Shown here piece by piece: positions 1 to 64,000 of a stretch of DNA of 64,000 nucleotides; positions within the stretch are counted from its first letter, which is position 1; each line of letters begins with the position of its first letter. The position numbers and the translations under genes are program-made. Below the pieces are notes generated by a model. That model made no database searches. It was not told the origin of the DNA and saw only the letters and a program-made list of their open reading frames with translations. Source of the stretch: Paenibacillus xylanexedens (GTDB lineage Bacteria; Bacillota; Bacilli; Paenibacillales; Paenibacillaceae); NCBI RefSeq assembly GCF_001908275.1, contig NZ_CP018620.1:5704001-5768000 (forward strand), in the 5' to 3' direction.

Positions 1-2632
1 CGACCTTTAGAACGTCAATGGAGACAGATGCTGAAGCATCTTTTGAATCAACCTGCAACGGTCGTGTAAGTATCCTTTGTACAACTCCCTCTGTAACTCC
101 AATATCTGCACCTTTCTGTTCAAAATGGGCAGCTAACGATCCATCCTGAATCATATAGAGCAGGTCCTGCTCGGCTGCTGCATCCATATCCCCGGTGAAC
201 AACATGGAAGTCCCAGCCATGTCTAGCAAAAAGACAACCGAATCATGATTCTGATGTTCAGACACAGGCAAACTGCCCGATACACTTACATCCATATGTG
301 CCAGATCTGGAGCTATAAAATGTAAAATTGTCTCCTTATCAGCCTTATAGGACATGCCCTGCTGAATGGCGTACAGAGGAATTTTCCGTTCCATGGCTGT
401 GTCCAGTAACTTTTCAAAGTTATCCTTACCGCTGGTCGTGCCATTAAACATGAAACGTTTAACCGGAATCTGTTCCAGCACCGCCTGAAGTCCTCCGGCA
501 TGATCCTGATCAGCATGTGTGACAATTACAGCATCCAGTTGATGGATGCCTCTTTTTTTCAATAGAGGAACCACGACCTTGGCACCTACCTCATACGGAT
601 CACGTCTTGTTTTCCACGATTGTTCGGTGTTCCCAAAACTAACCATTCCCCCGCCATCCACCAGAATGTGTTTGCCTTCCGGGGTTGTAATCAATGTGCT
701 GTCCCCTTGTCCAATATCCAAAAACTGCACGATGCCGGTTCCAGCAGGCTTCGGAGTCTGATATGCCCACCATAATCCAGCAATAAAGCTGATTGCGAGC
801 AACCCGCACAACCATTGCTGAGCTATACTCATTCGTTCATGTGCATAATACCCTGCACCTCGTGCGGTAAATGCACTTGTATACTCCGGCCAGGCAATAC
901 TGGCTCCTAATGTCGTTAATGAAGTTTCTTTTCCACCTACATGGTTCTTACCTTGATCCTGTGCCACGGTAGACATCGAAGAGCGAATGCCCATATTCCC
1001 CATGGAAACTGAAGGTTGTCGCCTCACAAGAGGTGCCGTATCCTCCTCAATAAACGTTGTTTCTCGCTGCTCACCATTGCCACGATGCAACAGGTAGAGT
1101 AAGGCATACAACACAGCATAATATGCGGCGATCCATAACAAGGGCGGTGTTGCCCAGATCAATACAAAACCTGGCAAACTGTTCATCCACTCCACGCTTA
1201 CAAATGTCAGTTGATTCAGTTGCATCGCAATCCATGCGAGAGGTTTCGCCAAGGGAACCCATATGAATGACAATAACATGGCGACCGTCCCCAGAGGTAA
1301 TACAATAGCACTGATCAAAGAAACCAGCAGAAAGTTAGCTACAAATGAGAGTAGTGAGAACTGGTTGAAATACAAAATAGTTACTGGGAACGAAATCAGC
1401 TGAGCGGTCACGGTAACGGATGCCGTTGCTGCCAGAGATTTCGGCCAGCCGCTGAACAGCCGGTTAATCAATGGCATGTAGATCATCAAACCTGCGGTCA
1501 CAAGAAAGGATAACTGGAAGCTCACGCTCAGCAAAAAGTACGGGTCCCACCACATCATCACCAACGCTGCTGCACTGATCATCTGAAGACCGTCTCTGGC
1601 GAGGCCACGGCGTGCCATATACAACCCAATCATGGACATAATTCCTGCCCGAATCACTGAAGGTGAACCACCTGATAACAGTACATAAGCTGGCACCAGG
1701 ATCAGAACAATCGTGAGTGCCGTCTCTCTGGTAAGCCTTAGCCAGGATAGAATAAGGAGAAGAGAAGCGACATATACAGCTACATGGGTCCCGGAGATTG
1801 CCAGGATATGCGTTAAACCCAATTGTGAAAACTGACCATATGTACCTGGATCGATATCAGTAGCCATCCCGACAATAAGACCCTTCATATATCCAGCATG
1901 AGGCTCAGGAAATAACTGCTCAACCGCCGAGCCCAACTTATGCCTAATCCAATCCGTCCACCTTAGTATGTTATATTGTCCAAGTCCCTCAGGAGCAACT
2001 GCTGTTACCGAACTGGCTCCTTTCACTTTGAACAACCAGTGGATATGCAGGGTTCGCAAATAACTGCGATAATCAAACCCGCCAAAGTTCCTTGCTTCGC
2101 CAGGAAGGGCAAAAGAACCATTAAGCGTGATTGTATCGCCCCTCTTCCAGCCCGCTGCTACCTGTTGTTCTTCTTCCTCCAACAGTCTGACTTGTACCAT
2201 CAATTGTTCATCTATGTTGAATGCAGATGATACTGCAAGATCTGTAACTGCTGACGAATTCGATATTGGCAATAATGAAGACATCTGTATCTTAAAGTCA
2301 GCCCGATCTCCATCAATACGTACATCTGACACCAGCTCACCCTGAATTTCAGCTGACCATCCGTCCAACTCATGAGCAGCGATATGCATGGTCTCCGGCA
2401 GACTACTATGATTGCGTGCGTCATTCCACTCCCAATGTGCAGCACCTCCAATAAAGGCAGCGAGTAAAAATAAAACAGACCATCCACGCACATCCATAAA
2501 ACGAAGTAAAAGTGGCAAACATGCCATAGCTCCAATTAACCCCCAGATTAACGTCCAGCCTGTTAACGCGCAAGCTATCCCGCTCCCGCACAACCAACAA
2601 ATCGTAAAACTTAATAATGGTCTGCCTTTCAT
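1..2632 (-). CDS. comEC: ComEC DNA-uptake channel (3' end outside window)
   Basis: Polytopic membrane protein that carries single-stranded DNA across the membrane during competence. The reading frame opens with ATG at 2632 after a GGAGGGG ribosome site and stays open for 877 codons to the left edge, so the C-terminus is missing. It begins with hydrophobic segments, then a soluble OB-like N-terminal part, then the multi-helix Competence domain (roughly residues 230-500, with the segment LTHILAISGTHVAVY). From about residue 630 a metallo-beta-lactamase-like domain follows, with FLDIGQGDST, LVDGGG and the metal motif THADQDHAGG near residue 710. It lies downstream of comEA and comEB, as in Bacillus. 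A terminator-like hairpin separates it from comEB, so its expression may be lower or separate. Identification is firm. Confidence 0.95.
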   Translation of the reverse strand, partial: MKGRPLLSFTICWLCGSGIACALTGWTLIWGLIGAMACLPLLLRFMDVRGWSVLFLLAAFIGGAAHWEWNDARNHSSLPETMHIAAHELDGWSAEIQGELVSDVRIDGDRADFKIQMSSLLPISNSSAVTDLAVSSAFNIDEQLMVQVRLLEEEEQQVAAGWKRGDTITLNGSFALPGEARNFGGFDYRSYLRTLHIHWLFKVKGASSVTAVAPEGLGQYNILRWTDWIRHKLGSAVEQLFPEPHAGYMKGLIVGMATDIDPGTYGQFSQLGLTHILAISGTHVAVYVASLLLILSWLRLTRETALTIVLILVPAYVLLSGGSPSVIRAGIMSMIGLYMARRGLARDGLQMISAAALVMMWWDPYFLLSVSFQLSFLVTAGLMIYMPLINRLFSGWPKSLAATASVTVTAQLISFPVTILYFNQFSLLSFVANFLLVSLISAIVLPLGTVAMLLSFIWVPLAKPLAWIAMQLNQLTFVSVEWMNSLPGFVLIWATPPLLWIAAYYAVLYALLYLLHRGNGEQRETTFIEEDTAPLVRRQPSVSMGNMGIRSSMSTVAQDQGKNHVGGKETSLTTLGASIAWPEYTSAFTARGAGYYAHERMSIAQQWLCGLLAISFIAGLWWAYQTPKPAGTGIVQFLDIGQGDSTLITTPEGKHILVDGGGMVSFGNTEQSWKTRRDPYEVGAKVVVPLLKKRGIHQLDAVIVTHADQDHAGGLQAVLEQIPVKRFMFNGTTSGKDNFEKLLDTAMERKIPLYAIQQGMSYKADKETILHFIAPDLAHMDVSVSGSLPVSEHQNHDSVVFLLDMAGTSMLFTGDMDAAAEQDLLYMIQDGSLAAHFEQKGADIGVTEGVVQRILTRPLQVDSKDASASVSIDVLKV

Positions 2633-2665
2633 CTCTACCCCTCCTTCATTTCACCCGTTGAACGC

Positions 2666-2706
2666 AGAAAAACCCCCGGAAAGCCAATTCAGGCTTGCCG
2701 GAGGTT
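2666..2706 (-). terminator. Hairpin terminator between comEB and comEC
   Basis: On the minus strand the bases CCTCCGGCAAGCC and GGCTTTCCGGGGG form a stem of about 13 pairs with two mismatches and a 6-base loop, followed at once by TTTTTCTG. It sits between the comEB stop and the comEC start and could end or attenuate transcription from comEA-comEB into comEC. Confidence 0.75.
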
Positions 2707-2734
2707 CTCCCTCACGTATTCGACCATATTCACA

Positions 2735-3253
2735 TTAATTGCTCACAGTCATCATCGTTTCCCGCGGGGGCTGATAATTCTCCAGCCTGCGGAACGTTAT
2801 GCCCTTCTGTTCCATCATATTGGTAACCTTGCCGGTATCTTTAGGATAAGAACGATGAAACACGATTTCTGTAATCCCGCTATTCGCCAGCATATTGGCA
2901 CATGTCCAGCAAGGTTCGTCGGTCACATACACGGACGAGCCTTCACGGTCGATTCGATCTGTGAATAAAAGCAAATTTTGCTCCGCATGGATTGTGCGAA
3001 TGCATCGTTGCTTTTTGACCATTTCTTCCTGACCATCGGTCACGACCAACTCATACTCTTCCGATATCATGCAACCTGCTTCAGAACAATCCGGGACGCC
3101 GGTGGGTGCACCATTATAGGCTGTTCCCAGCAGTTTCTTTCCCTGAACAAGAACGGCACCCACATGACGACGCGAACAGCGGGAACGGGTGGAAACCATA
3201 TACGCGATGTCCATAAAATACGTATCCCAGTCCTTGCGTACCTCTGTACTCAT
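2735..3253 (-). CDS. comEB: ComEB, deoxycytidylate deaminase family
   Basis: Zinc enzyme of the dCMP deaminase family, 172 residues, the usual length. The family converts dCMP to dUMP for dTTP synthesis; in Bacillus ComEB has also been linked to placing the DNA-uptake machinery at the pole. The zinc ligands are visible as HAEQNLL and PCWTCANML, and the N-terminal substrate-binding stretch GAVLVQGKKLLGTAYNGAPTG-like segment is intact. The gene lies 39 bases after comEA in the same direction and is followed by a hairpin terminator. The family call is firm; catalysis is inferred from the complete zinc site. Confidence 0.95.
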   Translation of the reverse strand: MSTEVRKDWDTYFMDIAYMVSTRSRCSRRHVGAVLVQGKKLLGTAYNGAPTGVPDCSEAGCMISEEYELVVTDGQEEMVKKQRCIRTIHAEQNLLLFTDRIDREGSSVYVTDEPCWTCANMLANSGITEIVFHRSYPKDTGKVTNMMEQKGITFRRLENYQPPRETMMTVSN

Positions 3254-3292
3254 GCTGCATTCCTCCCGCTCAACACATTTTTTATTCTAATA

Positions 3293-3931
3293 TTACCGGA
3301 TCTGCACATACGGTGCCATCTTCTCCAGCATCTTCATACCGATTCCTTTGACCTTTGTCAGATCACTGACTTTTGCAAAAGGACCATGTGCATTCCGATA
3401 ATCCACAATAGCCTGAGCTTTCTTCTCTCCGATTCCGGGAAGCTCCGTAAGCTTGGAGACAGGCGCTGTATTCACATCAATCTTGCCATTGTCGCTAACT
3501 TCCTCACGAACTACAGATGGATTACTGTTCGAGCCCGTCTCGGAGGTAACCGAAGGATTCGAATTCGTACTTTGCGCCACTGGTTCAATCGAATTTGAGG
3601 TGTCCGGTGGATTGTCATTCGTCTGACTTGTAGTTTGAACAACTGAATCACCTTCAACCCCAACGCTCGCAAGCTCTTTAGACTCATCTGCCTTTGCATC
3701 ATTTCCAGTCTGCAGCCCACTTGCCTCGGTTCCCGAAGAAGATGCTCCTGTATTGCCCTGAACCGAATTAGCCGACTGTACAGCAGGGAGTTCCTGCTCT
3801 ATCGTCGGCTTCTCGGTGCCGAGCTGCAAGGGTTCCCAGCCACTAGGTGGTTGTTCACTTTTGCCCGACCATAATATGAGTATACTTCCAACCACCGCAG
3901 CAGCAATGGTCATCCCTTTGTTCCATCTCAT
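3293..3931 (-). CDS. comEA: ComEA, competence DNA receptor
   Basis: Membrane-anchored DNA-binding protein that takes up double-stranded DNA outside the membrane and passes it to ComEC. An N-terminal membrane anchor (MTIAAAVVGSILILWSG) is followed by a long low-complexity Ser/Asn/Gln-rich linker and a C-terminal pair of helix-hairpin-helix motifs (ITELPGIGEKKA-like TELPGIGEKKAQAIVDYR, then LTKVKGIGMKMLEKM). The frame is open up to an ATG at 4033, but the ATG at 3931 has a better ribosome site (GAGAGGTG) and puts the anchor right at the N-terminus, so I chose it. It is divergent from comER. The long linker is typical of Gram-positive ComEA, which must span the wall. Confidence 0.93.
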   Translation of the reverse strand: MRWNKGMTIAAAVVGSILILWSGKSEQPPSGWEPLQLGTEKPTIEQELPAVQSANSVQGNTGASSSGTEASGLQTGNDAKADESKELASVGVEGDSVVQTTSQTNDNPPDTSNSIEPVAQSTNSNPSVTSETGSNSNPSVVREEVSDNGKIDVNTAPVSKLTELPGIGEKKAQAIVDYRNAHGPFAKVSDLTKVKGIGMKMLEKMAPYVQIR

Positions 3932-4116
3932 TCTTCCACACCTCTCCCTAAATTCAAAATCATTCATTTCGAACACGGGCGGTGCTTCCGAACCGTTGTA
4001 CTTTCCTGATGAAACAAGTTGTTCATTTTTCATGTCATGTGAAACAGGTCCTCACGCATAGAATAGAGGGAATGAACTGCGCCAGTACCGTAAAGCATGA
4101 AAGGAGGCCTGAAACA

Positions 4117-4962
4117 ATGAAGGTTGGATTTATCGGAACCGGCAGCATGGGCAGCCTGCTAATCTATGCCCTGATCCAATCGGGTGCACTTGAGCCCCGG
4201 CAGATCGCGGCCAGCAATCGAACCCCGTCCAAAGTACGTCAGTTATCCCTCCGTTACCCCGGTCTGCATGAATCCCAGAGCAATCGGGAAACGGTGATCC
4301 GAAGTAATATCATCTTCCTGTGCGTGAAGCCGCTTGAATTCAAACATGTTATTGACGACATCCTGCCTGTCGTGAACCCCAATCATATAATTGTCTCGAT
4401 CACCAGTCCCGTGCAGCTGCGACATCTGGAATCTTCACTTCCTTGCAAAGTCTCCAAGGTAATTCCCAGCGTCACACACCAAGTCGGCAGTGGAGCATCC
4501 CTCTGCATACATGGCGAACGAATGACCAGTGAAGACCGCGCTGTGTTGGAAAGTCTGCTCAGTCATATAGGCAGGCCGTACCAAGTGGATGAAGCCTGTA
4601 CACGAATCACATCCGACTTCTCCAGCTGCGGACCTGCATTCATATCGTTCTTTTTGGAACAGTGGATCGAAAGTGCAGTGAAGCTGACAGGCATTAAAAG
4701 GGCAGATGCCTGCGCTCTGGCTGGCGAAATGCTCCTGGGAACAGGCAAGCTGCTCACCGAAGGAGGATACACCCCTCAAGAGCTTCAGGCTCGTGTCGCT
4801 GTACCCGGCGGTATTACCGCTCAGGCACTTGCACTGCTGAAGGTAAGTCTCGACGGTGTTTTCGACAGTCTGATCCACACGACACATGACAAATATGATG
4901 AAGATTTGTTAAAGCTGGATGAACTATTCCGAGCCGGTGAGATTAACCGGCAACAATATTAA
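4117..4962 (+). CDS. comER: ComER, pyrroline-5-carboxylate reductase-like protein
   Basis: 281-residue protein of the ProC fold. The N-terminal Rossmann motif is [12 protein letters not shown], and family-typical segments follow ([38 protein letters not shown]). The start at 4117 follows an AAAGGAGG site; the frame is open further upstream but those codons are unlike the family. In Bacillus ComER is not needed for DNA uptake and its substrate is unsettled; links to sporulation and biofilm have been reported. Position, divergent from comEABC, decides the name over a general ProC. Its last 20 bases overlap the end of leuS on the other strand. Confidence 0.92.
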
Positions 4963-7387
4963 CGAGTTTGCCTGGAACGGCAATGACCTTGCGAATGGTC
5001 TTGCCTTCCAGCGCCTGCTTAACAGGTGCCAGCTCCATCGTAAAGTCCTGCATACCCTGTGCATCCAGATCCTTCGCGATCGTAGCACGAGTTACAATTT
5101 TACCATTTACCTGAACAACGATTTCCACTTCAGCATCCACTGTCATGGACTCATCATATTCAGGCCAAGCCACGTAAGAGATTCCACCTTCATGACCCAA
5201 ACGGCTCCACAGTTCCTCTGCCATATGCGGTGCCAGTGGTGACAACAGCTGCACAAATTTCTCCATCGCTTCACGAGGCAGTGTGTCCGCTTTGTATGCA
5301 TCGTTGATGAAAATCATCAGCTGGCTGATGGAAGTGTTGAAGCGCAGATGTTCCAGATCTTCCGTAACTTTTTTGATCGTTTTGTGAGCAGTCCGTTTGA
5401 ACTCATCCGTTCCACCGTCCACCGTAATCTTGTCATTGATGGCTCCTGTGTCTTCGTTAATGAAGAGACGCCATACACGTGACAGGAAGCGGTGCATGCC
5501 TTCAACCCCGTTTGCATTCCACGGTTTTGTCGCTTCCAATGGTCCCATGAACATCTCGTACAGACGCAATGTATCTGCACCGAATTCATTGACGATTTCA
5601 TCCGGGTTAATGACATTACCACGGGATTTACTCATTTTCTCATTATTCGTACCCAGGATCATACCTTGGTTCACCAATTTGTGGAAAGGTTCTTTGGTCT
5701 CCACAACACCCAGATCATACAGCACTTTGTGCCAGAAACGAGCGTACAGCAAGTGAAGCACCGCATGCTCTGCTCCGCCAATGTACAGATCAACTGGCAG
5801 CCACTGTTGCTGTTTCTCCTTGGAGATCAGTTCCTTGTCATTGTGTGGATCGATAAAGCGCAGGTAATACCAGCAGCTACCCGCCCATTGTGGCATGGTG
5901 TTAGTCTCACGACGTGCCTTCATTCCCGTTTCCGGATCTACCGTATTCACCCACTCTGTAACATTCGCCAGCGGTGATTCTCCAGTACCCGAAGGTTTGA
6001 TCTGGTCGATATCAGGCAGCAGCAGTGGAAGTTGATCCTCCGGTACTGTCTTCATCGTTCCGTCTTCCAGATGCAGAATCGGGATTGGCTCACCCCAGTA
6101 ACGCTGACGGCTGAACAGCCAATCGCGCAGACGATAGGTTACTTTACCTTGTCCTTTACCGTTCTCTTCCAACCAAGCAATCATCTTGGCAACCGCTTCT
6201 TCATTATTCAGTCCGTTCAAGAAATCGGAATTCACATGCGCGCCATCACCCGAATATGCCTCTTGTGTAACGTCTCCGCCTTGAATAACCTCGATGATAT
6301 CCAGACCGAACTGCTTCGCAAATTCCCAGTCGCGTGCATCATGACCCGGAACTGCCATAACCGCACCTGTACCGTAACCTGCAAGAACATAATCGGCAAT
6401 CCAGATCGGCAGTTTTGCACCATTAACGGGATTGATTGCATAAGCGCCAGTGAATACACCTGTTTTGTCTTTGGCCAAATCTGTACGTTCCAGATCACTC
6501 TTACGAGAAGCCTGCTCCTGATAAGCCTGAATCGCTTCACGTTGGTCATCGGTTGTAATTGCTTCTACCAATTCATGTTCCGGAGCAAGTACTGCAAAGC
6601 TCGCACCAAACAATGTGTCCGCACGGGTAGTGAACACCTTGATGACTTCCTCGCGACCCTCAATGGCAAATACAACTTCCGCACCTGTCGATTTACCGAT
6701 CCAGTTGCGCTGCATATCCTTGATGCTTTCAGACCAATCCAGCTCTTCCAGGTCTTCCAACAGACGCTCTGCATACTCGGTAATTCTCAGAACCCATTGA
6801 CGCATCGGTTTGCGTACAACCGGATGTCCACCACGTTCACTCTTGCCATCAATAACCTCTTCATTAGCAAGTACCGTTCCAAGGGCTTCACACCAGTTAA
6901 CTGCAACTTCATCCACATAAGCCAGGCCCTTATTGTACAGCTGGATAAAGATCCATTGTGTCCATTTATAGTATTCAGGGTCCGTTGTGCTGATCTCACG
7001 ATCCCAGTCATAAGAGAAACCGAGCGATTTGATCTGGCGACGGAAATTGTCAATATTACGGAATGTAATATCTCGTGGATGTTCACCTGTATCCAGTGCA
7101 TGCTGCTCAGCAGGCAGACCGAAAGCATCCCAACCCATTGGGTGCAATACGTTGTAACCGCGCATACGTTTGTAACGGGAAACGATATCCGTTGCCGTAT
7201 ATCCTTCCGGGTGACCTACGTGCAGACCTGAACCGGATGGATAAGGGAACATATCCAGTGCATAAAATTTCGGTTTAGCAGGGTCCTCACCCGTTTTAAA
7301 CGTTTTATTTGCATCCCAATATTGCTGCCAACTTTTTTCCATGACTTGTGGCTGATAGCCGTGTTTCGGCTGGTTATTCTCACTCAT
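4943..7387 (-). CDS. leuS: Leucyl-tRNA synthetase
   Basis: Class I aminoacyl-tRNA synthetase, 814 residues, charging tRNA-Leu. The HIGH-type signature is in [16 protein letters not shown] (about residues 48-63) and the KMSKS loop is [10 protein letters not shown] (about residue 583). Between them lies the editing (CP1) domain with segments such as [12 protein letters not shown] and the conserved Asp-containing [10 protein letters not shown]. The C-terminal anticodon-binding and tail domains end in [12 protein letters not shown]...[14 protein letters not shown]. The gene has its own promoter and T-box leader, so it is controlled by uncharged tRNA-Leu. Its 3' end overlaps comER by 20 bases. Confidence 0.98.
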
Positions 7388-7432
7388 CTATTGTTCCTCC
7401 TTCAGGTTATTCACTTTAGCTTTAATTGCAAC

Positions 7433-7746
7433 AAAAAAACCTCAGCATCCCGTAGCGTTTGCAGCGCTAGGGACGAGAGGTTGAATTCCCGTGGTACCAC
7501 CCTAGTTAGCGGACGAACGTGCTTCGTCATCCACTCCCTTTGGACCTGTAACGGCGGTTAACCGATGCGGATTTCCATTCCTGATCCCAAGCTTTATACA
7601 AGCAGGTTAAACAGAATGGTGTAATCACCGCATTTCTCCAAGGCGAGTTCGCAAATCACTGTCAACCGGCTTGCACCAACCGCCGGCTCTCTGTTATGTA
7701 CAGGAATTACTACTGATCCTTATCATCGAAATATGTATACAATATC
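7433..7746 (-). ncRNA. T-box leader of leuS
   Basis: Transcribed leader that senses uncharged tRNA-Leu. The hallmark T-box AGGGTGGTACCACGGG is on the minus strand at 7488-7503, right before a terminator hairpin (about 7440-7480) with a run of seven T at 7433-7439. Part of the hairpin can pair with the T-box region as an antiterminator. Upstream lies a large stem I region. A CTC leucine codon at 7645-7647, in the context GCGAACTCGCC, is the likely specifier; I did not fold the RNA, so that choice is tentative. The GGATCAGTAGTAATTC segment near 7700 resembles the AGTA-containing base of stem I. Confidence 0.92.
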
Positions 7747-7752
7747 GGGACC

Positions 7753-7781
7753 ATTATATAAAAAAGCAAGCCCAAAGTCAA
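7753..7781 (-). promoter_or_regulatory. Sigma-A promoter of leuS
   Basis: Minus-strand -35 box TTGACT (7776-7781) and -10 box TATAAT (7753-7758) are separated by exactly 17 bases. Transcription should start near 7746, just before the T-box leader. Confidence 0.85.
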
Positions 7782-7846
7782 TATTACACGTTATAATCGC
7801 TATCTTGAAGTCTACGCTTCGTACCGTTCATAACGCTGGTTTCTTT

Positions 7847-8803
7847 TCAAGATAACCGAAAACGCTCAATGCCTTCCTCCAGATTATGAATGGTCCAATT
7901 CACATGTTCCTGATTATCATATTGACGATAAGCGCACTCAATGCGCAGCACCAGATCAAAGTACAAGTCATAGAGACTTCTTCTTTTCAGCTCACTTTCA
8001 GTCGTAATCGCATGCCCATACCCTTTCACAAAACCGGGCGTATAGTTAAAATGACTGAAATAATGCTCCATCAGAGGATCTGCCCACAGTGAACGTTCAA
8101 AATCAATAATCGCTGTGATGCGACCTTTGTCTACTAACACATTGCCATCCCACAGATCCCAACTGACAAGCACAGGTTCTTTGACATCGTTAAGCGCATC
8201 CGACTTATCTTCAATCAAGCGTCTCAATTCAGGATAGTCGATCGAAAATGTAATTCCGGCTTCTTCCCCATCGGTAAGAATGTCATCCATCAGATTCATA
8301 AATGCTTCTTTCCATGTGGAATATCGCTGTTTGTGCTCCGAGAAATATCCAAACTTCTCACCCTTGATTTCATTAATTCGACGATTATAGCGCCCCAGTT
8401 GTTGTTCAACGGCTTCCTGCTCTTCCGCAGAATATTGATCCTTGACCTGATTATAGGGTGTTCCAGACATGTACTCCATGATAAAATAACGCGCTGAAGC
8501 CATAGTTAACGAATCATCATAAGCTAGTACTTGGGGTATGGGAACATCTTGCAGCTCGCTGATGAGTCGCAGTGCCTCAACCTCGGCAATCATGAGATCC
8601 TGCTCACAACGCATCACATTGGTCGAAGCCGAAGGTGCAATTTTGAGTACCACTCGCTGTACGTCACTAAGTGTGATGAGATATGCATGATTGGCCCAGC
8701 CATCCACCATTTCCTTGTAGTCCTGTATACTCGCAGAGAAATGCTGCTCTATTATGGCATTCAGTTGTTCTGACGTAAGTCTTGTTTTATATGTACTTTC
8801 CAC
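7847..8803 (-). CDS. Aminoglycoside phosphotransferase (APH) family kinase
   Basis: 318-residue protein of the APH / choline kinase fold; the substrate cannot be told from sequence. The start is GTG at 8803 behind a GAGGTG-type site. N-terminal lobe residues include VVLKIAPSAS (ATP-site Lys), and EYMSGTPY is the hinge. The catalytic loop is VSWDLWDGNVLVDKG where most family members have HxDxxxxN: the Asp and Asn remain but the His position is Ser or Trp. IIDFERSLWADP supplies the metal-binding Asp. It stands alone between leuS and the yqe operon. A role in antibiotic resistance should not be assumed; many of these act on small metabolites. Confidence 0.85.
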   Translation of the reverse strand: MESTYKTRLTSEQLNAIIEQHFSASIQDYKEMVDGWANHAYLITLSDVQRVVLKIAPSASTNVMRCEQDLMIAEVEALRLISELQDVPIPQVLAYDDSLTMASARYFIMEYMSGTPYNQVKDQYSAEEQEAVEQQLGRYNRRINEIKGEKFGYFSEHKQRYSTWKEAFMNLMDDILTDGEEAGITFSIDYPELRRLIEDKSDALNDVKEPVLVSWDLWDGNVLVDKGRITAIIDFERSLWADPLMEHYFSHFNYTPGFVKGYGHAITTESELKRRSLYDLYFDLVLRIECAYRQYDNQEHVNWTIHNLEEGIERFRLS

Positions 8804-8834
8804 CTCTACACCTCACCTCGACTATTGATTTCCT

Positions 8835-8850
8835 TAGAAAACGCTTTCTA
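8835..8850. promoter_or_regulatory. Cre-like palindrome upstream of the APH-like gene
   Basis: TAGAAAACGCTTTCTA, 32 bases before the APH-like start, is palindromic except for its centre and differs from the CcpA consensus core TGAAANCGNTTTCA at its outer bases. Catabolite control is only a possibility. Confidence 0.3.
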
Positions 8851-8970
8851 TCCGACTATTATCGCCTCCTTTACTTTAACTGGCAATACTTTTTGTCATG
8901 CTCGTAAGTCTTTCCTAGCAGTTCCTTGCCGGATTGCAGAAGCTTTTTATTCATTCTCCAAAAAAATCAA

Positions 8971-9012
8971 ACAAAAAAACTGCCCTTATGCACCATACAT
9001 AAGGACAGTTCT
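8971..9012 (-). terminator. Terminator of the yqe operon
   Basis: Minus-strand ACTGTCCTTATG and CATAAGGGCAGT form a 12-base stem with one mismatch around a short loop, followed by TTTTTTTG. It begins about 13 bases after the yqeM stop and closes the housekeeping operon. Confidence 0.88.
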
Positions 9013-9024
9013 CATTATTCGCTC

Positions 9025-9795
9025 TTACTTCACAGCAACGTAGAACAAGCGCTGTGCGCTGTCTCCGGCCTCTTTCCATTCAAAATCCGCATATACCTTC
9101 ACGTCTCTAAAACCTGCCTTGGATAACTCCAGCTTCATCCAGTCCGGATTATATGCACGCTGGACATGAACTTCTTCAAACCGCTGGTACATATCCTTGT
9201 TACCATCATCCACACGCGAAAAAATACTGAGATGATGCTCAATCTCACAGCGATCCTGGTCCAGATCACAAGTCCAAATATAAGATACGGAGCGCTCATC
9301 CAGTACAAAAGGCTGCTCCTCATCATAACGAATAAGGGTATTGGGATGATGCACATCAAACAGGAACGTTCCACCAGGCTTCAGCATTTCGTATGTCCGC
9401 TGGAAAGTACGAACGACATCTTCTTGTTCAAGCAAATAATTGACACAATCACAGAAAGATATCACCGAATCCACAGGTTCCGGAACTCGCCATTCCCGCA
9501 TATCCTGCTGCACCCAACGGACACTGCCCTCGCGATACAAGCGATGACCCTGAGGCGTAGCCTCCATCTTGCTGCGTGCAACCGACAGCATATCTGATGA
9601 GAGGTCAATGCCTGTAACTTCGAAACCGGAGTTCACGAGCGGGATCGTAATGGAGCCCGTTCCACAGCCAAGTTCAGCGACACTTTTGGGCATTCCATGC
9701 TTTTCCCATGCTGTTCTTGCAAACCTTATCCAGTCCGGATAAGGCATATCTTCCATTAATTCATCATACACATAGGCAAATTTCCGGTAAGACAT
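9025..9795 (-). CDS. yqeM: YqeM-like SAM-dependent methyltransferase
   Basis: Class I methyltransferase, 256 residues from the chosen start. The SAM-binding motif AELGCGTGSITIPL is followed by the acidic residue in VTGIDLSSDML, then VISFCDCVNYLLEQ and a C-terminal sheet. The frame is open to 9858, but the family begins like MSYRKFAYVYDELMED, so I use the ATG at 9795. It is the last gene of the yqeG-yqeM operon, as in Bacillus subtilis, where it sits beside comER. The methyl acceptor is unknown. Confidence 0.85.
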   Translation of the reverse strand: MSYRKFAYVYDELMEDMPYPDWIRFARTAWEKHGMPKSVAELGCGTGSITIPLVNSGFEVTGIDLSSDMLSVARSKMEATPQGHRLYREGSVRWVQQDMREWRVPEPVDSVISFCDCVNYLLEQEDVVRTFQRTYEMLKPGGTFLFDVHHPNTLIRYDEEQPFVLDERSVSYIWTCDLDQDRCEIEHHLSIFSRVDDGNKDMYQRFEEVHVQRAYNPDWMKLELSKAGFRDVKVYADFEWKEAGDSAQRLFYVAVK

Positions 9796-9924
9796 GTCAG
9801 GCACCGCACTTTCAATTTCATTTTCCAATCCTGTTAACAAAAGAAAAGACAGGGGCATCCGGTGTTTACCCAGCCTATCCCTGCCTTATCCGAGTTCCAT
9901 ATTACAACTATTTAATCAGGAAAA

Positions 9925-10830
9925 TTACTTATTTTCACTTTGATCCGCAGGAGCAGATTCGGACAGATATGTCCAGCTTTCCTTTTGGACCACCAGTCCG
10001 TCCTTCATCAATTTCCCCAAGGCACGCTTGAAAGCAGACTTACTGATGCCAAAGCGCTGCTTGATGATATCCGGCGGAGTTGCATCCGAGTAAGGCATGC
10101 CGCCCATAGGGCGTTCTTTCATGAAAGCGAGCAGCTTGTCTGCATCTTCGTTACGTCCAACTTGTTTGAGTTGAGTCATGGCCAGATTCACACGTCCGTC
10201 TTCACGTACCAGTGTCACCCGACATTTCACTTTCTCACCAAGACGCAGCATATGACTACGTTCGGATGAATGAATCATACCAATTGCGCCAAAGCCCAGT
10301 ACACCGCCCTCTACAAGTACAAAAGTACCCATCTGCAGTGGCTTGTATACCGTCGCTTCAACCCACTCGTTTAACCATGAAGTTGGCGCATGGAAAGACA
10401 ATGGTGAAAGCTCACGTTCCCCGGCCAATTTGGCACGCAGACGTCCCTGCTTGTCATGTTCCATTATTACAAAGACTTCATCCCCCACTTGAGGACGCAG
10501 TTCTTCCAGTTCAGGCAATTCACGAATAGGAAGCAGCAATTGCCGTCCAAGGCCCATTTCCAGGAAACAGCCCAGTCGTGGGTGAACATCAGCCACAACC
10601 AGTCGTGCCATTTCGCCAAGCATGAGATAAGGCTTTTTCATCGTTACGGCCAGACGATCTTCTGTATCAAAGAATACAAATACCTCAAGCGTCTCACCAA
10701 TTTTAATATCCCGTGTTAACTCGGTATAGTGAAGCAGTACATCTTCCGATCCTGTCGTCAAAAAGAAGCCAAACGGAGACACTTCACGTGAAACCGGCAA
10801 AGAGACGACTGTTCCAGCAATCAAACTCAT
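9925..10830 (-). CDS. cvfB: CvfB-type S1 RNA-binding protein
   Basis: 301-residue protein with several S1-like OB domains and a C-terminal winged helix. Recognisable parts are GTVVSLPVSREVSPFGFFLT at the start, VLLHYTEL in domain one, LEMGLGRQLLLPIREL in domain two, GAIGMIHSSERSHMLRLGEK in domain three, and a helical end IIKQRFGISKSAFKRALGKL. CvfB (YitL) binds RNA and in Staphylococcus affects virulence-gene expression. The start overlaps the stop of rsfS by four bases (ATGA), so it is translated together with it. In Bacillus subtilis this gene lies elsewhere; here it is between rsfS and yqeM. Confidence 0.9.
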   Translation of the reverse strand: MSLIAGTVVSLPVSREVSPFGFFLTTGSEDVLLHYTELTRDIKIGETLEVFVFFDTEDRLAVTMKKPYLMLGEMARLVVADVHPRLGCFLEMGLGRQLLLPIRELPELEELRPQVGDEVFVIMEHDKQGRLRAKLAGERELSPLSFHAPTSWLNEWVEATVYKPLQMGTFVLVEGGVLGFGAIGMIHSSERSHMLRLGEKVKCRVTLVREDGRVNLAMTQLKQVGRNEDADKLLAFMKERPMGGMPYSDATPPDIIKQRFGISKSAFKRALGKLMKDGLVVQKESWTYLSESAPADQSENK

Positions 10831-11174
10831 ACAGTTTCCACCACTTTGGCATCAGACCATAGTCGTTCAATGTTGTAGTATTCACGCTCGTCACGGTGGA
10901 AGATATGAACAACAACATCGCCCATGTCCATCAATACCCAACGTGCTGAATCCATACCTTCGATACCTTTGATCGTCGCTCCGGCTGCATGAGCCTGTTT
11001 GCGAATTTCAGTGGCAATGGCTTGTACCTGTGTATCGGAATTCCCGTGACAAATAACAAAATAATCTGCCACCAGAGAAACATTAATCAGATCCAACGCT
11101 ACAATGTTGGATGCCTTTTTGTCGTCAGCGGCAGCAACCGCCATATTCATAAGTTCTTTCGATGATACTGTCAT
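10827..11174 (-). CDS. rsfS: Ribosome silencing factor RsfS
   Basis: 115-residue member of the Iojap/RsfS family, which binds ribosomal protein L14 on the large subunit and blocks subunit joining under nutrient limitation. Family segments are visible: IVALDLINVSLVADYFVI, CHGNSDTQVQAIATEI and ARWVLMDMGDVVVHIFH. The gene follows yqeK by 17 bases and overlaps cvfB by four. Length and position match yqeL of Bacillus. Confidence 0.95.
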   Translation of the reverse strand: MTVSSKELMNMAVAAADDKKASNIVALDLINVSLVADYFVICHGNSDTQVQAIATEIRKQAHAAGATIKGIEGMDSARWVLMDMGDVVVHIFHRDEREYYNIERLWSDAKVVETV

Positions 11175-11191
11175 GAACCAACCTCCATAAT

Positions 11192-11758
11192 CTATAATTG
11201 TGCAATTAAGTCATTCCGCGACAGCATAGTCAAAGGATAAATGACACGTCGTTGCGAGATCAGCAAGCTGATCGTCGAATCGAATCCGGCAATTAAACCT
11301 TCCTCCAGACTACGTTCAGCCTGTTCGCGAATGTGATCCACTCCCGGGAAATCTCGTCCCGGTTCAATGTAATCGGCAAGACATACCACTTTGTCCAGCA
11401 AGCTCATGCCTACCCGACCCGAGGTATGCCACCGGATGGCATTAATAACTTCGGAATCTTCTACACCGTAATCTCGCTCGGCTACAAAAGCACCGACTTC
11501 GGAATGCCAGAGTTGCTTGTCATGCTGCAGAAGTTCCTGGTTTAATCCGTTATCACGGATGACCGCTTCCATCTCCGCTACGGGCCAGTACTTCGCCACA
11601 TCATGCAATATCGCTGCCAGATCTGCTTTCACAGGATCAGCACCGTATTTTTCAGCCAACATCACTGACGATTCCATTACACCCAGTGTATGCTTCCAGC
11701 GTTTTTCCGGCATTTGTCCGGATACGGCTTGAATCAGTTCCTCACGGCTTAGTGCCAT
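11192..11758 (-). CDS. yqeK: YqeK HD-domain Ap4A hydrolase
   Basis: 188-residue HD-domain metal phosphohydrolase. Family members split diadenosine tetraphosphate symmetrically. The metal ligands are seen in RWKHTLGVMES (first His), ILHDVAKY (HD pair), WHSEVGAFVAE and the later Asp in LADYIEPGRDFPG. The start overlaps nadD by 17 bases, indicating coupled translation. Position between nadD and rsfS is the conserved one. Confidence 0.93.
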   Translation of the reverse strand: MALSREELIQAVSGQMPEKRWKHTLGVMESSVMLAEKYGADPVKADLAAILHDVAKYWPVAEMEAVIRDNGLNQELLQHDKQLWHSEVGAFVAERDYGVEDSEVINAIRWHTSGRVGMSLLDKVVCLADYIEPGRDFPGVDHIREQAERSLEEGLIAGFDSTISLLISQRRVIYPLTMLSRNDLIAQL

Positions 11759-12332
11759 ATAAACCGCTCCTTACAATGTATTGGTGTACTTCATCAGGAA
11801 TCATGAAGCGTACCGAATGTCCTTTGGCCAGACGTCTGCGTACGGCTGTCGATGAAATATCGACCAAGGGCATCTCGGCCAGCAGGACCCGATCCTGTAA
11901 CTCGTCTGGTAAATCATCCAGATGTAACTGGAAGCCCGGCCGACCAACTCCAATAAAGGTTAAGCGTTCTGCAAGCTCTTCAATCTGCTCCCATTTGGGA
12001 AGATAGTTCACCATATCCGCCCCGATAATGAAATAAAATTCATGTTCAGGATGGCGACGCCACAGTTCCTTCATCGTATCGATGGTATAAGACACTCCAC
12101 CCAATTCCATCTCGATACCCAGTACCTCATATTGCTGCACACCCTTCACAGCCGCTTCCGTCATATCGAGACGTTGCTGTCCCGAAGCTCCGGCTCCGCG
12201 TTTGTGAGGTGGAACATGGGAAGGCATGAACCAGATCTCATCCAGTGCATGCGAGTCCCTTGCCGCTTCAGCTGCCAGGAGGTGTCCCATGTGGATCGGA
12301 TCAAACGTACCACCCATGATGCCGATCTTCAC
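11742..12332 (-). CDS. nadD: Nicotinate-nucleotide adenylyltransferase
   Basis: 196-residue enzyme making deamido-NAD from nicotinate mononucleotide and ATP. The nucleotidyltransferase motif MGGTFDPIHMGHLLAA is at the N-terminus and the second motif ISSTAVRRRLAKG is near the C-terminus. FIIGADMVNYLPKWEQIEEL is also typical of NadD. It overlaps yqeK and starts 15 bases after yqeI ends. Confidence 0.97.
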   Translation of the reverse strand: MKIGIMGGTFDPIHMGHLLAAEAARDSHALDEIWFMPSHVPPHKRGAGASGQQRLDMTEAAVKGVQQYEVLGIEMELGGVSYTIDTMKELWRRHPEHEFYFIIGADMVNYLPKWEQIEELAERLTFIGVGRPGFQLHLDDLPDELQDRVLLAEMPLVDISSTAVRRRLAKGHSVRFMIPDEVHQYIVRSGLYGTKP

Positions 12333-12347
12333 CTACGTCACGCTCCC

Positions 12348-12641
12348 TTATCTAGGTAGTTCGATTTGTTTGTTATCGCGCGATTCTTTGTACAGGATGA
12401 TTGTGTTACCGATGAGTTGTACAAGCTCACTTCCCGTTTCACGGGCAACTTCTTCTGCCATCTCTTTTCTGTCCTCGTCATTGTTGTTCAACACTTGCAC
12501 TTTCATCAATTCGCGCTTCTCAATCGCATCTTCGATGTGACGGAACAGGTGCTCATTGGTTCCACCTTTACCAATCTGAAATACAGGGGTCAGGTGATGT
12601 GCCTGTGACCGCAAAAAGCGCTTTTGTTTACCGTTTAACAT
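12348..12641 (-). CDS. yqeI: YhbY-type RNA-binding protein (CRM domain)
   Basis: 97-residue single CRM-domain protein associated with the large ribosomal subunit. The pattern LNGKQKRFLRSQAHHLTPVF, then QIGKGGTNEHLFRHIEDAI, then GNTIILYKES is diagnostic. The frame is open to 12710, but the ATG at 12641 lies behind a GGAGT site and matches the family's N-terminus. It sits between aroE and nadD as in Bacillus (yqeI). Confidence 0.93.
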   Translation of the reverse strand: MLNGKQKRFLRSQAHHLTPVFQIGKGGTNEHLFRHIEDAIEKRELMKVQVLNNNDEDRKEMAEEVARETGSELVQLIGNTIILYKESRDNKQIELPR

Positions 12642-12723
12642 GAATACTCCATACTCCTTATGTTGAGCAGGCCCTGATCGACAGCGCAAAAACTGTCCGG
12701 ACCTGACCATTCAATTATTATTT

Positions 12724-13593
12724 TCACACTTCAAAACTGTTTAGTACTGCTCGTCTCATCGTCTCCACAGGAGCCGGAATGCCGAGCCAATGTTCAAAGG
12801 CCACTGCGCCTTGGTATACAAACATACCCAGACCACCGTGCACCGTGCATCCTCGCATCCGCGATTCTCGAAGCAGACGGGTCTCCAGCGGATTGTAGAT
12901 CAGATCACTCACCGCTGCGCCTTCACGGATCAGTGTGGGATCAACCGGTACGTCATCAACATACGGGTGCATTCCTGCAGCGGTTGTGTTAATCACGATA
13001 TCAGCCATAGCCAGTACCGTCGCAACGTCTTCCATGCCACTGCCCGAGATTTCTCCCAAGCCATGCCCCCGCAAATCCGAAGCAAGTGCAATAGCCCTGT
13101 CCGCTGTACGGTTTAGGATATGGATCCGCTCAGGCTTCTCCAGTGCAAGTGCATATATGACACCTCTCGCTGCTCCTCCTGCTCCGAGTACAGCAATACG
13201 TTTACCAGCAAGCTCAGGCACAGCCTCTTCCTTCAGGGAGCGGACATAGCCTATACCATCCGTATTGTACCCTGTCAGTGTTCCACCTTCATTGACGATG
13301 GTATTCACCGCACCAATCAGGCGAGCACTTTCATCGATCACATCCAGATACTGCATCACCTGCTCTTTGTGCGGGATGGTGACATTAACACCACGATAGC
13401 CCAGTGCCACAATTCCGCGAACGGCCGCTTCCAGTTGATCCGGATGAACATGCAGTGGCATATACATTCCATTCACTCCTGCAGCATGCAGAGCCGCATT
13501 GTGCATTGCCGGAGACTTGGAGTGAGCAATAGGATCACCCATAACACCAAGCAACACGGGAAGTGAAGAGTTGAATTTGTTCTGCTCAGACAT
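12724..13593 (-). CDS. aroE: Shikimate dehydrogenase
   Basis: 289-residue NADPH enzyme that reduces 3-dehydroshikimate in aromatic amino acid synthesis. Substrate-site residues are in GDPIAHSKSPAMHN and VNVTIPHKE (catalytic Lys), and INTTAAGMHP is also conserved. The cofactor motif is AVLGAGGAARGVIYAL followed by ILNRTADRA. It lies 42 bases after yqeH. In Bacillus the gene at this position is called aroD/aroE. Confidence 0.97.
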   Translation of the reverse strand: MSEQNKFNSSLPVLLGVMGDPIAHSKSPAMHNAALHAAGVNGMYMPLHVHPDQLEAAVRGIVALGYRGVNVTIPHKEQVMQYLDVIDESARLIGAVNTIVNEGGTLTGYNTDGIGYVRSLKEEAVPELAGKRIAVLGAGGAARGVIYALALEKPERIHILNRTADRAIALASDLRGHGLGEISGSGMEDVATVLAMADIVINTTAAGMHPYVDDVPVDPTLIREGAAVSDLIYNPLETRLLRESRMRGCTVHGGLGMFVYQGAVAFEHWLGIPAPVETMRRAVLNSFEV

Positions 13594-13635
13594 AGGTCCG
13601 CCTCCGATCCATCTGATGTACAGCTTCTGAGTTTA

Positions 13636-14763
13636 CTAGATCAAGGATGGGCGGATCTGTACACGAATGCCTTTTGGAGCATGAACAGCAACAAGCGCTC
13701 CAATATCGCCATTAACCTTAATCCAGCCCAGACCCGAGATGAATACATCCGATTGACTGCCGCGTTTGATGCGGAATTCATGTCTGGTCCATTCAGCCAT
13801 CTCTGCTGCATCCTCACGGGTTGGCGGAGACAACAATTCTCCCAGGTGGTCGCGGTACAGATCATCTGCACGTTCCAGCTTCGTCCGGTGAATATCAAGC
13901 GCAGTGCTGATAAAACAAGTGAACGACTGGCGATCACCTTCCACAAAGTCAAATCGAGCCATGCCGCCGAAGAACAACGTCTGACCGGAGTTTAACTGAT
14001 ACACAGCCGGTTTAAGCGGTTTTTCCGGCATGATGGCAGCGAGATCCTTACGTGAAACAATCTCGCTGAAACGCCATGGATACACGATTCCAGGCGTATC
14101 AATGATATATTTTCCATCATCCAACGGAATGTTCACCATATCCAGCGTTGTTCCCGGATAACGGGATGTGGTCAGTTCCTGCTCCAGATCGCTGTAATCA
14201 CGAATCAGACGGTTAATCAGTGTGGATTTACCCACATTGGTACCGCCTACCACGTACACGTCACGATCTTCGCGATACGTTCCTACAAGCTCAAGCAGTC
14301 GGTCGAAGCCCTGATTTTGCTTTGCACTGCACAAGACTACATCGACGGTACGCAAACCTTGTTCTTTGGCTTGCTTCTGTACCCAGTTGCGAACCTTGTT
14401 CCAGTTGGTTACTTTCGGAAGCAAGTCCGTTTTGTTCACAGCAAGCAATACCGGATTGTTGCCTACAAAACGTTGCAGACCGGAGATAATACTGCCATCA
14501 AAGTCAAACAAATCAACGATATGGATGACAAGTGCATCCTTATCCCCGATTTTGCTAAGCAGCGCCAGGAATTCGTCCTGATCCACCGTAACGGATGATG
14601 ACTCATTGTAGTTTTTGATGCGGAAGCAGCGCTGGCATATAACCGGTTCACGATCCAATGCCTTCTCGGGGATAAACCCTGGTAATTCCGAATTTTCTGT
14701 TTGCAGATGCACGCCGCATCCGCTGCACCTTACGGCAAGATTGCCGTTATGCGGTTCTGTCAT
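13636..14763 (-). CDS. yqeH: YqeH circularly permuted ribosome-assembly GTPase
   Basis: 375-residue GTPase needed for 30S subunit assembly. An N-terminal zinc finger (CSGCGVHL ... ICQRCFRIKNYN) precedes a GTPase domain in which the motifs run in permuted order: NKTDLLP (G4) comes first, then GGTNVGKSTLINRL (G1) and DTPGIVYPWRF (G3). The C-terminal domain is the usual one. The start overlaps the yqeG stop by four bases. Confidence 0.97.
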   Translation of the reverse strand: MTEPHNGNLAVRCSGCGVHLQTENSELPGFIPEKALDREPVICQRCFRIKNYNESSSVTVDQDEFLALLSKIGDKDALVIHIVDLFDFDGSIISGLQRFVGNNPVLLAVNKTDLLPKVTNWNKVRNWVQKQAKEQGLRTVDVVLCSAKQNQGFDRLLELVGTYREDRDVYVVGGTNVGKSTLINRLIRDYSDLEQELTTSRYPGTTLDMVNIPLDDGKYIIDTPGIVYPWRFSEIVSRKDLAAIMPEKPLKPAVYQLNSGQTLFFGGMARFDFVEGDRQSFTCFISTALDIHRTKLERADDLYRDHLGELLSPPTREDAAEMAEWTRHEFRIKRGSQSDVFISGLGWIKVNGDIGALVAVHAPKGIRVQIRPSLI

Positions 14764-15287
14764 TTCTTCTTTTCCTCCTCAAGCCATAAGCCTTTCCTGC
14801 GTAAACTCGTTAGAGCAATCCGTTCCACGCGTCGATTGAAGCGGGTCATAAATCCTTCGTCCCCAATGGAGATTGGCAGTACCAGAACGGTATATAACCC
14901 CATCCGGTTCCCTCCATAAACGTCCGTAAGCATCTGATCGCCTACTACAATCGTGTTTTCAGGAGATAACTCCATCATTTTCATTGCTCTACGAAACGGT
15001 ACATTCGATGGTTTGCGTGCACTATGCACAAACTGGATATCCAGCGGGGTCGCAAACAGGGATACACGATTCAAATTGTTATTGGACACAATCATCAGCT
15101 TGAAACCTGCCTCTTTCACACGTGCAAACCATTCAATCAGTTCGGGCGTAGCGTCAGGGGCTTTGGCTCCAACGAGTGTGTTATCCAGATCAGTTATAAT
15201 TCCACGGTAGCCTTGAGCGTACAGCTCTTCCAGATTAATGTCAAAAACCGTGTCTACACGCAGCTTGGGCATTAACATTTTAAACAA
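14760..15287 (-). CDS. yqeG: YqeG HAD-family phosphatase
   Basis: 175-residue HAD phosphatase of the YqeG/GEP4 family, close to PGP phosphatases. Motif I is IITDLDNTLVGAKAP, motif II LMIVSNNN, motif III includes the Lys of SARKPSNVPF, and motif IV is VVGDQMLTDVYGGNRMG. I use the TTG at 15287, which has a GAGGTG site six bases upstream and gives the family-like N-terminus MFKMLMPKLRV; a GTG at 15314 is possible but has no ribosome site. It is the first gene of the yqe operon. Confidence 0.92.
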   Translation of the reverse strand: MFKMLMPKLRVDTVFDINLEELYAQGYRGIITDLDNTLVGAKAPDATPELIEWFARVKEAGFKLMIVSNNNLNRVSLFATPLDIQFVHSARKPSNVPFRRAMKMMELSPENTIVVGDQMLTDVYGGNRMGLYTVLVLPISIGDEGFMTRFNRRVERIALTSLRRKGLWLEEEKKK

Positions 15288-15367
15288 AGAAGTCACCTCA
15301 GTTTCATACGACACACTATATCACAAATCCGTCTTTCCTGAAAATGCATACAGCGCCTGATGGCATA

Positions 15368-15408
15368 GGAAAAAAGGAAAAACGGGACGGGCAACAACTA
15401 TGCCCGTT
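15368..15408 (-). terminator. Terminator of the transglutaminase operon
   Basis: On the minus strand ACGGGCA and TGCCCGT (15387-15407) form a stem that overlaps the last codons of the transglutaminase gene, followed by CCCGTTTTTCCTTTTTT. It separates this operon from yqeG. Confidence 0.75.
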
Positions 15409-17611
15409 CCGCTTTCAGTTCCTTCCGCAGCTTCAAGGCGGTCTGATAGACGCCCTTCCAGTCGTCGGCAGTTACGGACGCCGGACTGTAACGAGTCTGT
15501 TCAAACTTCGTGAGAAGCTCATACAATGTTGCTTCTGCAGCAGGTTTTGCCTGGCTCCAGCGGGCTACCGATTCACGAAGTGTCTCGTCTCCGCTCCGGG
15601 TCAACCCTTTGCGTTTCACATACTGAATCCAACGCTCGGTCTCTGCCACGACCTTCTGTTCAGGGGTGAGCGGTCCACCTGTCCGTAAACGAAGCAGGAA
15701 GAATCGCATGGAGAAACGATTACGCCAGAACATATATGCTACCCACAATACAATAATGGCTCCTGCAGCCCAGATAACAAAAGTCGGGATGGCAGACGAT
15801 GTCTGCTCAGGTGCAGGGGTCTGCTCTTCCTCTTGTACCGGCTCCTCTTCTGGCTCTTCTTCAGGCTCATCTACAGGTTGTACATCAGGCTGTTCCGTCA
15901 GCAGAGGCATATCAAAGCCCGGCGTTGCTTCAACAGGAATCCAACCATACTCACCAAAGTAAACCTCTGCCCAGGAGTGTGCATCTGCATTGGTAACGGT
16001 GTAGGTCGTCTCAATCTCCGCACCAGGTTGACGTGGGGCCTGCATGTCCGAATTCAGGGACAGTTGTCCCGGCGCATAACCTTTAACCCACCTTGCAGGA
16101 ATGCCCTCCGAGCGCGCCATCATCACCAGCGCAGTGGAGAAGTAATCACAGTAGCCTTCCATGATATCAAACAGGAAACCTTCCACAAAGTCGCTGCTTA
16201 CTTTTCGAGATAAATCCGGATTGTTTGTGTATTCAAAGTTAGTTTGTAAATAGTTTTGCAGTAATGCCACTTTTTCATACGGAGTATTCGCAGATGCCGT
16301 TATCTCGGCCGCCAGATCCGAAACCCGGTCAGGGAAACGGGATGGTAACTGCAAGTACATATCATCTGCCGGATTACTGTTATACAGATCTTCAAATGAC
16401 TTCGTACGAAGCTCATCTTCCACAATCACTGGGGCTTCGGATACGATAGTATACGTCTTGGGATACTGCGGTTGCTGACGGTCTGTCACCACATGCAGTT
16501 CAGCCTGTTTAGCATTCCACAACATCCGTTCCGTTCTGTCCTCACCATTAATTGAGCTCACTTCCGAGATCGAATAAGCACCAAAGAGAATCGGATAGAC
16601 ATTATCATTCAGCATCGTTACATTCTGAGTCACTTGTTTGGTATTCACATTACCGGATTCTTGGTTCTCCAGAGGCTGTCCAGCTTGAACATTCTCTGTC
16701 GAACCCCGTCCACGGTCATCCCAACCTGTGCCTGTATACTCTGCACGTGTCTCACCGCGCCAGTAACTGCGCTCATTGGTCGTGACAGACATGACAGGGG
16801 TATAGTCGAAGTTAAAACCTCCACCAAGCTGATTGTCTTCCCTGCTGTATCCCGATTCGGTAGCTGAGGGAATATCAAGGTTTCCGTTACCAGCCTGACT
16901 TGTGGAAGTTCCGGTATAGTTACGCCACGCCGTATATGGGTCCGTCAAGGTGGGTGGAATCTCCGGCATATTAACGCTGGCTACAATAATCAAAGAAAAG
17001 ATAATGGCAATATTGGCCAGGACTTTATAAGGATACCGGATGATTCGTTTCCAACCTTGTGGATACTGAAGCTGATAGTTACGGAAATGCTGACATACGA
17101 GCCATCCCATCCCCGCAAACATCACCCACGCGATTTCAATCCAGAGTGGAATCTGGGTGAAAGAATCGAGAATCCCCATCGAAATGATGTTAACACCCAG
17201 AAAAACAAGAATGCGACGTGTTGTGGTCACGAGTCGAAGCGCAGCTTCAAGCATCACCCATGCACACAGGGAGAACCAGATGTACGGCGTCATGTGTAAT
17301 ATGAATTGTTCCGCTCGGTCCGTTAAAGAGCCATAAGGGATGTACACCGTATAATCAATTAGCGTTTTATGCAAAATGTAACCAACAACGACCGCCTTGA
17401 TGATCGCCCGATAGATCGTTTTGAAGGGCAGAATGACCTCCAGCACACTGACCGCTGCAAGTGTCCATAACACCAGAGAAGTTGTCTCCGTGTACCACGA
17501 TTCCTGCGTAAATGAAATCCACTGCATTCCAATCAGGAAAATCCAGAGCAATGACGCTGCATGATACCAGGATCGTTTGCCTGTAACACTTTCATTTCCT
17601 TTTGTACTCAT
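15398..17611 (-). CDS. Membrane transglutaminase-like protease (TgpA type, DUF4129)
   Basis: 737-residue membrane protein. About five or six N-terminal membrane helices (residues 15-210) are followed by an outside domain with a transglutaminase core: EGYCDYFSTALVMMARSEG carries the catalytic Cys (near 485), TNADAHSWAEVYFGEYGW the His (near 543), and the third-residue site reads PVEATPGFD. A Glu/Pro-rich linker, one more membrane helix and a cytoplasmic DUF4129 end follow. The ATG at 17611 lies behind GGGGGAGG and overlaps the DUF58 stop by four bases. The MoxR/DUF58/transglutaminase trio recurs in many bacteria; its substrate is unknown. Confidence 0.9.
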   Translation of the reverse strand: MSTKGNESVTGKRSWYHAASLLWIFLIGMQWISFTQESWYTETTSLVLWTLAAVSVLEVILPFKTIYRAIIKAVVVGYILHKTLIDYTVYIPYGSLTDRAEQFILHMTPYIWFSLCAWVMLEAALRLVTTTRRILVFLGVNIISMGILDSFTQIPLWIEIAWVMFAGMGWLVCQHFRNYQLQYPQGWKRIIRYPYKVLANIAIIFSLIIVASVNMPEIPPTLTDPYTAWRNYTGTSTSQAGNGNLDIPSATESGYSREDNQLGGGFNFDYTPVMSVTTNERSYWRGETRAEYTGTGWDDRGRGSTENVQAGQPLENQESGNVNTKQVTQNVTMLNDNVYPILFGAYSISEVSSINGEDRTERMLWNAKQAELHVVTDRQQPQYPKTYTIVSEAPVIVEDELRTKSFEDLYNSNPADDMYLQLPSRFPDRVSDLAAEITASANTPYEKVALLQNYLQTNFEYTNNPDLSRKVSSDFVEGFLFDIMEGYCDYFSTALVMMARSEGIPARWVKGYAPGQLSLNSDMQAPRQPGAEIETTYTVTNADAHSWAEVYFGEYGWIPVEATPGFDMPLLTEQPDVQPVDEPEEEPEEEPVQEEEQTPAPEQTSSAIPTFVIWAAGAIIVLWVAYMFWRNRFSMRFFLLRLRTGGPLTPEQKVVAETERWIQYVKRKGLTRSGDETLRESVARWSQAKPAAEATLYELLTKFEQTRYSPASVTADDWKGVYQTALKLRKELKAERA

Positions 17612-18855
17612 ACAGAACCTCCCCCCATCACCGTTGGAAGCTCCTGCAAGTGAGAAACAGTGAATGACCTCGTGCCTCTTCCACTCAACATGGCATTCCA
17701 CTCGGCACTCCGGCGGGATTCACTGGTATCGATCAGAATATGACATGGCGTCATGCCCCGCGTATCGGCCCAGCGCAACAGTTCCATTATTTTTTCATCC
17801 TTCTGGGGAGAAATCACGACAAAGTAAGCTCCCTGAGGCAGTTGACGTGCGATTCTTTCCACGCTGGGCAACAGATGGGTATCCTGACCGTTATATTGAA
17901 TATCCACCAGATGATGCATCATCTTCTGTCGTTCCATCAGACTTTCACTGGGGGCCATGAAGGATGTCTGGTCTGACAATGTCAATAACCCCATCCCCAT
18001 TCGTTCCCTGACACCATACTCCAGCAGAGAGGCAGCCGTGGAAACGGCAATTTCAAATGCATCCCCATGATCATAACTTGATGCCAGCGCATCCAAAACC
18101 AGAACGGTTTTGGGCACAGACTCATGTTCAAACTCCTTGGACTTCCAGTTCCCTGTCTTTGCCGTTGCATTCCAGTGAATGCGGGAAAGTCGATCTCCGT
18201 ATACGTAGTCACGTACACCATTGATCTGAGTGGTCTCTCTCCGTGAGCGGGTTAACGCCGTCTGAGGACCGGATAACCGTGATTTGCGGTCGTAAAGCTG
18301 CCAATATGGAATAAATACCGTTCTTGGCAGTACGCGAAACTCACCTTTGGCCTTAAACTTTCCTCGATGTTCAATCAGTCCAAATATGTCCTCGCTGGCA
18401 CATTCCGTTTCTGAAAAAACATACTTCCCCCGCTCAAGTGGCGGTGTCTGAAAAGACAACTCGCCATTACCTCGCATATTGGGAATCAAACTTTCCTTGA
18501 ACGACCACGATTCTCCGTTATGCCGATGCAGCATTTCACGCACAACAACATAAGGAAGCGGGAGGAATCCCGGAATCGTCAGACTCAGCTGTACTTGAAC
18601 CTGGTCACCCGCATGCAGCAATTCTTCGTGGTCTGGACCAGAAGATAACCTACGAACTCCTTGAGCACGTCTTACCCCGCTAAATCCAGCAATGGCAAGA
18701 TACACACAGAGCAGGGTCACCATCGACAGCAACATAAGGGATGTCTTCCCGCCCTGAAACAAAACATAAGCCAGACAGCACATCCACACCATTGCGATGC
18801 TCCATACGCGTGGGTGGCGTAACCCTCTATTAACTGTTCTCAAAAGCGGCTTCAT
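17608..18855 (-). CDS. DUF58 (von Willebrand-like) protein
   Basis: 415-residue protein with two N-terminal membrane helices and a C-terminal DUF58 domain. The family signature YVYGDRLSRIHWNATAKTGN is clear, followed by VLVLDALASSYDHG, which resembles the start of a von Willebrand A domain. Such proteins usually act with a MoxR AAA+ ATPase, encoded here just upstream with a 3-base gap. The likely role is assembly or activation of an envelope complex, but no target can be named. Confidence 0.9.
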   Translation of the reverse strand: MKPLLRTVNRGLRHPRVWSIAMVWMCCLAYVLFQGGKTSLMLLSMVTLLCVYLAIAGFSGVRRAQGVRRLSSGPDHEELLHAGDQVQVQLSLTIPGFLPLPYVVVREMLHRHNGESWSFKESLIPNMRGNGELSFQTPPLERGKYVFSETECASEDIFGLIEHRGKFKAKGEFRVLPRTVFIPYWQLYDRKSRLSGPQTALTRSRRETTQINGVRDYVYGDRLSRIHWNATAKTGNWKSKEFEHESVPKTVLVLDALASSYDHGDAFEIAVSTAASLLEYGVRERMGMGLLTLSDQTSFMAPSESLMERQKMMHHLVDIQYNGQDTHLLPSVERIARQLPQGAYFVVISPQKDEKIMELLRWADTRGMTPCHILIDTSESRRSAEWNAMLSGRGTRSFTVSHLQELPTVMGGGSV

Positions 18856-18858
18856 GAA

Positions 18859-19815
18859 CTATTGCCCCATGGAGACGGGCACGCGTACTTGCTGGAGTAC
18901 GGCATTCAAAACGGCCTCGGAACTCATACTGTCCAGTCTCGATTCGGGACGAAGCACAATACGATGAGAGATCACATAAGGGGCCATCGTTTTCACATCA
19001 TCCGGAAGCACATAATCACGTTCCTGCAAGAAAGCAAAGGCTTTTACGGCCATCATGAACGATATGGCTGCCCGTGGGCTGGCACCCAGCAATACAGATG
19101 GGTGGGAGCGGGTTTGACGAACAACATCCAGCAAATAGTCCATAACCGGATCACCGATAAAGACCTCTTTAATCTCCTGCTGGATTGCCGAGATCTGGTC
19201 CATATGAGTCACGGATTCAAGGCGATCTACAGGCTGACCGAGCTGATGCTGTTTCAATAGGATTTTCTCAATTTCCTTATCGGGATAACCTAGACTTATT
19301 TTCAACATAAACCGGTCGAGTTGTGCTTCCGGCAAAGTATACGTACCTTCAAAATCAATCGGATTCTGAGTTGCACAGAGCATGAATGGATGTGGCAGAT
19401 CATACGTATCACCATCAACGGTTACGCTGCGCTCCTCCATAACTTCGAGCAGAGCCGATTGGGTTTTTGTTGTGGCCCGATTAATCTCATCAGCCAGCAA
19501 AATGTTGGTCATCACAGGACCTGGTCGGAAATAAAAACGCTCATCCTTCGGATGGAACACCGATACGCCCGTAATATCACTAGGTAAAATATCAGGATTA
19601 CATTGAATACGCCGGTACTCACCACGCATGGATTTCGATAATGCCTTGATTAACTGCGTTTTGCCAGTTCCCGGTACGTCTTCAATCAGAACGTGCCCGC
19701 CTGCAAGCAAAGCTGTAAGTAAAAGTTGAATTTCAAAGGATTTCCCCATAATACAGGATTCCAGATTAGAACGAACTGCGGATATGATTTGGATCGACTC
19801 TTTGCGCACAGGCAT
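18859..19815 (-). CDS. MoxR-family AAA+ ATPase
   Basis: 318-residue AAA+ ATPase. Walker A is DVPGTGKTQLIKAL, Walker B ILLADEINRA, sensor 1 CATQNPIDFEGTYTLPEAQLD, and the C-terminal lid domain is of the MoxR type. The ATG at 19815 has a TAGGAGG site; codons further upstream (to 19863) are not family-like. First gene of the MoxR-DUF58-transglutaminase operon; it probably acts as a chaperone for the DUF58 partner. Confidence 0.93.
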   Translation of the reverse strand: MPVRKESIQIISAVRSNLESCIMGKSFEIQLLLTALLAGGHVLIEDVPGTGKTQLIKALSKSMRGEYRRIQCNPDILPSDITGVSVFHPKDERFYFRPGPVMTNILLADEINRATTKTQSALLEVMEERSVTVDGDTYDLPHPFMLCATQNPIDFEGTYTLPEAQLDRFMLKISLGYPDKEIEKILLKQHQLGQPVDRLESVTHMDQISAIQQEIKEVFIGDPVMDYLLDVVRQTRSHPSVLLGASPRAAISFMMAVKAFAFLQERDYVLPDDVKTMAPYVISHRIVLRPESRLDSMSSEAVLNAVLQQVRVPVSMGQ

Positions 19816-19950
19816 GTGGTCTAACCTCCTAAAAAAGCATACAGATTTCCTTTTATTGTACATGATCCAGAGTCACGAGTACACTCGAAGGAACTCACAA
19901 TTTGTTTCCAGCCCGTCAGATTCACCGCAGTTCTCGCATGAATACGACAA

Positions 19951-19985
19951 AAAAGCCCCGGATAAAAGTTATCCGAAGCCTCTGC
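19951..19985 (-). terminator. Terminator downstream of spoVAE
   Basis: Minus-strand GCTTCGGATAA and TTATCCGGGGC pair with one G-G mismatch around a 4-base loop and are followed by TTTTTTG. It lies about 40 bases after the spoVAE stop and ends the spoVA operon before the MoxR operon. Confidence 0.85.
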
Positions 19986-20023
19986 TGAATCGCACTATGT
20001 TCAAGTAGATTTCCCATTCTATG

Positions 20024-20374
20024 TTAGCCTTTTGGTCTAACGACCAATGCCGCGAGAAAAGAAAAGATGATCGCTGACGAAATCCCCGCCGCAGTCAGGT
20101 CAAAAATCCCTGTAATCACACCTAACCACCCCTCTTTTTCCAGCTCCGTCAATGCCCCGTGCACCAAGGAATTACCGAAACTTGTGATGGGGATGGTAGC
20201 ACCCGCACCTGCAAATTTAACCAAGGGGTCATACACGCCAAATGCATCCGCAAGCGCACCTGTCACAACAAGTGTACTCATGGTATGAGCTGGCGTCAGT
20301 TTAACCCCATCCATTAGAAGCTGTCCGATAACACAGATTAAACCACCAACAATAAATGCCCACAAGAACTGCAT
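20024..20374 (-). CDS. spoVAE: SpoVAE, spore dipicolinate channel protein
   Basis: 116-residue hydrophobic protein with about four membrane helices (MQFLWAFIVGGLICVIG at the start, ISSAIIFSFLAALVV at the end). It corresponds to SpoVAEb of Bacillus and is homologous to SpoVAC, sharing the pattern GVYDPLVKFAGAGATIPITSFGNSL. The SpoVA proteins carry calcium dipicolinate into the forespore and release it at germination. The ATG at 20374 has AAGGAGGG; the upstream in-frame codons overlap spoVAD and are not family-like. Confidence 0.93.
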   Translation of the reverse strand: MQFLWAFIVGGLICVIGQLLMDGVKLTPAHTMSTLVVTGALADAFGVYDPLVKFAGAGATIPITSFGNSLVHGALTELEKEGWLGVITGIFDLTAAGISSAIIFSFLAALVVRPKG

Positions 20375-20379
20375 TACCT

Positions 20380-21396
20380 TTATCCCTCCTTTTCTATGGC
20401 TACGGCATGTGCAATACAAGGAATACTTTCACCCTGCTGGTACGAAATCGGAGATAACAGCGCCCCGGTAGCAACAACGAGAACCCGTTTAAGATCACCC
20501 TTCTGCATCCGGTTCAAAATGTGACCATAGGTGACGGTGGCTGAACATCCGCAGCCACTTCCCCCGGCAACAACATAAGGCTGTTTCTCCCGATCATAGA
20601 TCATCAGGCCGCAGTCATTAAATACCGTCTGTTCCATGGGAATGCCTTCTTTTTGCAAAAGCTCTTTCGTAATTGGCAGACCGACGGAAGCCAGATCCCC
20701 AGTCACAATGAGATCATAATAGCCGGGTTCCAATCCCGTATCCCTGAAATGAGAGATTATAGTGTCGGCTGCTGCTGGCGCCATCGCTGAACCCATATTA
20801 AAGGGATCTTTGATGCCCAAATCCATAATGCGTCCAATGGTGGCTTTGGTAACAACGGGACCATCACCAGTACGGGAGACCACACCACACCCTGCTCCTG
20901 TGACGGTATATTGCGCATAAGGCGGCTTTTGGGAGCCATACTCCGTCGGATAACGAAATTGTTTTTCCACCGTACAGTTGTGGCTCACCGTTCCTGCAAG
21001 GACATAATCTCCAGCTCCGGAGTCAACAATCATGGAGGCCAGAGCTAATGTTTCCATGGATGTGGAGCAAGCACCAAAGACACCCAGATAAGGTACACCC
21101 AGTTTTCGTGCTGAAAAGGAACTGCTGATAATCTGATTCATCAGATCTCCACCAACAAAAAATTGAAGCTCTTCCTTGGTGATATTTGCATTTACCAAGG
21201 CCAGTTGGGAGGCCTGTTCGAGCAGTTTGCGTTCTCCCTTTTCCCACGTCTTCTCGCCGATTTCGAGGTTGTCATAGACATAATCGAAATCAGATGACAG
21301 TGGACCCTCGCCTTCTTCTGGTCCTACAACTGCGGCTTTACCGATGATCCGCGGACGATTTTCAAACTGCCACGTTTGACGACCCAATCGCTTCAT
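20380..21396 (-). CDS. spoVAD: SpoVAD, spore dipicolinate-binding protein
   Basis: 338-residue soluble protein with a thiolase/ketosynthase fold that binds dipicolinic acid but is not known to catalyse a reaction. Recognisable parts are RQTWQFENRPRIIGKAAVVG at the N-terminus, LGVFGACSTSMETLALA around the old active-site Cys, and VAGGSGCGCSATVTYGHILN. It begins four bases before spoVAC ends and stops 5 bases before spoVAE starts. Confidence 0.97.
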   Translation of the reverse strand: MKRLGRQTWQFENRPRIIGKAAVVGPEEGEGPLSSDFDYVYDNLEIGEKTWEKGERKLLEQASQLALVNANITKEELQFFVGGDLMNQIISSSFSARKLGVPYLGVFGACSTSMETLALASMIVDSGAGDYVLAGTVSHNCTVEKQFRYPTEYGSQKPPYAQYTVTGAGCGVVSRTGDGPVVTKATIGRIMDLGIKDPFNMGSAMAPAAADTIISHFRDTGLEPGYYDLIVTGDLASVGLPITKELLQKEGIPMEQTVFNDCGLMIYDREKQPYVVAGGSGCGCSATVTYGHILNRMQKGDLKRVLVVATGALLSPISYQQGESIPCIAHAVAIEKEG

Positions 21397-21896
21397 AGGT
21401 GCCCACCTCCAAATCCCAAAAAGGCATAAACGATCCCTACGACAAATGCTGCCACGACACCAAACACAATAACGGAACCAGCAAGTTTAAACATGTTGGC
21501 CCCTACACCGAGCACCAGTCCTTCAGCACGATGTTCCAGTGCAGCAGAACACATGGAATTGGCAAAGCCGGTAACCGGCACAGCAGTTCCTGCTCCTGCC
21601 CATTGAGCCATTTTATCGTAAACGCCGAGACACGTTAGAATAACCGATATGAGAATCATGACCGCTACCGTAGGACTGGAAGCTTCCTTCGATGTCATGT
21701 CGAAACCGGCCATAAAAGCCTCTTGAATGGCCTGTCCAATCAAACAGACGGTACCCCCAACCAGAAATGCTTTGAGGCAATTTTTCAGGATTGGACGAGG
21801 CGGCTCATGTTTTTTTGCGACTTTTTTGTACTCCTTTTCATCCATGGACAGGGACGACGATTTTTTTTCGCTTCCGGATGCAGATTGAGCTGGCAA
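21393..21896 (-). CDS. spoVAC: SpoVAC, spore membrane channel protein
   Basis: 167-residue membrane protein, the mechanosensitive channel part of the SpoVA complex in Bacillus. A charged N-terminal region is followed by four or five membrane helices and the family pattern GVYDKMAQWAGAGTAVPVTGF. The start is TTG at 21896 behind GGAGG with a 9-base spacer. Only the C-D-E core is present here; spoVAA, B and F are not seen next to it. Confidence 0.93.
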   Translation of the reverse strand: MPAQSASGSEKKSSSLSMDEKEYKKVAKKHEPPRPILKNCLKAFLVGGTVCLIGQAIQEAFMAGFDMTSKEASSPTVAVMILISVILTCLGVYDKMAQWAGAGTAVPVTGFANSMCSAALEHRAEGLVLGVGANMFKLAGSVIVFGVVAAFVVGIVYAFLGFGGGHL

Positions 21897-21938
21897 GATA
21901 CAAGACCTCCTCTATGTGAAAATGGTTCAAAGCTACGG

Positions 21939-21969
21939 CTGAATGCCAATGTGTGTAATCCTATATTCA
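21939..21969 (-). promoter_or_regulatory. Possible sigma-G promoter of spoVA
   Basis: On the minus strand TGAATA (21964-21969) and CATTCAG (21939-21945) are 18 bases apart, close to the sigma-G pattern of TGAATA and CATWMTA. It lies 43 bases upstream of the spoVAC start. The Bacillus spoVA operon is known to be under sigma-G in the forespore. Confidence 0.5.
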
Positions 21970-22086
21970 TTGTTTGTTAATAATCGGAAGGTTATGTATC
22001 CGGCGACAGACAGCATATGTTTCCAACAAGATTATGTTGTGAAAACAAGATGGGAATACGCCGGATCTGAGGACTTTTAGATACGT

Positions 22087-22170
22087 CTATAAATAAAGAA
22101 GAACAATCACGAGCAAGATAAAAAGAACGATAAACAGTACTTTTTCCGTGCCCTCTTCTGGAGGCTTCAT
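22087..22170 (-). CDS. Tiny single-helix membrane peptide (27 codons)
   Basis: A 27-codon frame: charged head MKPPEEGTEK, then one hydrophobic helix VLFIVLFILLVIVLLYL up to the stop. It has a strong ribosome site (GGAAGGAGC, 11 bases before the ATG), which chance frames rarely have. The composition resembles the tiny membrane proteins found in spore formers (such as the YjcZ type), but I cannot assign it to a family. It lies between spoVAC and the M42 peptidase gene, on the spoVA strand. Function unknown. Confidence 0.65.
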   Translation of the reverse strand: MKPPEEGTEKVLFIVLFILLVIVLLYL

Positions 22171-22543
22171 TGTATATTTAGCTCCTTCCTTTAAACAGAC
22201 AAACAAATATTGAAATAAAGAACTTCAAAAAATGATGACATCTCCTCCATATATTCATATTCATTGAAGTGGCATCAGGACTGCGACTACAGCGGATAGA
22301 ATCATGAAACTTGGACACGGTAAGCGCCCAAAATATGCCTTAAATACGTGACATAAACATGGACAATCACTTGCGCAAGGTTCATACTGTAATGTGACCA
22401 GTGGTTAAATAACAAGTCCTCAGCATATTAAAGTGCATGTTCAAAAAGATAAAAGACTTTTGAACTACATCTTAAAAGGACAACAGGCGGGTAGCCGTTC
22501 TACTGTGACCTGAAATACATACCAACAGAGGAGTTGTTGACAC
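22171..22543. other. Intergenic stretch without a recognised gene
   Basis: About 370 bases between the 27-codon gene and the M42 peptidase. I see no supported gene or clear hairpin. It must hold the promoters of both divergent genes, but no box is convincing. The GAGGAG at 22532-22537 is the ribosome site of the peptidase. Confidence 0.5.
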
Positions 22544-23617
22544 ATGAATGAAAAAACGATGGATATGTTTCGTACGTTGACGGAATTTCCTTCCGCATCC
22601 GGTTTTGAACGTGAGCTTCGCGGCTGGATGAAAGATAAGCTTTCCGCTTATACCGATGAGTTCGTCCAGGATCGCCTGGGGAGTCTATTTGGTGTATTAC
22701 GCGGGGAGGAATCCGGTCCTAAAGTTATGGTAGCCGGACACTTTGACGAAGTTGGTTTCATGACTACAGGCATTACGGAAACAGGTATGGTCAAATTCCG
22801 TCCTCTAGGTGGATGGTGGAGTCAGGCTGTACTGTCTCAGCGACTGGAAATCATCACACCTGATCGTCGGATTACCGGAGTTGTAGGTTCTACACCTACA
22901 CACTTGCTGGACGAATCCCAGCGGAATAAACCTGTTGATCTGAATTCCATGTATCTCGATATTGGAGCAGACAACCGTGCGGAAGCAGAATCTTGGGGCA
23001 TCCACCCAGGTATGCAGATCGTACCAATCTGTGAATTCACGCCGATGGCGAACCCGAAGAAAATTATGGCTAAAGCGTGGGATAATCGTTACGGCGTAGG
23101 ACTTGCACTTGAACTGGTTGAAGCACTGCACAAGGAAAAACTGCCCAATACACTCTATGCTGGTGCAACAGTACAGGAAGAACTGGGGCTTCGCGGTGCA
23201 CGTACGGCGGCCAATCTGATTCAGCCTGATATCTTCTTTGCACTTGACTGTAGCGCGGCGAATGATATGACAGGTGACAAACAGTCATTTGGACATATCG
23301 GAGAAGGCGCATTGCTTCGTATTTTTGACCCGGGCATGTTCACCCATCGCGGAATGGTGGAATATGTTCAAGATACGGCTTCATCCAATCAGATCAAAAT
23401 GCAGTATTTCATCTCACCAGGTGGTACCGATGCAGGTCAAGTTCACCTGAGTGGAATTGGTGTACCATCAACAGTTATTGGTATCTGCGCACGTTATATC
23501 CACACCTCTTCTTCCATTATTCATACGGATGACTACGATGCGGCCAAAGAACTGATTGTGAAACTGGTCAAAGGTCTGGATCGGACAACAATGAATACCA
23601 TTATTAATAACGCGTAG
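22544..23617 (+). CDS. M42-family aminopeptidase
   Basis: 357-residue metallo-aminopeptidase of the M42 (PepA/FrvX/YsdC) family, usually cobalt or zinc dependent and a large cytosolic oligomer acting on short peptides. Metal and catalytic residues are visible: VAGHFDEVGFM, AWDNRYGVGLAL, VQEELGLRGA, FALDCSAAND, and the last His in SIIHTDDYDAA. Start follows GAGGAG. It is a single gene with its own terminator. Some relatives were once called endoglucanase M; that name should not be used for function here. Confidence 0.92.
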   Translation: MNEKTMDMFRTLTEFPSASGFERELRGWMKDKLSAYTDEFVQDRLGSLFGVLRGEESGPKVMVAGHFDEVGFMTTGITETGMVKFRPLGGWWSQAVLSQRLEIITPDRRITGVVGSTPTHLLDESQRNKPVDLNSMYLDIGADNRAEAESWGIHPGMQIVPICEFTPMANPKKIMAKAWDNRYGVGLALELVEALHKEKLPNTLYAGATVQEELGLRGARTAANLIQPDIFFALDCSAANDMTGDKQSFGHIGEGALLRIFDPGMFTHRGMVEYVQDTASSNQIKMQYFISPGGTDAGQVHLSGIGVPSTVIGICARYIHTSSSIIHTDDYDAAKELIVKLVKGLDRTTMNTIINNA

Positions 23618-23658
23618 TTCGGTTAAAAGAAAAGTCCTTAAATATGATGTACCTGAAC

Positions 23659-23694
23659 GAGATGTCCCGTCAGACCGGGATGTCTCTTTTTTTG
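23659..23694 (+). terminator. Terminator after the M42 peptidase
   Basis: GAGATGTCCCG and CGGGATGTCTC form a stem with a 2-base mismatch (TG against TG) and a 6-base loop, followed by seven T. Confidence 0.8.
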
Positions 23695-23798
23695 GTTTAA
23701 TCAACTAGTTTAATAGGTTGAACATTATGGAGAATGCCACATAAGATATACGATAATGGAAGATCAATAACCAAACACCAACCAGTGGGGGACCTGTT

Positions 23799-24122
23799 AT
23801 GGCAGTGGGAAGGAACGGAAAATCAAATAAAGGTTCTAACAAAAAACCAAACGCTGCTAACACCCTCCTTAATGGAAGCCTCAAAGGGAAAAATCTCGAA
23901 CTGATTGTAGCAGCGCTATTGGTGAGCGGAAAGTTGAGAGTGGATGCAGTCACGTTGTTTCGTGAGGCTACATTGGTTGTAGAATTAGTTGGTCAATATA
24001 AAACACTTCAAAAGGTCACACCCTCCAATTCAGACAAACTGGTACAATTCCTGGATGAAACTGGCGGCGATATGACGCTTAATGATGTTATACAGGCATT
24101 TCAACAGAGAATTAATTCTTAA
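23799..24122 (+). CDS. Conserved-looking protein of unknown function (107 aa)
   Basis: I do not recognise this protein. It starts with ATG at 23799 behind a GGGGGACC site. Residues 1-30 are basic and rich in Asn, Gly and Lys (GKSNKGSNKKPNAANTLL). The rest looks like a compact helical domain: LELIVAALLVSGKLRVDAVTLF, then VVELVGQYKTLQ, then MTLNDVIQAFQQRI. No membrane segment or signal peptide. A 37-codon membrane peptide follows 24 bases later on the same strand, so the two may be co-transcribed. Confidence 0.7.
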   Translation: MAVGRNGKSNKGSNKKPNAANTLLNGSLKGKNLELIVAALLVSGKLRVDAVTLFREATLVVELVGQYKTLQKVTPSNSDKLVQFLDETGGDMTLNDVIQAFQQRINS

Positions 24123-24146
24123 ACGCCAAGAAATGAGGTTGAAGTG

Positions 24147-24260
24147 ATGTCTGACTTTGACGGAAATGGATTCGCTGAGCTACTGATCATTGTCATTCTT
24201 GTTGTTTTATTTGTATTTGGTTCTTCCGATATTGACGACCTTACTGATTCACCATCTTAA
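24147..24260 (+). CDS. Small membrane peptide (37 codons)
   Basis: Frame of 37 codons: MSDFDGNGFAE, then a hydrophobic helix LLIIVILVVLFVFG, then an acidic tail SSDIDDLTDSPS. A GAGGTTG site precedes the ATG. The helix in the middle of a short Asp/Gly-rich peptide recalls the YjcZ-type tiny membrane proteins of Bacilli, but similarity is only in general make-up. It is followed by a perfect hairpin at 24304. Function unknown. Confidence 0.65.
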   Translation: MSDFDGNGFAELLIIVILVVLFVFGSSDIDDLTDSPS

Positions 24261-24303
24261 TCCTGAATTGGCTAGGTTATTACGATCCATTCATTATGAA
24301 ATG

Positions 24304-24354
24304 CATACCTATAAACGCCAGCCTACAATATGCAGGCTGGCGTTTATAGGTATG
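24304..24354. terminator. Two-way hairpin terminator with a perfect 21-bp stem
   Basis: The arms at 24304-24324 and 24334-24354 are exact reverse complements around the 9-base loop ACAATATGC. Each arm holds AAACGCCAGCCT or its complement, so either strand reads GGCTGGCGTTTATAG. It sits between the 37-codon gene (plus) and the YdjM-type gene (minus) and can end both. Confidence 0.8.
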
Positions 24355-24355
24355 G

Positions 24356-25063
24356 CTATAGAAATAGCGGCGAGAATGCAATCCAGGCCAAAATAAGGGT
24401 AAGCACAATGCAGACATTCTCTACAACGGCCCCACGCTTGGTCCCTGTACTCATCAGATTCACCCGTATGCGCCACTTGAGCGGAGGTAACGGACGAATA
24501 CCCCGATTGGTTAGTGAATCGGCCAACAGATGCATCGCATATGCCGTGCCTCCCGCTACCCAGATCTCCGGTCCCTGCTGCTGGGTCGTGCTGTAAAGTA
24601 AGCCGGCCCATATCGCAGTTCCATATAAGGTATGCGTCAATCCCCTATGAGTTAGCGTGGTGCACAGCATAAGCAGGCTACCTGCAATCAGATTCCACGG
24701 CGCAAATGCGTGACCGTAAAACACCAGTCCGAGTCCAATCGCAAACATCAACACTTTGCGAAGCGAACGCGAAGGCAGGAATGACACGAGCGCAATGAGG
24801 AGCGCAAGCAACAGGTTCCATGGTTTGGCATGAACATAAAAGTACACAAAGACAGCTGTAGGCAACAGAATCGTCTGTAACAACCTGATCAGACTGTTAG
24901 GCAAGGCTCTGGATACCAGCAGCGAATTTGGCTCATCGATGTCAGGCAATAACGAACCAATCAGAGCAACCGTAACGGCCGGCGCAGTCACCGGCATACC
25001 GGCCAACTGCAGAACAGAAAGCGACACGCCTGTCCCGATAATAAGGTGGGATCTTCCCATCAT
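24356..25063 (-). CDS. YdjM-family (DUF457) membrane metal-dependent hydrolase
   Basis: 235-residue membrane protein. After MGRSHLIIGTGVSLSV come the family's conserved residues LIGSLLPDIDEPNSLLV and LTHRGLTHTLYGTAIWAG, plus AYAMHLLADSLTNRGIRPL. The His and Asp residues are those proposed to bind metal in the LexA-regulated YdjM family. About six membrane helices. The ATG at 25063 is placed by family similarity; the frame is open upstream to 25174. Physiological substrate not known. Confidence 0.85.
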   Translation of the reverse strand: MMGRSHLIIGTGVSLSVLQLAGMPVTAPAVTVALIGSLLPDIDEPNSLLVSRALPNSLIRLLQTILLPTAVFVYFYVHAKPWNLLLALLIALVSFLPSRSLRKVLMFAIGLGLVFYGHAFAPWNLIAGSLLMLCTTLTHRGLTHTLYGTAIWAGLLYSTTQQQGPEIWVAGGTAYAMHLLADSLTNRGIRPLPPLKWRIRVNLMSTGTKRGAVVENVCIVLTLILAWIAFSPLFL

Positions 25064-25224
25064 GATGCAAAAACGTCCTTTCGAAGAAATCGGGAACATA
25101 CGGCCCTGTTCCGATTTTACAACGAAAACAAAATAAGAACAATAGTTCGCATTTCTTATTTTAGTGACGATCAATTTGTCAACAACACGATACGGGAATG
25201 CCTATCCTTTCATACAACACGGCT

Positions 25225-26157
25225 TCACACGCCATCGCTGTATCTTTCAGACAACAGAACGGCAGATTCCAGACTGGTCATTTGTAGTGCAGCAGTACGT
25301 GCTTCAGCAAAAGCCTCTCTCGCCAAATCTGACAGAACCTGTCCCGGAGGCATCTCCAGAAAAAGTCTTCCTCCCAGTTCATAAATTAGCGTGGACACCT
25401 CATCCCAACGAACGGGATGTGCAATGTTGGTTGCAAGATCCTGTCCAATGTCATTGGCCGTCCGCAGTACACGTCCTCTGACGTTGCCCGCGTAAGGAAT
25501 ACGAGGTTCATTCATTTGGATATGACCGATGGCTTCCGTTAACTTCAAGGAAACGGGGTCCAGCAGCTTGCAGTGGGATGGTACGTTCATATTCAGCCGT
25601 ATGGCTTTACGGGCTCCATTTTTAAGGCATACAGCGAGAACGGTGTCGATCGCCTCCAGTTTGCCTGCGATCGAAATCTGGGTAGGTGCATTCAGATTCG
25701 AGATGTACACCGGATTCTCTTCAGTATGAATCTGATTCACCACAACCTCTACCTCACGCCGAAGAAGTCCGGTCACAACGCCCATGCCATAACCTTCGGG
25801 GTAAGCTGTCATCATGCCTTCACCTCGTAACCGGACCAACGGCAACGTGTCCTTGAGCGTTATTGCGCCCGATATAACCGCTGCCGCAAAAGCCCCAGCG
25901 GAATGACCCGCAACATAGGCCGGCTTCACGCCTTCCTCCAATAGGGCCCGAGCCACAGCAACGCCGCTGATACATAATGCCAGTTGTACGTGGTCGGTTG
26001 TTTCCAGCGATGCCTGTGTGTCCAGTTCCAGCACGTCCATGTTCAAAATCTCACTGGCCTCATGCAGTGTCGCCTGAATTGCCGGATGAGAGGGTAATTC
26101 ATGGAGCATGCCTGGACGCTGGGCTCCCTGACCAGGGAATAAGAAGACTACGCTCAT
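25225..26157 (-). CDS. mdcH: Malonate decarboxylase malonyl-CoA:ACP transacylase
   Basis: 310-residue malonyl transferase that loads malonyl groups onto the decarboxylase ACP (MdcC) to start the cycle. N-terminal FLFPGQGAQRPGM, the nucleophile elbow VAGHSAGAFAAAV and the later His in MNVPSHCKLLDPV give the FabD-like pattern. It is the last gene of the mdc operon, 15 bases after mdcG. It should not be confused with fabD; the neighbours decide. Confidence 0.93.
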   Translation of the reverse strand: MSVVFLFPGQGAQRPGMLHELPSHPAIQATLHEASEILNMDVLELDTQASLETTDHVQLALCISGVAVARALLEEGVKPAYVAGHSAGAFAAAVISGAITLKDTLPLVRLRGEGMMTAYPEGYGMGVVTGLLRREVEVVVNQIHTEENPVYISNLNAPTQISIAGKLEAIDTVLAVCLKNGARKAIRLNMNVPSHCKLLDPVSLKLTEAIGHIQMNEPRIPYAGNVRGRVLRTANDIGQDLATNIAHPVRWDEVSTLIYELGGRLFLEMPPGQVLSDLAREAFAEARTAALQMTSLESAVLLSERYSDGV

Positions 26158-26172
26158 TCTATTTCTCCTCCC

Positions 26173-26844
26173 TTATTTCGAAATCTCCCATGGATCATTC
26201 GTAAGTATAGGACCTGAGCATGTTTTTAACATCACCTTCGAGCCCCCTCTGGCCCACTCCGCCAGCGAGAACGATCCTGCTGCAGTTTCTGCCTGAAGAT
26301 CCAGCCGGACTCCGCTCCATTTACCAGAGATGCTCAAATGAGTATTTAGCTTTTCCAGCAGTTCTGTTGCCTGCTCAGGTGTAAGTCGTTCGGGTAAACG
26401 AAGAATCAGATCCAGATCGCTTTCTGGACGTGTGACCTCTTGCCCTGTAGCCAGCTCAAATCCAACACTGCCTCCCGGACCCCAGATCCGTTCCGTCCTG
26501 CTCCAGAGTTCAGCAACCTGCTGTATCATACCGATCGCAGCAATATTCCAACGTTCCTCCGGGAGGTTATACCATGCTTGATCTGCCACCAGCTGCTCAG
26601 GGCTTACCCTGGCAATTACATCGTCCGGCGAGATGGAAGCGGCCCAGCGTAAATGCCGCTCTGGCCCCCGAACACCAACTGGAATGTTCCCCGCCGTCTG
26701 TTCTGCCCTGCGAACTACAACCCAAGGGTTTTTCCTCATCGTAGTGGTGACCCACACTGGAACCGGCTGCTCTCCTCTCAGCACGGCATTCCCGTGAATC
26801 TTTAACAGGTCATGCACTTGAAAAGATCTAGCTATTGGTTCCAC
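26173..26844 (-). CDS. mdcG: Malonate decarboxylase holo-ACP synthase
   Basis: 223-residue phosphoribosyl-dephospho-CoA transferase that attaches the 2'-(5''-triphosphoribosyl)-3'-dephospho-CoA arm to apo-MdcC. The nucleotidyltransferase-like segment GFELATGQEVTRPESDLDLIL carries the catalytic Asp pair, and VGVRGPERHLRWAASI is typical. The start overlaps the end of the fused mdcDE gene by 13 bases. Confidence 0.92.
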   Translation of the reverse strand: MEPIARSFQVHDLLKIHGNAVLRGEQPVPVWVTTTMRKNPWVVVRRAEQTAGNIPVGVRGPERHLRWAASISPDDVIARVSPEQLVADQAWYNLPEERWNIAAIGMIQQVAELWSRTERIWGPGGSVGFELATGQEVTRPESDLDLILRLPERLTPEQATELLEKLNTHLSISGKWSGVRLDLQAETAAGSFSLAEWARGGSKVMLKTCSGPILTNDPWEISK

Positions 26845-28556
26845 TGTTCCTTCAGCAGCTTACGCACATGAACGGAAGCTGCACGACCAGACTGAGCCGC
26901 CTCGGAGGTCAGACGGGAACGGAGGTCCACCGGGGACTGACGTATTTCCTGTATGGTATCCGTAAGAATACGCTGAACCTTCTCTACATCAGACGGATCG
27001 GGTGAGAATGCGTTAATCCCATCAACCAGTTGGTGTAGGGCACCCAATTTGGCAAAAGACTGCACATCATATGCCGCCCCTGGCACTTTGGTCGCTGCTT
27101 CATTAAGCTCATCAATACTGCGACGAGTGATGCGCGCGGCAGATTGTTTGGACATGACCTGAACCGTAACCTCTGGGTCATTGAATGCGATAAGGCGATT
27201 GGACTGCATTCCGTGTGCCAGGAAAGCACCGGAGATCGCGTTGCCCACAATCAGGGCAATCACCGGATGGCCTGCTAATCGAGCCGATGCATAAGCATCT
27301 GCTGCTGCTGCGCAAGCCAGGTGTATGCCTAACAGTTCCTCACGATAGCCATAGGCCTGACTTGGTACATCAACGATCGCTACAATTGTACGGCGCTGAC
27401 CATCTTGATCTGCTTCTATGGCTTCACGCACGTAAGCTGCAATACTCCAGCCCTCGTCCAGCCCCACTTCGCCGTTGCGGGCACGAACAAATCTGGCATT
27501 GGGATCAGGAACAACCGAGATAAATCTGACGTTTTCCTCACCAATCCGTCCATCTGCGCACAGCACAGAAGGGGCTTCTCCCTGTCTGATGTCTCCATGA
27601 TCCGCCAGCAGGTTGAACCATTTTTCTCCTCGTGTCCCTGACGAATTGGAACTGGAGACCCATCCTTGACGAAGCTGCTCCAGCTGCTCTGCGCCCGTTT
27701 CGTCCTTGCGATTCTTCCATAATTCGCGCACATCTTCCGGCTTGAGATTCTCTGCGCTGCCAATCTCGGCAAGCAGATGCTGGTAGAGATTCACTTGTGC
27801 GCTCCGGTTTATTTTTTTGACATCTTGCTCGAATGAATCCCGAATGGCTTGTTTAATCTGGCCGATGTCATCTTCAACCAACTGATCTGCAAATCCGGCT
27901 TCGACACGCTGTTTGCCACCCACCATGGACCAGATCTTTTGTTTGTCACCCGAATCGAGTTCGGCGATCCCTGCCTCTTGTTCAATAACCTCGGACCCGT
28001 TCAGCTGCATCCGGCCCTGACGTGTCATGATTAGATGACTGGACAAACCTGCTGCACAGATCGACATCCCGCCGTAACAGCCAATCATCCCCGAGATCAC
28101 ACTGACGACAGGTGTATGAGGACGCAAAGCTACAATCGCTGCGCCAATCTCGGCAATAGCCAGCAGACCATAATTCCCCTCTTGCAGACGTACCCCGCCG
28201 GTTTCAAGCAATAACACTGGACGTGTCGGCACACCCTGTTCATGATCCTGCAACGCCAGCTCCAGAGCCCCGGCGATTTTGGCACCACATACCTCGCCGA
28301 TACCGCCCCCCTGGAATGCACCCTCAAGCGCAATCACAACAGCAGGTTGTCCATCAATGGTTCCCCGAGCGGTAACTACACCATCATCACTTTGCGGGAC
28401 GATGCCCTGAAGCGGAAGATGGGGGGATTCCACACGCTGAAACGGATCAATCAATTCGCGGAATGTGCCTTCGTCCAATACCGACTTGGCACGATCACGC
28501 GCACGCAGCTCAATGAAGCTCTCTTTTACCGCCATCCACTCTGCCTTATTGTTCAT
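26832..28556 (-). CDS. mdcD/mdcE: Malonate decarboxylase beta and gamma subunits in one chain
   Basis: 574-residue carboxyltransferase/decarboxylase of the crotonase-like fold that decarboxylates malonyl-S-ACP. Residues about 1-270 match the beta subunit (LLLETGGVRLQEGNYGLLAI, VSVISGMIGCYGGMS, MQLNGSEVIEQEAG). Residues about 300-560 match the gamma subunit (VPSQAYGYREELLGIHL, IALIVGNAISGAFLAHGMQS, VQVMSKQSAARITRRS). In the well-studied Klebsiella and Pseudomonas systems the two are separate genes; here there is no stop between them. It overlaps mdcC by 11 and mdcG by 13 bases. Confidence 0.93.
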   Translation of the reverse strand: MNNKAEWMAVKESFIELRARDRAKSVLDEGTFRELIDPFQRVESPHLPLQGIVPQSDDGVVTARGTIDGQPAVVIALEGAFQGGGIGEVCGAKIAGALELALQDHEQGVPTRPVLLLETGGVRLQEGNYGLLAIAEIGAAIVALRPHTPVVSVISGMIGCYGGMSICAAGLSSHLIMTRQGRMQLNGSEVIEQEAGIAELDSGDKQKIWSMVGGKQRVEAGFADQLVEDDIGQIKQAIRDSFEQDVKKINRSAQVNLYQHLLAEIGSAENLKPEDVRELWKNRKDETGAEQLEQLRQGWVSSSNSSGTRGEKWFNLLADHGDIRQGEAPSVLCADGRIGEENVRFISVVPDPNARFVRARNGEVGLDEGWSIAAYVREAIEADQDGQRRTIVAIVDVPSQAYGYREELLGIHLACAAAADAYASARLAGHPVIALIVGNAISGAFLAHGMQSNRLIAFNDPEVTVQVMSKQSAARITRRSIDELNEAATKVPGAAYDVQSFAKLGALHQLVDGINAFSPDPSDVEKVQRILTDTIQEIRQSPVDLRSRLTSEAAQSGRAASVHVRKLLKEQWNQ

Positions 28557-28845
28557 GGGTCAGCACCTCCATCGCTTGGGCCAAACGCAGATTCACAACA
28601 CCTGGCGTTGCACCAAAATCATTGATTTGGATCGAAACCGCCACATCGTGCTTTTGAAAAAAACGGTCCAATCCTGCTTGCCATATATCGCCAAAGCCTT
28701 TGGCTGTCGTTCGGATCTCGACATGTGCCTGACCATCCGCAGACGGTTCCATCAACAGCTCCAGATCTCCTGAACCAGCCACCCCGACATGGGCTTTACC
28801 TTCCAGCTTACGTGATGTTTTATAATTAAAAGTCATGGTTTCCAT
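28546..28845 (-). CDS. mdcC: Malonate decarboxylase acyl carrier protein
   Basis: 99-residue delta subunit that carries the acetyl/malonyl group. The prosthetic-group Ser is Ser25 in VGVAGSGDLELLMEP, the same position as in Klebsiella. The ATG at 28845 has TTGGAGGTG upstream; earlier in-frame codons (to 28923) overlap mdcB and are not family-like. It is unrelated to fatty-acid ACPs and is modified by MdcB and MdcG rather than by a phosphopantetheinyl transferase. Confidence 0.93.
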   Translation of the reverse strand: METMTFNYKTSRKLEGKAHVGVAGSGDLELLMEPSADGQAHVEIRTTAKGFGDIWQAGLDRFFQKHDVAVSIQINDFGATPGVVNLRLAQAMEVLTHEQ

Positions 28846-28873
28846 GGTGTCCTGCACCTCCAAATTGTTTCTG

Positions 28874-29791
28874 TTATAACTGACTCGTTGCGAGCGGACA
28901 TGCATCAAGCTCGGTTGACGCACTCTGATCTATGCGGTCGAGAAACAAGACCGCAGCCAGCAAGTCCGCGCTTCCGCCAGGGGAAGCGCCAATCCCGACA
29001 AGGCGGCTGCCCAGTTGCTCCAGGGCAGCCATGCCTTCCGCGGTGCCGCTGCCACCCCGTGACAGCACGGTGGCGGCACCGCTTCTTGCGGCGGCGAGGG
29101 CATCGTGCCCGCCGCGGTGCAGCAGGCAAGTATCTTCGAGACTTGCCATGATGGCCAGGAGCGCATCCAGACGCGCCTGCGTCTCTGTGCGCCCTGCACT
29201 CCGGGCTGCGCGTAGCGCTGGCAGCCCGATGTCCACTACGTGCGGGAAGCCTGCTTCGGCTTCTTCCCGCGCGCCGCGTGCGCCGTAGCGGCGCTGCACA
29301 CGCTGCCCGTTCGACGTCCGCTGCTGCGGAGCATGCCGGTCGGGCAGCCGGGCAAGCGCCCCAGCGACGGCTGCAATCTCAGTCGCGCTAGTGCCGGGCC
29401 CACTCACCGCGGCAGCGCCGGTGAGCAACCCAAGTGCCCACACAGCTCCGCGATGTGTGTTGGTTCCGCCTGTGGCTGCGAGCATACTGGCTTCGCCGTC
29501 ACGCCCAATCGCAGCCAGGCGTTCACGCAGCGATTGATCCGCAGGCTGTGCCCACCCTGCCTCACCCATCGCTGTAAAGGCAGGCCGCAGCGCCCGTGCC
29601 GAGCGGCGCATCAGCTCCACGTTCAGATCTGTATGTGCGCCATTGTCACGCAAATCTACAAGACCCGGTTTTGGCGTCAACTCCGCCTCATCAATCAACG
29701 CCTGCACGGCCAGTTCACCGAGCAGCACTCCGCATCTCTGTGCTGCCGAACTGGCCCAAGCCAGCTTCATCGGCTTCAAGTCCTGCCACAT
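28874..29791 (-). CDS. mdcB: Triphosphoribosyl-dephospho-CoA synthase
   Basis: About 305-residue CitG/MdcB-family enzyme that makes the prosthetic-group precursor from ATP and dephospho-CoA. Family motifs: LTPKPGLVDLRDNGAHTDL, ATGGTNTHRGAVWALGLL, EDTCLLHRGG, and SPGGSADLLAAVLFLDRI. Start is uncertain: ATG at 29791 or 29770. The base composition is odd: 29041-29100 is 46 of 60 G+C, and much of the gene is about 65-75% G+C, against roughly 50% nearby. The middle (GALARLPDRHAPQQRTSNGQ) looks less conserved. Confidence 0.9.
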   Translation of the reverse strand: MWQDLKPMKLAWASSAAQRCGVLLGELAVQALIDEAELTPKPGLVDLRDNGAHTDLNVELMRRSARALRPAFTAMGEAGWAQPADQSLRERLAAIGRDGEASMLAATGGTNTHRGAVWALGLLTGAAAVSGPGTSATEIAAVAGALARLPDRHAPQQRTSNGQRVQRRYGARGAREEAEAGFPHVVDIGLPALRAARSAGRTETQARLDALLAIMASLEDTCLLHRGGHDALAAARSGAATVLSRGGSGTAEGMAALEQLGSRLVGIGASPGGSADLLAAVLFLDRIDQSASTELDACPLATSQL

Positions 29792-29817
29792 AGGGACAGG
29801 TGCATCCCTCTTAGGGC

Positions 29818-31485
29818 TTACCAACTGCGGAACTTGGATGGTGGATTGTATAGTCCACCGGACCATTCCACCAGCTCCTCGACACTTTTGGCCGCCAGAA
29901 GCGACCGTTTGGCATCCGTGCGGCGAATGTCCAGTTGTTCCGGGAACGCAATCAGTCCATCACTGATCAGACGTTCATTCAAGCTTGCATCATGAGCCTG
30001 TCCGAGCGGAGTAACACCGGCAACCGCCGCGAGTGCAAGTTTGCGTTCTTCGATGTTCTGTGCCTTGTACAGATAGGCAATTCCCTCTTCCGTCACCACA
30101 TGTGTTACATCCTCACCGTAGATCATGACAGGTGCAATGGGCAGATGGGCTTCCTGACCAACATGAATGGCATCCAGGGAATCTACAAAGGTTGGCCGCT
30201 CTCCGTTCTGGAATGTTTCCACCATCTGTACGACCAATTTTTTACCCCGAACCAGCGGTCCCTCTCCATTCATCATGTTCAGCCAGGCTTCGGTATCATG
30301 TCTGCGTCCATGTGGGTCATGTCCCATATTGGGCGCGCCGCCGAATCCGCTGAGACGACCCGAGGTCACCGTTGATGAGTTGCCCTCGGGATCGATTTGT
30401 AATGTTGAACCAATAAACATATCTACTGCATACTGACCTGCCACTTGGCAGAGTGCACGGTTAGAACGCATGGAACCATCAGGTCCTGTGAAAAATACGT
30501 CCGGACGAGCGGCTGTATACTTCTCCATCCCTACCTCGCCGCCAAAAGAATGGATACTTTCAATCCAGCCACTCTCAATTGCCGGAATTAATGTGGGGTG
30601 GGGATTTAGCGCCCAGTGTTTGCATATTTTGCCGCGCAGTCCAAGTGACTCCCCGTAAGTCGGAAGCAATAATTCAATGGCCGCCGTATTAAATCCAATG
30701 CCGTGATTCAACGATTGAACGTTATGTTTGGCGTATATACCTTTGATCGCCATCATGCCCATGAGAATATGAGTCTCTTTGATCTGGCGCGGGTCCCGTG
30801 TAAACAGAGCTTCCAACTGGTAAGGCCGATCCGATTCAACAACCAGATCTACCCATGCGCCGGGAATATCTACCCGTGGAACCTCATCCACCAGTTCATT
30901 CACTTGCACGATGACGATTCCGTTACGGAAGGCCGCTGCTTCGATAATGGTTGGCGTTTCCTCCGTATTGGCTCCGGTGTACAGGTTCCCCTGACGGTCT
31001 GCTTTATCCGCCGCCACGAGCACAACATTTGGAATCAAATCAATGAACAGTCGACCATATAACTCCAGATAGGTGTGAATCGAGCCAATCTCGATACTGT
31101 TATCCTCAATCATCTGCGACATGCGGAGACTTTGTGAACCCGAATAGGAAAAATCAAGCTTGGAAGCGATCTTCTTTTCAAAGATGTCCAGATGATCCGG
31201 ACGTGAAATACTCGACATAATCATGTGTAACTGATTGACCTTCTCCGGATCGACCTGAACCAGTGCAGCGGACAAAAAACTGGCCTGTTTCTGATTATTT
31301 CCTTCCAGTACAACACGATCACCCGGTCGGATGAGCAACTCAAGTGCATTTACAATTTGCTCTGTCGGCAGTACCTTTCCCTTGAGTAAAGACTCTACCT
31401 TCTGCATTCTGCTATGTTTCTCATCTCTTCTGGTCGTCCAGCTTGATGGGCCCAAGGGCTGTTGCTGCTGTTTGGTCGTACTCAT
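29818..31485 (-). CDS. mdcA: Malonate decarboxylase alpha subunit
   Basis: 555-residue CoA-transferase-like subunit that swaps acetyl for malonyl on MdcC (acetyl-S-ACP:malonate ACP transferase). The sequence is family-typical throughout: GDRVVLEGNNQKQASFLSAA, HMIMSSISRPDHLDIFE, KGIYAKHNVQSLNHGIGFNT, SGRLSGFGGAPNMGHDPHGR. First gene of the operon mdcA-B-C-DE-G-H, divergent from mdcR, so MdcR probably controls it. Confidence 0.96.
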   Translation of the reverse strand: MSTTKQQQQPLGPSSWTTRRDEKHSRMQKVESLLKGKVLPTEQIVNALELLIRPGDRVVLEGNNQKQASFLSAALVQVDPEKVNQLHMIMSSISRPDHLDIFEKKIASKLDFSYSGSQSLRMSQMIEDNSIEIGSIHTYLELYGRLFIDLIPNVVLVAADKADRQGNLYTGANTEETPTIIEAAAFRNGIVIVQVNELVDEVPRVDIPGAWVDLVVESDRPYQLEALFTRDPRQIKETHILMGMMAIKGIYAKHNVQSLNHGIGFNTAAIELLLPTYGESLGLRGKICKHWALNPHPTLIPAIESGWIESIHSFGGEVGMEKYTAARPDVFFTGPDGSMRSNRALCQVAGQYAVDMFIGSTLQIDPEGNSSTVTSGRLSGFGGAPNMGHDPHGRRHDTEAWLNMMNGEGPLVRGKKLVVQMVETFQNGERPTFVDSLDAIHVGQEAHLPIAPVMIYGEDVTHVVTEEGIAYLYKAQNIEERKLALAAVAGVTPLGQAHDASLNERLISDGLIAFPEQLDIRRTDAKRSLLAAKSVEELVEWSGGLYNPPSKFRSW

Positions 31486-31631
31486 CTCTGACCAGCCTCC
31501 CTTAATTATGATTTAATGTTCATCTGCCATTTGGTTTCATTATCATGTTCTCTAATTCAATCTGAAATTCGTTCATTCACATGCGGTACAGGTTTTATTT
31601 TACTCCTCACATTAATAATGTATAATATATA

Positions 31632-31651
31632 GTTATACATATATACATAAC
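31632..31651. promoter_or_regulatory. Palindrome between mdcA and mdcR, possible MdcR site
   Basis: GTTATACATATATACATAAC has GTTAT / ATAAC arms and includes TTATACATATATACATAA, which fits the loose LysR-type T-N11-A layout. It lies 26 bases before the mdcR start. A TATAAT at 31621-31626 may be the mdcR -10 box. The AT-rich setting makes chance palindromes easy. Confidence 0.4.
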
Positions 31652-31676
31652 CAAATTGATATGGATGGTGATTGGC

Positions 31677-32576
31677 ATGGATTTAATGCAACTTCGTTAT
31701 TTCTGCAAAATTGCAAGGCTGGAGCACATCACACGAGCGGCAGAAGAACTGCACGTCTCCCAGCCAGCTTTGAGCAAAACGTTGAAACTGCTTGAACAGG
31801 AATTAGGAACCGAATTATTCGATCGAACAGGAAAGTTCATCCGGCTGAACAACTATGGTCGTGTATTTCTGAAATATGCCGAGCAATCTCTTGAGGCACT
31901 CGAAAATGGAAAACGGGAACTTGCGGATATGTCATCTGGTCAGGCAGGCGATATCCGTCTTGCATTCCCTGTAGGCTCTCACGTGGTTCCCGCCCTGTTA
32001 TCCCGATTCAGACAACAATACCCGGATATCACATTTACGTTAATCCAGCATTTTGGTCCTTCTGAGCCTCCCCGATTTGATCTCTGCATCTCTTCGCTGC
32101 CCTTGCAGATTCCCCGAGTGGAGAGCTTGCCTCTTCTTACAGAGGAACTGTTCCTGGCTGTACCCGCTGACCACAAACTGGCTGGGAGAACATCCATCCG
32201 ATTGGAAGATGCATCCGAGGAACACTTTGTCACGCTACGTGCAGGAAACGACCTTCGTGAACGAACCGACAGCCTTTGCCGAATTGCCGGGTTCAATCCA
32301 AAGCGTATTTTCGAAAGTGATGATCCGGCAACCGTACGCGGACTCATTCGCGCTGGCCTTGGTATTGCACTCGTTCCTGCGGTGTCCTGGGATGGATCTG
32401 TGGGTGAACATGTACGATTGATTCGGATTGAACAGCCTGTATGCGAACGAACGATTGGGATTTCCTGGTTGGAAGATCATTACCTGTCCAAAGCTTGTCT
32501 GATTTTTCGCGAGTTTACGGTCGCTTATTTCCGTGAGCTGGCGCTGGCTGATGCCCCTGGTGATTCCTCGGTCTGA
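31677..32576 (+). CDS. mdcR: LysR-type regulator of the malonate operon
   Basis: 299-residue LysR-type regulator. Winged helix at residues 1-60 (MQLRYFCKIARLEHITRAAEE, VSQPALSKTLKLLEQELG), then a ligand-binding domain starting at DIRLAFPVGSHVVPALL. It is divergent from mdcA, the usual place for the operon's activator, and malonate or malonyl-CoA is the likely signal. ATG at 31677 has GGTGAT upstream; an ATG at 31656 is open but less family-like. Its last 62 bases overlap the acyltransferase gene on the other strand. Confidence 0.85.
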   Translation: MDLMQLRYFCKIARLEHITRAAEELHVSQPALSKTLKLLEQELGTELFDRTGKFIRLNNYGRVFLKYAEQSLEALENGKRELADMSSGQAGDIRLAFPVGSHVVPALLSRFRQQYPDITFTLIQHFGPSEPPRFDLCISSLPLQIPRVESLPLLTEELFLAVPADHKLAGRTSIRLEDASEEHFVTLRAGNDLRERTDSLCRIAGFNPKRIFESDDPATVRGLIRAGLGIALVPAVSWDGSVGEHVRLIRIEQPVCERTIGISWLEDHYLSKACLIFREFTVAYFRELALADAPGDSSV

Positions 32577-33651
32577 GAAGTCGCATCACTGCCTTGCACA
32601 ATTTCTCAATGTAATACACCATCGTGAAGGCTAGAATCGCAGTGCAAATCAGCAAAAGCACGATGCTGATGCCGAGCGGCATCTCCTTCACATAACTGCC
32701 CATCATCCAGATCGTCAGATTCAGTGCAAAATAACTGGCGAGATATGCCCGAAACGCATATTTGGCAATCCAGCGAAAAGCAGGCAGGAATCGGACTTTC
32801 ATACGAATCAGTCCCGTTGCACCAGCGTACAGGAGCAAGATGAGCGCCATGTTAAACAGCACCATCGACGGTTTCAGATACGAAGACTTCAACAAATTCA
32901 TATCCTCAAACCCATACGCAAATAGTTCCCGGTTCACCCAAATAAACAACAGCACACCGATGGGCAGCAGCGCCCACTTCATTTTGTCCAACCAGACAAG
33001 GCAAGCTTCCTTATATATGGATGTACCCATTCCCAGCAATGCAAATAGTCCATACATGGCAAAGATTCGATCCGTGTAGACCAGATCGGGATGCAAAAGA
33101 TCCAGCAGAACATATCGGTCATAGAGCAGAATCAGAATGGCATACACGATGATGGATACCACCCATGCCACAGCTGCTTTTTTTCGATTCCGAATCATGA
33201 GCAGAGCCAGTGCAGTCACCAGCGGAATGAGCAAATGATATTGGAACATCATGACCGTATACCACAAATGCGGGGCTGCCGTTCCCAGCAGAAAGGCTTG
33301 TACAACATCCCCCACCTGCTCATATCCGCCTGCATTCACCGTTAATATATATACGGTAGTCCAGAAGAGATAAGGCCCGATGATCTCTTTAGCTTTATGC
33401 CATACATAGTGTCCATACTTTACGTCTCGCAGCTGTGCCACATCATACAAAATGGCAAAAATAAAGGCAGGTGCCGAGAACTTCGCCAGATTGTACAACA
33501 TGCCAATCTCTATTCTGTGAGATACATCGGGAAACTGCTTTAAGAGAACCGACAGGATCAGCTGCATCATCACAGCAGTTACTGCAACCGCTTTAATAAT
33601 CTCCGGCTGTGTTGCAGCCGGTGAGGTATCGTCCATTCTTTTTACACCCAT
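32515..33651 (-). CDS. Membrane acyltransferase family 3 protein
   Basis: 378-residue membrane protein with about ten helices, like the acyltransferase-3 / OafA family that O-acylates sugars or other envelope molecules. IIKAVAVTAVMMQLILSVLL is the first helix, and LYNLAKFSAPAFIFA and LWYTVMMFQYHLLIPLV (with the His of the loop) are typical of the group. The canonical N-terminal RxxAxxxV arrangement is weak. ATG at 33651 has a near-perfect AAAGGAGATCACC site. It is a single gene; the substrate is unknown. Confidence 0.75.
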   Translation of the reverse strand: MGVKRMDDTSPAATQPEIIKAVAVTAVMMQLILSVLLKQFPDVSHRIEIGMLYNLAKFSAPAFIFAILYDVAQLRDVKYGHYVWHKAKEIIGPYLFWTTVYILTVNAGGYEQVGDVVQAFLLGTAAPHLWYTVMMFQYHLLIPLVTALALLMIRNRKKAAVAWVVSIIVYAILILLYDRYVLLDLLHPDLVYTDRIFAMYGLFALLGMGTSIYKEACLVWLDKMKWALLPIGVLLFIWVNRELFAYGFEDMNLLKSSYLKPSMVLFNMALILLLYAGATGLIRMKVRFLPAFRWIAKYAFRAYLASYFALNLTIWMMGSYVKEMPLGISIVLLLICTAILAFTMVYYIEKLCKAVMRLLRPRNHQGHQPAPAHGNKRP

Positions 33652-33884
33652 AGGTGATCTCCTTTCAGCCATGTCAACACAATGAGAATTCACGTCCCCA
33701 TCTTCACTTCTGAAACTTCATTAAGCCCTAGTAGTGTGTTTCGTGTTAGCAAAAAAAATACCAAATTTTGAAAAGATCATATCGACGCGTCGTTATGCCT
33801 CGTAGTATATGCCTTGATTAATCAGCCTGTATAATATCCATTTGGATATGTATATATGTCGCTCTGGAAATATATATAAAAATC

Positions 33885-33900
33885 TGTGACCGGGATCACA
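33885..33900. promoter_or_regulatory. FNR-type box 1 upstream of nirB
   Basis: TGTGACCGGGATCACA is a perfect TGTGA-N6-TCACA inverted repeat, the site bound by FNR/CRP-family regulators. It lies about 89 bases before the predicted nirB transcription start, upstream of a second box. Confidence 0.7.
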
Positions 33901-33931
33901 CCAACGAATAGTTGACTGAACTATCTTTATT

Positions 33932-33974
33932 AGTGAATTAAATCACATAAACTGTCGTCAACTACTTGTATAAT
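33932..33974 (+). promoter_or_regulatory. nirB promoter with FNR-like box at -41.5
   Basis: AGTGA-ATTAAA-TCACA (33932-33947) differs from the FNR box in one base. TATAAT at 33969-33974 is a perfect -10 box. If the start point is near 33981, the box is centred at -41.5, the standard place for direct activation by FNR, and no good -35 box is present. This suggests oxygen-limited induction of nirBDC. Confidence 0.65.
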
Positions 33975-34037
33975 TTCAAATATAAACCACTTAAATTTTG
34001 AGTAATGTACAGCGTCTATTCAAGGAGGCATACACAC

Positions 34038-36467
34038 ATGAACGGAAAAAAAGAGAACCTCATCATCATTGGTAACGGTATGGCAGGAATCAGTACCGTT
34101 GAACAAATTCTGAAATTAACTACGCGATTTGATATTACCGTTTTTGGCACCGAGCCCTATCCTAACTACAACCGCATTATGTTGTCGTACGTACTGGAAG
34201 GAAGCAAAACGCTGGACGATATCGTGCTGAACGACCTTCACTGGTATGAAGATTACGGCATTACATTGCACACAGGCACAACGGTTACACGAATCGATGC
34301 CGAGACACACGAAGTTGTGACTGAGGATGGAACTCGCGTTCCTTATGACAAAATTATCATTGCAACAGGCTCCAACTCCTTTATTCTCCCCGTACCTGGA
34401 CATGACAAAGAAGGTGTTGTCGGTTTCCGCGATATCGCCGATTGTAATGTCATGCTGGAAGCTGCTAAGCAGTATAAAAGAGCGGCCGTTATCGGAGGCG
34501 GATTGCTTGGTCTTGAAGCTGCCAAAGGGTTGGTACAACTTGGCATGGAAGTTACCGTAGTGCATCTGATGGAAGATCTGATGGAGCGTCAGCTTGATCC
34601 GCAAGCTTCAGCCATGTTGAAGGCAGAACTCGAACGTCAGGGTATCCGGTTCAAAATGGGTGCGCAGACTTCCGAACTGCTGGGTGGCGAACGGGTTGAA
34701 GGAATTCGTTTTGCAGATGATACGGTTCTGAATGTTGATTTTGTGGTCATGGCTGTAGGCATTAAACCCAATACGGCTGTAGCCCGCGAAAGCGGTATGG
34801 AAGTGAATCGGGGCATTGTCGTGAATGACTATATGCAGACTTCACTTGAGAATGTGTACTCGGTTGGGGAATGTACAGAGCACCGCGGGGTATGTTACGG
34901 CCTCGTTGCCCCATTGTTCGAGCAAGGTATGATTCTGGCGAAACATATCTGCGGTGTGGAGACCGCTCCTTATGAAGGTTCAGTTGTATCCACGAAATTG
35001 AAAATTTCGGGTGTGGACGTGTTTTCAACTGGTGAATTCATCGACAGCCCAGAGCACACCGTCATTTCGCACAAAGATGACTGGAAACGGACTTACAAAA
35101 AAATTCTGCTTCGTGATAATAAAATGGTCGGCGCCGTTCTCTTCGGTGACATTACGGATTCTGCCGAATTGCAGAAACTGATCAAACAACAGACTGAAAT
35201 GACCGAAGAATTGTATGGTTCACTCATGGGTACAGGCTGCGGGGGTCATAAGAAAACCACCTCTGTAGAAACGATGGCGGAAGACGAGATTGTTTGTGGA
35301 TGTAACGGTGTAACTAAAGGAACCATTGTTGATGTCATTACAAATCAAGGACTTACCAGCGTAGATGAAATCAAAGCCTGTACCGGTGCAACCCGCTCTT
35401 GCGGTGGATGTAAACCGGTTGTGGAACAGATTTTGCAATATGTACTTGGAGACAGTTTCAGTACTGGAGCCAAACAGGGCATCTGCGGATGTACTTCCAT
35501 GGGACGGGATGAGATTGTAGCCGAGATTCGTGCAAATGGATTACAAACGACCAAAGAGGTCATGAATGTACTGGGTTGGAGTCAACCTGAAGGTTGTTCC
35601 AAATGTCGTCCGGCGATCAACTATTACCTTGGCATGATTGCACCGGATACTCACGAAGATGAGAAAGAATCCCGTTTTGTTAACGAACGTATGAACGCGA
35701 ATATTCAAAAGGATGGAACGTATACGGTTGTACCTCGGATGTATGGCGGGGTGACTACACCAGCGGACCTCAAACGTATCGCTGACGTTTCAGTCAAATA
35801 TGATGTGAAAGCAGTCAAAGTTACCGGTGGTCAGCGTCTCGACTTGATTGGTGTTAAAAAAGAAGATCTGACTAAAGTCTGGGCTGAACTGGATATGCCT
35901 TCAGGGTATGCATACGCCAAATCGCTGCGTACGGTCAAAACATGTGTCGGCTCCCAATTCTGCCGATTCGGTACACAGGATTCCATGGCCATGGGTGCTC
36001 GCATTGAACGTAAATTCGAACGTCTGGATCTGCCAGCCAAGTTTAAATATGCCGTCAACGGTTGTCCGCGGAACTGTGCAGAGGCATGTACCAAAGATAT
36101 CGGTATCGTTGGTAACGACGGAGGCTGGGAGATCTTTATCGGTGGAAACGGCGGTATTAAAGCTAGACTGGCTGATTCCCTATGCAAAGTGAAAACAGAT
36201 GAAGAGTTGATAGAACTGTGCGGCGCCATCATGCAATATTACCGCGAGACAGGTAACTATCTGGAACGGACGTCCGAGTGGGTGGAACGCATGGGTCTGG
36301 AGCATATTCGTTCGGTTGTCGTGGATAACCTGGAGGAACGCAAAGCGTTGATGCAGCGGATTGAATTTGCACTTGAGCATGTTGAAGAACCTTGGCAAAA
36401 AGCGATTCGCAATGAGGAAGGCCAAAGCAAAATGTTCCATGGCATCGAAGTATCGGCTCGTCCATAA
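34038..36467 (+). CDS. nirB: NADH-dependent nitrite reductase, large subunit
   Basis: 809-residue flavo-siroheme enzyme reducing nitrite to ammonium in the cytoplasm. Order of domains: FAD/NAD oxidoreductase (IIGNGMAGISTVEQ near residue 8, second Rossmann GGGLLGLEAAKGL near 153), two BFD-like [2Fe-2S] domains (CGCNGVTKGT ... CGGCKP near 420-460; CGCTSMGRDEI ... CSKCRP near 480-530), then the siroheme/[4Fe-4S] part with TCVGSQFCRFG (near 635) and NGCPRNCAEACTKDIG (near 675). All cluster Cys are present. ATG at 34038 follows AAGGAGG. First gene of nirBDC. Confidence 0.97.
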   Translation: MNGKKENLIIIGNGMAGISTVEQILKLTTRFDITVFGTEPYPNYNRIMLSYVLEGSKTLDDIVLNDLHWYEDYGITLHTGTTVTRIDAETHEVVTEDGTRVPYDKIIIATGSNSFILPVPGHDKEGVVGFRDIADCNVMLEAAKQYKRAAVIGGGLLGLEAAKGLVQLGMEVTVVHLMEDLMERQLDPQASAMLKAELERQGIRFKMGAQTSELLGGERVEGIRFADDTVLNVDFVVMAVGIKPNTAVARESGMEVNRGIVVNDYMQTSLENVYSVGECTEHRGVCYGLVAPLFEQGMILAKHICGVETAPYEGSVVSTKLKISGVDVFSTGEFIDSPEHTVISHKDDWKRTYKKILLRDNKMVGAVLFGDITDSAELQKLIKQQTEMTEELYGSLMGTGCGGHKKTTSVETMAEDEIVCGCNGVTKGTIVDVITNQGLTSVDEIKACTGATRSCGGCKPVVEQILQYVLGDSFSTGAKQGICGCTSMGRDEIVAEIRANGLQTTKEVMNVLGWSQPEGCSKCRPAINYYLGMIAPDTHEDEKESRFVNERMNANIQKDGTYTVVPRMYGGVTTPADLKRIADVSVKYDVKAVKVTGGQRLDLIGVKKEDLTKVWAELDMPSGYAYAKSLRTVKTCVGSQFCRFGTQDSMAMGARIERKFERLDLPAKFKYAVNGCPRNCAEACTKDIGIVGNDGGWEIFIGGNGGIKARLADSLCKVKTDEELIELCGAIMQYYRETGNYLERTSEWVERMGLEHIRSVVVDNLEERKALMQRIEFALEHVEEPWQKAIRNEEGQSKMFHGIEVSARP

Positions 36468-36522
36468 GCAAGCTTGCAGGATTAATACTGGAGAATGTTA
36501 AATAGATAAGGAGTGGTTTAAG

Positions 36523-36849
36523 ATGACGACAAAACAATCAGGCACCTACTTCCCTGCCGGAGTAGTTGAAGAATTCCTGCCACGAATCGGAAGAGTAGTT
36601 GAGATTAAGGACCATCAGCTTGCTGTCTTTCGTGCATCGGATGGTACCATCTTCGCTGCGGATAATCACACCCCCCACCCTAAGGGTGGGCCGCTGGCTG
36701 AAGGCATCGTGTCCGGGCATTATCTGTACGATCCGCTGTATGATTGGAAGATCGACCTGACTACAGGTCTTGTGCAAGCACCGGACAACGGTCAAGTCCA
36801 AATGTATCCGGTGAAGGTAGAGAACGGCCAGGTCTGGATTGAAATATAG
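36523..36849 (+). CDS. nirD: Nitrite reductase small subunit
   Basis: 108-residue Rieske-fold partner of NirB. The Rieske-type fold is visible (DGTIFAADNHTPHPKGGPLAEG, HYLYDPLYDWKIDLTTG) but the Cys ligands of a true [2Fe-2S] centre are absent, as is normal for NirD. Start has TAAGGAGTG. It lies 55 bases after nirB and 49 before nirC. Confidence 0.95.
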   Translation: MTTKQSGTYFPAGVVEEFLPRIGRVVEIKDHQLAVFRASDGTIFAADNHTPHPKGGPLAEGIVSGHYLYDPLYDWKIDLTTGLVQAPDNGQVQMYPVKVENGQVWIEI

Positions 36850-36898
36850 CTCCATTGAAACATTCAAAGATTGATGCAAAATAATGGGGGAAACCGTG

Positions 36899-37681
36899 AT
36901 GTATACACCAAGTGTTGAGGGAATTATTGAAGCTGCGGTTAAAAAAAGGGATCAAATGAACGCAAGCCTGCCACGTTATATGGTTGCTGCCTTGATGGCT
37001 GGTGCCTATGTAGGGCTTGGCATCGTTCTGATCTTCAGTATTGGTGCTCCGCTCCTTGCGGCACAGTCACCACTGCAAACCATGTTGATGGGCATGTCCT
37101 TCGGACTCGCTCTCACGCTGGTCATCTTTGCCGGATCAGAACTGTTTACAGGTAACAATATGTTCTTTACCATGAGTACACTGGCAGGCCGAACCACAGT
37201 GAACGAAACGCTGAAGAACTGGGGGCTCGTCTTTGTTGGTAACCTGCTCGGCGCAATTCTATTAAGTCTACTCATTGTAGGTAGCGGTCTGTTCAAAACG
37301 GCCACACCGGAACATCTGCTGTTTGTCGTCTCTGCCAAAAAGATGGCGGCGCCCGTGTCTGAGTTGTTCTTCCGAGGAATTCTCTGTAACTGGCTCGTCT
37401 GTCTGGCGATCTGGATGGCTGCTCGCACCAAAGAAGATATCGCCAAACTTGTTCTTATCTGGTGGTGTCTGTACGCATTTATCGCAAGTGGTTATGAGCA
37501 CAGTGTTGCCAATATGACTTTGCTGTCTTTATCCTGGTTGCTGCCAAACCACCCGGATACAATCACGATGGCAGGCTGGTTCCATAACATGATTCCGGTA
37601 ACGCTTGGTAATATTATCGGCGGTGCCCTCTTTGTTGGAATGGCTTACTGGTATACTTCACCGGTACGTAAAAAATCATAA
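36899..37681 (+). CDS. nirC: Nitrite/formate channel
   Basis: 260-residue membrane channel of the FNT family with six helices, a pentamer in known members. Family signature residues are in GSELFTGNNMFFT and FRGILCNWLVCLAIWMA, and YEHSVANM carries the conserved His/Ser/Asn area. ATG at 36899 follows GGGGG. With nirB and nirD beside it, nitrite uptake or export is the likely role rather than formate. Confidence 0.92.
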   Translation: MYTPSVEGIIEAAVKKRDQMNASLPRYMVAALMAGAYVGLGIVLIFSIGAPLLAAQSPLQTMLMGMSFGLALTLVIFAGSELFTGNNMFFTMSTLAGRTTVNETLKNWGLVFVGNLLGAILLSLLIVGSGLFKTATPEHLLFVVSAKKMAAPVSELFFRGILCNWLVCLAIWMAARTKEDIAKLVLIWWCLYAFIASGYEHSVANMTLLSLSWLLPNHPDTITMAGWFHNMIPVTLGNIIGGALFVGMAYWYTSPVRKKS

Positions 37682-37726
37682 TTATTGATTCAACTGCACT
37701 TATGTAGCGCTAAGTAACTGCACACT

Positions 37727-37778
37727 AAAGCCACGATGGATGCCGAACTCACGTTCAGTCACACATCGTGGCTTTTTA
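37727..37778 (+). terminator. Terminator of nirBDC
   Basis: AAAGCCACGATG and CATCGTGGCTTT are exact complements around a 25-base loop and are followed by TTATT; the T run continues from the stem. Confidence 0.85.
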
Positions 37779-37971
37779 TTGTTTGTCGATAACCTGCGTA
37801 CTCTCTCGTAAGGTTCCCTTTAATCCTCTCGTAATCCTCTCGTCCTTCTATAGAGAATTAAAACTTCATTTTACCTTCGTCGCTATCCGCGTTAATCCAC
37901 AGTTGACATAACTGGCGTATAGTCGATGGATACTCACACTTATACTCAACCAGCAAAGGATGAACGCTTAT

Positions 37972-38601
37972 ATGGGAATTCACACGTACTTCAGGTCACT
38001 AAACGATCTTGAACGTATTATTCGTACACCTGGCAAATTCAAATTCGAAGAACACAGCGTATCCGCCCATTCCTGGAAAGTCGTACAGTACGCCAAAACG
38101 CTCGCAGATATTGAGGAGCAACATGGAACCACCATCGATTGGAAGAAGTTATACGAAATTACGAGCAGTCATGATTATGGCGAAATCTTCATCGGTGATA
38201 TCAAAACACCCGTCAAACATTATTCACTGGAGCTGCGTTCGATGCTGCAAAAGGTGGAAGAAGGCATGGTTGAACATTTTATTAATGAAAATATTCCTGA
38301 AGAGTTCCAGCCTATTTTCCGCAGACAGCTGCGTGAGGGTAAAGACCAGTCGGTTGAAGGACTGATACTCGAAGTCGCAGACAAGATGGATCAAGTATAT
38401 GAAGCCTTTGCTGAGCTCCAACGTGGCAATACGGAGAAAGAATTTATCGTTATGTACCGTTATGCCTTGGTCAAAATCAAAAATATCGACCTCCACTGTG
38501 TGCAGTATTTCCTGGAACAGATTCTCCCCGACATGATCGAAGAAGGTATCCGCTCCCCGTTTGATATTCGCAAAATAACCGAAGAAGCTCTGGCCCAGTA
38601 A
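37972..38601 (+). CDS. YfbR-type HD-domain 5'-nucleotidase
   Basis: 209-residue HD-domain phosphohydrolase resembling YfbR, which removes phosphate from deoxynucleoside 5'-monophosphates. Metal ligands: EEHSVSAHSWKVVQYA, TSSHDYGEIFIGD (HD pair) and LEVADKMDQVYEAF (last Asp). ATG at 37972 is preceded by AAAGGA; a start at 37960 is also open. Single gene; its stop touches the stop of the response-regulator gene on the other strand with no spacer. Confidence 0.8.
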   Translation: MGIHTYFRSLNDLERIIRTPGKFKFEEHSVSAHSWKVVQYAKTLADIEEQHGTTIDWKKLYEITSSHDYGEIFIGDIKTPVKHYSLELRSMLQKVEEGMVEHFINENIPEEFQPIFRRQLREGKDQSVEGLILEVADKMDQVYEAFAELQRGNTEKEFIVMYRYALVKIKNIDLHCVQYFLEQILPDMIEEGIRSPFDIRKITEEALAQ

Positions 38602-39411
38602 TCAGCTCAAGTCAACATGGTGCTCATCATCCATGGACAGGGCTTTTTTTCGTTCCTGCAATTGCAGTCGGTACTCGCTAGGGTACATGCCCGTTTTGTT
38701 TTTGAAGATCCGGCTGAAATAGTGGGAATCACTATACCCTACCGCTCCACCAATAGTCTTGATATCCATATTCTCGTGCGTGACGAGCATACGTTTTGCT
38801 TCATTAATCCGCAGACCTGTCATATATTTTAGCGGAGTCTCACCCGTTACTTTCTTAAAACACTTCCCCAGATAGTCCACACTAAAATGCATCTGTCCCG
38901 CCATGTCCTGGAGTGTAATCTCATGCATGTAATTCTGCTTCAAATACAACTTAACGGCCTCTGCGATATCCTCCGACTTCACCTGCTCATCCAGCACGGC
39001 ACTGACATGCGCAAGCGAATCCACAGCGCTCCCAAGCTTCAATTCCATCGCATCCAGCAGTGTACGAAGCTGTTCTTCCGATAATGGTTTGAGCAGATAA
39101 TCCTCCACCTTGTAACTGATCGCCTGCCGTGCATATTCGAATTCATGATAACCACTCAGAATGACAATTTTAACATGCGGATAGGCAAAATACAGATGTT
39201 TGGCGAGTTCCAATCCGTTCATCACCGGCATCTGAATATCGGTTACAACCAGATCAGGAACGGAATGTTCGATCAGCTGTAACGCTTCCTGACCGTTCCT
39301 CGCCTCACCGATCACCTCGAACCGGGTGCCCAACTCTCTGAATTTGCGTGAGACATTCCGGCGAATCAGGGCTTCATCTTCCACAATAATCGTTCTATAT
39401 TTGATTGTCAT
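38602..39411 (-). CDS. AraC-type response regulator (YesN-like)
   Basis: 269-residue regulator: receiver domain at residues 1-125 (IIVEDEALIRRNV with the acidic pocket, LVVTDIQMPVMNG with the phosphorylated Asp, VKIVILSGYHEFEYARQ, DYLLKPL with the conserved Lys), then a C-terminal AraC domain with two helix-turn-helix motifs (QDMAGQMHFSVDYLGKCFKK, IGGAVGYSDSHYFSRIFKN). Start may be 39411 or 39423; at 39423 it would overlap the kinase stop. Pairs with the upstream kinase and probably controls the sugar ABC operon. Confidence 0.92.
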   Translation of the reverse strand: MTIKYRTIIVEDEALIRRNVSRKFRELGTRFEVIGEARNGQEALQLIEHSVPDLVVTDIQMPVMNGLELAKHLYFAYPHVKIVILSGYHEFEYARQAISYKVEDYLLKPLSEEQLRTLLDAMELKLGSAVDSLAHVSAVLDEQVKSEDIAEAVKLYLKQNYMHEITLQDMAGQMHFSVDYLGKCFKKVTGETPLKYMTGLRINEAKRMLVTHENMDIKTIGGAVGYSDSHYFSRIFKNKTGMYPSEYRLQLQERKKALSMDDEHHVDLS

Positions 39412-39415
39412 GGGT

Positions 39416-41377
39416 TCAGTCATGCTCCTTTCGAATGGAACCACCTATTGTAATCTGGACACCGCCGGAAGGCTTGTTCGTAATCTGCATGTGGGCTGCC
39501 GTGCCATACCATAATTTCAATCGGACCCATATATTTTTGAGTCCCATGCCGTTAATTTCGAGGTCAGGCATCCGCTCCCACTCCTGTGACTGTTCAATGT
39601 AATGCATGATCTTGGCAAGTGCCTCGGGTTCCATGCCAGGTCCGTTGTCTTCCACGTGGATCTGCCAGGTTTGCTGTACTGCATCCATATCTCCAGTGAT
39701 ATTTAGTTTCCATGGAGGGGTATCACCTAGTCCATATTTCATGGCATTTTCGAGTAGTGGTTGTACCATCAGCATCGGAACCTGGATATGTTGCATCTCA
39801 TCCGGAATATGAAACTCGTAGTGCAGATCATCTTCAAACCGGATCTTCATACACTCCAGATACCGCTCACAATAATCCAGTTCTTGAGACAATGGAACCC
39901 CGTTTTTACCCGGGGTAGAGATATAACGGAGCATGGACGCAATATGACCACAGAACGCCACAATCTGCTCATTCATGCCTTCCTCCGCCATGATGCTAAT
40001 ATTTGTGATGTTGTTATAGAGAAAATGCGGGTTCATCTGGGACTGCAGCGCCAGTAATCTCGCTTCTGTCTCCTGAGATTTCATCGCCAGCCTGTCCTGA
40101 AACGATTGCACAAGCTGTTGATTCAGCCGGATAAATGTATCATTCAGCTCATCCATCTCCCGAATAGAACCGGGATGCTCCAGCTTGAACAACTGACCTG
40201 AATCCTGACCCGATACCAGATCATTCTCACCCGTTTTCTGAATAATGCGCTGCAAGCGATGCAGCGGCAAAGTAACCCGTTTGGAGATCAGATACGAGAG
40301 AACCAGGATCAGCATGAGAGTAGCTAATGTGGCACCAATAAACATCACAGCCATCCGGTTGAGACTAGCAAAAAGGGACTGTTTGGACTGCATGACAATA
40401 ACGGTCCATCCTGTCTCCTGTGACGTCATGTACGTCATCATTTGTTTGGACTGACTCAAAGGATCGGTAATCTCCTGCATCGTATCAGGCGGAAATGAAA
40501 GATTTTGAATCAAGTCCACATCATCGAAATGGCCTGCTTGAGAAGCATCAGCATCCGAAGCAAGTGGATACAACCGTGTATTTTGTTCATCCACTACATA
40601 GATCCGAAGATCGTTGTTATTGGTCTGCAATTCATTCAAATGCTGAAACAGGGTTCCGGCATCCTGCAAAATCTCAACGACACCCTGGCTGACATAATTG
40701 CCATCTTTGTATACCCGGGTAAGCGAAATGTAGGGTTGATCCGATTTCCCCTCACCGGTCGGTATGGGCAAGGCTCCGCCCTCTAACAATTGGATCACTC
40801 GCCAGCCACTCCGCTCCCAGGTTTCCTTGTACCACGGTCGCTGAGTCAGGTCTACCGACAGTTGACCGTTGAATGCACCCGCTCCCAGCATCTTGCCATT
40901 CACATCATAGATATTGGCCTGTTTGGCTGTATTGGAGCTGCTGATGATCGCGAGAATAACATCAATTAGTGTGGTTGTATCCTTATACAATGCCGGATCA
41001 CTCGTCATTGTCTGCTCGCTATCCTCCGCTGGTGCCAAGTAGTGACTGAAGTGTTCTTTGACCAGATTGGAGTACACGATATTCATGGAGAAGTTGTTCA
41101 TTTTCACCACTTCCTGATCCAGATTACTGACGATTGATACCCCCAGTTGTCTCTGCTGTTCTTCACTTCGCTGACGAATGTCACTTGCAAGAAAAACATA
41201 CAGAAGCCCCGCCACAATCAGCGAAAAGATAATAAATACCGCAGAGTAATAGGCAAACAGACTTTGCTGAAGCGTTCCAAATTGATATCGCAATCCCCAC
41301 ACACCTCGTCCTATGATGATATCTGTCACACCATTCGAAAATGTCCACCCAACAGAACGCTTTTGTCTATTGAGCAC
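39416..41377 (-). CDS. Sensor histidine kinase (YesM-like)
   Basis: 653-residue kinase of the LytS/YesM group. One helix near residue 45, a large extracellular sensor region (about 70-310), a second helix (MFIGATLATLMLILVLSYLI), a HAMP domain, then SQMNPHFLYNNITNIS with the phosphorylated His (near 449) and an ATPase domain with PLLENAMKYGLGD, VEDNGPGMEPEAL and NGMGLKNIWVRL. The GTG at 41377 is a plausible start, but a TTG about 28 codons later is also possible. Faces the sugar ABC operon divergently. Confidence 0.92.
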   Translation of the reverse strand: MLNRQKRSVGWTFSNGVTDIIIGRGVWGLRYQFGTLQQSLFAYYSAVFIIFSLIVAGLLYVFLASDIRQRSEEQQRQLGVSIVSNLDQEVVKMNNFSMNIVYSNLVKEHFSHYLAPAEDSEQTMTSDPALYKDTTTLIDVILAIISSSNTAKQANIYDVNGKMLGAGAFNGQLSVDLTQRPWYKETWERSGWRVIQLLEGGALPIPTGEGKSDQPYISLTRVYKDGNYVSQGVVEILQDAGTLFQHLNELQTNNNDLRIYVVDEQNTRLYPLASDADASQAGHFDDVDLIQNLSFPPDTMQEITDPLSQSKQMMTYMTSQETGWTVIVMQSKQSLFASLNRMAVMFIGATLATLMLILVLSYLISKRVTLPLHRLQRIIQKTGENDLVSGQDSGQLFKLEHPGSIREMDELNDTFIRLNQQLVQSFQDRLAMKSQETEARLLALQSQMNPHFLYNNITNISIMAEEGMNEQIVAFCGHIASMLRYISTPGKNGVPLSQELDYCERYLECMKIRFEDDLHYEFHIPDEMQHIQVPMLMVQPLLENAMKYGLGDTPPWKLNITGDMDAVQQTWQIHVEDNGPGMEPEALAKIMHYIEQSQEWERMPDLEINGMGLKNIWVRLKLWYGTAAHMQITNKPSGGVQITIGGSIRKEHD

Positions 41378-41408
41378 ATCCGCTGTTCACAGTAAAGTTA
41401 TCCACATA

Positions 41409-41423
41409 AGAATACGCTTACAT
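41409..41423 (-). promoter_or_regulatory. CcpA cre site upstream of the sugar ABC operon
   Basis: Read on the minus strand, ATGTAAGCGTATTCT fits the cre consensus WTGNAANCGNWNNCW at every position. It lies 51 bases before the substrate-binding-protein start and 32 bases from the kinase start, so glucose repression could act on either gene. Confidence 0.6.
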
Positions 41424-41473
41424 TAAGCGTTTCGGCAAGTGACAATTTTCTTTATATTCTGGGAGGTTCAATG

Positions 41474-42775
41474 ATGAGAAAACGATTTCTATTTTCGCTT
41501 GCAAGTGTGCTCCTGCTCTCCACTCTGCTGCTTGCCGGGTGCAACTCAGGTAAAAGTACGGAAGGTTCGGGTAAGGTGACTCTCACGTTTGGAACAAGTC
41601 AATCCGGTATTCCGCGTACAGGCATCATGCAGACGATGGCCAAGGAATATGAGCAGGAGACGGGTGTCAAAATTGACTTCCAGGTCGTACCTGACGCACA
41701 GTGGCGTGACCTGATCAAGGTGAAGCTGGCCTCTGGCGAAGCACCTGACATTTTCAATGTCGATGTGGACCCACTGAGCATGCCGGCCAACGTAAGACCG
41801 GAGGAAAATGCCATTGACTTGACCAATGAGGAATTCACAGGTCGGATGTCTGAAGAGATTTTGCCAACCGTTAGTCATAATGACAAGGTGTACGGGGTTT
41901 CTTTTGCGCCAACGAAAATCTGGTATGTGTACTATAACAAACGTATCTTCCAAGAGCTCGGCATAGAGCCTCCTACATCCTATGCCGAATTCAAGGCAAT
42001 CAGCCAGAAAATTAAGGATAAAGACATTATTCCGTTCTATCAAGCACCTGCCAGCGGCTGGTATCAGGTTCTGCCTTTGTTCGAAACGGGGCCTAACTAT
42101 GAGCAAACAACAGCGGGAACCTACGAGAAATTAAACAACAATGAGATGAAGGTCGCAGATATGACGCAACTCAAGACGGTCATTGAACAATTGAAGGAAT
42201 TTGCGGATCTCGGTTATTTCGGCAAAGACTTCTTGTCCAATACGGTAGAAGCGGGAATTGAGGCGTTTGGTCAGGAGAAAGCGGCCATGCTGCTGCGGGT
42301 TCCAGGGACGGAAAAGGAAGTGTCCGAAGCGTATCCGGAAATGGAAGACAATATGGGATTCTTCGTCATGCCGTGGGGAGATAATCAAACGATTGGTGTG
42401 AATCCGGGCGGATCGGCTGCGATGTTTGGTAACAAAAACAGTAAACATCCTGAAGAAGTGCTGAAATTCTTCCGCTGGATTACAGAGCATGATCATCTGC
42501 AACGTGTGTTCGATGAAGGTGAAGGTAATCTAACGATCTGCTGGCCGGAAATCGAACCAAAGCTGACACAGGACTATATTGATTATGAGAAAAATCATGA
42601 AAAAGGTACGGTCATGCAGGCCGCTGTGAAATACATTGATCCACAATGGATGGATATTGGCAAGGACTTGTCAGGTATGTTCGCTGGCGCAATGACACCG
42701 GATCAGATTTTGCAAAATATTGATAAACGTCGTGCTGAACAAGCCAAAGTGCTGAAAGATGAGAAGTGGCAGTAA
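41474..42775 (+). CDS. Sugar ABC transporter substrate-binding lipoprotein
   Basis: 433-residue family 1 extracellular solute-binding protein. Signal peptide with lipobox LLAGC (Cys23 would be lipidated), then the usual domain VTLTFGTSQSGIPRTGIM, FQVVPDAQWRDLIKVKLASG, APDIFNVDVDPL, MLLRVPGTEKEVSEAYP. GGGAGG precedes two adjacent ATG codons; I use the second. First gene of a binding protein-permease-permease operon with no ATPase gene; in Bacilli a shared MsmX-type ATPase often serves such importers. Sugar unknown. Confidence 0.92.
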   Translation: MRKRFLFSLASVLLLSTLLLAGCNSGKSTEGSGKVTLTFGTSQSGIPRTGIMQTMAKEYEQETGVKIDFQVVPDAQWRDLIKVKLASGEAPDIFNVDVDPLSMPANVRPEENAIDLTNEEFTGRMSEEILPTVSHNDKVYGVSFAPTKIWYVYYNKRIFQELGIEPPTSYAEFKAISQKIKDKDIIPFYQAPASGWYQVLPLFETGPNYEQTTAGTYEKLNNNEMKVADMTQLKTVIEQLKEFADLGYFGKDFLSNTVEAGIEAFGQEKAAMLLRVPGTEKEVSEAYPEMEDNMGFFVMPWGDNQTIGVNPGGSAAMFGNKNSKHPEEVLKFFRWITEHDHLQRVFDEGEGNLTICWPEIEPKLTQDYIDYEKNHEKGTVMQAAVKYIDPQWMDIGKDLSGMFAGAMTPDQILQNIDKRRAEQAKVLKDEKWQ

Positions 42776-42798
42776 CAGCGTAAATCACAGATAAACAT

Positions 42799-42838
42799 AA
42801 ACGCTGAACAGCGTTACATGCAGCGGGCATTTGCCCGC
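42799..42838 (+). other. Two small hairpins between binding-protein and permease genes
   Basis: AACGCTGAACAGCGTT (42799-42814) and GCGGGCATTTGCCCGC (42823-42838) are short stems with 4-base loops and no clear T run. Such hairpins often protect the binding-protein mRNA and lower permease expression. Confidence 0.5.
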
Positions 42839-42875
42839 TTGTGTATTTTGGCAGGAAGGAAAGGTGTTACGGATT

Positions 42876-43748
42876 ATGAATGCAAACAAAATCTACCCCT
42901 GGTATTTCTCATCTGGAGCGATTGTGTTATATCTGCTGTTCATTGTCGCTCCCGCCCTGCTGGGCATCTATTATTCTTTTACCGATTGGAACAGTTATAG
43001 TTCGGAGAAGAACTTTATCGGTCTGGAGCATTTCCGCACCATTCTGGCGGGTGATCCGACCTATCTGCTTTTTATCAAAAATACAGTCCTGTTCACCCTC
43101 GTTACATCCATCGCCAAGACGGTTCTCGGCTTGTTTCTGGCCCTGCTGTTGGTCAGCGGTGTAAAGGCCGCGAATCTGCACCGGATGATCATTTTCTCCC
43201 CGCAGGTGCTGTCGTTCCTGATTGTTGGGCTTGTGTTCAAAAGTCTGCTTGACCCCAACAACGGGTTCGTAAACGTAACCCTGCGTTCCATGGGACTGGA
43301 CGTTCTCGCCCAGAACTGGCTGGGCTCCCTGACCTGGGCCATGCCATCCATCATGGCAGTGGACACGTGGAAAGGCATGGGGTACATCATGGTGCTATTC
43401 ATCGCCGGACTGCTCGCCATCCCCCGCGATTATTATGAGGCAGCGTCCATTGACGGCGCCGGGTTCGGTCAAAAGCTGTTCCGGATCACCATTCCGATGC
43501 TGATGCCTACCATTACCATTGCCACGGTGCTTAATATTACATACGGGCTGAGAGTATTCGATGCCGTATACGTGCTAACCAATGGTGGACCCGGAAACGC
43601 AACGGATGTGATTAACACGGCGGTCTATTCCTCTTTTGCCAAAGGGTATTGGGGACTGGGGAGTGCGCTATCTACCATTCTGTTTGTCATCATGGCGGTT
43701 ATCTCCTTTTTCATCATTCGTTTGATGAACCGAAAGGTGGAATACTAA
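42876..43748 (+). CDS. Sugar ABC transporter permease (first)
   Basis: 290-residue MalF-like permease with six helices. The EAA loop that contacts the ATPase is YYEAASIDGAGFGQKLFRIT. ATG at 42876 follows GGAAAGGTG; upstream in-frame codons are not family-like. It ends 1 base before the second permease begins. Confidence 0.92.
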   Translation: MNANKIYPWYFSSGAIVLYLLFIVAPALLGIYYSFTDWNSYSSEKNFIGLEHFRTILAGDPTYLLFIKNTVLFTLVTSIAKTVLGLFLALLLVSGVKAANLHRMIIFSPQVLSFLIVGLVFKSLLDPNNGFVNVTLRSMGLDVLAQNWLGSLTWAMPSIMAVDTWKGMGYIMVLFIAGLLAIPRDYYEAASIDGAGFGQKLFRITIPMLMPTITIATVLNITYGLRVFDAVYVLTNGGPGNATDVINTAVYSSFAKGYWGLGSALSTILFVIMAVISFFIIRLMNRKVEY

Positions 43749-43749
43749 C

Positions 43750-44574
43750 ATGCGATTGAGAAAAAGATTGGCTTCCATCGGGTTAAATGCTCTCGCCTGG
43801 CTGCTTAGCCTGGTGGTTCTGATTCCTTTTGTCGTCATTGTACTGAATTCATTCAAGTCGGACGCCGAGGCCAAAGTGCTTAAACTGACGTTGCCCGAGA
43901 AGTTTATTTTCGAAAATTACAAAATTGTCTATGAACAGGGACATTTGGGCGGTTCCTTTTTCAACAGTCTGCTGCACTCCGGGGTCTCTTCCCTGCTATT
44001 GGTGTTTGTTGTGGCATTCTCGGCCTTCACGTTATCCCGCAACCATTCGAAGCTCAGCAAGTTTCTGTACTTTTTCCTGATTCTTGGTATCACGCTGCCA
44101 CTCAACTACATTCCGCTGATGGAAGTCATGAAGTCCATGGGTATGATCAATTCACATGTCGGCATGATTCTGCTCTATACGGCTATGGGTATTCCAATCT
44201 CGCTGTTCATTACGTATGCGTTTGTGTCTAACATCCCGAAGGAGCTGGATGAAGCCGCGATCATGGACGGATGTAATGGGGTCAAGCTGTTCCTGCGAAT
44301 CATTGTACCTTTGTTAACCTCGGTGCTGGTAACGGTATTTGTTCTTAATTTCCTGAGTGTCTGGAATGAGTTTACTGCCCCACTCTATATGCTGAATACA
44401 GTGGAGATGTGGCCGATGACGCTGGCTGTATATAACTTCTTTGGACAATTCAGTGCCCAGTGGAATCTGGTCAGTGCCGATATCGTGCTCACGTCATTGC
44501 CTGTGTTGATTGTGTTCCTCATTGGGCAAAAGTATATTGTAGGAGGACTAACTTCAGGGGCGGTTAAAGGGTAA
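43750..44574 (+). CDS. Sugar ABC transporter permease (second)
   Basis: 274-residue MalG-like permease with six helices. The EAA loop is ELDEAAIMDGCNGVKLFLRI. Last gene of the operon; no ATPase gene follows. The next gene is on the opposite strand. Confidence 0.93.
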   Translation: MRLRKRLASIGLNALAWLLSLVVLIPFVVIVLNSFKSDAEAKVLKLTLPEKFIFENYKIVYEQGHLGGSFFNSLLHSGVSSLLLVFVVAFSAFTLSRNHSKLSKFLYFFLILGITLPLNYIPLMEVMKSMGMINSHVGMILLYTAMGIPISLFITYAFVSNIPKELDEAAIMDGCNGVKLFLRIIVPLLTSVLVTVFVLNFLSVWNEFTAPLYMLNTVEMWPMTLAVYNFFGQFSAQWNLVSADIVLTSLPVLIVFLIGQKYIVGGLTSGAVKG

Positions 44575-44638
44575 GCTCCACCGACAATCCAAATACACAA
44601 ACGCATCTTGTCTAAGTACATCTGCTGACTCCTTAGCA

Positions 44639-44721
44639 CAAAAAGCCCTTGTCTGCTCATCGTGTGAACAACTTCTTCGTACAGAAGAAGTATCGCACGC
44701 TGCTGCGGACAAGGGCTTACG
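44639..44721 (-). terminator. Long nested hairpin ending the biosynthetic cluster
   Basis: On the minus strand AAGCCCTTGTC and GACAAGGGCTT form an 11-bp outer stem followed by TTTTG. Inside is a second stem ACTTCTTC / GAAGAAGT with a 5-base loop. It is 15 bases after the MFS stop. The size (about 80 bases) is large for a simple terminator. Confidence 0.65.
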
Positions 44722-44735
44722 CTGTTGGATTCGAA

Positions 44736-46064
44736 TTAATCGTGCGCCAACCCGCCAACATCGGATGGAGCCGCTATATCTGGGCTCTGCTCCAGAGATT
44801 TGATCATTTTCAACCGGGATGTGATTATTGCGATCAGAATAACAAACAGACCCGCGATGATAAACAGAAAGGCAATACCTCTGCCTGGTCCAGTTCCAAT
44901 AATTTGACCAACAGACGAAGCCAGTGCTCCCCCCTCCATCAGTAACGGATTAAACACATGGTCGGCCAGAAAACCAGCCAAACTGTACGCGATAATAAAC
45001 CCGAGTTGTGACAGAATACCAATGATTCCCCATACCCTGCCCTGCTTATCGTTGGCGATATTGTTTCGCACCAGTACATCTGCGCTCATATTGACAAACG
45101 GCAGTGATGACAGGAACAGAAAACCTGCGAAGATAATAAAATAAATGTTGGTGGATATGCCCAGAAGTGAAAAGGACAAACCGCACAAAATCAGACCCAT
45201 CACAAGCACACTTGCGTATCTCTTTGTTATTGTAAATATGCCGATGCACAAGCTGCTAATCAGCATGCCGATGGCACTAACAGACTGAAACGTTCCAAGT
45301 GTCTTTGCATCCGTGAATGACAGAAGCATCGGACCAATGAGTGTCTCCAGGAATCCCAGATAAAAGGTGACAAGTGAAATAATCACCACCAGCAACAGTA
45401 CTCCCTTGTTGGTTACAACTTCTCTCCAGCCCTCTTGAATATCGGTGATCCAGTTTTTTCCTTCTCGATCCTCTCGCTCCACCTTCATGCTCTTCCGAAT
45501 AACCAGCACAGCCAGAATGGCAACCAGGAATGTCAGAATATTAATGACCAGAATGACTTCAATGGTTGTTATACTAAGCAGAATGCCCGCAATGATGGGT
45601 GAAAACAGAAACTTCGAGGATTCAGCCAGTTGTACAAGTCCGCTGCCTTTCGAGAATTGCTCCTTATCCAGCAGGTCCGTAGCAGAGGCCTTATATGCCG
45701 GGCTCTGCAACGCGGAAAACACGGAACTAAAGGCTACTCCCACATAGATATGCCATAATTGGATATCACCTGTGAGCATAATGGACAGAATGAAAATCAA
45801 ACCGGCTGCCGACCCCAGGTCGCCGATAATCATCATCGTTCGACGGTCGAATCGATCTGCCAGTACCCCTCCAATAGGTCGAAGCAGGATATTCGGCAGA
45901 AACGTGAATAAGGTAATCAATGCAACACTTGTTGCTGTATTCGTTTTTTCGAAGGCATACACCCCCAGGGAGAAGGCTGTAAGTCCAATCCCAATCATGG
46001 AGATGAGCTGACCGAACCATACTACCAGAAACTTTTTAAATGATTTTTGAACGGTATGTTCCAT
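44736..46064 (-). CDS. MFS efflux transporter
   Basis: 442-residue major facilitator protein with 12 predicted helices of the MefA/NreB-like (DHA3) group. Motif A is GGVLADRFDRRTMMI. First helix region VVWFGQLISMIGIGLTAFSLG. Twenty bases after the tetR gene, so the two probably form one message. Placed at the end of a PKS/NRPS cluster, export of the product or self-protection is the likely job. Confidence 0.9.
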   Translation of the reverse strand: MEHTVQKSFKKFLVVWFGQLISMIGIGLTAFSLGVYAFEKTNTATSVALITLFTFLPNILLRPIGGVLADRFDRRTMMIIGDLGSAAGLIFILSIMLTGDIQLWHIYVGVAFSSVFSALQSPAYKASATDLLDKEQFSKGSGLVQLAESSKFLFSPIIAGILLSITTIEVILVINILTFLVAILAVLVIRKSMKVEREDREGKNWITDIQEGWREVVTNKGVLLLVVIISLVTFYLGFLETLIGPMLLSFTDAKTLGTFQSVSAIGMLISSLCIGIFTITKRYASVLVMGLILCGLSFSLLGISTNIYFIIFAGFLFLSSLPFVNMSADVLVRNNIANDKQGRVWGIIGILSQLGFIIAYSLAGFLADHVFNPLLMEGGALASSVGQIIGTGPGRGIAFLFIIAGLFVILIAIITSRLKMIKSLEQSPDIAAPSDVGGLAHD

Positions 46065-46084
46065 GGATGATACTCCTTTCTCGG

Positions 46085-46720
46085 CTAACCTTGATTCGGA
46101 AAATAGAGACGAGTGACGTAGGCGAAGCTTCCTTGTTCTGCTCCCAGCACACGTTCCATAATATGTGTGAATGCTTCAACCTTTTTTTGGAGTTCTTCCT
46201 CCTCCCATTGAAAGATGCCTCGATCCAGCAAAAATTGTGAAGATACGAGCAGGAATTCGATGGATTCCTTTGGGTTAGGTGTATGAAATACCCCCTCCTG
46301 AATGCCCTGCTCTACCACCTCGGCCAAGATGGGACTTAATCGTATTACCGTCTCTACAAGACTCTTTTGGTGCATCTCCACATTATGAACACTGTGTAAT
46401 TGCTCGATGAGATCATGTTTTCTGCCGTCTGGCTGATTCTGCGCCATCATGATGCGAAAAATTTTGTCATGGGCGTTCAGTTTGAGATCGGACACCACGT
46501 GCCTGGCCGATGCCTCCCCACTCAGAATAAAACGCATAACGATGGCGTTCATAACCTCTTCCTTGGACTGAAAATAATAATAAAATGTACCCTTGGCAAT
46601 GTTGCACGCCTGAAGGATATCCATGACCGTAGCTTTGGTGTACCCCTTTGTTATGAACAGAATCTCGGCGGCATCCAAAATCTCGTTCCTGCGTTCTTCC
46701 GGGTTTTTTATCAGTCTCAT
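46085..46720 (-). CDS. TetR-family regulator
   Basis: 211-residue regulator. Helix-turn-helix in ILDAAEILFITKGYTKATVMDILQACNIAKGTFYYYF region (residues about 10-45), ligand-binding C-terminal part. ATG at 46720 follows GGAGG. A perfect palindrome lies 21 bases upstream and is its probable operator. It likely represses itself and the MFS gene until a ligand, perhaps the cluster product, binds. Confidence 0.9.
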   Translation of the reverse strand: MRLIKNPEERRNEILDAAEILFITKGYTKATVMDILQACNIAKGTFYYYFQSKEEVMNAIVMRFILSGEASARHVVSDLKLNAHDKIFRIMMAQNQPDGRKHDLIEQLHSVHNVEMHQKSLVETVIRLSPILAEVVEQGIQEGVFHTPNPKESIEFLLVSSQFLLDRGIFQWEEEELQKKVEAFTHIMERVLGAEQGSFAYVTRLYFPNQG

Positions 46721-46741
46721 ATCCTGGCCTCCGATACGTTC

Positions 46742-46756
46742 GACCGACTGTCGGTC
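46742..46756. promoter_or_regulatory. Palindromic operator upstream of tetR
   Basis: GACCGAC-T-GTCGGTC, 7-base perfect arms around one base, 22 bases before the tetR ATG and 25 after the ABC ATPase stop codon. GACCGAC/GTCGGTC arms are common in operators of TetR-family repressors. Confidence 0.65.
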
Positions 46757-46780
46757 TATTGTAGTCATGGAGTTCCTTTT

Positions 46781-47548
46781 TTAGAACCCCATTTCAGTCA
46801 ACCATTGCGCCAAATGGCTTTCCCTTGTTTTTAGATCCTGACGCTCTCTTGCATATTTTCCAATATTTCTGTCTGCAACCAGCTTACCGTCCATCATAAA
46901 CAGTACACGTTCCGATCTGGCAGCGACTTTCACATCATGGGTCACCAGCAGAATGGTTGTACCCGTTGCATTAATATCGCCCAGAATATCCATGATCTCA
47001 TACGTTGATTTGGAATTCAGCGCCCCCGTTGGTTCATCGCCGAATAAAATATCTGGATTATTGATCAGCGCACGGCAGATGGCAATCCGTTGAAGCTGTC
47101 CGCCTGAGGCTTGGGTGATGTTATGCCCAGCCAGCTCATCAATCCCCATTTTTTTCATTAATGACATTGCCCGTGTATTAATCGTTTCTCTGCTGCTATT
47201 CTTGGCCAGATACGCGGAAAGTACGATATTGTCTAATAGATTCAGATTCTTGAGCAGATGAATATTTTGAAAGATGAATCCCATCTTGGTCAAACGTAGA
47301 CTTGCCAGATCCCTCTCCTCAAATGCCGATATTTTTTTGCCATTAAAATAGACACTTCCAGCACTAATCTGATCCATACCACTTATGTTGTACAGTAAGG
47401 TAGACTTGCCTGAGCCAGATGGCCCCATGATAGAAACAAATTCTCCCTTTTTTAATTGAAGGTTGATATCTTTTAAGATGTTATGTTCTTCATTCTCGCC
47501 GATCGCTACGGATTTATTCACGTCTTTAGCCTCAAGTATAGTTGTCAT
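46781..47548 (-). CDS. ABC transporter ATPase (MacB/LolD type)
   Basis: 255-residue ATPase. Walker A MGPSGSGKSTLLYNI, signature ASGGQLQRIAICRAL, Walker B DILFGDEPTGALN, switch His in LLVTHDVKVAARS. It pairs with the FtsX-like permease that ends 12 bases upstream. Such pairs export or fend off peptides. Confidence 0.95.
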   Translation of the reverse strand: MTTILEAKDVNKSVAIGENEEHNILKDINLQLKKGEFVSIMGPSGSGKSTLLYNISGMDQISAGSVYFNGKKISAFEERDLASLRLTKMGFIFQNIHLLKNLNLLDNIVLSAYLAKNSSRETINTRAMSLMKKMGIDELAGHNITQASGGQLQRIAICRALINNPDILFGDEPTGALNSKSTYEIMDILGDINATGTTILLVTHDVKVAARSERVLFMMDGKLVADRNIGKYARERQDLKTRESHLAQWLTEMGF

Positions 47549-47560
47549 CGTTGATCCTCC

Positions 47561-49894
47561 CTATTCGACAATCATTTTGGATATGCTCGTTTCCTTGATC
47601 GATTGGATGCTAATCCATGCTGTCAGTACAATCGTGCCTGCAAGTAACAATGGACACAAAACATATGCCTGTAACGGGTTAACAACAAAAACAATATTGG
47701 AAGCACCGAACGTCGACATAATGGCACTAACCAGTAACGGACCCAACGTATTGGACAATATCGTTCCAGTAACAACCCCTAAGATTAATATGACAAGTGA
47801 CATCACGACATACTTGAACTTGATTTTAGACAAGGCAAACCCAAGGCTTCTTAGTACAGCAATGTCGTTGTTGTCCTTGGCTACTAACATCTGAAGGAAC
47901 AGTGCTGTAATTAAAATAGATATGAAGACACCGATGACCAAGGCCAGCATCGTCACCATTTTCAATTGTTGGATGGTTCCGCCTAACGTCTGATCCAGAT
48001 AACCTTGAAGATCGGTTACTTTGGCTGGCGAGAAAGCCGCCTCATATTCAGCAATTTTGGTAGCCATGTCCCCGCGATTATTCAGATCCAAACTGACCAC
48101 ATACCACAACACACTATCCTTGTTGTAAGGCAATAAGGCCTTCGCCGTTTTGCCACCATTCGTAACGTCCTGGTATATTCCGCTGACCGTCATCATCTGG
48201 TCCTTGCCATTAACCAGCAAGGTAAGTTGCTCACCAGTCTTCAGGCGCAGCTCGCTACTGTTTGCATCAGATAACGCAATTTCATTCTCGGTTGTTGGCG
48301 CATTACCGCTAACATAAGACAATGGGAAAATACTGAAATCCCCAGTTTCTACACTCAGATTGTCGTAACTTCCTTCCGCATTTTTAATCTTGAACTGGCT
48401 TGTTACCAATGGGGAATACGTTTTGATGTCTTTATCATTTTGGATCTGGGCAACCAGATTGTCATAACGCTGCTCCACATCATCTGTGTGCCTCAAGTCA
48501 ATGCGAATATCACTTTGTCCAACACCCATATAAGAGATAAAACTTGGCGCCTGCAAAGTGTTCAGGAAGTTGACCGGCACAATCATGATAAATGAACTGA
48601 CTACAAAGACAAATAACAATAATCGGAACATCTTGATTCGCTGTATGACTTCCTTCAGACCAAGAAAGACAGGTACGGAAGACCAGCGATTGCGGGACAA
48701 ACTAAGCCGGTTTCGAATGATCTGTGTATCTCCCAGGCTCCCAGTACGGAGAGCATCCACCGCGGAGATGGAACGAAAACGTCGCAGTACCGATCGACAG
48801 AACAGAACAACCATGGCAAATATGATTCCAGCGGCTAATAACGGAATCGCGAAATGCAACAGGGTTGCAGGTGCTTTTCCCATATACAACATGATGTTGG
48901 AAACAAATAGTCTGTTAACGCCAAGTGATGCAATGTAACCAAGCACGGATGCAAATCCGGCCATAAATACATACTTCATCAGATACAGTCTCTTAATATC
49001 CTTCTCTGCGATTCCAATCGCTTTCATGACACTAATCTCACGATAATCCTCTTCGATGGTCGCAAGCATCGTGAATCGGATGCAGAGCATCGCAATCAGA
49101 ATCAGCACAAGACTGACCAGAATAATAACGGCTGCAATGACTCCGTCGGTCATCGCATTCAATACCTGGAACAGCCCATAGGTTACAACTGGACCCGCGT
49201 TGGGAAGTCCGGCATTTTGGTAAACCTGGGTAAATTCACTCGTCAGTCCGGGATCCGTCAACCGGAATTCAATGAGATACTCCATCTCTCCGACGCTCTG
49301 CTTCAGTTCCTGCAAATTCCCTGCACTCACAATAAAACGTTTGGAGTGCACAACCGATGGATTCATCTGAGCATCACGGACAAAATCAACGATGGTGTAA
49401 GAACGCTCAAATTGACCATTATCGATCCGAACCTGGTCGCCCACGCTCAATTTTTTTTGCTGCATGTAATATACCGGAACCGCGATCTCGCCATCGTTCA
49501 CCTGAATAATCTCACTGTCCAGATTCAACAAATAGTCGAAACCCTGATTCTGTGTAACAAAGTCAATATCCATAACGCTGTTCTTTTCGGACTCTGCTCC
49601 GAGAAACAGATTAGAGCCGTCAATGTTGACCATTTCCACAATCTGATGTTGCTGGACCATGGCATTTTCTTCAGCCCACGTGTTTACTTTGACCTGATCG
49701 AGTTCTCCGGCATGCATTTGCACAAAGTGTGGTGTTTTAGATTCAGAAAATAGATATTGGATGGAACTCGTCAGTTCCATAATCATTCGTGACCCAGAAG
49801 ATACCAGCAAGGCGGCCAGCAGTACAAAAATAAACAACGCAGCCGTAATCCCTTTTTTTCTCGTTATATCGTTTCTCAGCATTCGTAGCAGCAT
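47561..49894 (-). CDS. FtsX-like ABC permease
   Basis: 777-residue permease with an N-terminal helix, large extracellular part, two FtsX domains (LVSLVLILIAMLCIRFTML and VTMLALVIGVFISILITALF mark them) and a second extracellular region between. This layout is typical of MacB/BceB-like exporters that act on peptide antibiotics or lipoproteins. Lies 35 bases after the thioesterase gene; part of the biosynthetic cluster. Confidence 0.9.
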   Translation of the reverse strand: MLLRMLRNDITRKKGITAALFIFVLLAALLVSSGSRMIMELTSSIQYLFSESKTPHFVQMHAGELDQVKVNTWAEENAMVQQHQIVEMVNIDGSNLFLGAESEKNSVMDIDFVTQNQGFDYLLNLDSEIIQVNDGEIAVPVYYMQQKKLSVGDQVRIDNGQFERSYTIVDFVRDAQMNPSVVHSKRFIVSAGNLQELKQSVGEMEYLIEFRLTDPGLTSEFTQVYQNAGLPNAGPVVTYGLFQVLNAMTDGVIAAVIILVSLVLILIAMLCIRFTMLATIEEDYREISVMKAIGIAEKDIKRLYLMKYVFMAGFASVLGYIASLGVNRLFVSNIMLYMGKAPATLLHFAIPLLAAGIIFAMVVLFCRSVLRRFRSISAVDALRTGSLGDTQIIRNRLSLSRNRWSSVPVFLGLKEVIQRIKMFRLLLFVFVVSSFIMIVPVNFLNTLQAPSFISYMGVGQSDIRIDLRHTDDVEQRYDNLVAQIQNDKDIKTYSPLVTSQFKIKNAEGSYDNLSVETGDFSIFPLSYVSGNAPTTENEIALSDANSSELRLKTGEQLTLLVNGKDQMMTVSGIYQDVTNGGKTAKALLPYNKDSVLWYVVSLDLNNRGDMATKIAEYEAAFSPAKVTDLQGYLDQTLGGTIQQLKMVTMLALVIGVFISILITALFLQMLVAKDNNDIAVLRSLGFALSKIKFKYVVMSLVILILGVVTGTILSNTLGPLLVSAIMSTFGASNIVFVVNPLQAYVLCPLLLAGTIVLTAWISIQSIKETSISKMIVE

Positions 49895-49929
49895 AAACGA
49901 ACATGGCTCCTCTCATCTACAAGTTGTTC

Positions 49930-50673
49930 CTATTTATCTGGAGTCATAAAGCTTGTCAGACAATGCGCCACCGTTGAAGGTTGATGCATCATGAACATGT
50001 GAGCACCCTCTTTGATGGTTTGAAGCTTCATGGATGTGCCAAAATATCGGCCCCATCTCAACGCTGATTGAAGGGTAACGGTACGATCCCGTTCTCCCCA
50101 CAGATACAACACCGGCAATGAGAGCGGCTCATATTCAAGCGTTGCTGCAGATTCCAGCATCCTGAAATCCGCCCGGATGACGGGCAGAAAATAATTCAAT
50201 AATTCTTTTTCATGTATCAGTTCTTGCGGGAGAGCTTCATAGGAAAACAGATGATCAATCAGATTTTCGTCTGACATCCGATCATAATTCTGCATCCCGC
50301 ATTCGTCAGGCGTGTTGCAGGCAGATAACACAAGCCGTAGCGTTTTAGCTACATCTGGATGTTCCTGACATAAGCGCTGCGCAACGAAGTAGGCTGTAAT
50401 CCCTCCCAGACTATGTCCAAATAACAGACTGCCGGGCTGTATAACATCCAGGAGCTTGCTGGTATACAGTTCTACGAGTTGCTGCATATGCTCCAGGGGT
50501 GTTTCGGTGTTCAGACCATGACCCGGGGGCGTAAACGCCCAAATTTCCGTGTCAGGAAGGTACGGCACTAGGGGCTGAAAACTGTTGGAGTTGCCACCGA
50601 GATAAGGAAAACAGACCATTTGTCTGTTTCCCTCCCCCTTTTGTAGCTGCTCCAAATAGATCGGTTCCATCAC
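49930..50673 (-). CDS. Type II thioesterase
   Basis: 247-residue alpha/beta hydrolase of the thioesterase II group that clears wrong or stalled acyl groups from carrier proteins. Oxyanion region VCFPYLGGNSNSFQPL, nucleophile LLFGHSLGGITAYFVA (Ser near 88), Asp in YLWGERDRTVTL, His in KEGAHMFMMH. It may also take part in release, since no type I thioesterase is seen in this window. Gap of 22 bases to the membrane protein gene. Confidence 0.92.
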   Translation of the reverse strand: MMEPIYLEQLQKGEGNRQMVCFPYLGGNSNSFQPLVPYLPDTEIWAFTPPGHGLNTETPLEHMQQLVELYTSKLLDVIQPGSLLFGHSLGGITAYFVAQRLCQEHPDVAKTLRLVLSACNTPDECGMQNYDRMSDENLIDHLFSYEALPQELIHEKELLNYFLPVIRADFRMLESAATLEYEPLSLPVLYLWGERDRTVTLQSALRWGRYFGTSMKLQTIKEGAHMFMMHQPSTVAHCLTSFMTPDK

Positions 50674-50695
50674 TTATCCACCACCATAACCAGGC

Positions 50696-51580
50696 TTACT
50701 TTCTTTCCAGAACATATGCAGGGAATGTCTGAAGTGAAGTATCCACATTTTTACGCTTGAAGATGACATGTATGACAATAGCCGATATTGCAAAAAAGAA
50801 AAATTGCATAATTTGAACTTGCGGATTAAAGTAGTACAAATCAATTTGACTTCCTGTAGCTACAAGCCAGAATGCAAGCAGATAAAACAGAAGTGTACCT
50901 TTGGTTGCATTGAAGATATAACTTTGGAACACGATAAATGCCATAAGCTGAACAACGTAGTATATGTAAGTGGTTGAGGTGCCAAAAGAGGAAATCAAGT
51001 ATCCCGGAAGCACCCATAATCCGAACAACAGGCCGGTAATCAGACCACTTGTTATATTATTTTTTAACTTCCCTTGCAAGAATGGAAGCAAAAATCCGAT
51101 CCAGCCAAACAGCCCACCAATCAGCCCCGTCTCCTTGATCAGATTCACAATTCCCAACCAGATCATTTCAGGTACACTATATGTCAGCTCAGGGACCGGT
51201 ATGCCGAATAACAAGGAACCAAAGTGCATTGTTGATGCAAAGATGATGGAAATTCCAATAATGAGCGGTATCCAGAACAGGTCCTGTCTGCGCGGAACCA
51301 GCTTCATAAACATTCCTTTTAATGCTTCCTTTCCGCCCATCACATAACATGTAATTAATCCGGCAATGGAAGGTGAATACAGAGCAACGATCGCAAGTGG
51401 ATGCATCAAGGTTAACTCACCTGTTATGGGTACAATAAAATCCGCAAAGAACATGAACAAACTTGCGATTCCATAACATGTGCCAAAGGAAATTCCCAAA
51501 AACAAATACATATATTTGTTGGACGGGCTGGTTGCCGGACTTGTGACTGGACGAATGGATGCCTGATTAGCTGTAATCAT
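50696..51580 (-). CDS. CPBP-like membrane protein with a degenerate active site
   Basis: 294-residue membrane protein with about eight helices. The middle helix KETGLIGGLFGWIGFLLPFL resembles the CPBP (CAAX protease and bacteriocin-processing) motif, normally EExxxR with ..GFLLP after it. Here the paired Glu and the Arg are not in the usual places, so it may not be a working protease. Its start overlaps the ACP stop by four bases, tying it to the biosynthetic operon. Possible roles: self-protection or membrane assembly; unproven. Confidence 0.65.
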   Translation of the reverse strand: MITANQASIRPVTSPATSPSNKYMYLFLGISFGTCYGIASLFMFFADFIVPITGELTLMHPLAIVALYSPSIAGLITCYVMGGKEALKGMFMKLVPRRQDLFWIPLIIGISIIFASTMHFGSLLFGIPVPELTYSVPEMIWLGIVNLIKETGLIGGLFGWIGFLLPFLQGKLKNNITSGLITGLLFGLWVLPGYLISSFGTSTTYIYYVVQLMAFIVFQSYIFNATKGTLLFYLLAFWLVATGSQIDLYYFNPQVQIMQFFFFAISAIVIHVIFKRKNVDTSLQTFPAYVLERK

Positions 51581-51840
51581 AGTGCCGCCTCCTTCTCAGT
51601 CAACTTTCTCTCAATAAGATCATGCAAACGGTTAATCGTGCAGAAATTAGCCAAATCCAGATCTTCATTTGCTATCTCAATCTGGAATCTACGCTCTACA
51701 AAGTCCACCAAACGCATCGCAAAGAGCGAATTGACGAACCGCTGCTCAAAATAATTGTCATTATCATTAATTTGAGTGTCCTCATGATCCATGGTGAGGT
51801 TGTTCCCGATAAACTCCCGAATTTCCTGACGATAATCCAC
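51577..51840 (-). CDS. Free-standing acyl carrier protein (FkbJ/ZmaD-like)
   Basis: 87-residue carrier protein. The phosphopantetheine Ser is probably Ser38 in QRFVNSLFAMRLVDF, where the usual DSL is NSL. Next to the FkbH-like gene (15-base gap), it is the likely carrier on which glyceryl from 1,3-bisphosphoglycerate is built into hydroxymalonyl-ACP. Flanks: four-base overlap with the membrane-protein gene. Confidence 0.85.
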   Translation of the reverse strand: MDYRQEIREFIGNNLTMDHEDTQINDNDNYFEQRFVNSLFAMRLVDFVERRFQIEIANEDLDLANFCTINRLHDLIERKLTEKEAAL

Positions 51841-51855
51841 TGCCCTTCCCCCTTG

Positions 51856-52905
51856 TTATTGATGTTGCCCCTCGGGCACTAAAACCTCAATGTAGTCTGG
51901 AAACTCTACAGCCTGCTGTAAATCATGATGAAACAGTACTCTTCCTTCCTGATCTGCAGATTGTTGCTTGAAACCGGCAAAGCGATAGCTGATATTCATC
52001 ATTCGGTTCCTTCCGGTATCCCTGAAGTCCGCAAGCATTTGTTTGCCCTGCTTCTGAGCTTCACGCATGATATACGTTAGCAGTACACTCCCTGCTCCCC
52101 TGGACATCACTCTGCAAGACATCAGAAGCATGTTTAGCCGCCATACCTTCTGCTGCATGTGAATTAGTGCAAGCCCAATTTTGCCATACGTTCCGTATTT
52201 GTCTTCGAGTTCACACACCAATAACATATGCTCCTGCGAAGTCATCAGTTGATGCAGCTCCTCGTAACTGTAGGTAATTCCCGTTGCATTTAGTTGATTG
52301 GTGCGAACGGTAAGTTCCTCTGCACGTTGAAGATCATCCTCAGTAGCCTCGTAGATGGAAAATTTCATGCCGAGCGTAGCCAGAAATTGTTCTGAAGGTC
52401 CTTCATACTGTTCTTCAGCCTGTTTACGGAGCGTATCCGCCTGATACATCTGCCTTCTGCACGCAGAGTCGGCTGTAATGAATCGGGGCATCAGCCTTGG
52501 GTCATCAAGCATGGTTTCATATTGATCCGCATGAAGTACCTGGATGTCAGCATGTACACTTTGCACTTCTTCCAGTTCAAAAGGTTGATCATCCACAAAC
52601 AGAATGGCATCCATGCCGATATTAATGTTCTGCTGAATCCGCTGAACAGAGACGGACTTCGCATCCCAATGGATTTCGGGATACAGAAAATATTCGGCGA
52701 TGCCCAGTTCGTTTAGTTTCGCCCAAGCTAGCTCTGCATCATTTTTACTGGCAACAGAGTGCAAAATACCTCGCTGGTCCAGTTTTTCAATCACCTCCTT
52801 TAAGCCCAGCTTCAGTTGCACATCTGCAGATTCAAGCAAAACCCCATCCCATATGGTGTGGTCCAGATCCCAAACAATACACTTGATATCCTTGAGCTTT
52901 TCCAT
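51856..52905 (-). CDS. FkbH-like glyceryl-ACP enzyme
   Basis: 349-residue HAD-fold protein of the FkbH family, which moves a glyceryl group from 1,3-bisphosphoglycerate to an ACP. HAD motif I is CIVWDLDHTIWDGVL, followed by ILHSVASKNDAELAW and DAILFVDDQPFELEEV. A C-terminal part resembling an acetyltransferase domain (LALIHMQQKVWRLNMLLMSC) is also typical. ATG at 52905 follows GAAGGGTGG; ATGs at 52911, 52923 and 52977 are open, the last overlapping the neighbour. Confidence 0.93.
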   Translation of the reverse strand: MEKLKDIKCIVWDLDHTIWDGVLLESADVQLKLGLKEVIEKLDQRGILHSVASKNDAELAWAKLNELGIAEYFLYPEIHWDAKSVSVQRIQQNINIGMDAILFVDDQPFELEEVQSVHADIQVLHADQYETMLDDPRLMPRFITADSACRRQMYQADTLRKQAEEQYEGPSEQFLATLGMKFSIYEATEDDLQRAEELTVRTNQLNATGITYSYEELHQLMTSQEHMLLVCELEDKYGTYGKIGLALIHMQQKVWRLNMLLMSCRVMSRGAGSVLLTYIMREAQKQGKQMLADFRDTGRNRMMNISYRFAGFKQQSADQEGRVLFHHDLQQAVEFPDYIEVLVPEGQHQ

Positions 52906-52924
52906 GGTCATGCCACCCTTCATC

Positions 52925-53776
52925 TTAGTAGGCATAGAATCCTTGACCCGTCTTCCGCCCCCACTGTCCTGCATCAACCATTTTCTGCAACATCGGACAG
53001 CATCGGAATTTGGGGTCCTGATAGCTGTCGTACAATACTTTCAATGAATGCACGACCGTATCCAGACCAATCAGATCCGCCGTCTCCAGCGGCCCCATCT
53101 GATAATTGAAGCCCTTCTTCATAATGGCGTCCACCTGCTCGGGTGTAGCGATTCCATCCTGTACAATGTACGCCGCTTCATTCATTAACAAGTGCGAGAG
53201 GCGATTAGAGACAAACCCGGGCAGATCCTCTATGACAACTGGACTTTTATCAAGAGTTTCCAAAAACGCTACCATCTCATGTTCCGTAACCTGCGTTGTA
53301 TGATGTCCTTTGATCACCTCCACCATGGATTTAACGGGAACCGGATTCATCAGATGCACCCCAATGACTCGGCCTGGGTCAGGCAAAAATGAAGCGAGCT
53401 TTGTCACGGAAATACAGCTTGTATTTAGCGCAAATAAAGCATCCGGACGAGCCCTGTGGTATAGTCGTGCGTAAACTTCCTTTTTCAACTCCAGGTTTTC
53501 GGTTACATTTTCAATAATGATACTTGCCTCTTCCACACCTTCATCTTGTGTCTGGAACGAGATTCGTTCCATGATCTGATCCAGGGGCACCTGACCGTAC
53601 CCTTGCTTCAGAAAGCAAGCTGAACGATATTCACGACGTATAACATCAGGGGCATGTTCGATGACCGACGCCGAAATATCCTGCAAAATCACACGATAAC
53701 CAGCCCTCGCGACATCCAGTGCTGTGGCGCATCCCATCACCCCTGCGCCAATGATTGCAATGAGTCGATTATGCAT
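52925..53776 (-). CDS. 3-hydroxyacyl-CoA dehydrogenase-like enzyme (FkbK-like)
   Basis: 283-residue NAD enzyme. Rossmann motif IAIIGAGVMGCATALDVARAG, catalytic region TSCISVTKLASFLPDPGRVIGVHLMNPVP (His), GFVSNRLSHLLMNEA and NYQMGPLETADLIGLD. In methoxymalonyl/hydroxymalonyl pathways the matching enzyme oxidises glyceryl-ACP at its alcohol. Start has AAGGAGGTG. Between the aminotransferase and fkbH-like genes. Confidence 0.92.
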   Translation of the reverse strand: MHNRLIAIIGAGVMGCATALDVARAGYRVILQDISASVIEHAPDVIRREYRSACFLKQGYGQVPLDQIMERISFQTQDEGVEEASIIIENVTENLELKKEVYARLYHRARPDALFALNTSCISVTKLASFLPDPGRVIGVHLMNPVPVKSMVEVIKGHHTTQVTEHEMVAFLETLDKSPVVIEDLPGFVSNRLSHLLMNEAAYIVQDGIATPEQVDAIMKKGFNYQMGPLETADLIGLDTVVHSLKVLYDSYQDPKFRCCPMLQKMVDAGQWGRKTGQGFYAY

Positions 53777-53804
53777 ACCTAATCACCTCCTTATTGAGCT
53801 ACCA

Positions 53805-55124
53805 TTAGATCAGCTCGTCGTAGATCTCTTTCATTTCTGCAAGTGCTGCAGGGACACGCTCACCGAACCAGGCAACATCTTGCATATCAAGCAGGATATT
53901 CGGATACATCCGCGAGAGCGTAGATACCAGAACACCGTGCTCAGCAAGCTTGCTATTTAACAAAATATCAAAAGACATCAATTCAAACGTATATTCAGCC
54001 GTATCCGTAAGCGGCTCCGTACAGCAGTGATAAGAAGCACAGCCAGACGGCCCTTGAACAATTAAAGGCAGACCTACCTTCACTGCTTCCTGGCAGAGTA
54101 TGTCATGCATCATCTCAGCGTGGCGGTTCATGCTGTGCATCGCCTGACCTCCATTGCGTCCCAACATTTCCAGCGTAGCTTTTACAGCAGCTGTACCTAA
54201 TGGATAGCCATTAAACGTACCCGCATGAATTACTTTTTTGTCTACAAGTAACTTCATGATATCCGCTCGGCCAACCAGGGCTGACACCGGAACTCCGCCA
54301 CCCGCGATTGCCTTCCCAAGTGTGGTCAGATCGGGCGTTACACCGAATAACTGTTGGGCACCACCGAGACCCATACGGAATCCTGTTATAATCTCATCAA
54401 AAATGAGCACGACCTGGTACTGATCACATAACTGTCTGACTTTTTGCAGATAACCCGGAGCAGGCATGACTCCGCCTCCATTTACACAAACCGGCTCCAT
54501 GATTACTGCTGCAATGTCGTCTCCATGCTGGCGAAATAGTTCCTCCAGACGGGCTGCGTCATTCCATGGCACGAGGTAGGATTGAGATTCCATGGCATCC
54601 CTTGCCCTCCCCTTTGTTCCTTTCATGTCACCAGGATAGTCTGAAGGTACCGGCAAACCTGTACGTGCAGTCTTACCACCCATAATATTGTCCGCATTGC
54701 CATGATAATGGCCTTCAAAACGTACAAAGCGATTTTTACCTGTCCACGCCCGGGCAAGACGAAGTGCATTCTGGACAATCTCCGTACCTGATAACCCAAA
54801 ACGAATCATCTCTGCTGAAGGTACATATTGATGGATCAGTTCCAGAGCCTCTGCATCCAGATCGCAATGACTTACGGAAAGAACACGGTCAATGGTATCC
54901 TTCAGACACTCGTTATACTCCTCGTTGCCGTGGCCAACAATGAGGGCACCAAAGCGGGCATATAAATCCAAATACTCGTTGCCGTTCATGTCCGTCACTC
55001 TGCTTCGGGAAGCATGCTTGAAATGGAGCGGCGTCTCTTCCCAAGGAAGGTGAAAATTATAGTGCACACCGCCAGGCAGCCATTGTTTCACCCGCTGATT
55101 GTACTGCATCATCTCCGTGATCAT
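53805..55124 (-). CDS. Free-standing PLP aminotransferase (GSA / iturin AMT type)
   Basis: 439-residue class III aminotransferase. PLP-binding Lys lies in TTLGKAIAGGGVPVSALVG (near residue 270), and FDEIITGFRMGLGG holds the Asp. Glutamate-1-semialdehyde mutases share this fold, but with an AT overlapped by four bases and PKS genes around, it corresponds to the AMT domain of iturin-type synthases, which places an amino group on a beta-keto acyl chain. Here it is a separate protein. True GSA mutase for haem cannot be excluded but is unlikely here. Confidence 0.88.
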   Translation of the reverse strand: MITEMMQYNQRVKQWLPGGVHYNFHLPWEETPLHFKHASRSRVTDMNGNEYLDLYARFGALIVGHGNEEYNECLKDTIDRVLSVSHCDLDAEALELIHQYVPSAEMIRFGLSGTEIVQNALRLARAWTGKNRFVRFEGHYHGNADNIMGGKTARTGLPVPSDYPGDMKGTKGRARDAMESQSYLVPWNDAARLEELFRQHGDDIAAVIMEPVCVNGGGVMPAPGYLQKVRQLCDQYQVVLIFDEIITGFRMGLGGAQQLFGVTPDLTTLGKAIAGGGVPVSALVGRADIMKLLVDKKVIHAGTFNGYPLGTAAVKATLEMLGRNGGQAMHSMNRHAEMMHDILCQEAVKVGLPLIVQGPSGCASYHCCTEPLTDTAEYTFELMSFDILLNSKLAEHGVLVSTLSRMYPNILLDMQDVAWFGERVPAALAEMKEIYDELI

Positions 55125-56101
55125 CCCTTATCGCCTCCCCCACTTGTCTGGTTTACTGCTTCATATCGCTCCAGTAACCTGGACCGATCTTGCGGATCAT
55201 CCAGCGAATAGGCTGCAGGCAAGGTCTTATTCTCAGCCAGCATATTTCTTATGCTCTGGCCTGGACCGATATCGATCCATACCGTCGCTCCCAGATTTTG
55301 AATGCGTGCCAATGCCTGATTCCAGCGAATGGGTTGCAAAAGCTGGCTACTCAGCAGCTTAGGAATGTCCTCGGCTCCGCGAATGAACTCCCCATGTACT
55401 GTAGAGCAGATGGGAAACACCGGTGCAGAGAAGGAAATCCCTGCAAGCATCTCTTCAAGCTCAGGCTGAATGAACTGCATCAACTCGCTATGATAAGGTG
55501 CATCTGCCTTCATTGGCATCATGCGAAAAGGAATGAATTCCCCACCGTAGCCATCCACCTGATCATCCAGCATTTGAAGCCCCTTCGCAGTACCTGCGAC
55601 GACAAACTGTCCCGGTGAATTATAACCGGAGATCGTCGCATACTCGTTCTGACGAATATTCTCGACTAATTCTTCAAGCGCTTCTTGGGTTACATCAACA
55701 ACAATACCCGCTCTTCCTTTTTGCTCCTGAATGGAGCGATGCATCAACGCACCACGCTGAGTTGTAAAACGGATTCCATCAGCAAATCGCAATGCTCCCG
55801 CCGCTACTAAAGCCGAAATCTCCCCCAAACTGTGACCTACTGCATAATCTGGAGTCATTCCTGTTCGGCGAACAAATGAATCAAATAAAACGTAGCTTGC
55901 TGTCAGTACAGCAGGCTGAGCATATTCAGAGACCGTCAATTGATCCAGGGTCCCTTCCATAACCAGTGCCTTCAAATCAAATCCGATCACCTCGCTCGCT
56001 TCCGCAAAGATCTGATTCGCCTCCGGCTCACTGTGCAACAACTCGCTGCACATTCCGATATACTGGCTTCCCTGGCCGGGAAATAGCGCACAGAACGTCA
56101 T
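55121..56101 (-). CDS. Free-standing acyltransferase
   Basis: 326-residue FabD-like acyltransferase. N-terminal LFPGQGSQYIGM, nucleophile VGHSLGEISALVAAG (Ser near 92). The substrate-side motif reads APYHSELM where malonyl-specific PKS acyltransferases have HAFHS and FabD has VPSHC, so an unusual extender is possible. It probably serves the KS protein, which lacks an AT, either with malonyl or with hydroxymalonyl. Overlaps acyl-CoA dehydrogenase and aminotransferase genes by four bases each. Confidence 0.9.
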   Translation of the reverse strand: MTFCALFPGQGSQYIGMCSELLHSEPEANQIFAEASEVIGFDLKALVMEGTLDQLTVSEYAQPAVLTASYVLFDSFVRRTGMTPDYAVGHSLGEISALVAAGALRFADGIRFTTQRGALMHRSIQEQKGRAGIVVDVTQEALEELVENIRQNEYATISGYNSPGQFVVAGTAKGLQMLDDQVDGYGGEFIPFRMMPMKADAPYHSELMQFIQPELEEMLAGISFSAPVFPICSTVHGEFIRGAEDIPKLLSSQLLQPIRWNQALARIQNLGATVWIDIGPGQSIRNMLAENKTLPAAYSLDDPQDRSRLLERYEAVNQTSGGGDKG

Positions 56102-57249
56102 ACGCTACCGCCACGCTTGTAATAGACTTTTAATCCGTAATGCGAGATCATCTCCTGCTGCATCTGAGAAGAACCTTCAATAATCTCCAGAATTTTGGCT
56201 TCCTTATACAGCCTGGCAACAGGATATTGGTTACTAATTCCGTTCGCACCATGAACCTGTAGCGCATCACTTGCAACTTCAACAGCAACTTTGGACGTAA
56301 AATATTTGGCGATCGTTGTCTCCATGGCGGCCTGCGGGTCCTTGGCTTCTCTCAGCTCGGCTGCCCGTAAACATAATGCTCGTGCTGCATGGACTTTTGT
56401 CACCGCATCTCCAATCATGCCGCGAATCAGCTGAAAATGGCTCAGCTTCTGATCAAATTGCTTCCGCTTTCTTGAGTAAGTCACCATGGCATCCAGCGCT
56501 TCCTGCGCAATCGCCAGCCCTGCCCAGGCTATGCTATATCTCCCCTGGTCCAGCGCCCCGGTTACGATGTACTCAAAACCTTCATTCAGACGTCCAATAA
56601 TGTGATTCTTTGGTACACGCACCTCATGGAGATCAATCTCAGCTATACCTGTCTCTCCCGCAACCATGACACCTTCAATAGGTTTGGTCTGTACACCCTC
56701 AAACTGGCGTTCGACCCAAAAAGCAGTGCTTCGTCCCTGATTCGAGGCAATAATGATAAATACATCTGCCAGATGTCCAAACGTAATCCACTTCTTTTTT
56801 CCATTCAAAACATAACAGTCCGATTCTTCTCTCCACTCGGTCTTTACACTTTTGGCATCTGAACCAACTTCCGGTTCAGTCAGGCCAAAGGCAGCAATCC
56901 ATTCTCCCTTCACCAACTTGGGTAGCCAGGACGATTTTTGCTCAGGCGTTCCGAAACGTACCAAAGTTTCACTTACAAGTGAAGTATGTACCGTTAACAA
57001 GCTGCGAACGGCTGGAAGAGCCTTGCCAAATACTTCAGTCAACAGCCCGTACGCCTTAGGACCGAGACCCATTCCGCCATATTCAGCCGGGATCGAGGCA
57101 GCCAAGTAACCTTTTTCAGCCATGGCACGGATCAATGTTCTGGGAATGGCTTGCTGCTCTTGAATCTGTCGAGCATAAGGACGAATTTCACGGGCAGCAA
57201 ACAATTCAGCTTCATGAATGATCTCTTGCTCTACATCCACTTCAATCAT
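56098..57249 (-). CDS. Acyl-CoA dehydrogenase (FkbI-like)
   Basis: 383-residue flavoprotein. Substrate/FAD residues: AAFGLTEPEVGSDAKSVKTE, KKWITFGHLADVFIIIAS, and the catalytic Glu in AKILEIIEGSSQMQQEMI. In methoxymalonyl/hydroxymalonyl clusters this enzyme oxidises the ACP-bound glyceryl chain towards the malonate level. Four-base overlaps on both sides show tight coupling with ACP and AT. Confidence 0.92.
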   Translation of the reverse strand: MIEVDVEQEIIHEAELFAAREIRPYARQIQEQQAIPRTLIRAMAEKGYLAASIPAEYGGMGLGPKAYGLLTEVFGKALPAVRSLLTVHTSLVSETLVRFGTPEQKSSWLPKLVKGEWIAAFGLTEPEVGSDAKSVKTEWREESDCYVLNGKKKWITFGHLADVFIIIASNQGRSTAFWVERQFEGVQTKPIEGVMVAGETGIAEIDLHEVRVPKNHIIGRLNEGFEYIVTGALDQGRYSIAWAGLAIAQEALDAMVTYSRKRKQFDQKLSHFQLIRGMIGDAVTKVHAARALCLRAAELREAKDPQAAMETTIAKYFTSKVAVEVASDALQVHGANGISNQYPVARLYKEAKILEIIEGSSQMQQEMISHYGLKVYYKRGGSV

Positions 57250-57503
57250 TCGGCAACCCCCTCTTGAAGAAGAGATTCATTGAGATAGGCGGCGAACTCG
57301 GCAATTGTTTTGTATTCAAACAACGCAACCGGACTGATGTCAACTTGAAGATGCTTACGCGCACGATTAATGATCTTGAGCGCCTGCACAGATGAGACAC
57401 CAATTTTCAAAAAATTCATCTCTTCATCGATGTCCTCTGGCTCCTGATTCAACGCTGCAGCAATCTCGCTTTTGAGAAAAAGCTCAATTTCTTCTTTTGT
57501 CAT
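57246..57503 (-). CDS. Free-standing acyl carrier protein (second)
   Basis: 85-residue carrier protein: FLKIGVSSVQALKIINRAR has the probable phosphopantetheine Ser38 (GVSS for the usual GxDS). The ATG at 57503 overlaps the stop of the PKS gene (ATGA) and follows GGAGG; the frame open to 57614 lies within the PKS gene. Placed right after the KS protein, it may act as the acceptor ACP for chain extension and the aminotransferase. Confidence 0.88.
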   Translation of the reverse strand: MTKEEIELFLKSEIAAALNQEPEDIDEEMNFLKIGVSSVQALKIINRARKHLQVDISPVALFEYKTIAEFAAYLNESLLQEGVAE

Positions 57504-60500
57504 ATCATGACCTCCGTTCCCTGATTCACATCTATCCAATGTACATACGGCTCGAATGGGTGTGCTGGCAGATGTACAATCTGGCCAGAGCCATTCGGAT
57601 GTAACTGTTCCCAATCCAGCGCAGCACCACGTACATAAAGCTGTCCCAGCAATACAGCAAGCTGATCCTCCATGGTAAGTGTCGGCTCGGCAGACAGGCG
57701 GATGAAGCTCTCCTTGCCACTGTATTCAATCTGTTGCACTGTCTGATCTGCAGCAATCATAATTACAATGTCGGCGTTTGCCATCTTGCCAGGTGTGTCT
57801 TGCAGACTCTCTAACGTCACTCTGTTGTTCACTGGAATGGATTGGCTTGCATGAGCGTTGTGATATTCCTCGCCATCCAGATGTAAACGGGATACAAGCT
57901 CCTCTCCTGAAGCTATTCCTCGAATCTCTTGAATGGAAGGGACCAGACGTACAAGTGTCTCAAGCAAGGTCACCCAGTAGTTCAAGGTAGATACCGTATC
58001 TTCATTAGAAACGTCTGGCCTGATTACTTGGCGTGCTTCCGCTTCATCTTCTCCGCGAATCTCCTGCCCCCCAACCACAATATTGACACGAGCAGCTCGG
58101 TTTCTAGGCTTGAAGCCAAATTCCATCACTTCGATGTTCCACTCTCCGGTGGAGCTGACAGCTACTGCTGCACGATACCGATAATGTTTTCTATATCTGT
58201 TCCGGGTAAAACAAAGATCCTCTGGTGCCAGGTCCGCATGTTTCTTCACATATTGCTCCGTGTTATCAATCAGCTTTTTTAAAGCCTGCTCTGATTTCGC
58301 AGAGAACGTTAACAATTGGCCTCGTGCCGGGGCTTCTGCACGGACAGGGGCTTTCCATTCTTCCAGCACAATGTGGGCATTCGTACCTCCCAGGCCAAAC
58401 GAACTAATGCCTGCCTTCCGTGTTTTTCCTTCAGGCACATCCCATGGTCTACGCTCGCTAACGATATGGAACGGCGATTGCTCCAGTCGGAGGGCTGGAT
58501 TCGGATTATCCATATGCAGACTTGGTGCCAGTTCCCCATGCTGCATACTGAGCAGAACCTTGGCAAGACTGGCTCCACTGGAGGCTGCAAATAAATGACC
58601 AATATTGGTTTTGACTGAACCTAATCCAATTGAATTGTCGCTTGTATATCCCTTTTCCCGGAATAGTCGGAGCAAGGCATTCACCTCAATTGGATCTCCA
58701 ATCCTTGTCCCCGATCCATGTGCTTCAATATAAGAAATCTCGCTCGGGTTTAGGTTGGCATCGCGATAAGCGGCACGGAGTACCTGATATTGCCCCTGAG
58801 GGTTGGGTGCCATAATGCCCAGGGAATATCCGTCGTTATTCACCGCTGTCCCGCGAATCACACCATAAATATGCTTATTGTTGCGAACTGCCTCTGTTAG
58901 CGGCTCCAGATATACAACAACAGCACCTTCCCCCAGGACTGAACCATCTGCTTCCCGGTCAAATACCTTCGTATGTTGAGTGGAAGAACAGATTCCAGCA
59001 TTGCGTGATAGTTGATGAACATGCGGTGTAGCCAAAATGTTCGCTCCACCTACAACTGCCCCAGAGATACGCTTGTCCTGAATGGCCGCCACAGCTTGTG
59101 TCAGTGCTACCAGAAAGGAAGAACATGCCGTATCTATGGACAGTGCCGGTCCTGTGAAATTGTACATGTGTGAAATGGAGGCTGCTGCAATATTGGACAT
59201 ATTGCCTACCATAGCGTGAGAATGAACAGCCTTTCCAAGACTCCGGTTCATATAATCAACAACCAGATCGAAGTAAGTGCTTGGATTAATCCCTACGTAC
59301 ACACCCACATCACGCTTATCCTCATGGTCCACGAGCATACCCGCATCCTCCAGCGCCTCATGAGCAACTTCCAGCAGTTTGCGATGCTGCGGATCCATAA
59401 ATGCAGCTTGTTCAGACGGGATTTCAAAGAACTCATGATCAAACGTATCCGGTTGCTTCAGTTCCCCAATCCAGTCATCCCAATCGGGTTGCTTGGAACG
59501 TGTTGCACGCTCTAGGCTAACCCGGTCAACACTATCTAACCCGTTAACCAGATTGCTCCAGAACTGCTCTTGGGTGTCGGCATCAGGCAGACGCAGAGAC
59601 AGTCCGGTAATAGCAATAGCACGATGTACATTCAGGTGATTATCTGTGGTTTCAGCTTGTTCAAAGTCCTTCGTTTCTGCTGGAAGTTCCTGCAGATATT
59701 CCACCATCTCACGTACTGTACTGCAAAAAACAAGTAGTTCTTGTCCTAATTCACGTCCCATATGTGCAGACAGCTTGTCAAGTAATTGATAGGAGAGGAT
59801 GGAATTGCCTCCAAGTGCGAGAAAAGAAGTATCCATCTCAATCTTTCCTGCGGGCAATTGAAGAATTTCGGCCCAGGCTTTACGTACGGTATATTCCAAA
59901 GACGATGTGGAAACCGTCTCGTGTCCTTGCTGTTGTGTGTTTTTGCGAATCAGCTCTTCAATGGCCTCGATGTCCTTGGTAAATACTCCACGCTCATAAT
60001 CGTTTCTCAGCATGAAGCGCTGGACCTTGCCACTCGTCGTTTTGGGGATGACCTTGATTGGGAGAACATGAGTGATCTCAATACCCAATCCAGCCCTCAT
60101 ACGTTGGATCAGATCCTGTCGTACCTCCAGAAACTGTGGAGCGCTCGATTTGTATTTAACAAATACAAGCAGCTCCTCTACTTGTTTGAGGCTGTTAAAG
60201 TGCCCGACTACCGTCAAATTCCCTCTCGGAATGCTGCTATTCTGGTACAAAATTTCTTCAAGATCATGCGCATAATGGTTCTGTCCCCGAATAAACACAA
60301 TGTCCTTGATTCGTCCGCTTACAACCAGGGAACCATCAGCCATATAACCCAAGTCTCCAGTGCGAAGCCACCCATCCACATACATTTCACGATTGATCTC
60401 GGGAAGACTGTAATATCCGGAGGTTACCGATTCCCCACGAATCTGGATTTCGCCAACAACCCGCTCATCCAGCACTTCACCCTGTTCATCCGCAATCCGG

Positions 60501-61699
60501 ATTTGAATCCCTGTCATGGGATATCCTTCATGGACAAATTCGATCACATCCGAAGTATGGCTATCACTGCTAGGCAGCTGGACTGGCACAGCCAGTCCTT
60601 CCTGCACCAGCCGCGAACGCGAAATACGTTCAATTCGCGGCTCTTCACCCAGTCTGGAGGTACATACACCTACTGTCGCTTCTGCCATGCCATACGCAGG
60701 AAACATCATATTGGAACGATAGCCACAAGAACTGAATTTTTTGACAAATCGCTCGATAACAGACGTTGATATAGGCTCTGCACCATTCAAGGTCATACGC
60801 AGTGAAGACAGATCCAGCGTTGAGAGCTTGGAATCCGGGATCTTCTGAACCATCCATTCGAAACCGAAATTGGTACAGCAAAACCATTTTCCCTGATGCT
60901 CCGTAATCTTGCGCAAGAACAGATAAGGCGACCGTACGAAGGTATAAGGTGACATCACCATGATGTTGGCTCCACTCAGGACGGGTGTCAGGTGCTGTCC
61001 AAATATCCCCATATCATGCGTATGCGGCAACCAGGTAAACACATTATCTCCTTCTTCAGCTCCAAGAAAAGTCTTGCATGCAATACTGTTGGCGATAATA
61101 TTGTGATTTGTTAACTGCACACCTTTGGGAATTCCCGTGCTTCCTGATGAGAATTGCAGGAACACAATGTCATCAGGAGAGGTTGGGCATAGATCAGCCA
61201 TCTGCTGGCCTGCTTGAAGCTGGTTCACGCTAATCAACATAAGACCTTTGAATACCGGACTTTCCGCAAGCTGCTTATACTTGGGCATGTAGGCTTCCTC
61301 GACGATAACGACCGGACGGCCGAGTACCTCCCACACTTTCGTGAATTTCTCCAGACCGGCCGAGCCTGGTTCCCAGGCAGCCGGAGGACTAACCGGGGCG
61401 ACAATAATGCCCCCCAGCATACAAGCCCAAAAGGTACGGTAAAATTCCTGTGATTGGTCAATTTCCAAAATAACGACCTGTCCTTGTTGAATGCCTTGCT
61501 CCTGAAGAGACTGCAGGTACTTGCGCGCCTGCATCAGTAATTCAGGATATGATTCAAACTGCTCATCACCTGAAGAACTGATATAGGTCATTCCCTTTTC
61601 TGGATGAATATCTGCAATGTAGATTAGCATCTCAGCCACTGTTGAATAATGTTCTGGCACAATCAGCTCGGGTCCTCGCTGTATGGATTTACTGGACAT
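57500..61699 (-). CDS. FAAL-ACP-KS polyketide synthase lacking an AT core
   Basis: 1399 residues. Fatty acyl-AMP ligase (about 1-580: FLQFSSGSTGIPKGVQL near 183, FPAYGMAEATVGV, WLRTGDLGYM), ACP (LALGGNSILSYQLLDKL, Ser near 632), ketosynthase (about 700-1130: Cys in SIDTACSSFLVALTQA near 855, His in YIEAHGSGTRIGDP and KTNIGHLFAASSG). The last 270 residues contain a KS linker and a C-terminal LPAHPFEPYVHWI that resembles the post-AT linker, but no GHSxG acyltransferase core. ATG at 61699 follows GGAGGTGC; overlaps the NRPS by 11 bases. Activates a fatty acid and extends it once. Confidence 0.92.
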   Translation of the reverse strand: MSSKSIQRGPELIVPEHYSTVAEMLIYIADIHPEKGMTYISSSGDEQFESYPELLMQARKYLQSLQEQGIQQGQVVILEIDQSQEFYRTFWACMLGGIIVAPVSPPAAWEPGSAGLEKFTKVWEVLGRPVVIVEEAYMPKYKQLAESPVFKGLMLISVNQLQAGQQMADLCPTSPDDIVFLQFSSGSTGIPKGVQLTNHNIIANSIACKTFLGAEEGDNVFTWLPHTHDMGIFGQHLTPVLSGANIMVMSPYTFVRSPYLFLRKITEHQGKWFCCTNFGFEWMVQKIPDSKLSTLDLSSLRMTLNGAEPISTSVIERFVKKFSSCGYRSNMMFPAYGMAEATVGVCTSRLGEEPRIERISRSRLVQEGLAVPVQLPSSDSHTSDVIEFVHEGYPMTGIQIRIADEQGEVLDERVVGEIQIRGESVTSGYYSLPEINREMYVDGWLRTGDLGYMADGSLVVSGRIKDIVFIRGQNHYAHDLEEILYQNSSIPRGNLTVVGHFNSLKQVEELLVFVKYKSSAPQFLEVRQDLIQRMRAGLGIEITHVLPIKVIPKTTSGKVQRFMLRNDYERGVFTKDIEAIEELIRKNTQQQGHETVSTSSLEYTVRKAWAEILQLPAGKIEMDTSFLALGGNSILSYQLLDKLSAHMGRELGQELLVFCSTVREMVEYLQELPAETKDFEQAETTDNHLNVHRAIAITGLSLRLPDADTQEQFWSNLVNGLDSVDRVSLERATRSKQPDWDDWIGELKQPDTFDHEFFEIPSEQAAFMDPQHRKLLEVAHEALEDAGMLVDHEDKRDVGVYVGINPSTYFDLVVDYMNRSLGKAVHSHAMVGNMSNIAAASISHMYNFTGPALSIDTACSSFLVALTQAVAAIQDKRISGAVVGGANILATPHVHQLSRNAGICSSTQHTKVFDREADGSVLGEGAVVVYLEPLTEAVRNNKHIYGVIRGTAVNNDGYSLGIMAPNPQGQYQVLRAAYRDANLNPSEISYIEAHGSGTRIGDPIEVNALLRLFREKGYTSDNSIGLGSVKTNIGHLFAASSGASLAKVLLSMQHGELAPSLHMDNPNPALRLEQSPFHIVSERRPWDVPEGKTRKAGISSFGLGGTNAHIVLEEWKAPVRAEAPARGQLLTFSAKSEQALKKLIDNTEQYVKKHADLAPEDLCFTRNRYRKHYRYRAAVAVSSTGEWNIEVMEFGFKPRNRAARVNIVVGGQEIRGEDEAEARQVIRPDVSNEDTVSTLNYWVTLLETLVRLVPSIQEIRGIASGEELVSRLHLDGEEYHNAHASQSIPVNNRVTLESLQDTPGKMANADIVIMIAADQTVQQIEYSGKESFIRLSAEPTLTMEDQLAVLLGQLYVRGAALDWEQLHPNGSGQIVHLPAHPFEPYVHWIDVNQGTEVMI

Positions 61700-64000
61700 G
61701 TTGCACCTCCATTGCCTCATTGTGAACTACCACTTTCACATCGCTACCAAGCTTGTCATCAATCAGCTGTTTCATACGTTTGATGTCCAGACCAGTCTGA
61801 CAGGTCAGATGTACGTACAGACACTCTTCGTCGTAGCGAATAATCCATTCGAATTGGGCGAGTCCCGAATTCGAATCTTGGTCATCCGACGACTGAGACG
61901 ACATTGGGATCGCTTCGCTGCTGGAGCTGAAGCCTTGATAATTAAACAGAATTATCTGACGCGGCTCCTGTTCTGCTTGCCTGTAGGCAGTTCCCAATTG
62001 TTCCTGTATGCCATCATATTGTGCCGAGAGGGAAGAATCATGTGTAAGTGCCATAAAGTTAATGCTGTGTTGCTTCGTAAATTCCAGACGTTCCAACAGA
62101 TCTTCCTGTGTGAATTCACTGTCTACCAGCACTGGAATCAGATCTAGGAATTCTCCCACATAATCATAGTAGGATTCTTCACCATACTCCCTTCCGTAAT
62201 GCACCAGGGCTATTGGCAATTGGCTTATGTTCAGATAAGCCGCAATGATGTTGGCAAAAGTTTCAAAGCATGTCCACCAAACATCTGCAGGCTCCTTCCC
62301 TGCAAGGGACAACTCGACAGTCATCGCTGAAGGCAACAATGTTTCTGTTTCCTTCAACTTGTTCATGACGATGGCGTTACATCTATTCCATGCCTGAAGC
62401 GAAAATTGTTTCTTCATTTCATCTTCTGATACCCCTAAAGGGCCATGAGACAGAAAATTTACATAATCCTCATAATTTCGTACTTGGTACAGAAGATCAC
62501 TCTCGATCTCTATACCTTGCGGTCTATATAATGCCTTCGACTCAAGTTGCTGCTTGATGATCTGGGCACTCATACCATCAAACGCAAGGTGATCAAAACT
62601 CCAAATCAGCTTATGCTCCGTGGCTCCTGTACGCAAAATACACAGACGCCAAGGTAGTTCCTTCAACGTATACGTTTTGTGTAACAGAGACTGAACCAGT
62701 TTGTACTCCAACTGCTCAATCGTAGTCGAAGCATAATGACGAATATCAAGATACGGGATAAGCTGTTGCAGCATGTCCGCCGCTAACGATATATCACATG
62801 GATGCCAATACAATTGTTCTTCCTCATATATCATGCTGTGCAGCAACTGATGCCGGGATATAACCCCAAGAATCAGGTGTTTTACAGCTTGTTCATTCAA
62901 TTCGCCTTCCAGCGTTGTTGTAAATCCGCTTGCTCGTGAAGTCGTAGAAGCATGTGCTTGTTGAATTGGAGATAGTGGGAATTGACCCATAGGGGGCATG
63001 CCCGCCATAAAAGATGAAACCTGATTGCAGCTGTTTAAGACATGCAGGACCAGGCTGTCCAGTTGTTTCTCATGAAGTGTTATGTCCTGTGGTATGACTA
63101 TCGGGGACTGAATATGCAGGCTATCTTCGGACCAAACTGACGCCGGAGGATTAATATCTACCAATTTGGCAAGTCCTCTAACTGTCGGATATTGGAATAA
63201 TTCGTTCACATTGATGGCAATTCCTTCTTTTGCCAAAATTTGAGTGAATGCAATCGCTTTGAGCGAATGCCCCCCATTTTGAAAGAAGTGATCTTCCACA
63301 CCAATGCCTGGATTACCCAGGATCTGTCGCATGGCGGCAAGAATGACACGCTCTGTTTTTGTCCGAGGTGAACTCATCTCCAGAGACCTCTGCTGCTCTT
63401 CAACCAAATGCTCGGACAATGCCCTTCGGTCCACTTTGCCATTGGCATTAATCGGAAGATGATCCATTCGAATAATTCGTGCAGGCACCATGTACTCTGG
63501 CAGCTGCTGGTGAAGTTCTCTTCGAATATACTCAGCATCTGCTCCAGTATCGGTTGTATAAAAAGCGGCAATGTATAGACTTCCTGATGGTTCTGTAGCT
63601 GTCATGACAAAGGCATCACGAACTCCCGAAAGACGCTCCACGCAGTTGCCTATCTCCGATAACTCAATGCGGAAACCTCTAATTTTGACCTGGAAATCCG
63701 AACGTTCAATAAAAATCAGACTGCCGTCAGCCAGACGTTTGACGATGTCACCTGTCCGATACATTCGTTCTCCCTTGCGGAAGGGATCATCAAGAAAGTG
63801 TTTTCGGGTAAGATCCTCACGGTTAAGATATCCAATACCCACCGCATCCCCACTGATATACAGTTCCCCTGGAACGTTGGGTGGCACAGGCTTCAGCTCA
63901 TCATCCAGAACATACAAAGCTGTGTTAGACAGGGGGGAACCTATGGGCAGTGAGCCAGTATAAGGCTCTGTTTGCTGTAATAAGTGGTAGGAGGCAAAAA
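61689..64000 (-). CDS. NRPS, A-PCP-C end (5' part outside window)
   Basis: The frame is open to the right edge, so the N-terminal part is missing. First comes the end of an adenylation domain (LPIGSPLSNTALYVLDDELK, then GELYISGDAVGIGYLNRE, YRTGDIVKRLADGSLIFIER), then a PCP (DHFFQNGGHSLKAIAF), then a C-superfamily domain: PLSPIQQAHAS as C1 and FDHLAFDGMSAQII as the active-site motif, where the first His of HHxxxDG is Asp. ILFNYQGFS near the end recalls a motif of epimerisation domains, so the type of C domain is open. The amino acid code is outside the window. Confidence 0.9.
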   Translation of the reverse strand, partial: FASYHLLQQTEPYTGSLPIGSPLSNTALYVLDDELKPVPPNVPGELYISGDAVGIGYLNREDLTRKHFLDDPFRKGERMYRTGDIVKRLADGSLIFIERSDFQVKIRGFRIELSEIGNCVERLSGVRDAFVMTATEPSGSLYIAAFYTTDTGADAEYIRRELHQQLPEYMVPARIIRMDHLPINANGKVDRRALSEHLVEEQQRSLEMSSPRTKTERVILAAMRQILGNPGIGVEDHFFQNGGHSLKAIAFTQILAKEGIAINVNELFQYPTVRGLAKLVDINPPASVWSEDSLHIQSPIVIPQDITLHEKQLDSLVLHVLNSCNQVSSFMAGMPPMGQFPLSPIQQAHASTTSRASGFTTTLEGELNEQAVKHLILGVISRHQLLHSMIYEEEQLYWHPCDISLAADMLQQLIPYLDIRHYASTTIEQLEYKLVQSLLHKTYTLKELPWRLCILRTGATEHKLIWSFDHLAFDGMSAQIIKQQLESKALYRPQGIEIESDLLYQVRNYEDYVNFLSHGPLGVSEDEMKKQFSLQAWNRCNAIVMNKLKETETLLPSAMTVELSLAGKEPADVWWTCFETFANIIAAYLNISQLPIALVHYGREYGEESYYDYVGEFLDLIPVLVDSEFTQEDLLERLEFTKQHSINFMALTHDSSLSAQYDGIQEQLGTAYRQAEQEPRQIILFNYQGFSSSSEAIPMSSQSSDDQDSNSGLAQFEWIIRYDEECLYVHLTCQTGLDIKRMKQLIDDKLGSDVKVVVHNEAMEVQHVQ

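What the first reader, a model, noticed from the sequence alone, without database searches (positions are those of the whole stretch)
50696..64000. Cluster predicted to make a peptide with a 3-amino-2-hydroxy fatty acyl unit from free-standing parts
Seen: FAAL-ACP-KS, free ACP, acyl-CoA dehydrogenase, free AT, free GSA-type aminotransferase, 3-hydroxyacyl-CoA dehydrogenase, FkbH-like protein, second ACP and an NRPS, tightly coupled. Known: FkbH with its ACP, FkbI-like and FkbK-like dehydrogenases makes methoxymalonyl-ACP when an O-methyltransferase is present and hydroxymalonyl-ACP without it (as in zwittermicin); iturin-type AMT domains make beta-amino fatty acyl chains. No O-methyltransferase is seen here. 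Inferred: the KS extends a fatty acyl chain with hydroxymalonyl, then the aminotransferase acts on the beta-keto group, giving a 3-amino-2-hydroxy fatty acyl unit. Splitting the iturin-like starter into separate proteins and joining it to hydroxymalonyl supply is a combination I do not recognise.
Basis: partly seen in the sequence, partly recalled or inferred. Interest (0 to 1): 0.85.

Follow-up and report, generated by a model that had tools for sequence, protein, structure and literature searches.

The report
Conserved amino-hydroxy lipopeptide gene cluster
Soil and anaerobic relatives of Bacillus share an apparently uncharacterised gene cluster that probably builds a fatty-acid/peptide hybrid, and it may put an amine beside a hydroxyl on the fatty end by using a pre-hydroxylated building block instead of the oxygenase proposed in cyanobacteria.

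Summary
The parts are real and belong together, but the cluster is larger than reported. The 'NRPS' at the window edge is the end of a 5594-aa PKS/NRPS (61689-78473 in window numbering): C-A-T-KS-AT-T-C-A-T-KS-(dead AT)-T-C-A-T-Cx. Membrane, thioesterase and export genes are conserved with it. Clusters of the same make-up recur in Paenibacillus and Saccharibacillus, with variants in Thermobacillus and Anaerobacterium; the four-gene hydroxymalonyl-ACP set is complete in 16 of 22 loci. No O-methyltransferase or oxygenase was found among the ORFs scanned.

Two KS modules have no working acyltransferase (AT): KS1 on the FAAL protein and KS3 in the synthase. One free AT could serve both. The aminotransferase (AMT) is a lineage separate from the iturin AMT, so this is not a split iturin starter. 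A second cluster in the same genome pairs an AT-less KS-AMT protein with the same gene set, but it also holds a monooxygenase gene.

Not settled: whether hydroxymalonyl enters at KS1 (3-amino-2-hydroxy fatty acyl), KS3 or both. The free AT's motif is mixed, with an arginine typical of malonyl-CoA ATs. Verdict: an orphan, widely conserved cluster; the predicted unit is plausible (about 47%) but unproven. New variant of a known kind.

The parts
61689..64000 (-). C-terminal part (rest of A3, T4, terminal condensation-like domain Cx) of a 5594-aa PKS/NRPS hybrid; the whole ORF is 61689-78473 in window numbering: C1-A1-T1-KS2-AT2-T-C2-A2-T2-KS3-AT*(dead)-T3-C3-A3-T4-Cx
   Evidence: AT2 HAFH and AT* without Ser/Arg/His in 14 of 14 aligned; A-domain codes nearly constant in 14 of 14 read
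57500..61720 (-). FAAL-ACP-KS1 (likely start 61699); KS active-site residues present, no AT, only a remnant after the KS
   Evidence: no AT catalytic motif in 17 of 17 homologs read
57246..57503 (-). free acyl carrier protein ACP2, probable carrier of the KS1 module (start by inspection of the frame)
56098..57249 (-). acyl-CoA dehydrogenase (FkbI/ZmaE-like role inferred), last oxidation to hydroxymalonyl-ACP
   Evidence: found in one piece in 19 of the 21 other loci, 68-98% identity; in pieces in L059, absent from L060
55121..56101 (-). free acyltransferase; GHSLG, RGALM (Arg that binds the free carboxylate), R-M-M(X5)APYH
53805..55124 (-). free class III (GSA-type) aminotransferase AMT, PLP lysine motif present
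52925..53776 (-). 3-hydroxyacyl-CoA dehydrogenase (FkbK-like role inferred)
51856..52905 (-). FkbH-like protein (glyceryl-ACP formation inferred), HAD motif DLDHT present (start by inspection of the frame)
   Evidence: TIGR01686 277 bits, cut-off 146.65; motif conserved
51577..51840 (-). free acyl carrier protein ACP3, probable carrier of glyceryl/hydroxymalonyl
50696..51580 (-). membrane protein with Rce1/SpdC-like fold, possible self-protection (untested)
   Evidence: no Pfam or NCBIfam match; fold matches E 5.8e-4 to 1.3e-2; co-conserved
49930..50673 (-). free-standing thioesterase (type II or releasing)
   Evidence: PF00975; co-conserved
46781..49894 (-). ABC transporter: FtsX-type permease 47561-49894 and ATPase 46781-47548
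46085..46768 (-). TetR-family regulator (not found in several relatives)
44736..46064 (-). MFS exporter

Best explanation
This is a conserved hybrid lipopeptide/polyketide cluster. SHOWN by sequence: parts, order, active-site motifs kept or lost, conservation. INFERRED: FAAL loads a fatty acid on its ACP; FkbH, HBDH and ACAD turn a C3 glycolytic unit on ACP3 into hydroxymalonyl-ACP; the free AT (or KS1 directly) brings this unit to KS1/ACP2; KS1 extends the fatty chain to an alpha-hydroxy-beta-keto acyl; the AMT aminates the beta-ketone to a 3-amino-2-hydroxy fatty acyl. The 5594-aa synthase adds three amino acids and two ketide units without ketoreduction, the first from malonyl (cis AT2), the second (KS3, dead cis AT) from the free AT's unit. 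Cx and/or the free thioesterase release the product; the ABC and MFS genes export it.
For: Complete FkbH/HBDH/ACAD/ACP set, complete in 16 of 22 loci. No O-methyltransferase and no oxygenase among the ORFs scanned in 44736-79004. KS1 without AT in 17 of 17, KS3 AT dead in 14 of 14, KS2 AT intact in 14 of 14 read. In Anaerobacterium the block FAAL-ACP-KS1/ACP2/ACAD/AT/AMT/HBDH/ACP3 is separated from the synthase by membrane, thioesterase and transport genes, so ACAD, AT, HBDH and ACP3 stay with the starter. In the window the set's genes lie on both sides of the AMT. Three loci lack a whole FkbH at the cluster (L045, L054, L058) and each of those genomes has another FkbH elsewhere (3 of 3). In the same genome an AT-less KS-ACP-AMT-C protein, the only KS found by tblastn in 78 kb, stands with FkbH, ACP, HBDH, a free AT and an ACAD: the same pairing with a separate AMT lineage. 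L060 keeps AMT beside FAAL-ACP-KS with no FkbH match in its 3.0-Mb bin, so the AMT does not seem to need the FkbH route.
Against: The free AT reads R-M-M in 14 of 17, R-M-I in 2 and R-M-V in 1 at the RXR places and GHSLG; listed malonyl-CoA ATs carry K/R first, hydroxymalonyl- and aminomalonyl-ACP ATs hydrophobics (PMC4207774, passages). The AT tree is unresolved (0.46 at the key node). KS3 offers another place for hydroxymalonyl. KS1 of L060 is also AT-less although that locus lacks the FkbH set and the free AT, so loss of the AT in KS1 does not itself point to hydroxymalonyl. The second cluster also holds a luciferase-like monooxygenase gene, so a hydroxyl there could come from it. A distant AMT relative stands beside LuxC/LuxE genes, so other substrates are possible in the wider family. 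No product is known.
Confidence: 0.47

Rival explanations
1. Hydroxymalonyl goes only to KS3 of the synthase; KS1 uses malonyl, so the starter is a plain iturin-like beta-amino fatty acyl and the hydroxyl sits inside the peptide part as an alpha-hydroxy-beta-keto unit.
For: KS3 has a dead AT in 14 of 14 read; the free AT keeps the Arg of malonyl-CoA ATs; KS1 is AT-less also in L060, which has no FkbH set.
Against: ACAD, AT, HBDH and ACP3 lie among the starter genes and stay with them where the synthase stands apart (Anaerobacterium); the second cluster of this genome couples the FkbH set to an AMT module.
Confidence: 0.28
2. The AMT aminates the aldehyde (tartronate semialdehyde-ACP) made by FkbH and HBDH, giving isoseryl-ACP, and does not act on a fatty beta-ketone.
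For: The AMT is closer to glutamate-1-semialdehyde aminomutase (222 bits) than to the mycosubtilin AMT (131 bits); a distant relative stands beside LuxC/LuxE, i.e. aldehyde chemistry.
Against: L060 keeps AMT beside FAAL-ACP-KS with no FkbH, HBDH or ACAD at the locus and no FkbH match in that bin; ACAD, which would compete for the aldehyde, is found in the 21 other loci (in pieces in L059).
Confidence: 0.08
3. The free AMT works in trans at all three KS modules, none of which has a ketoreductase, so that several beta-amino groups are made.
For: No KR match in the synthase or FAAL-ACP-KS and one free AMT.
Against: No direct evidence; in the iturin-like protein of this genome and in puwainaphycin one AMT stands beside one KS module (PMC4219810 passages).
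Confidence: 0.1

Closest known systems
Iturin/mycosubtilin synthases (MycA/ItuA with FenF)
   Same: FAAL-ACP-KS start, aminotransferase for the beta-ketone (inferred here), free AT
   Different: here the AMT is a separate protein of another clade, a full FkbH set is added, and there are three A domains and two more KS modules; an ordinary iturin-like FAAL-KS-AMT protein with its own free AT lies elsewhere in the same genome
Zwittermicin-type hydroxymalonyl-ACP supply (FkbH, HBDH, ACAD, ACP; ZmaA-AT)
   Same: all four genes, no O-methyltransferase found (gene roles in zwittermicin partly recalled)
   Different: ZmaA has a cis AT with MCM at the RXR places (PMC4207774, passages); here a free AT with RMM, and a fatty acyl starter
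Puwainaphycin, microginin and pahayokolide-type cyanobacterial clusters
   Same: AMT and a 3-amino-2-hydroxy acyl end product (predicted here); FAAL start in puwainaphycin and microginin
   Different: in puwainaphycin and the pahayokolide/tychonamide type the hydroxyl is assigned to a monooxygenase domain (PMC4219810 passages; PMC13252402 passages); none found here
Second FkbH cluster of the same genome, C1 about 5.99-6.035 Mb (no product known to me)
   Same: AT-less KS with AMT, FkbH, ACP, HBDH, free AT, ACAD
   Different: KS-ACP-AMT-C in one protein with iturin-clade AMT, no FAAL match in 78 kb, extra aspartate decarboxylase, radical SAM, Asn synthase and luciferase-like monooxygenase genes

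Membership tests
iturin/mycosubtilin family | FAAL-ACP-KS starter | tested here: met
   Pfam and NCBIfam domains
iturin/mycosubtilin family | AMT of the iturin clade fused to the starter | tested here: not met
   separate gene; clade apart from the own-genome iturin-like AMT (30% identity)
iturin/mycosubtilin family | heptapeptide synthase | tested here: not met
   three A domains in the only large synthase of the cluster
hydroxymalonyl-ACP pathway (zwittermicin type) | FkbH + 3-hydroxyacyl-CoA DH + acyl-CoA DH + discrete ACP | tested here: met
   16 of 22 loci complete
hydroxymalonyl-ACP pathway (zwittermicin type) | AT with hydrophobic residues at the RXR places (ACP-tethered unit) | tested here: inconclusive
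   R-M-M: Arg first, hydrophobic after; ATs beside other FkbH genes read VIT, QVT, MVT, and one KVK
methoxymalonyl-ACP pathway | O-methyltransferase in the cluster | tested here: not met
   none among the ORFs scanned from 44736 to 79004, nor in five ORFs between 79347 and 83368
cyanobacterial 3-amino-2-hydroxy acyl route | monooxygenase beside the AMT | tested here: not met
   none among the ORFs scanned
all of the above | chemical structure of the product | not testable with these tools
   no product known

The most novel reading that the evidence does not exclude
Bacillota have an oxygen-independent way to make alpha-hydroxy-beta-amino acyl units: extend with hydroxymalonyl, then transaminate. 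It arose at least twice with separate aminotransferase lineages (both forms in this genome) and, in the fatty-acid form with a DUF6790 and a CPBP-fold membrane protein, marks a widespread uncharacterised natural product family that includes an anaerobe (Anaerobacterium; way of life recalled).
Probability: 0.37. Interest if true: 0.7.

Novelty: new variant of a known kind. Interest (0 to 1): 0.52.

Why it matters
3-Amino-2-hydroxy acyl groups are the hallmark of microginins, described as ACE inhibitors, with relatives that inhibit aminopeptidase (PMC12250027, passages); bestatin is a further case (recalled). The route proposed in cyanobacteria uses a monooxygenase. A route with a ready-hydroxylated extender would be a second solution, usable without oxygen and easier to move as a cassette. 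The cluster is kept in several genera with nearly constant A-domain codes (14 of 14 read), so one product family with a selected function may await isolation.

Tried and rejected
Split iturin starter: rejected by the AMT tree. Methoxymalonyl: rejected, no O-methyltransferase among the ORFs scanned. Free AT as hydroxymalonyl- or malonyl-specific by motif: left open; I first read it as malonyl-CoA type (note), then found ATs beside other FkbH genes with VIT, QVT, MVT but also KVK. AT tree: no support where it matters. The L060 synthase as evidence that KS3 and the FkbH set go together: dropped, because that metagenome-assembled locus looks collapsed (AT2 breaks off, the next frame starts inside a C domain). 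A first look at the KS3 AT with too narrow a pattern and one that covered 8 of 14 synthases were replaced. Search for a published description: 10 searches, judged from listings, and 7 papers opened: passages of PMC13252402 (with outline and abstract), PMC4207774, PMC4234257, PMC4219810, PMC12250027, PMC12698334 (with section 18) and PMC12926252. None of this showed a description of the cluster; the library holds open-licence papers only. The antiSMASH table of P. amylolyticus 9.5 lists a 63-kb trans-AT PKS/NRPS region with low similarity to bacillomycin D; I cannot tell whether it is this cluster. Structure job for Cx: not finished after 12 collecting calls (last); only the profile match to NRPS chains is used. 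Wider searches with the AMT at E<=1e-120: 23 of 394 family genomes and 7 of 398 class genomes (both include the own genome and overlap), 1 of 391 genomes of the Anaerobacterium class, which is Anaerobacterium itself.
Full report
OBSERVATION. The window is C1:5704001-5768000 of a 7.1-Mb, 2-contig genome. Its closest named relatives are Paenibacillus of the amylolyticus/xylanexedens group (record titles). The extension to the right shows that the NRPS piece is the end of a 5594-aa ORF, 61689-78473, with C-A-T-KS-AT-T-C-A-T-KS-(AT remnant)-T-C-A-T and a last condensation-like domain, here called Cx. Upstream lies a 158-aa DUF6790 protein (78528-79004). Downstream are a membrane protein, a thioesterase, an ABC transporter, TetR and an MFS exporter.

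CONSERVATION. The AMT as query found close relatives (89-100%, one of them interrupted, own genome included) in 15 of 75 genus genomes, 23 of 394 family genomes, 7 of 398 class genomes and 1 of 391 genomes of the class of Anaerobacterium, namely Anaerobacterium itself; these sets overlap. The genome-contig scan gave 31 loci, of which 19 (L043-L060, L063) carry the FAAL-KS/AMT cluster; the other 12 hold more distant AMTs (50% or less). ACAD, HBDH, FkbH and ACP3 are all found over nearly their whole length in 16 of 22. The six others: L045 FkbH largely deleted, L058 FkbH absent, L054 (Anaerobacterium chartisolvens) FkbH not at the locus, L063 HBDH truncated, L059 all four present but several broken by frameshifts like much of that locus, L060 (a metagenome bin labelled Tatlockia) none of the four and no free AT. 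L045, L054 and L058 each have another FkbH elsewhere; L060's 3.0-Mb bin has no FkbH match. Of 18 loci extended upstream, the synthase shows the window's domain order in 15 (one of them, L059, frameshifted); the Anaerobacterium stretch begins inside the synthase and agrees from T1 on; in Thermobacillus only the A3-T4-Cx end is found; L060 differs. DUF6790 is found in 17 of these 18, 56-100% identical, and 20 contig lengths occur both in its homolog list (119 lengths) and in the AMT list (120), both lists cut by the tool.

ACTIVE SITES. The KS1 and KS3 cysteines are kept in the cluster loci read; I read the histidines only in the window's own KS sequences. KS2 AT: GHSIG, Arg and HAFH in 14 of 14. 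KS3 AT: Ser, Arg and His lost in 14 of 14 (two of them, wynnii and G262, have a GYSLG elsewhere in the stretch). KS1: no AT catalytic motif in 17 of 17. Cx: DHxxFDG kept in 18 of 18 although identity falls to 29%, so it is probably a working domain; its profile matches chains of bacitracin, surfactin and tyrocidine synthases, best E 4e-11. C3 reads HHxxxDQ instead of HHxxxDG in 16 of 16; three further rows of that table (L121, L122, L060; 19-31% identity) I dropped as other C domains. FkbH keeps DLDxT in the 15 cluster copies listed. A-domain codes by my own reading of the alignment (positions recalled from the GrsA convention): A1 DVTN[FCS]GVIW, A2 DIFLLGM[IV]W, A3 DGFF[MLV]G[GV][FV][FI], in 14 of 14; A3 resembles recalled Ile/Val codes, A1 and A2 I do not assign.

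THE TWO AT-LESS MODULES. KS1 and KS3 need a unit from a partner. The cluster has one free AT. By the published signature (PMC4207774, passages) ACP-tethered units go with hydrophobic residues at RXR; this AT has Arg first, then two hydrophobics (RMM 14, RMI 2, RMV 1 of 17), and a Pro after them that it shares with ATs beside three other FkbH genes or pairs (own second cluster VIT, L121/L122 QVT, Alkalihalophilus plasmid MVT) but not with FabD, the FenF-like AT, the trans-AT or the cis AT2; a further AT beside an FkbH (L120) reads KVK without the Pro. So the motif does not decide. The gene order speaks for KS1: ACAD and AT lie between ACP2 and AMT, HBDH, FkbH and ACP3 directly after AMT, and in Anaerobacterium FAAL-KS1/ACP2/ACAD/AT/AMT/HBDH/ACP3 stands as a block apart from the synthase. 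Against it: L060 has an AT-less KS1 without the FkbH set.

THE AMINOTRANSFERASE. It is a class III enzyme nearest in the PDB to glutamate-1-semialdehyde aminomutase (222 bits), with mycosubtilin AMT at 131 bits. In a tree of 22 sequences (10 cluster AMTs, two distant relatives, two PKS-borne AMTs and eight other aminotransferases of this genome) it lies in a clade (0.956) apart from the pair of iturin-like AMT and second-cluster AMT (1.0). Relatives at 46-50% stand beside A-T/LuxC/LuxE in Phaeobacter and beside C-A-T, a KSIII-like gene and an EPSP-synthase-like gene in a Flavobacteriaceae bin. L060 shows that the cluster's AMT stays with FAAL-ACP-KS when FkbH, HBDH and ACAD are missing from the locus, which speaks for the fatty beta-ketone as substrate.

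A SECOND CASE IN THE SAME GENOME. At C1 about 5.99-6.035 Mb one protein reads KS-(no AT match)-ACP-AMT-C. It holds the only KS found by tblastn in 78 kb (5964001-6042000). FkbH, ACP, HBDH and a free AT lie within 15 kb, an ACAD at 49% identity about 20 kb on the other side. If hydroxymalonyl is used there, this KS must use it and the AMT could act on its product. But a luciferase-like monooxygenase gene lies there too, so a hydroxyl could also come from it. Two separate AMT lineages thus meet the same unit supply.

MEMBRANE PROTEIN. The 294-aa protein has no Pfam or NCBIfam match. Its model (pLDDT 83) matches Rce1 and SpdC (E 6e-4 to 1e-2, TM 0.56-0.67). The window copy has KETGLIGG and WVLP where, as I recall, CAAX-type proteases have EE-x3-R and a His. 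I suggest a self-protection role, untested.

VERDICT. The parts and their coupling are certain. That a hydroxymalonyl supply is coupled to a beta-amination system is well supported by gene order and recurrence. That the unit is a 3-amino-2-hydroxy fatty acyl is the best reading at 0.47; the main rival puts the hydroxyl in the peptide part. The listings of 10 paper searches and the papers opened gave no description of this cluster; the search for DUF6790 returned no paper. New variant of a known kind.

Noticed in passing
own genome C1 about 5.99-6.035 Mb (L134, L135, L137): Second FkbH cluster: AT-less KS-ACP-AMT-C protein, free AT, aspartate decarboxylase, radical SAM, Asn synthase and luciferase-like monooxygenase genes. 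L121 and L122 (relatives) hold FkbH-HBDH-ACP-free AT sets at clusters of another make-up, with two KS each in the stretch.
   Followed up: partly
78528-79004 in window numbering (beyond the window); L010:18528-19004: DUF6790 membrane protein is among the best conserved proteins of the cluster; 166 homologs found, 20 contig lengths shared with the AMT list, some in Actinobacteria (Glycomyces, Myceligenerans).
   Followed up: partly
L060/L090 (upstream of the C domain): In the Tatlockia bin a 2-oxoacid dehydrogenase E1 and a lipoyl E2-like gene lie between DUF6790 and a C domain that has no A domain behind it.
   Followed up: no
own genome C1:4.965-4.985 Mb (L136): An iturin-like FAAL-KS-AMT-NRPS protein of 3962 aa with a FenF-like free AT: the ordinary version of the starter in the same genome.
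   Followed up: partly
L045, L058: FkbH of the cluster is deleted or absent in two Paenibacillus genomes that keep HBDH, ACAD and ACP3 and have a second FkbH at another cluster.
   Followed up: partly
L062:5549-11281: Phaeobacter AMT relative (50%) beside an A-T protein, LuxC and LuxE: an apparent carrier-bound acyl reduction and amination set.
   Followed up: no
window 25225-26157: A further AT-like protein (FabD family model, below its cut-off) outside the cluster.
   Followed up: no
79964-80821 in window numbering (beyond the window), plus strand: NmrA-like NAD(P)-binding protein beside the cluster on the other strand; not tested for conservation.
   Followed up: no
L059: Many cluster genes of Paenibacillus sp. 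OVF10 are frameshifted, probably an assembly problem.
   Followed up: no
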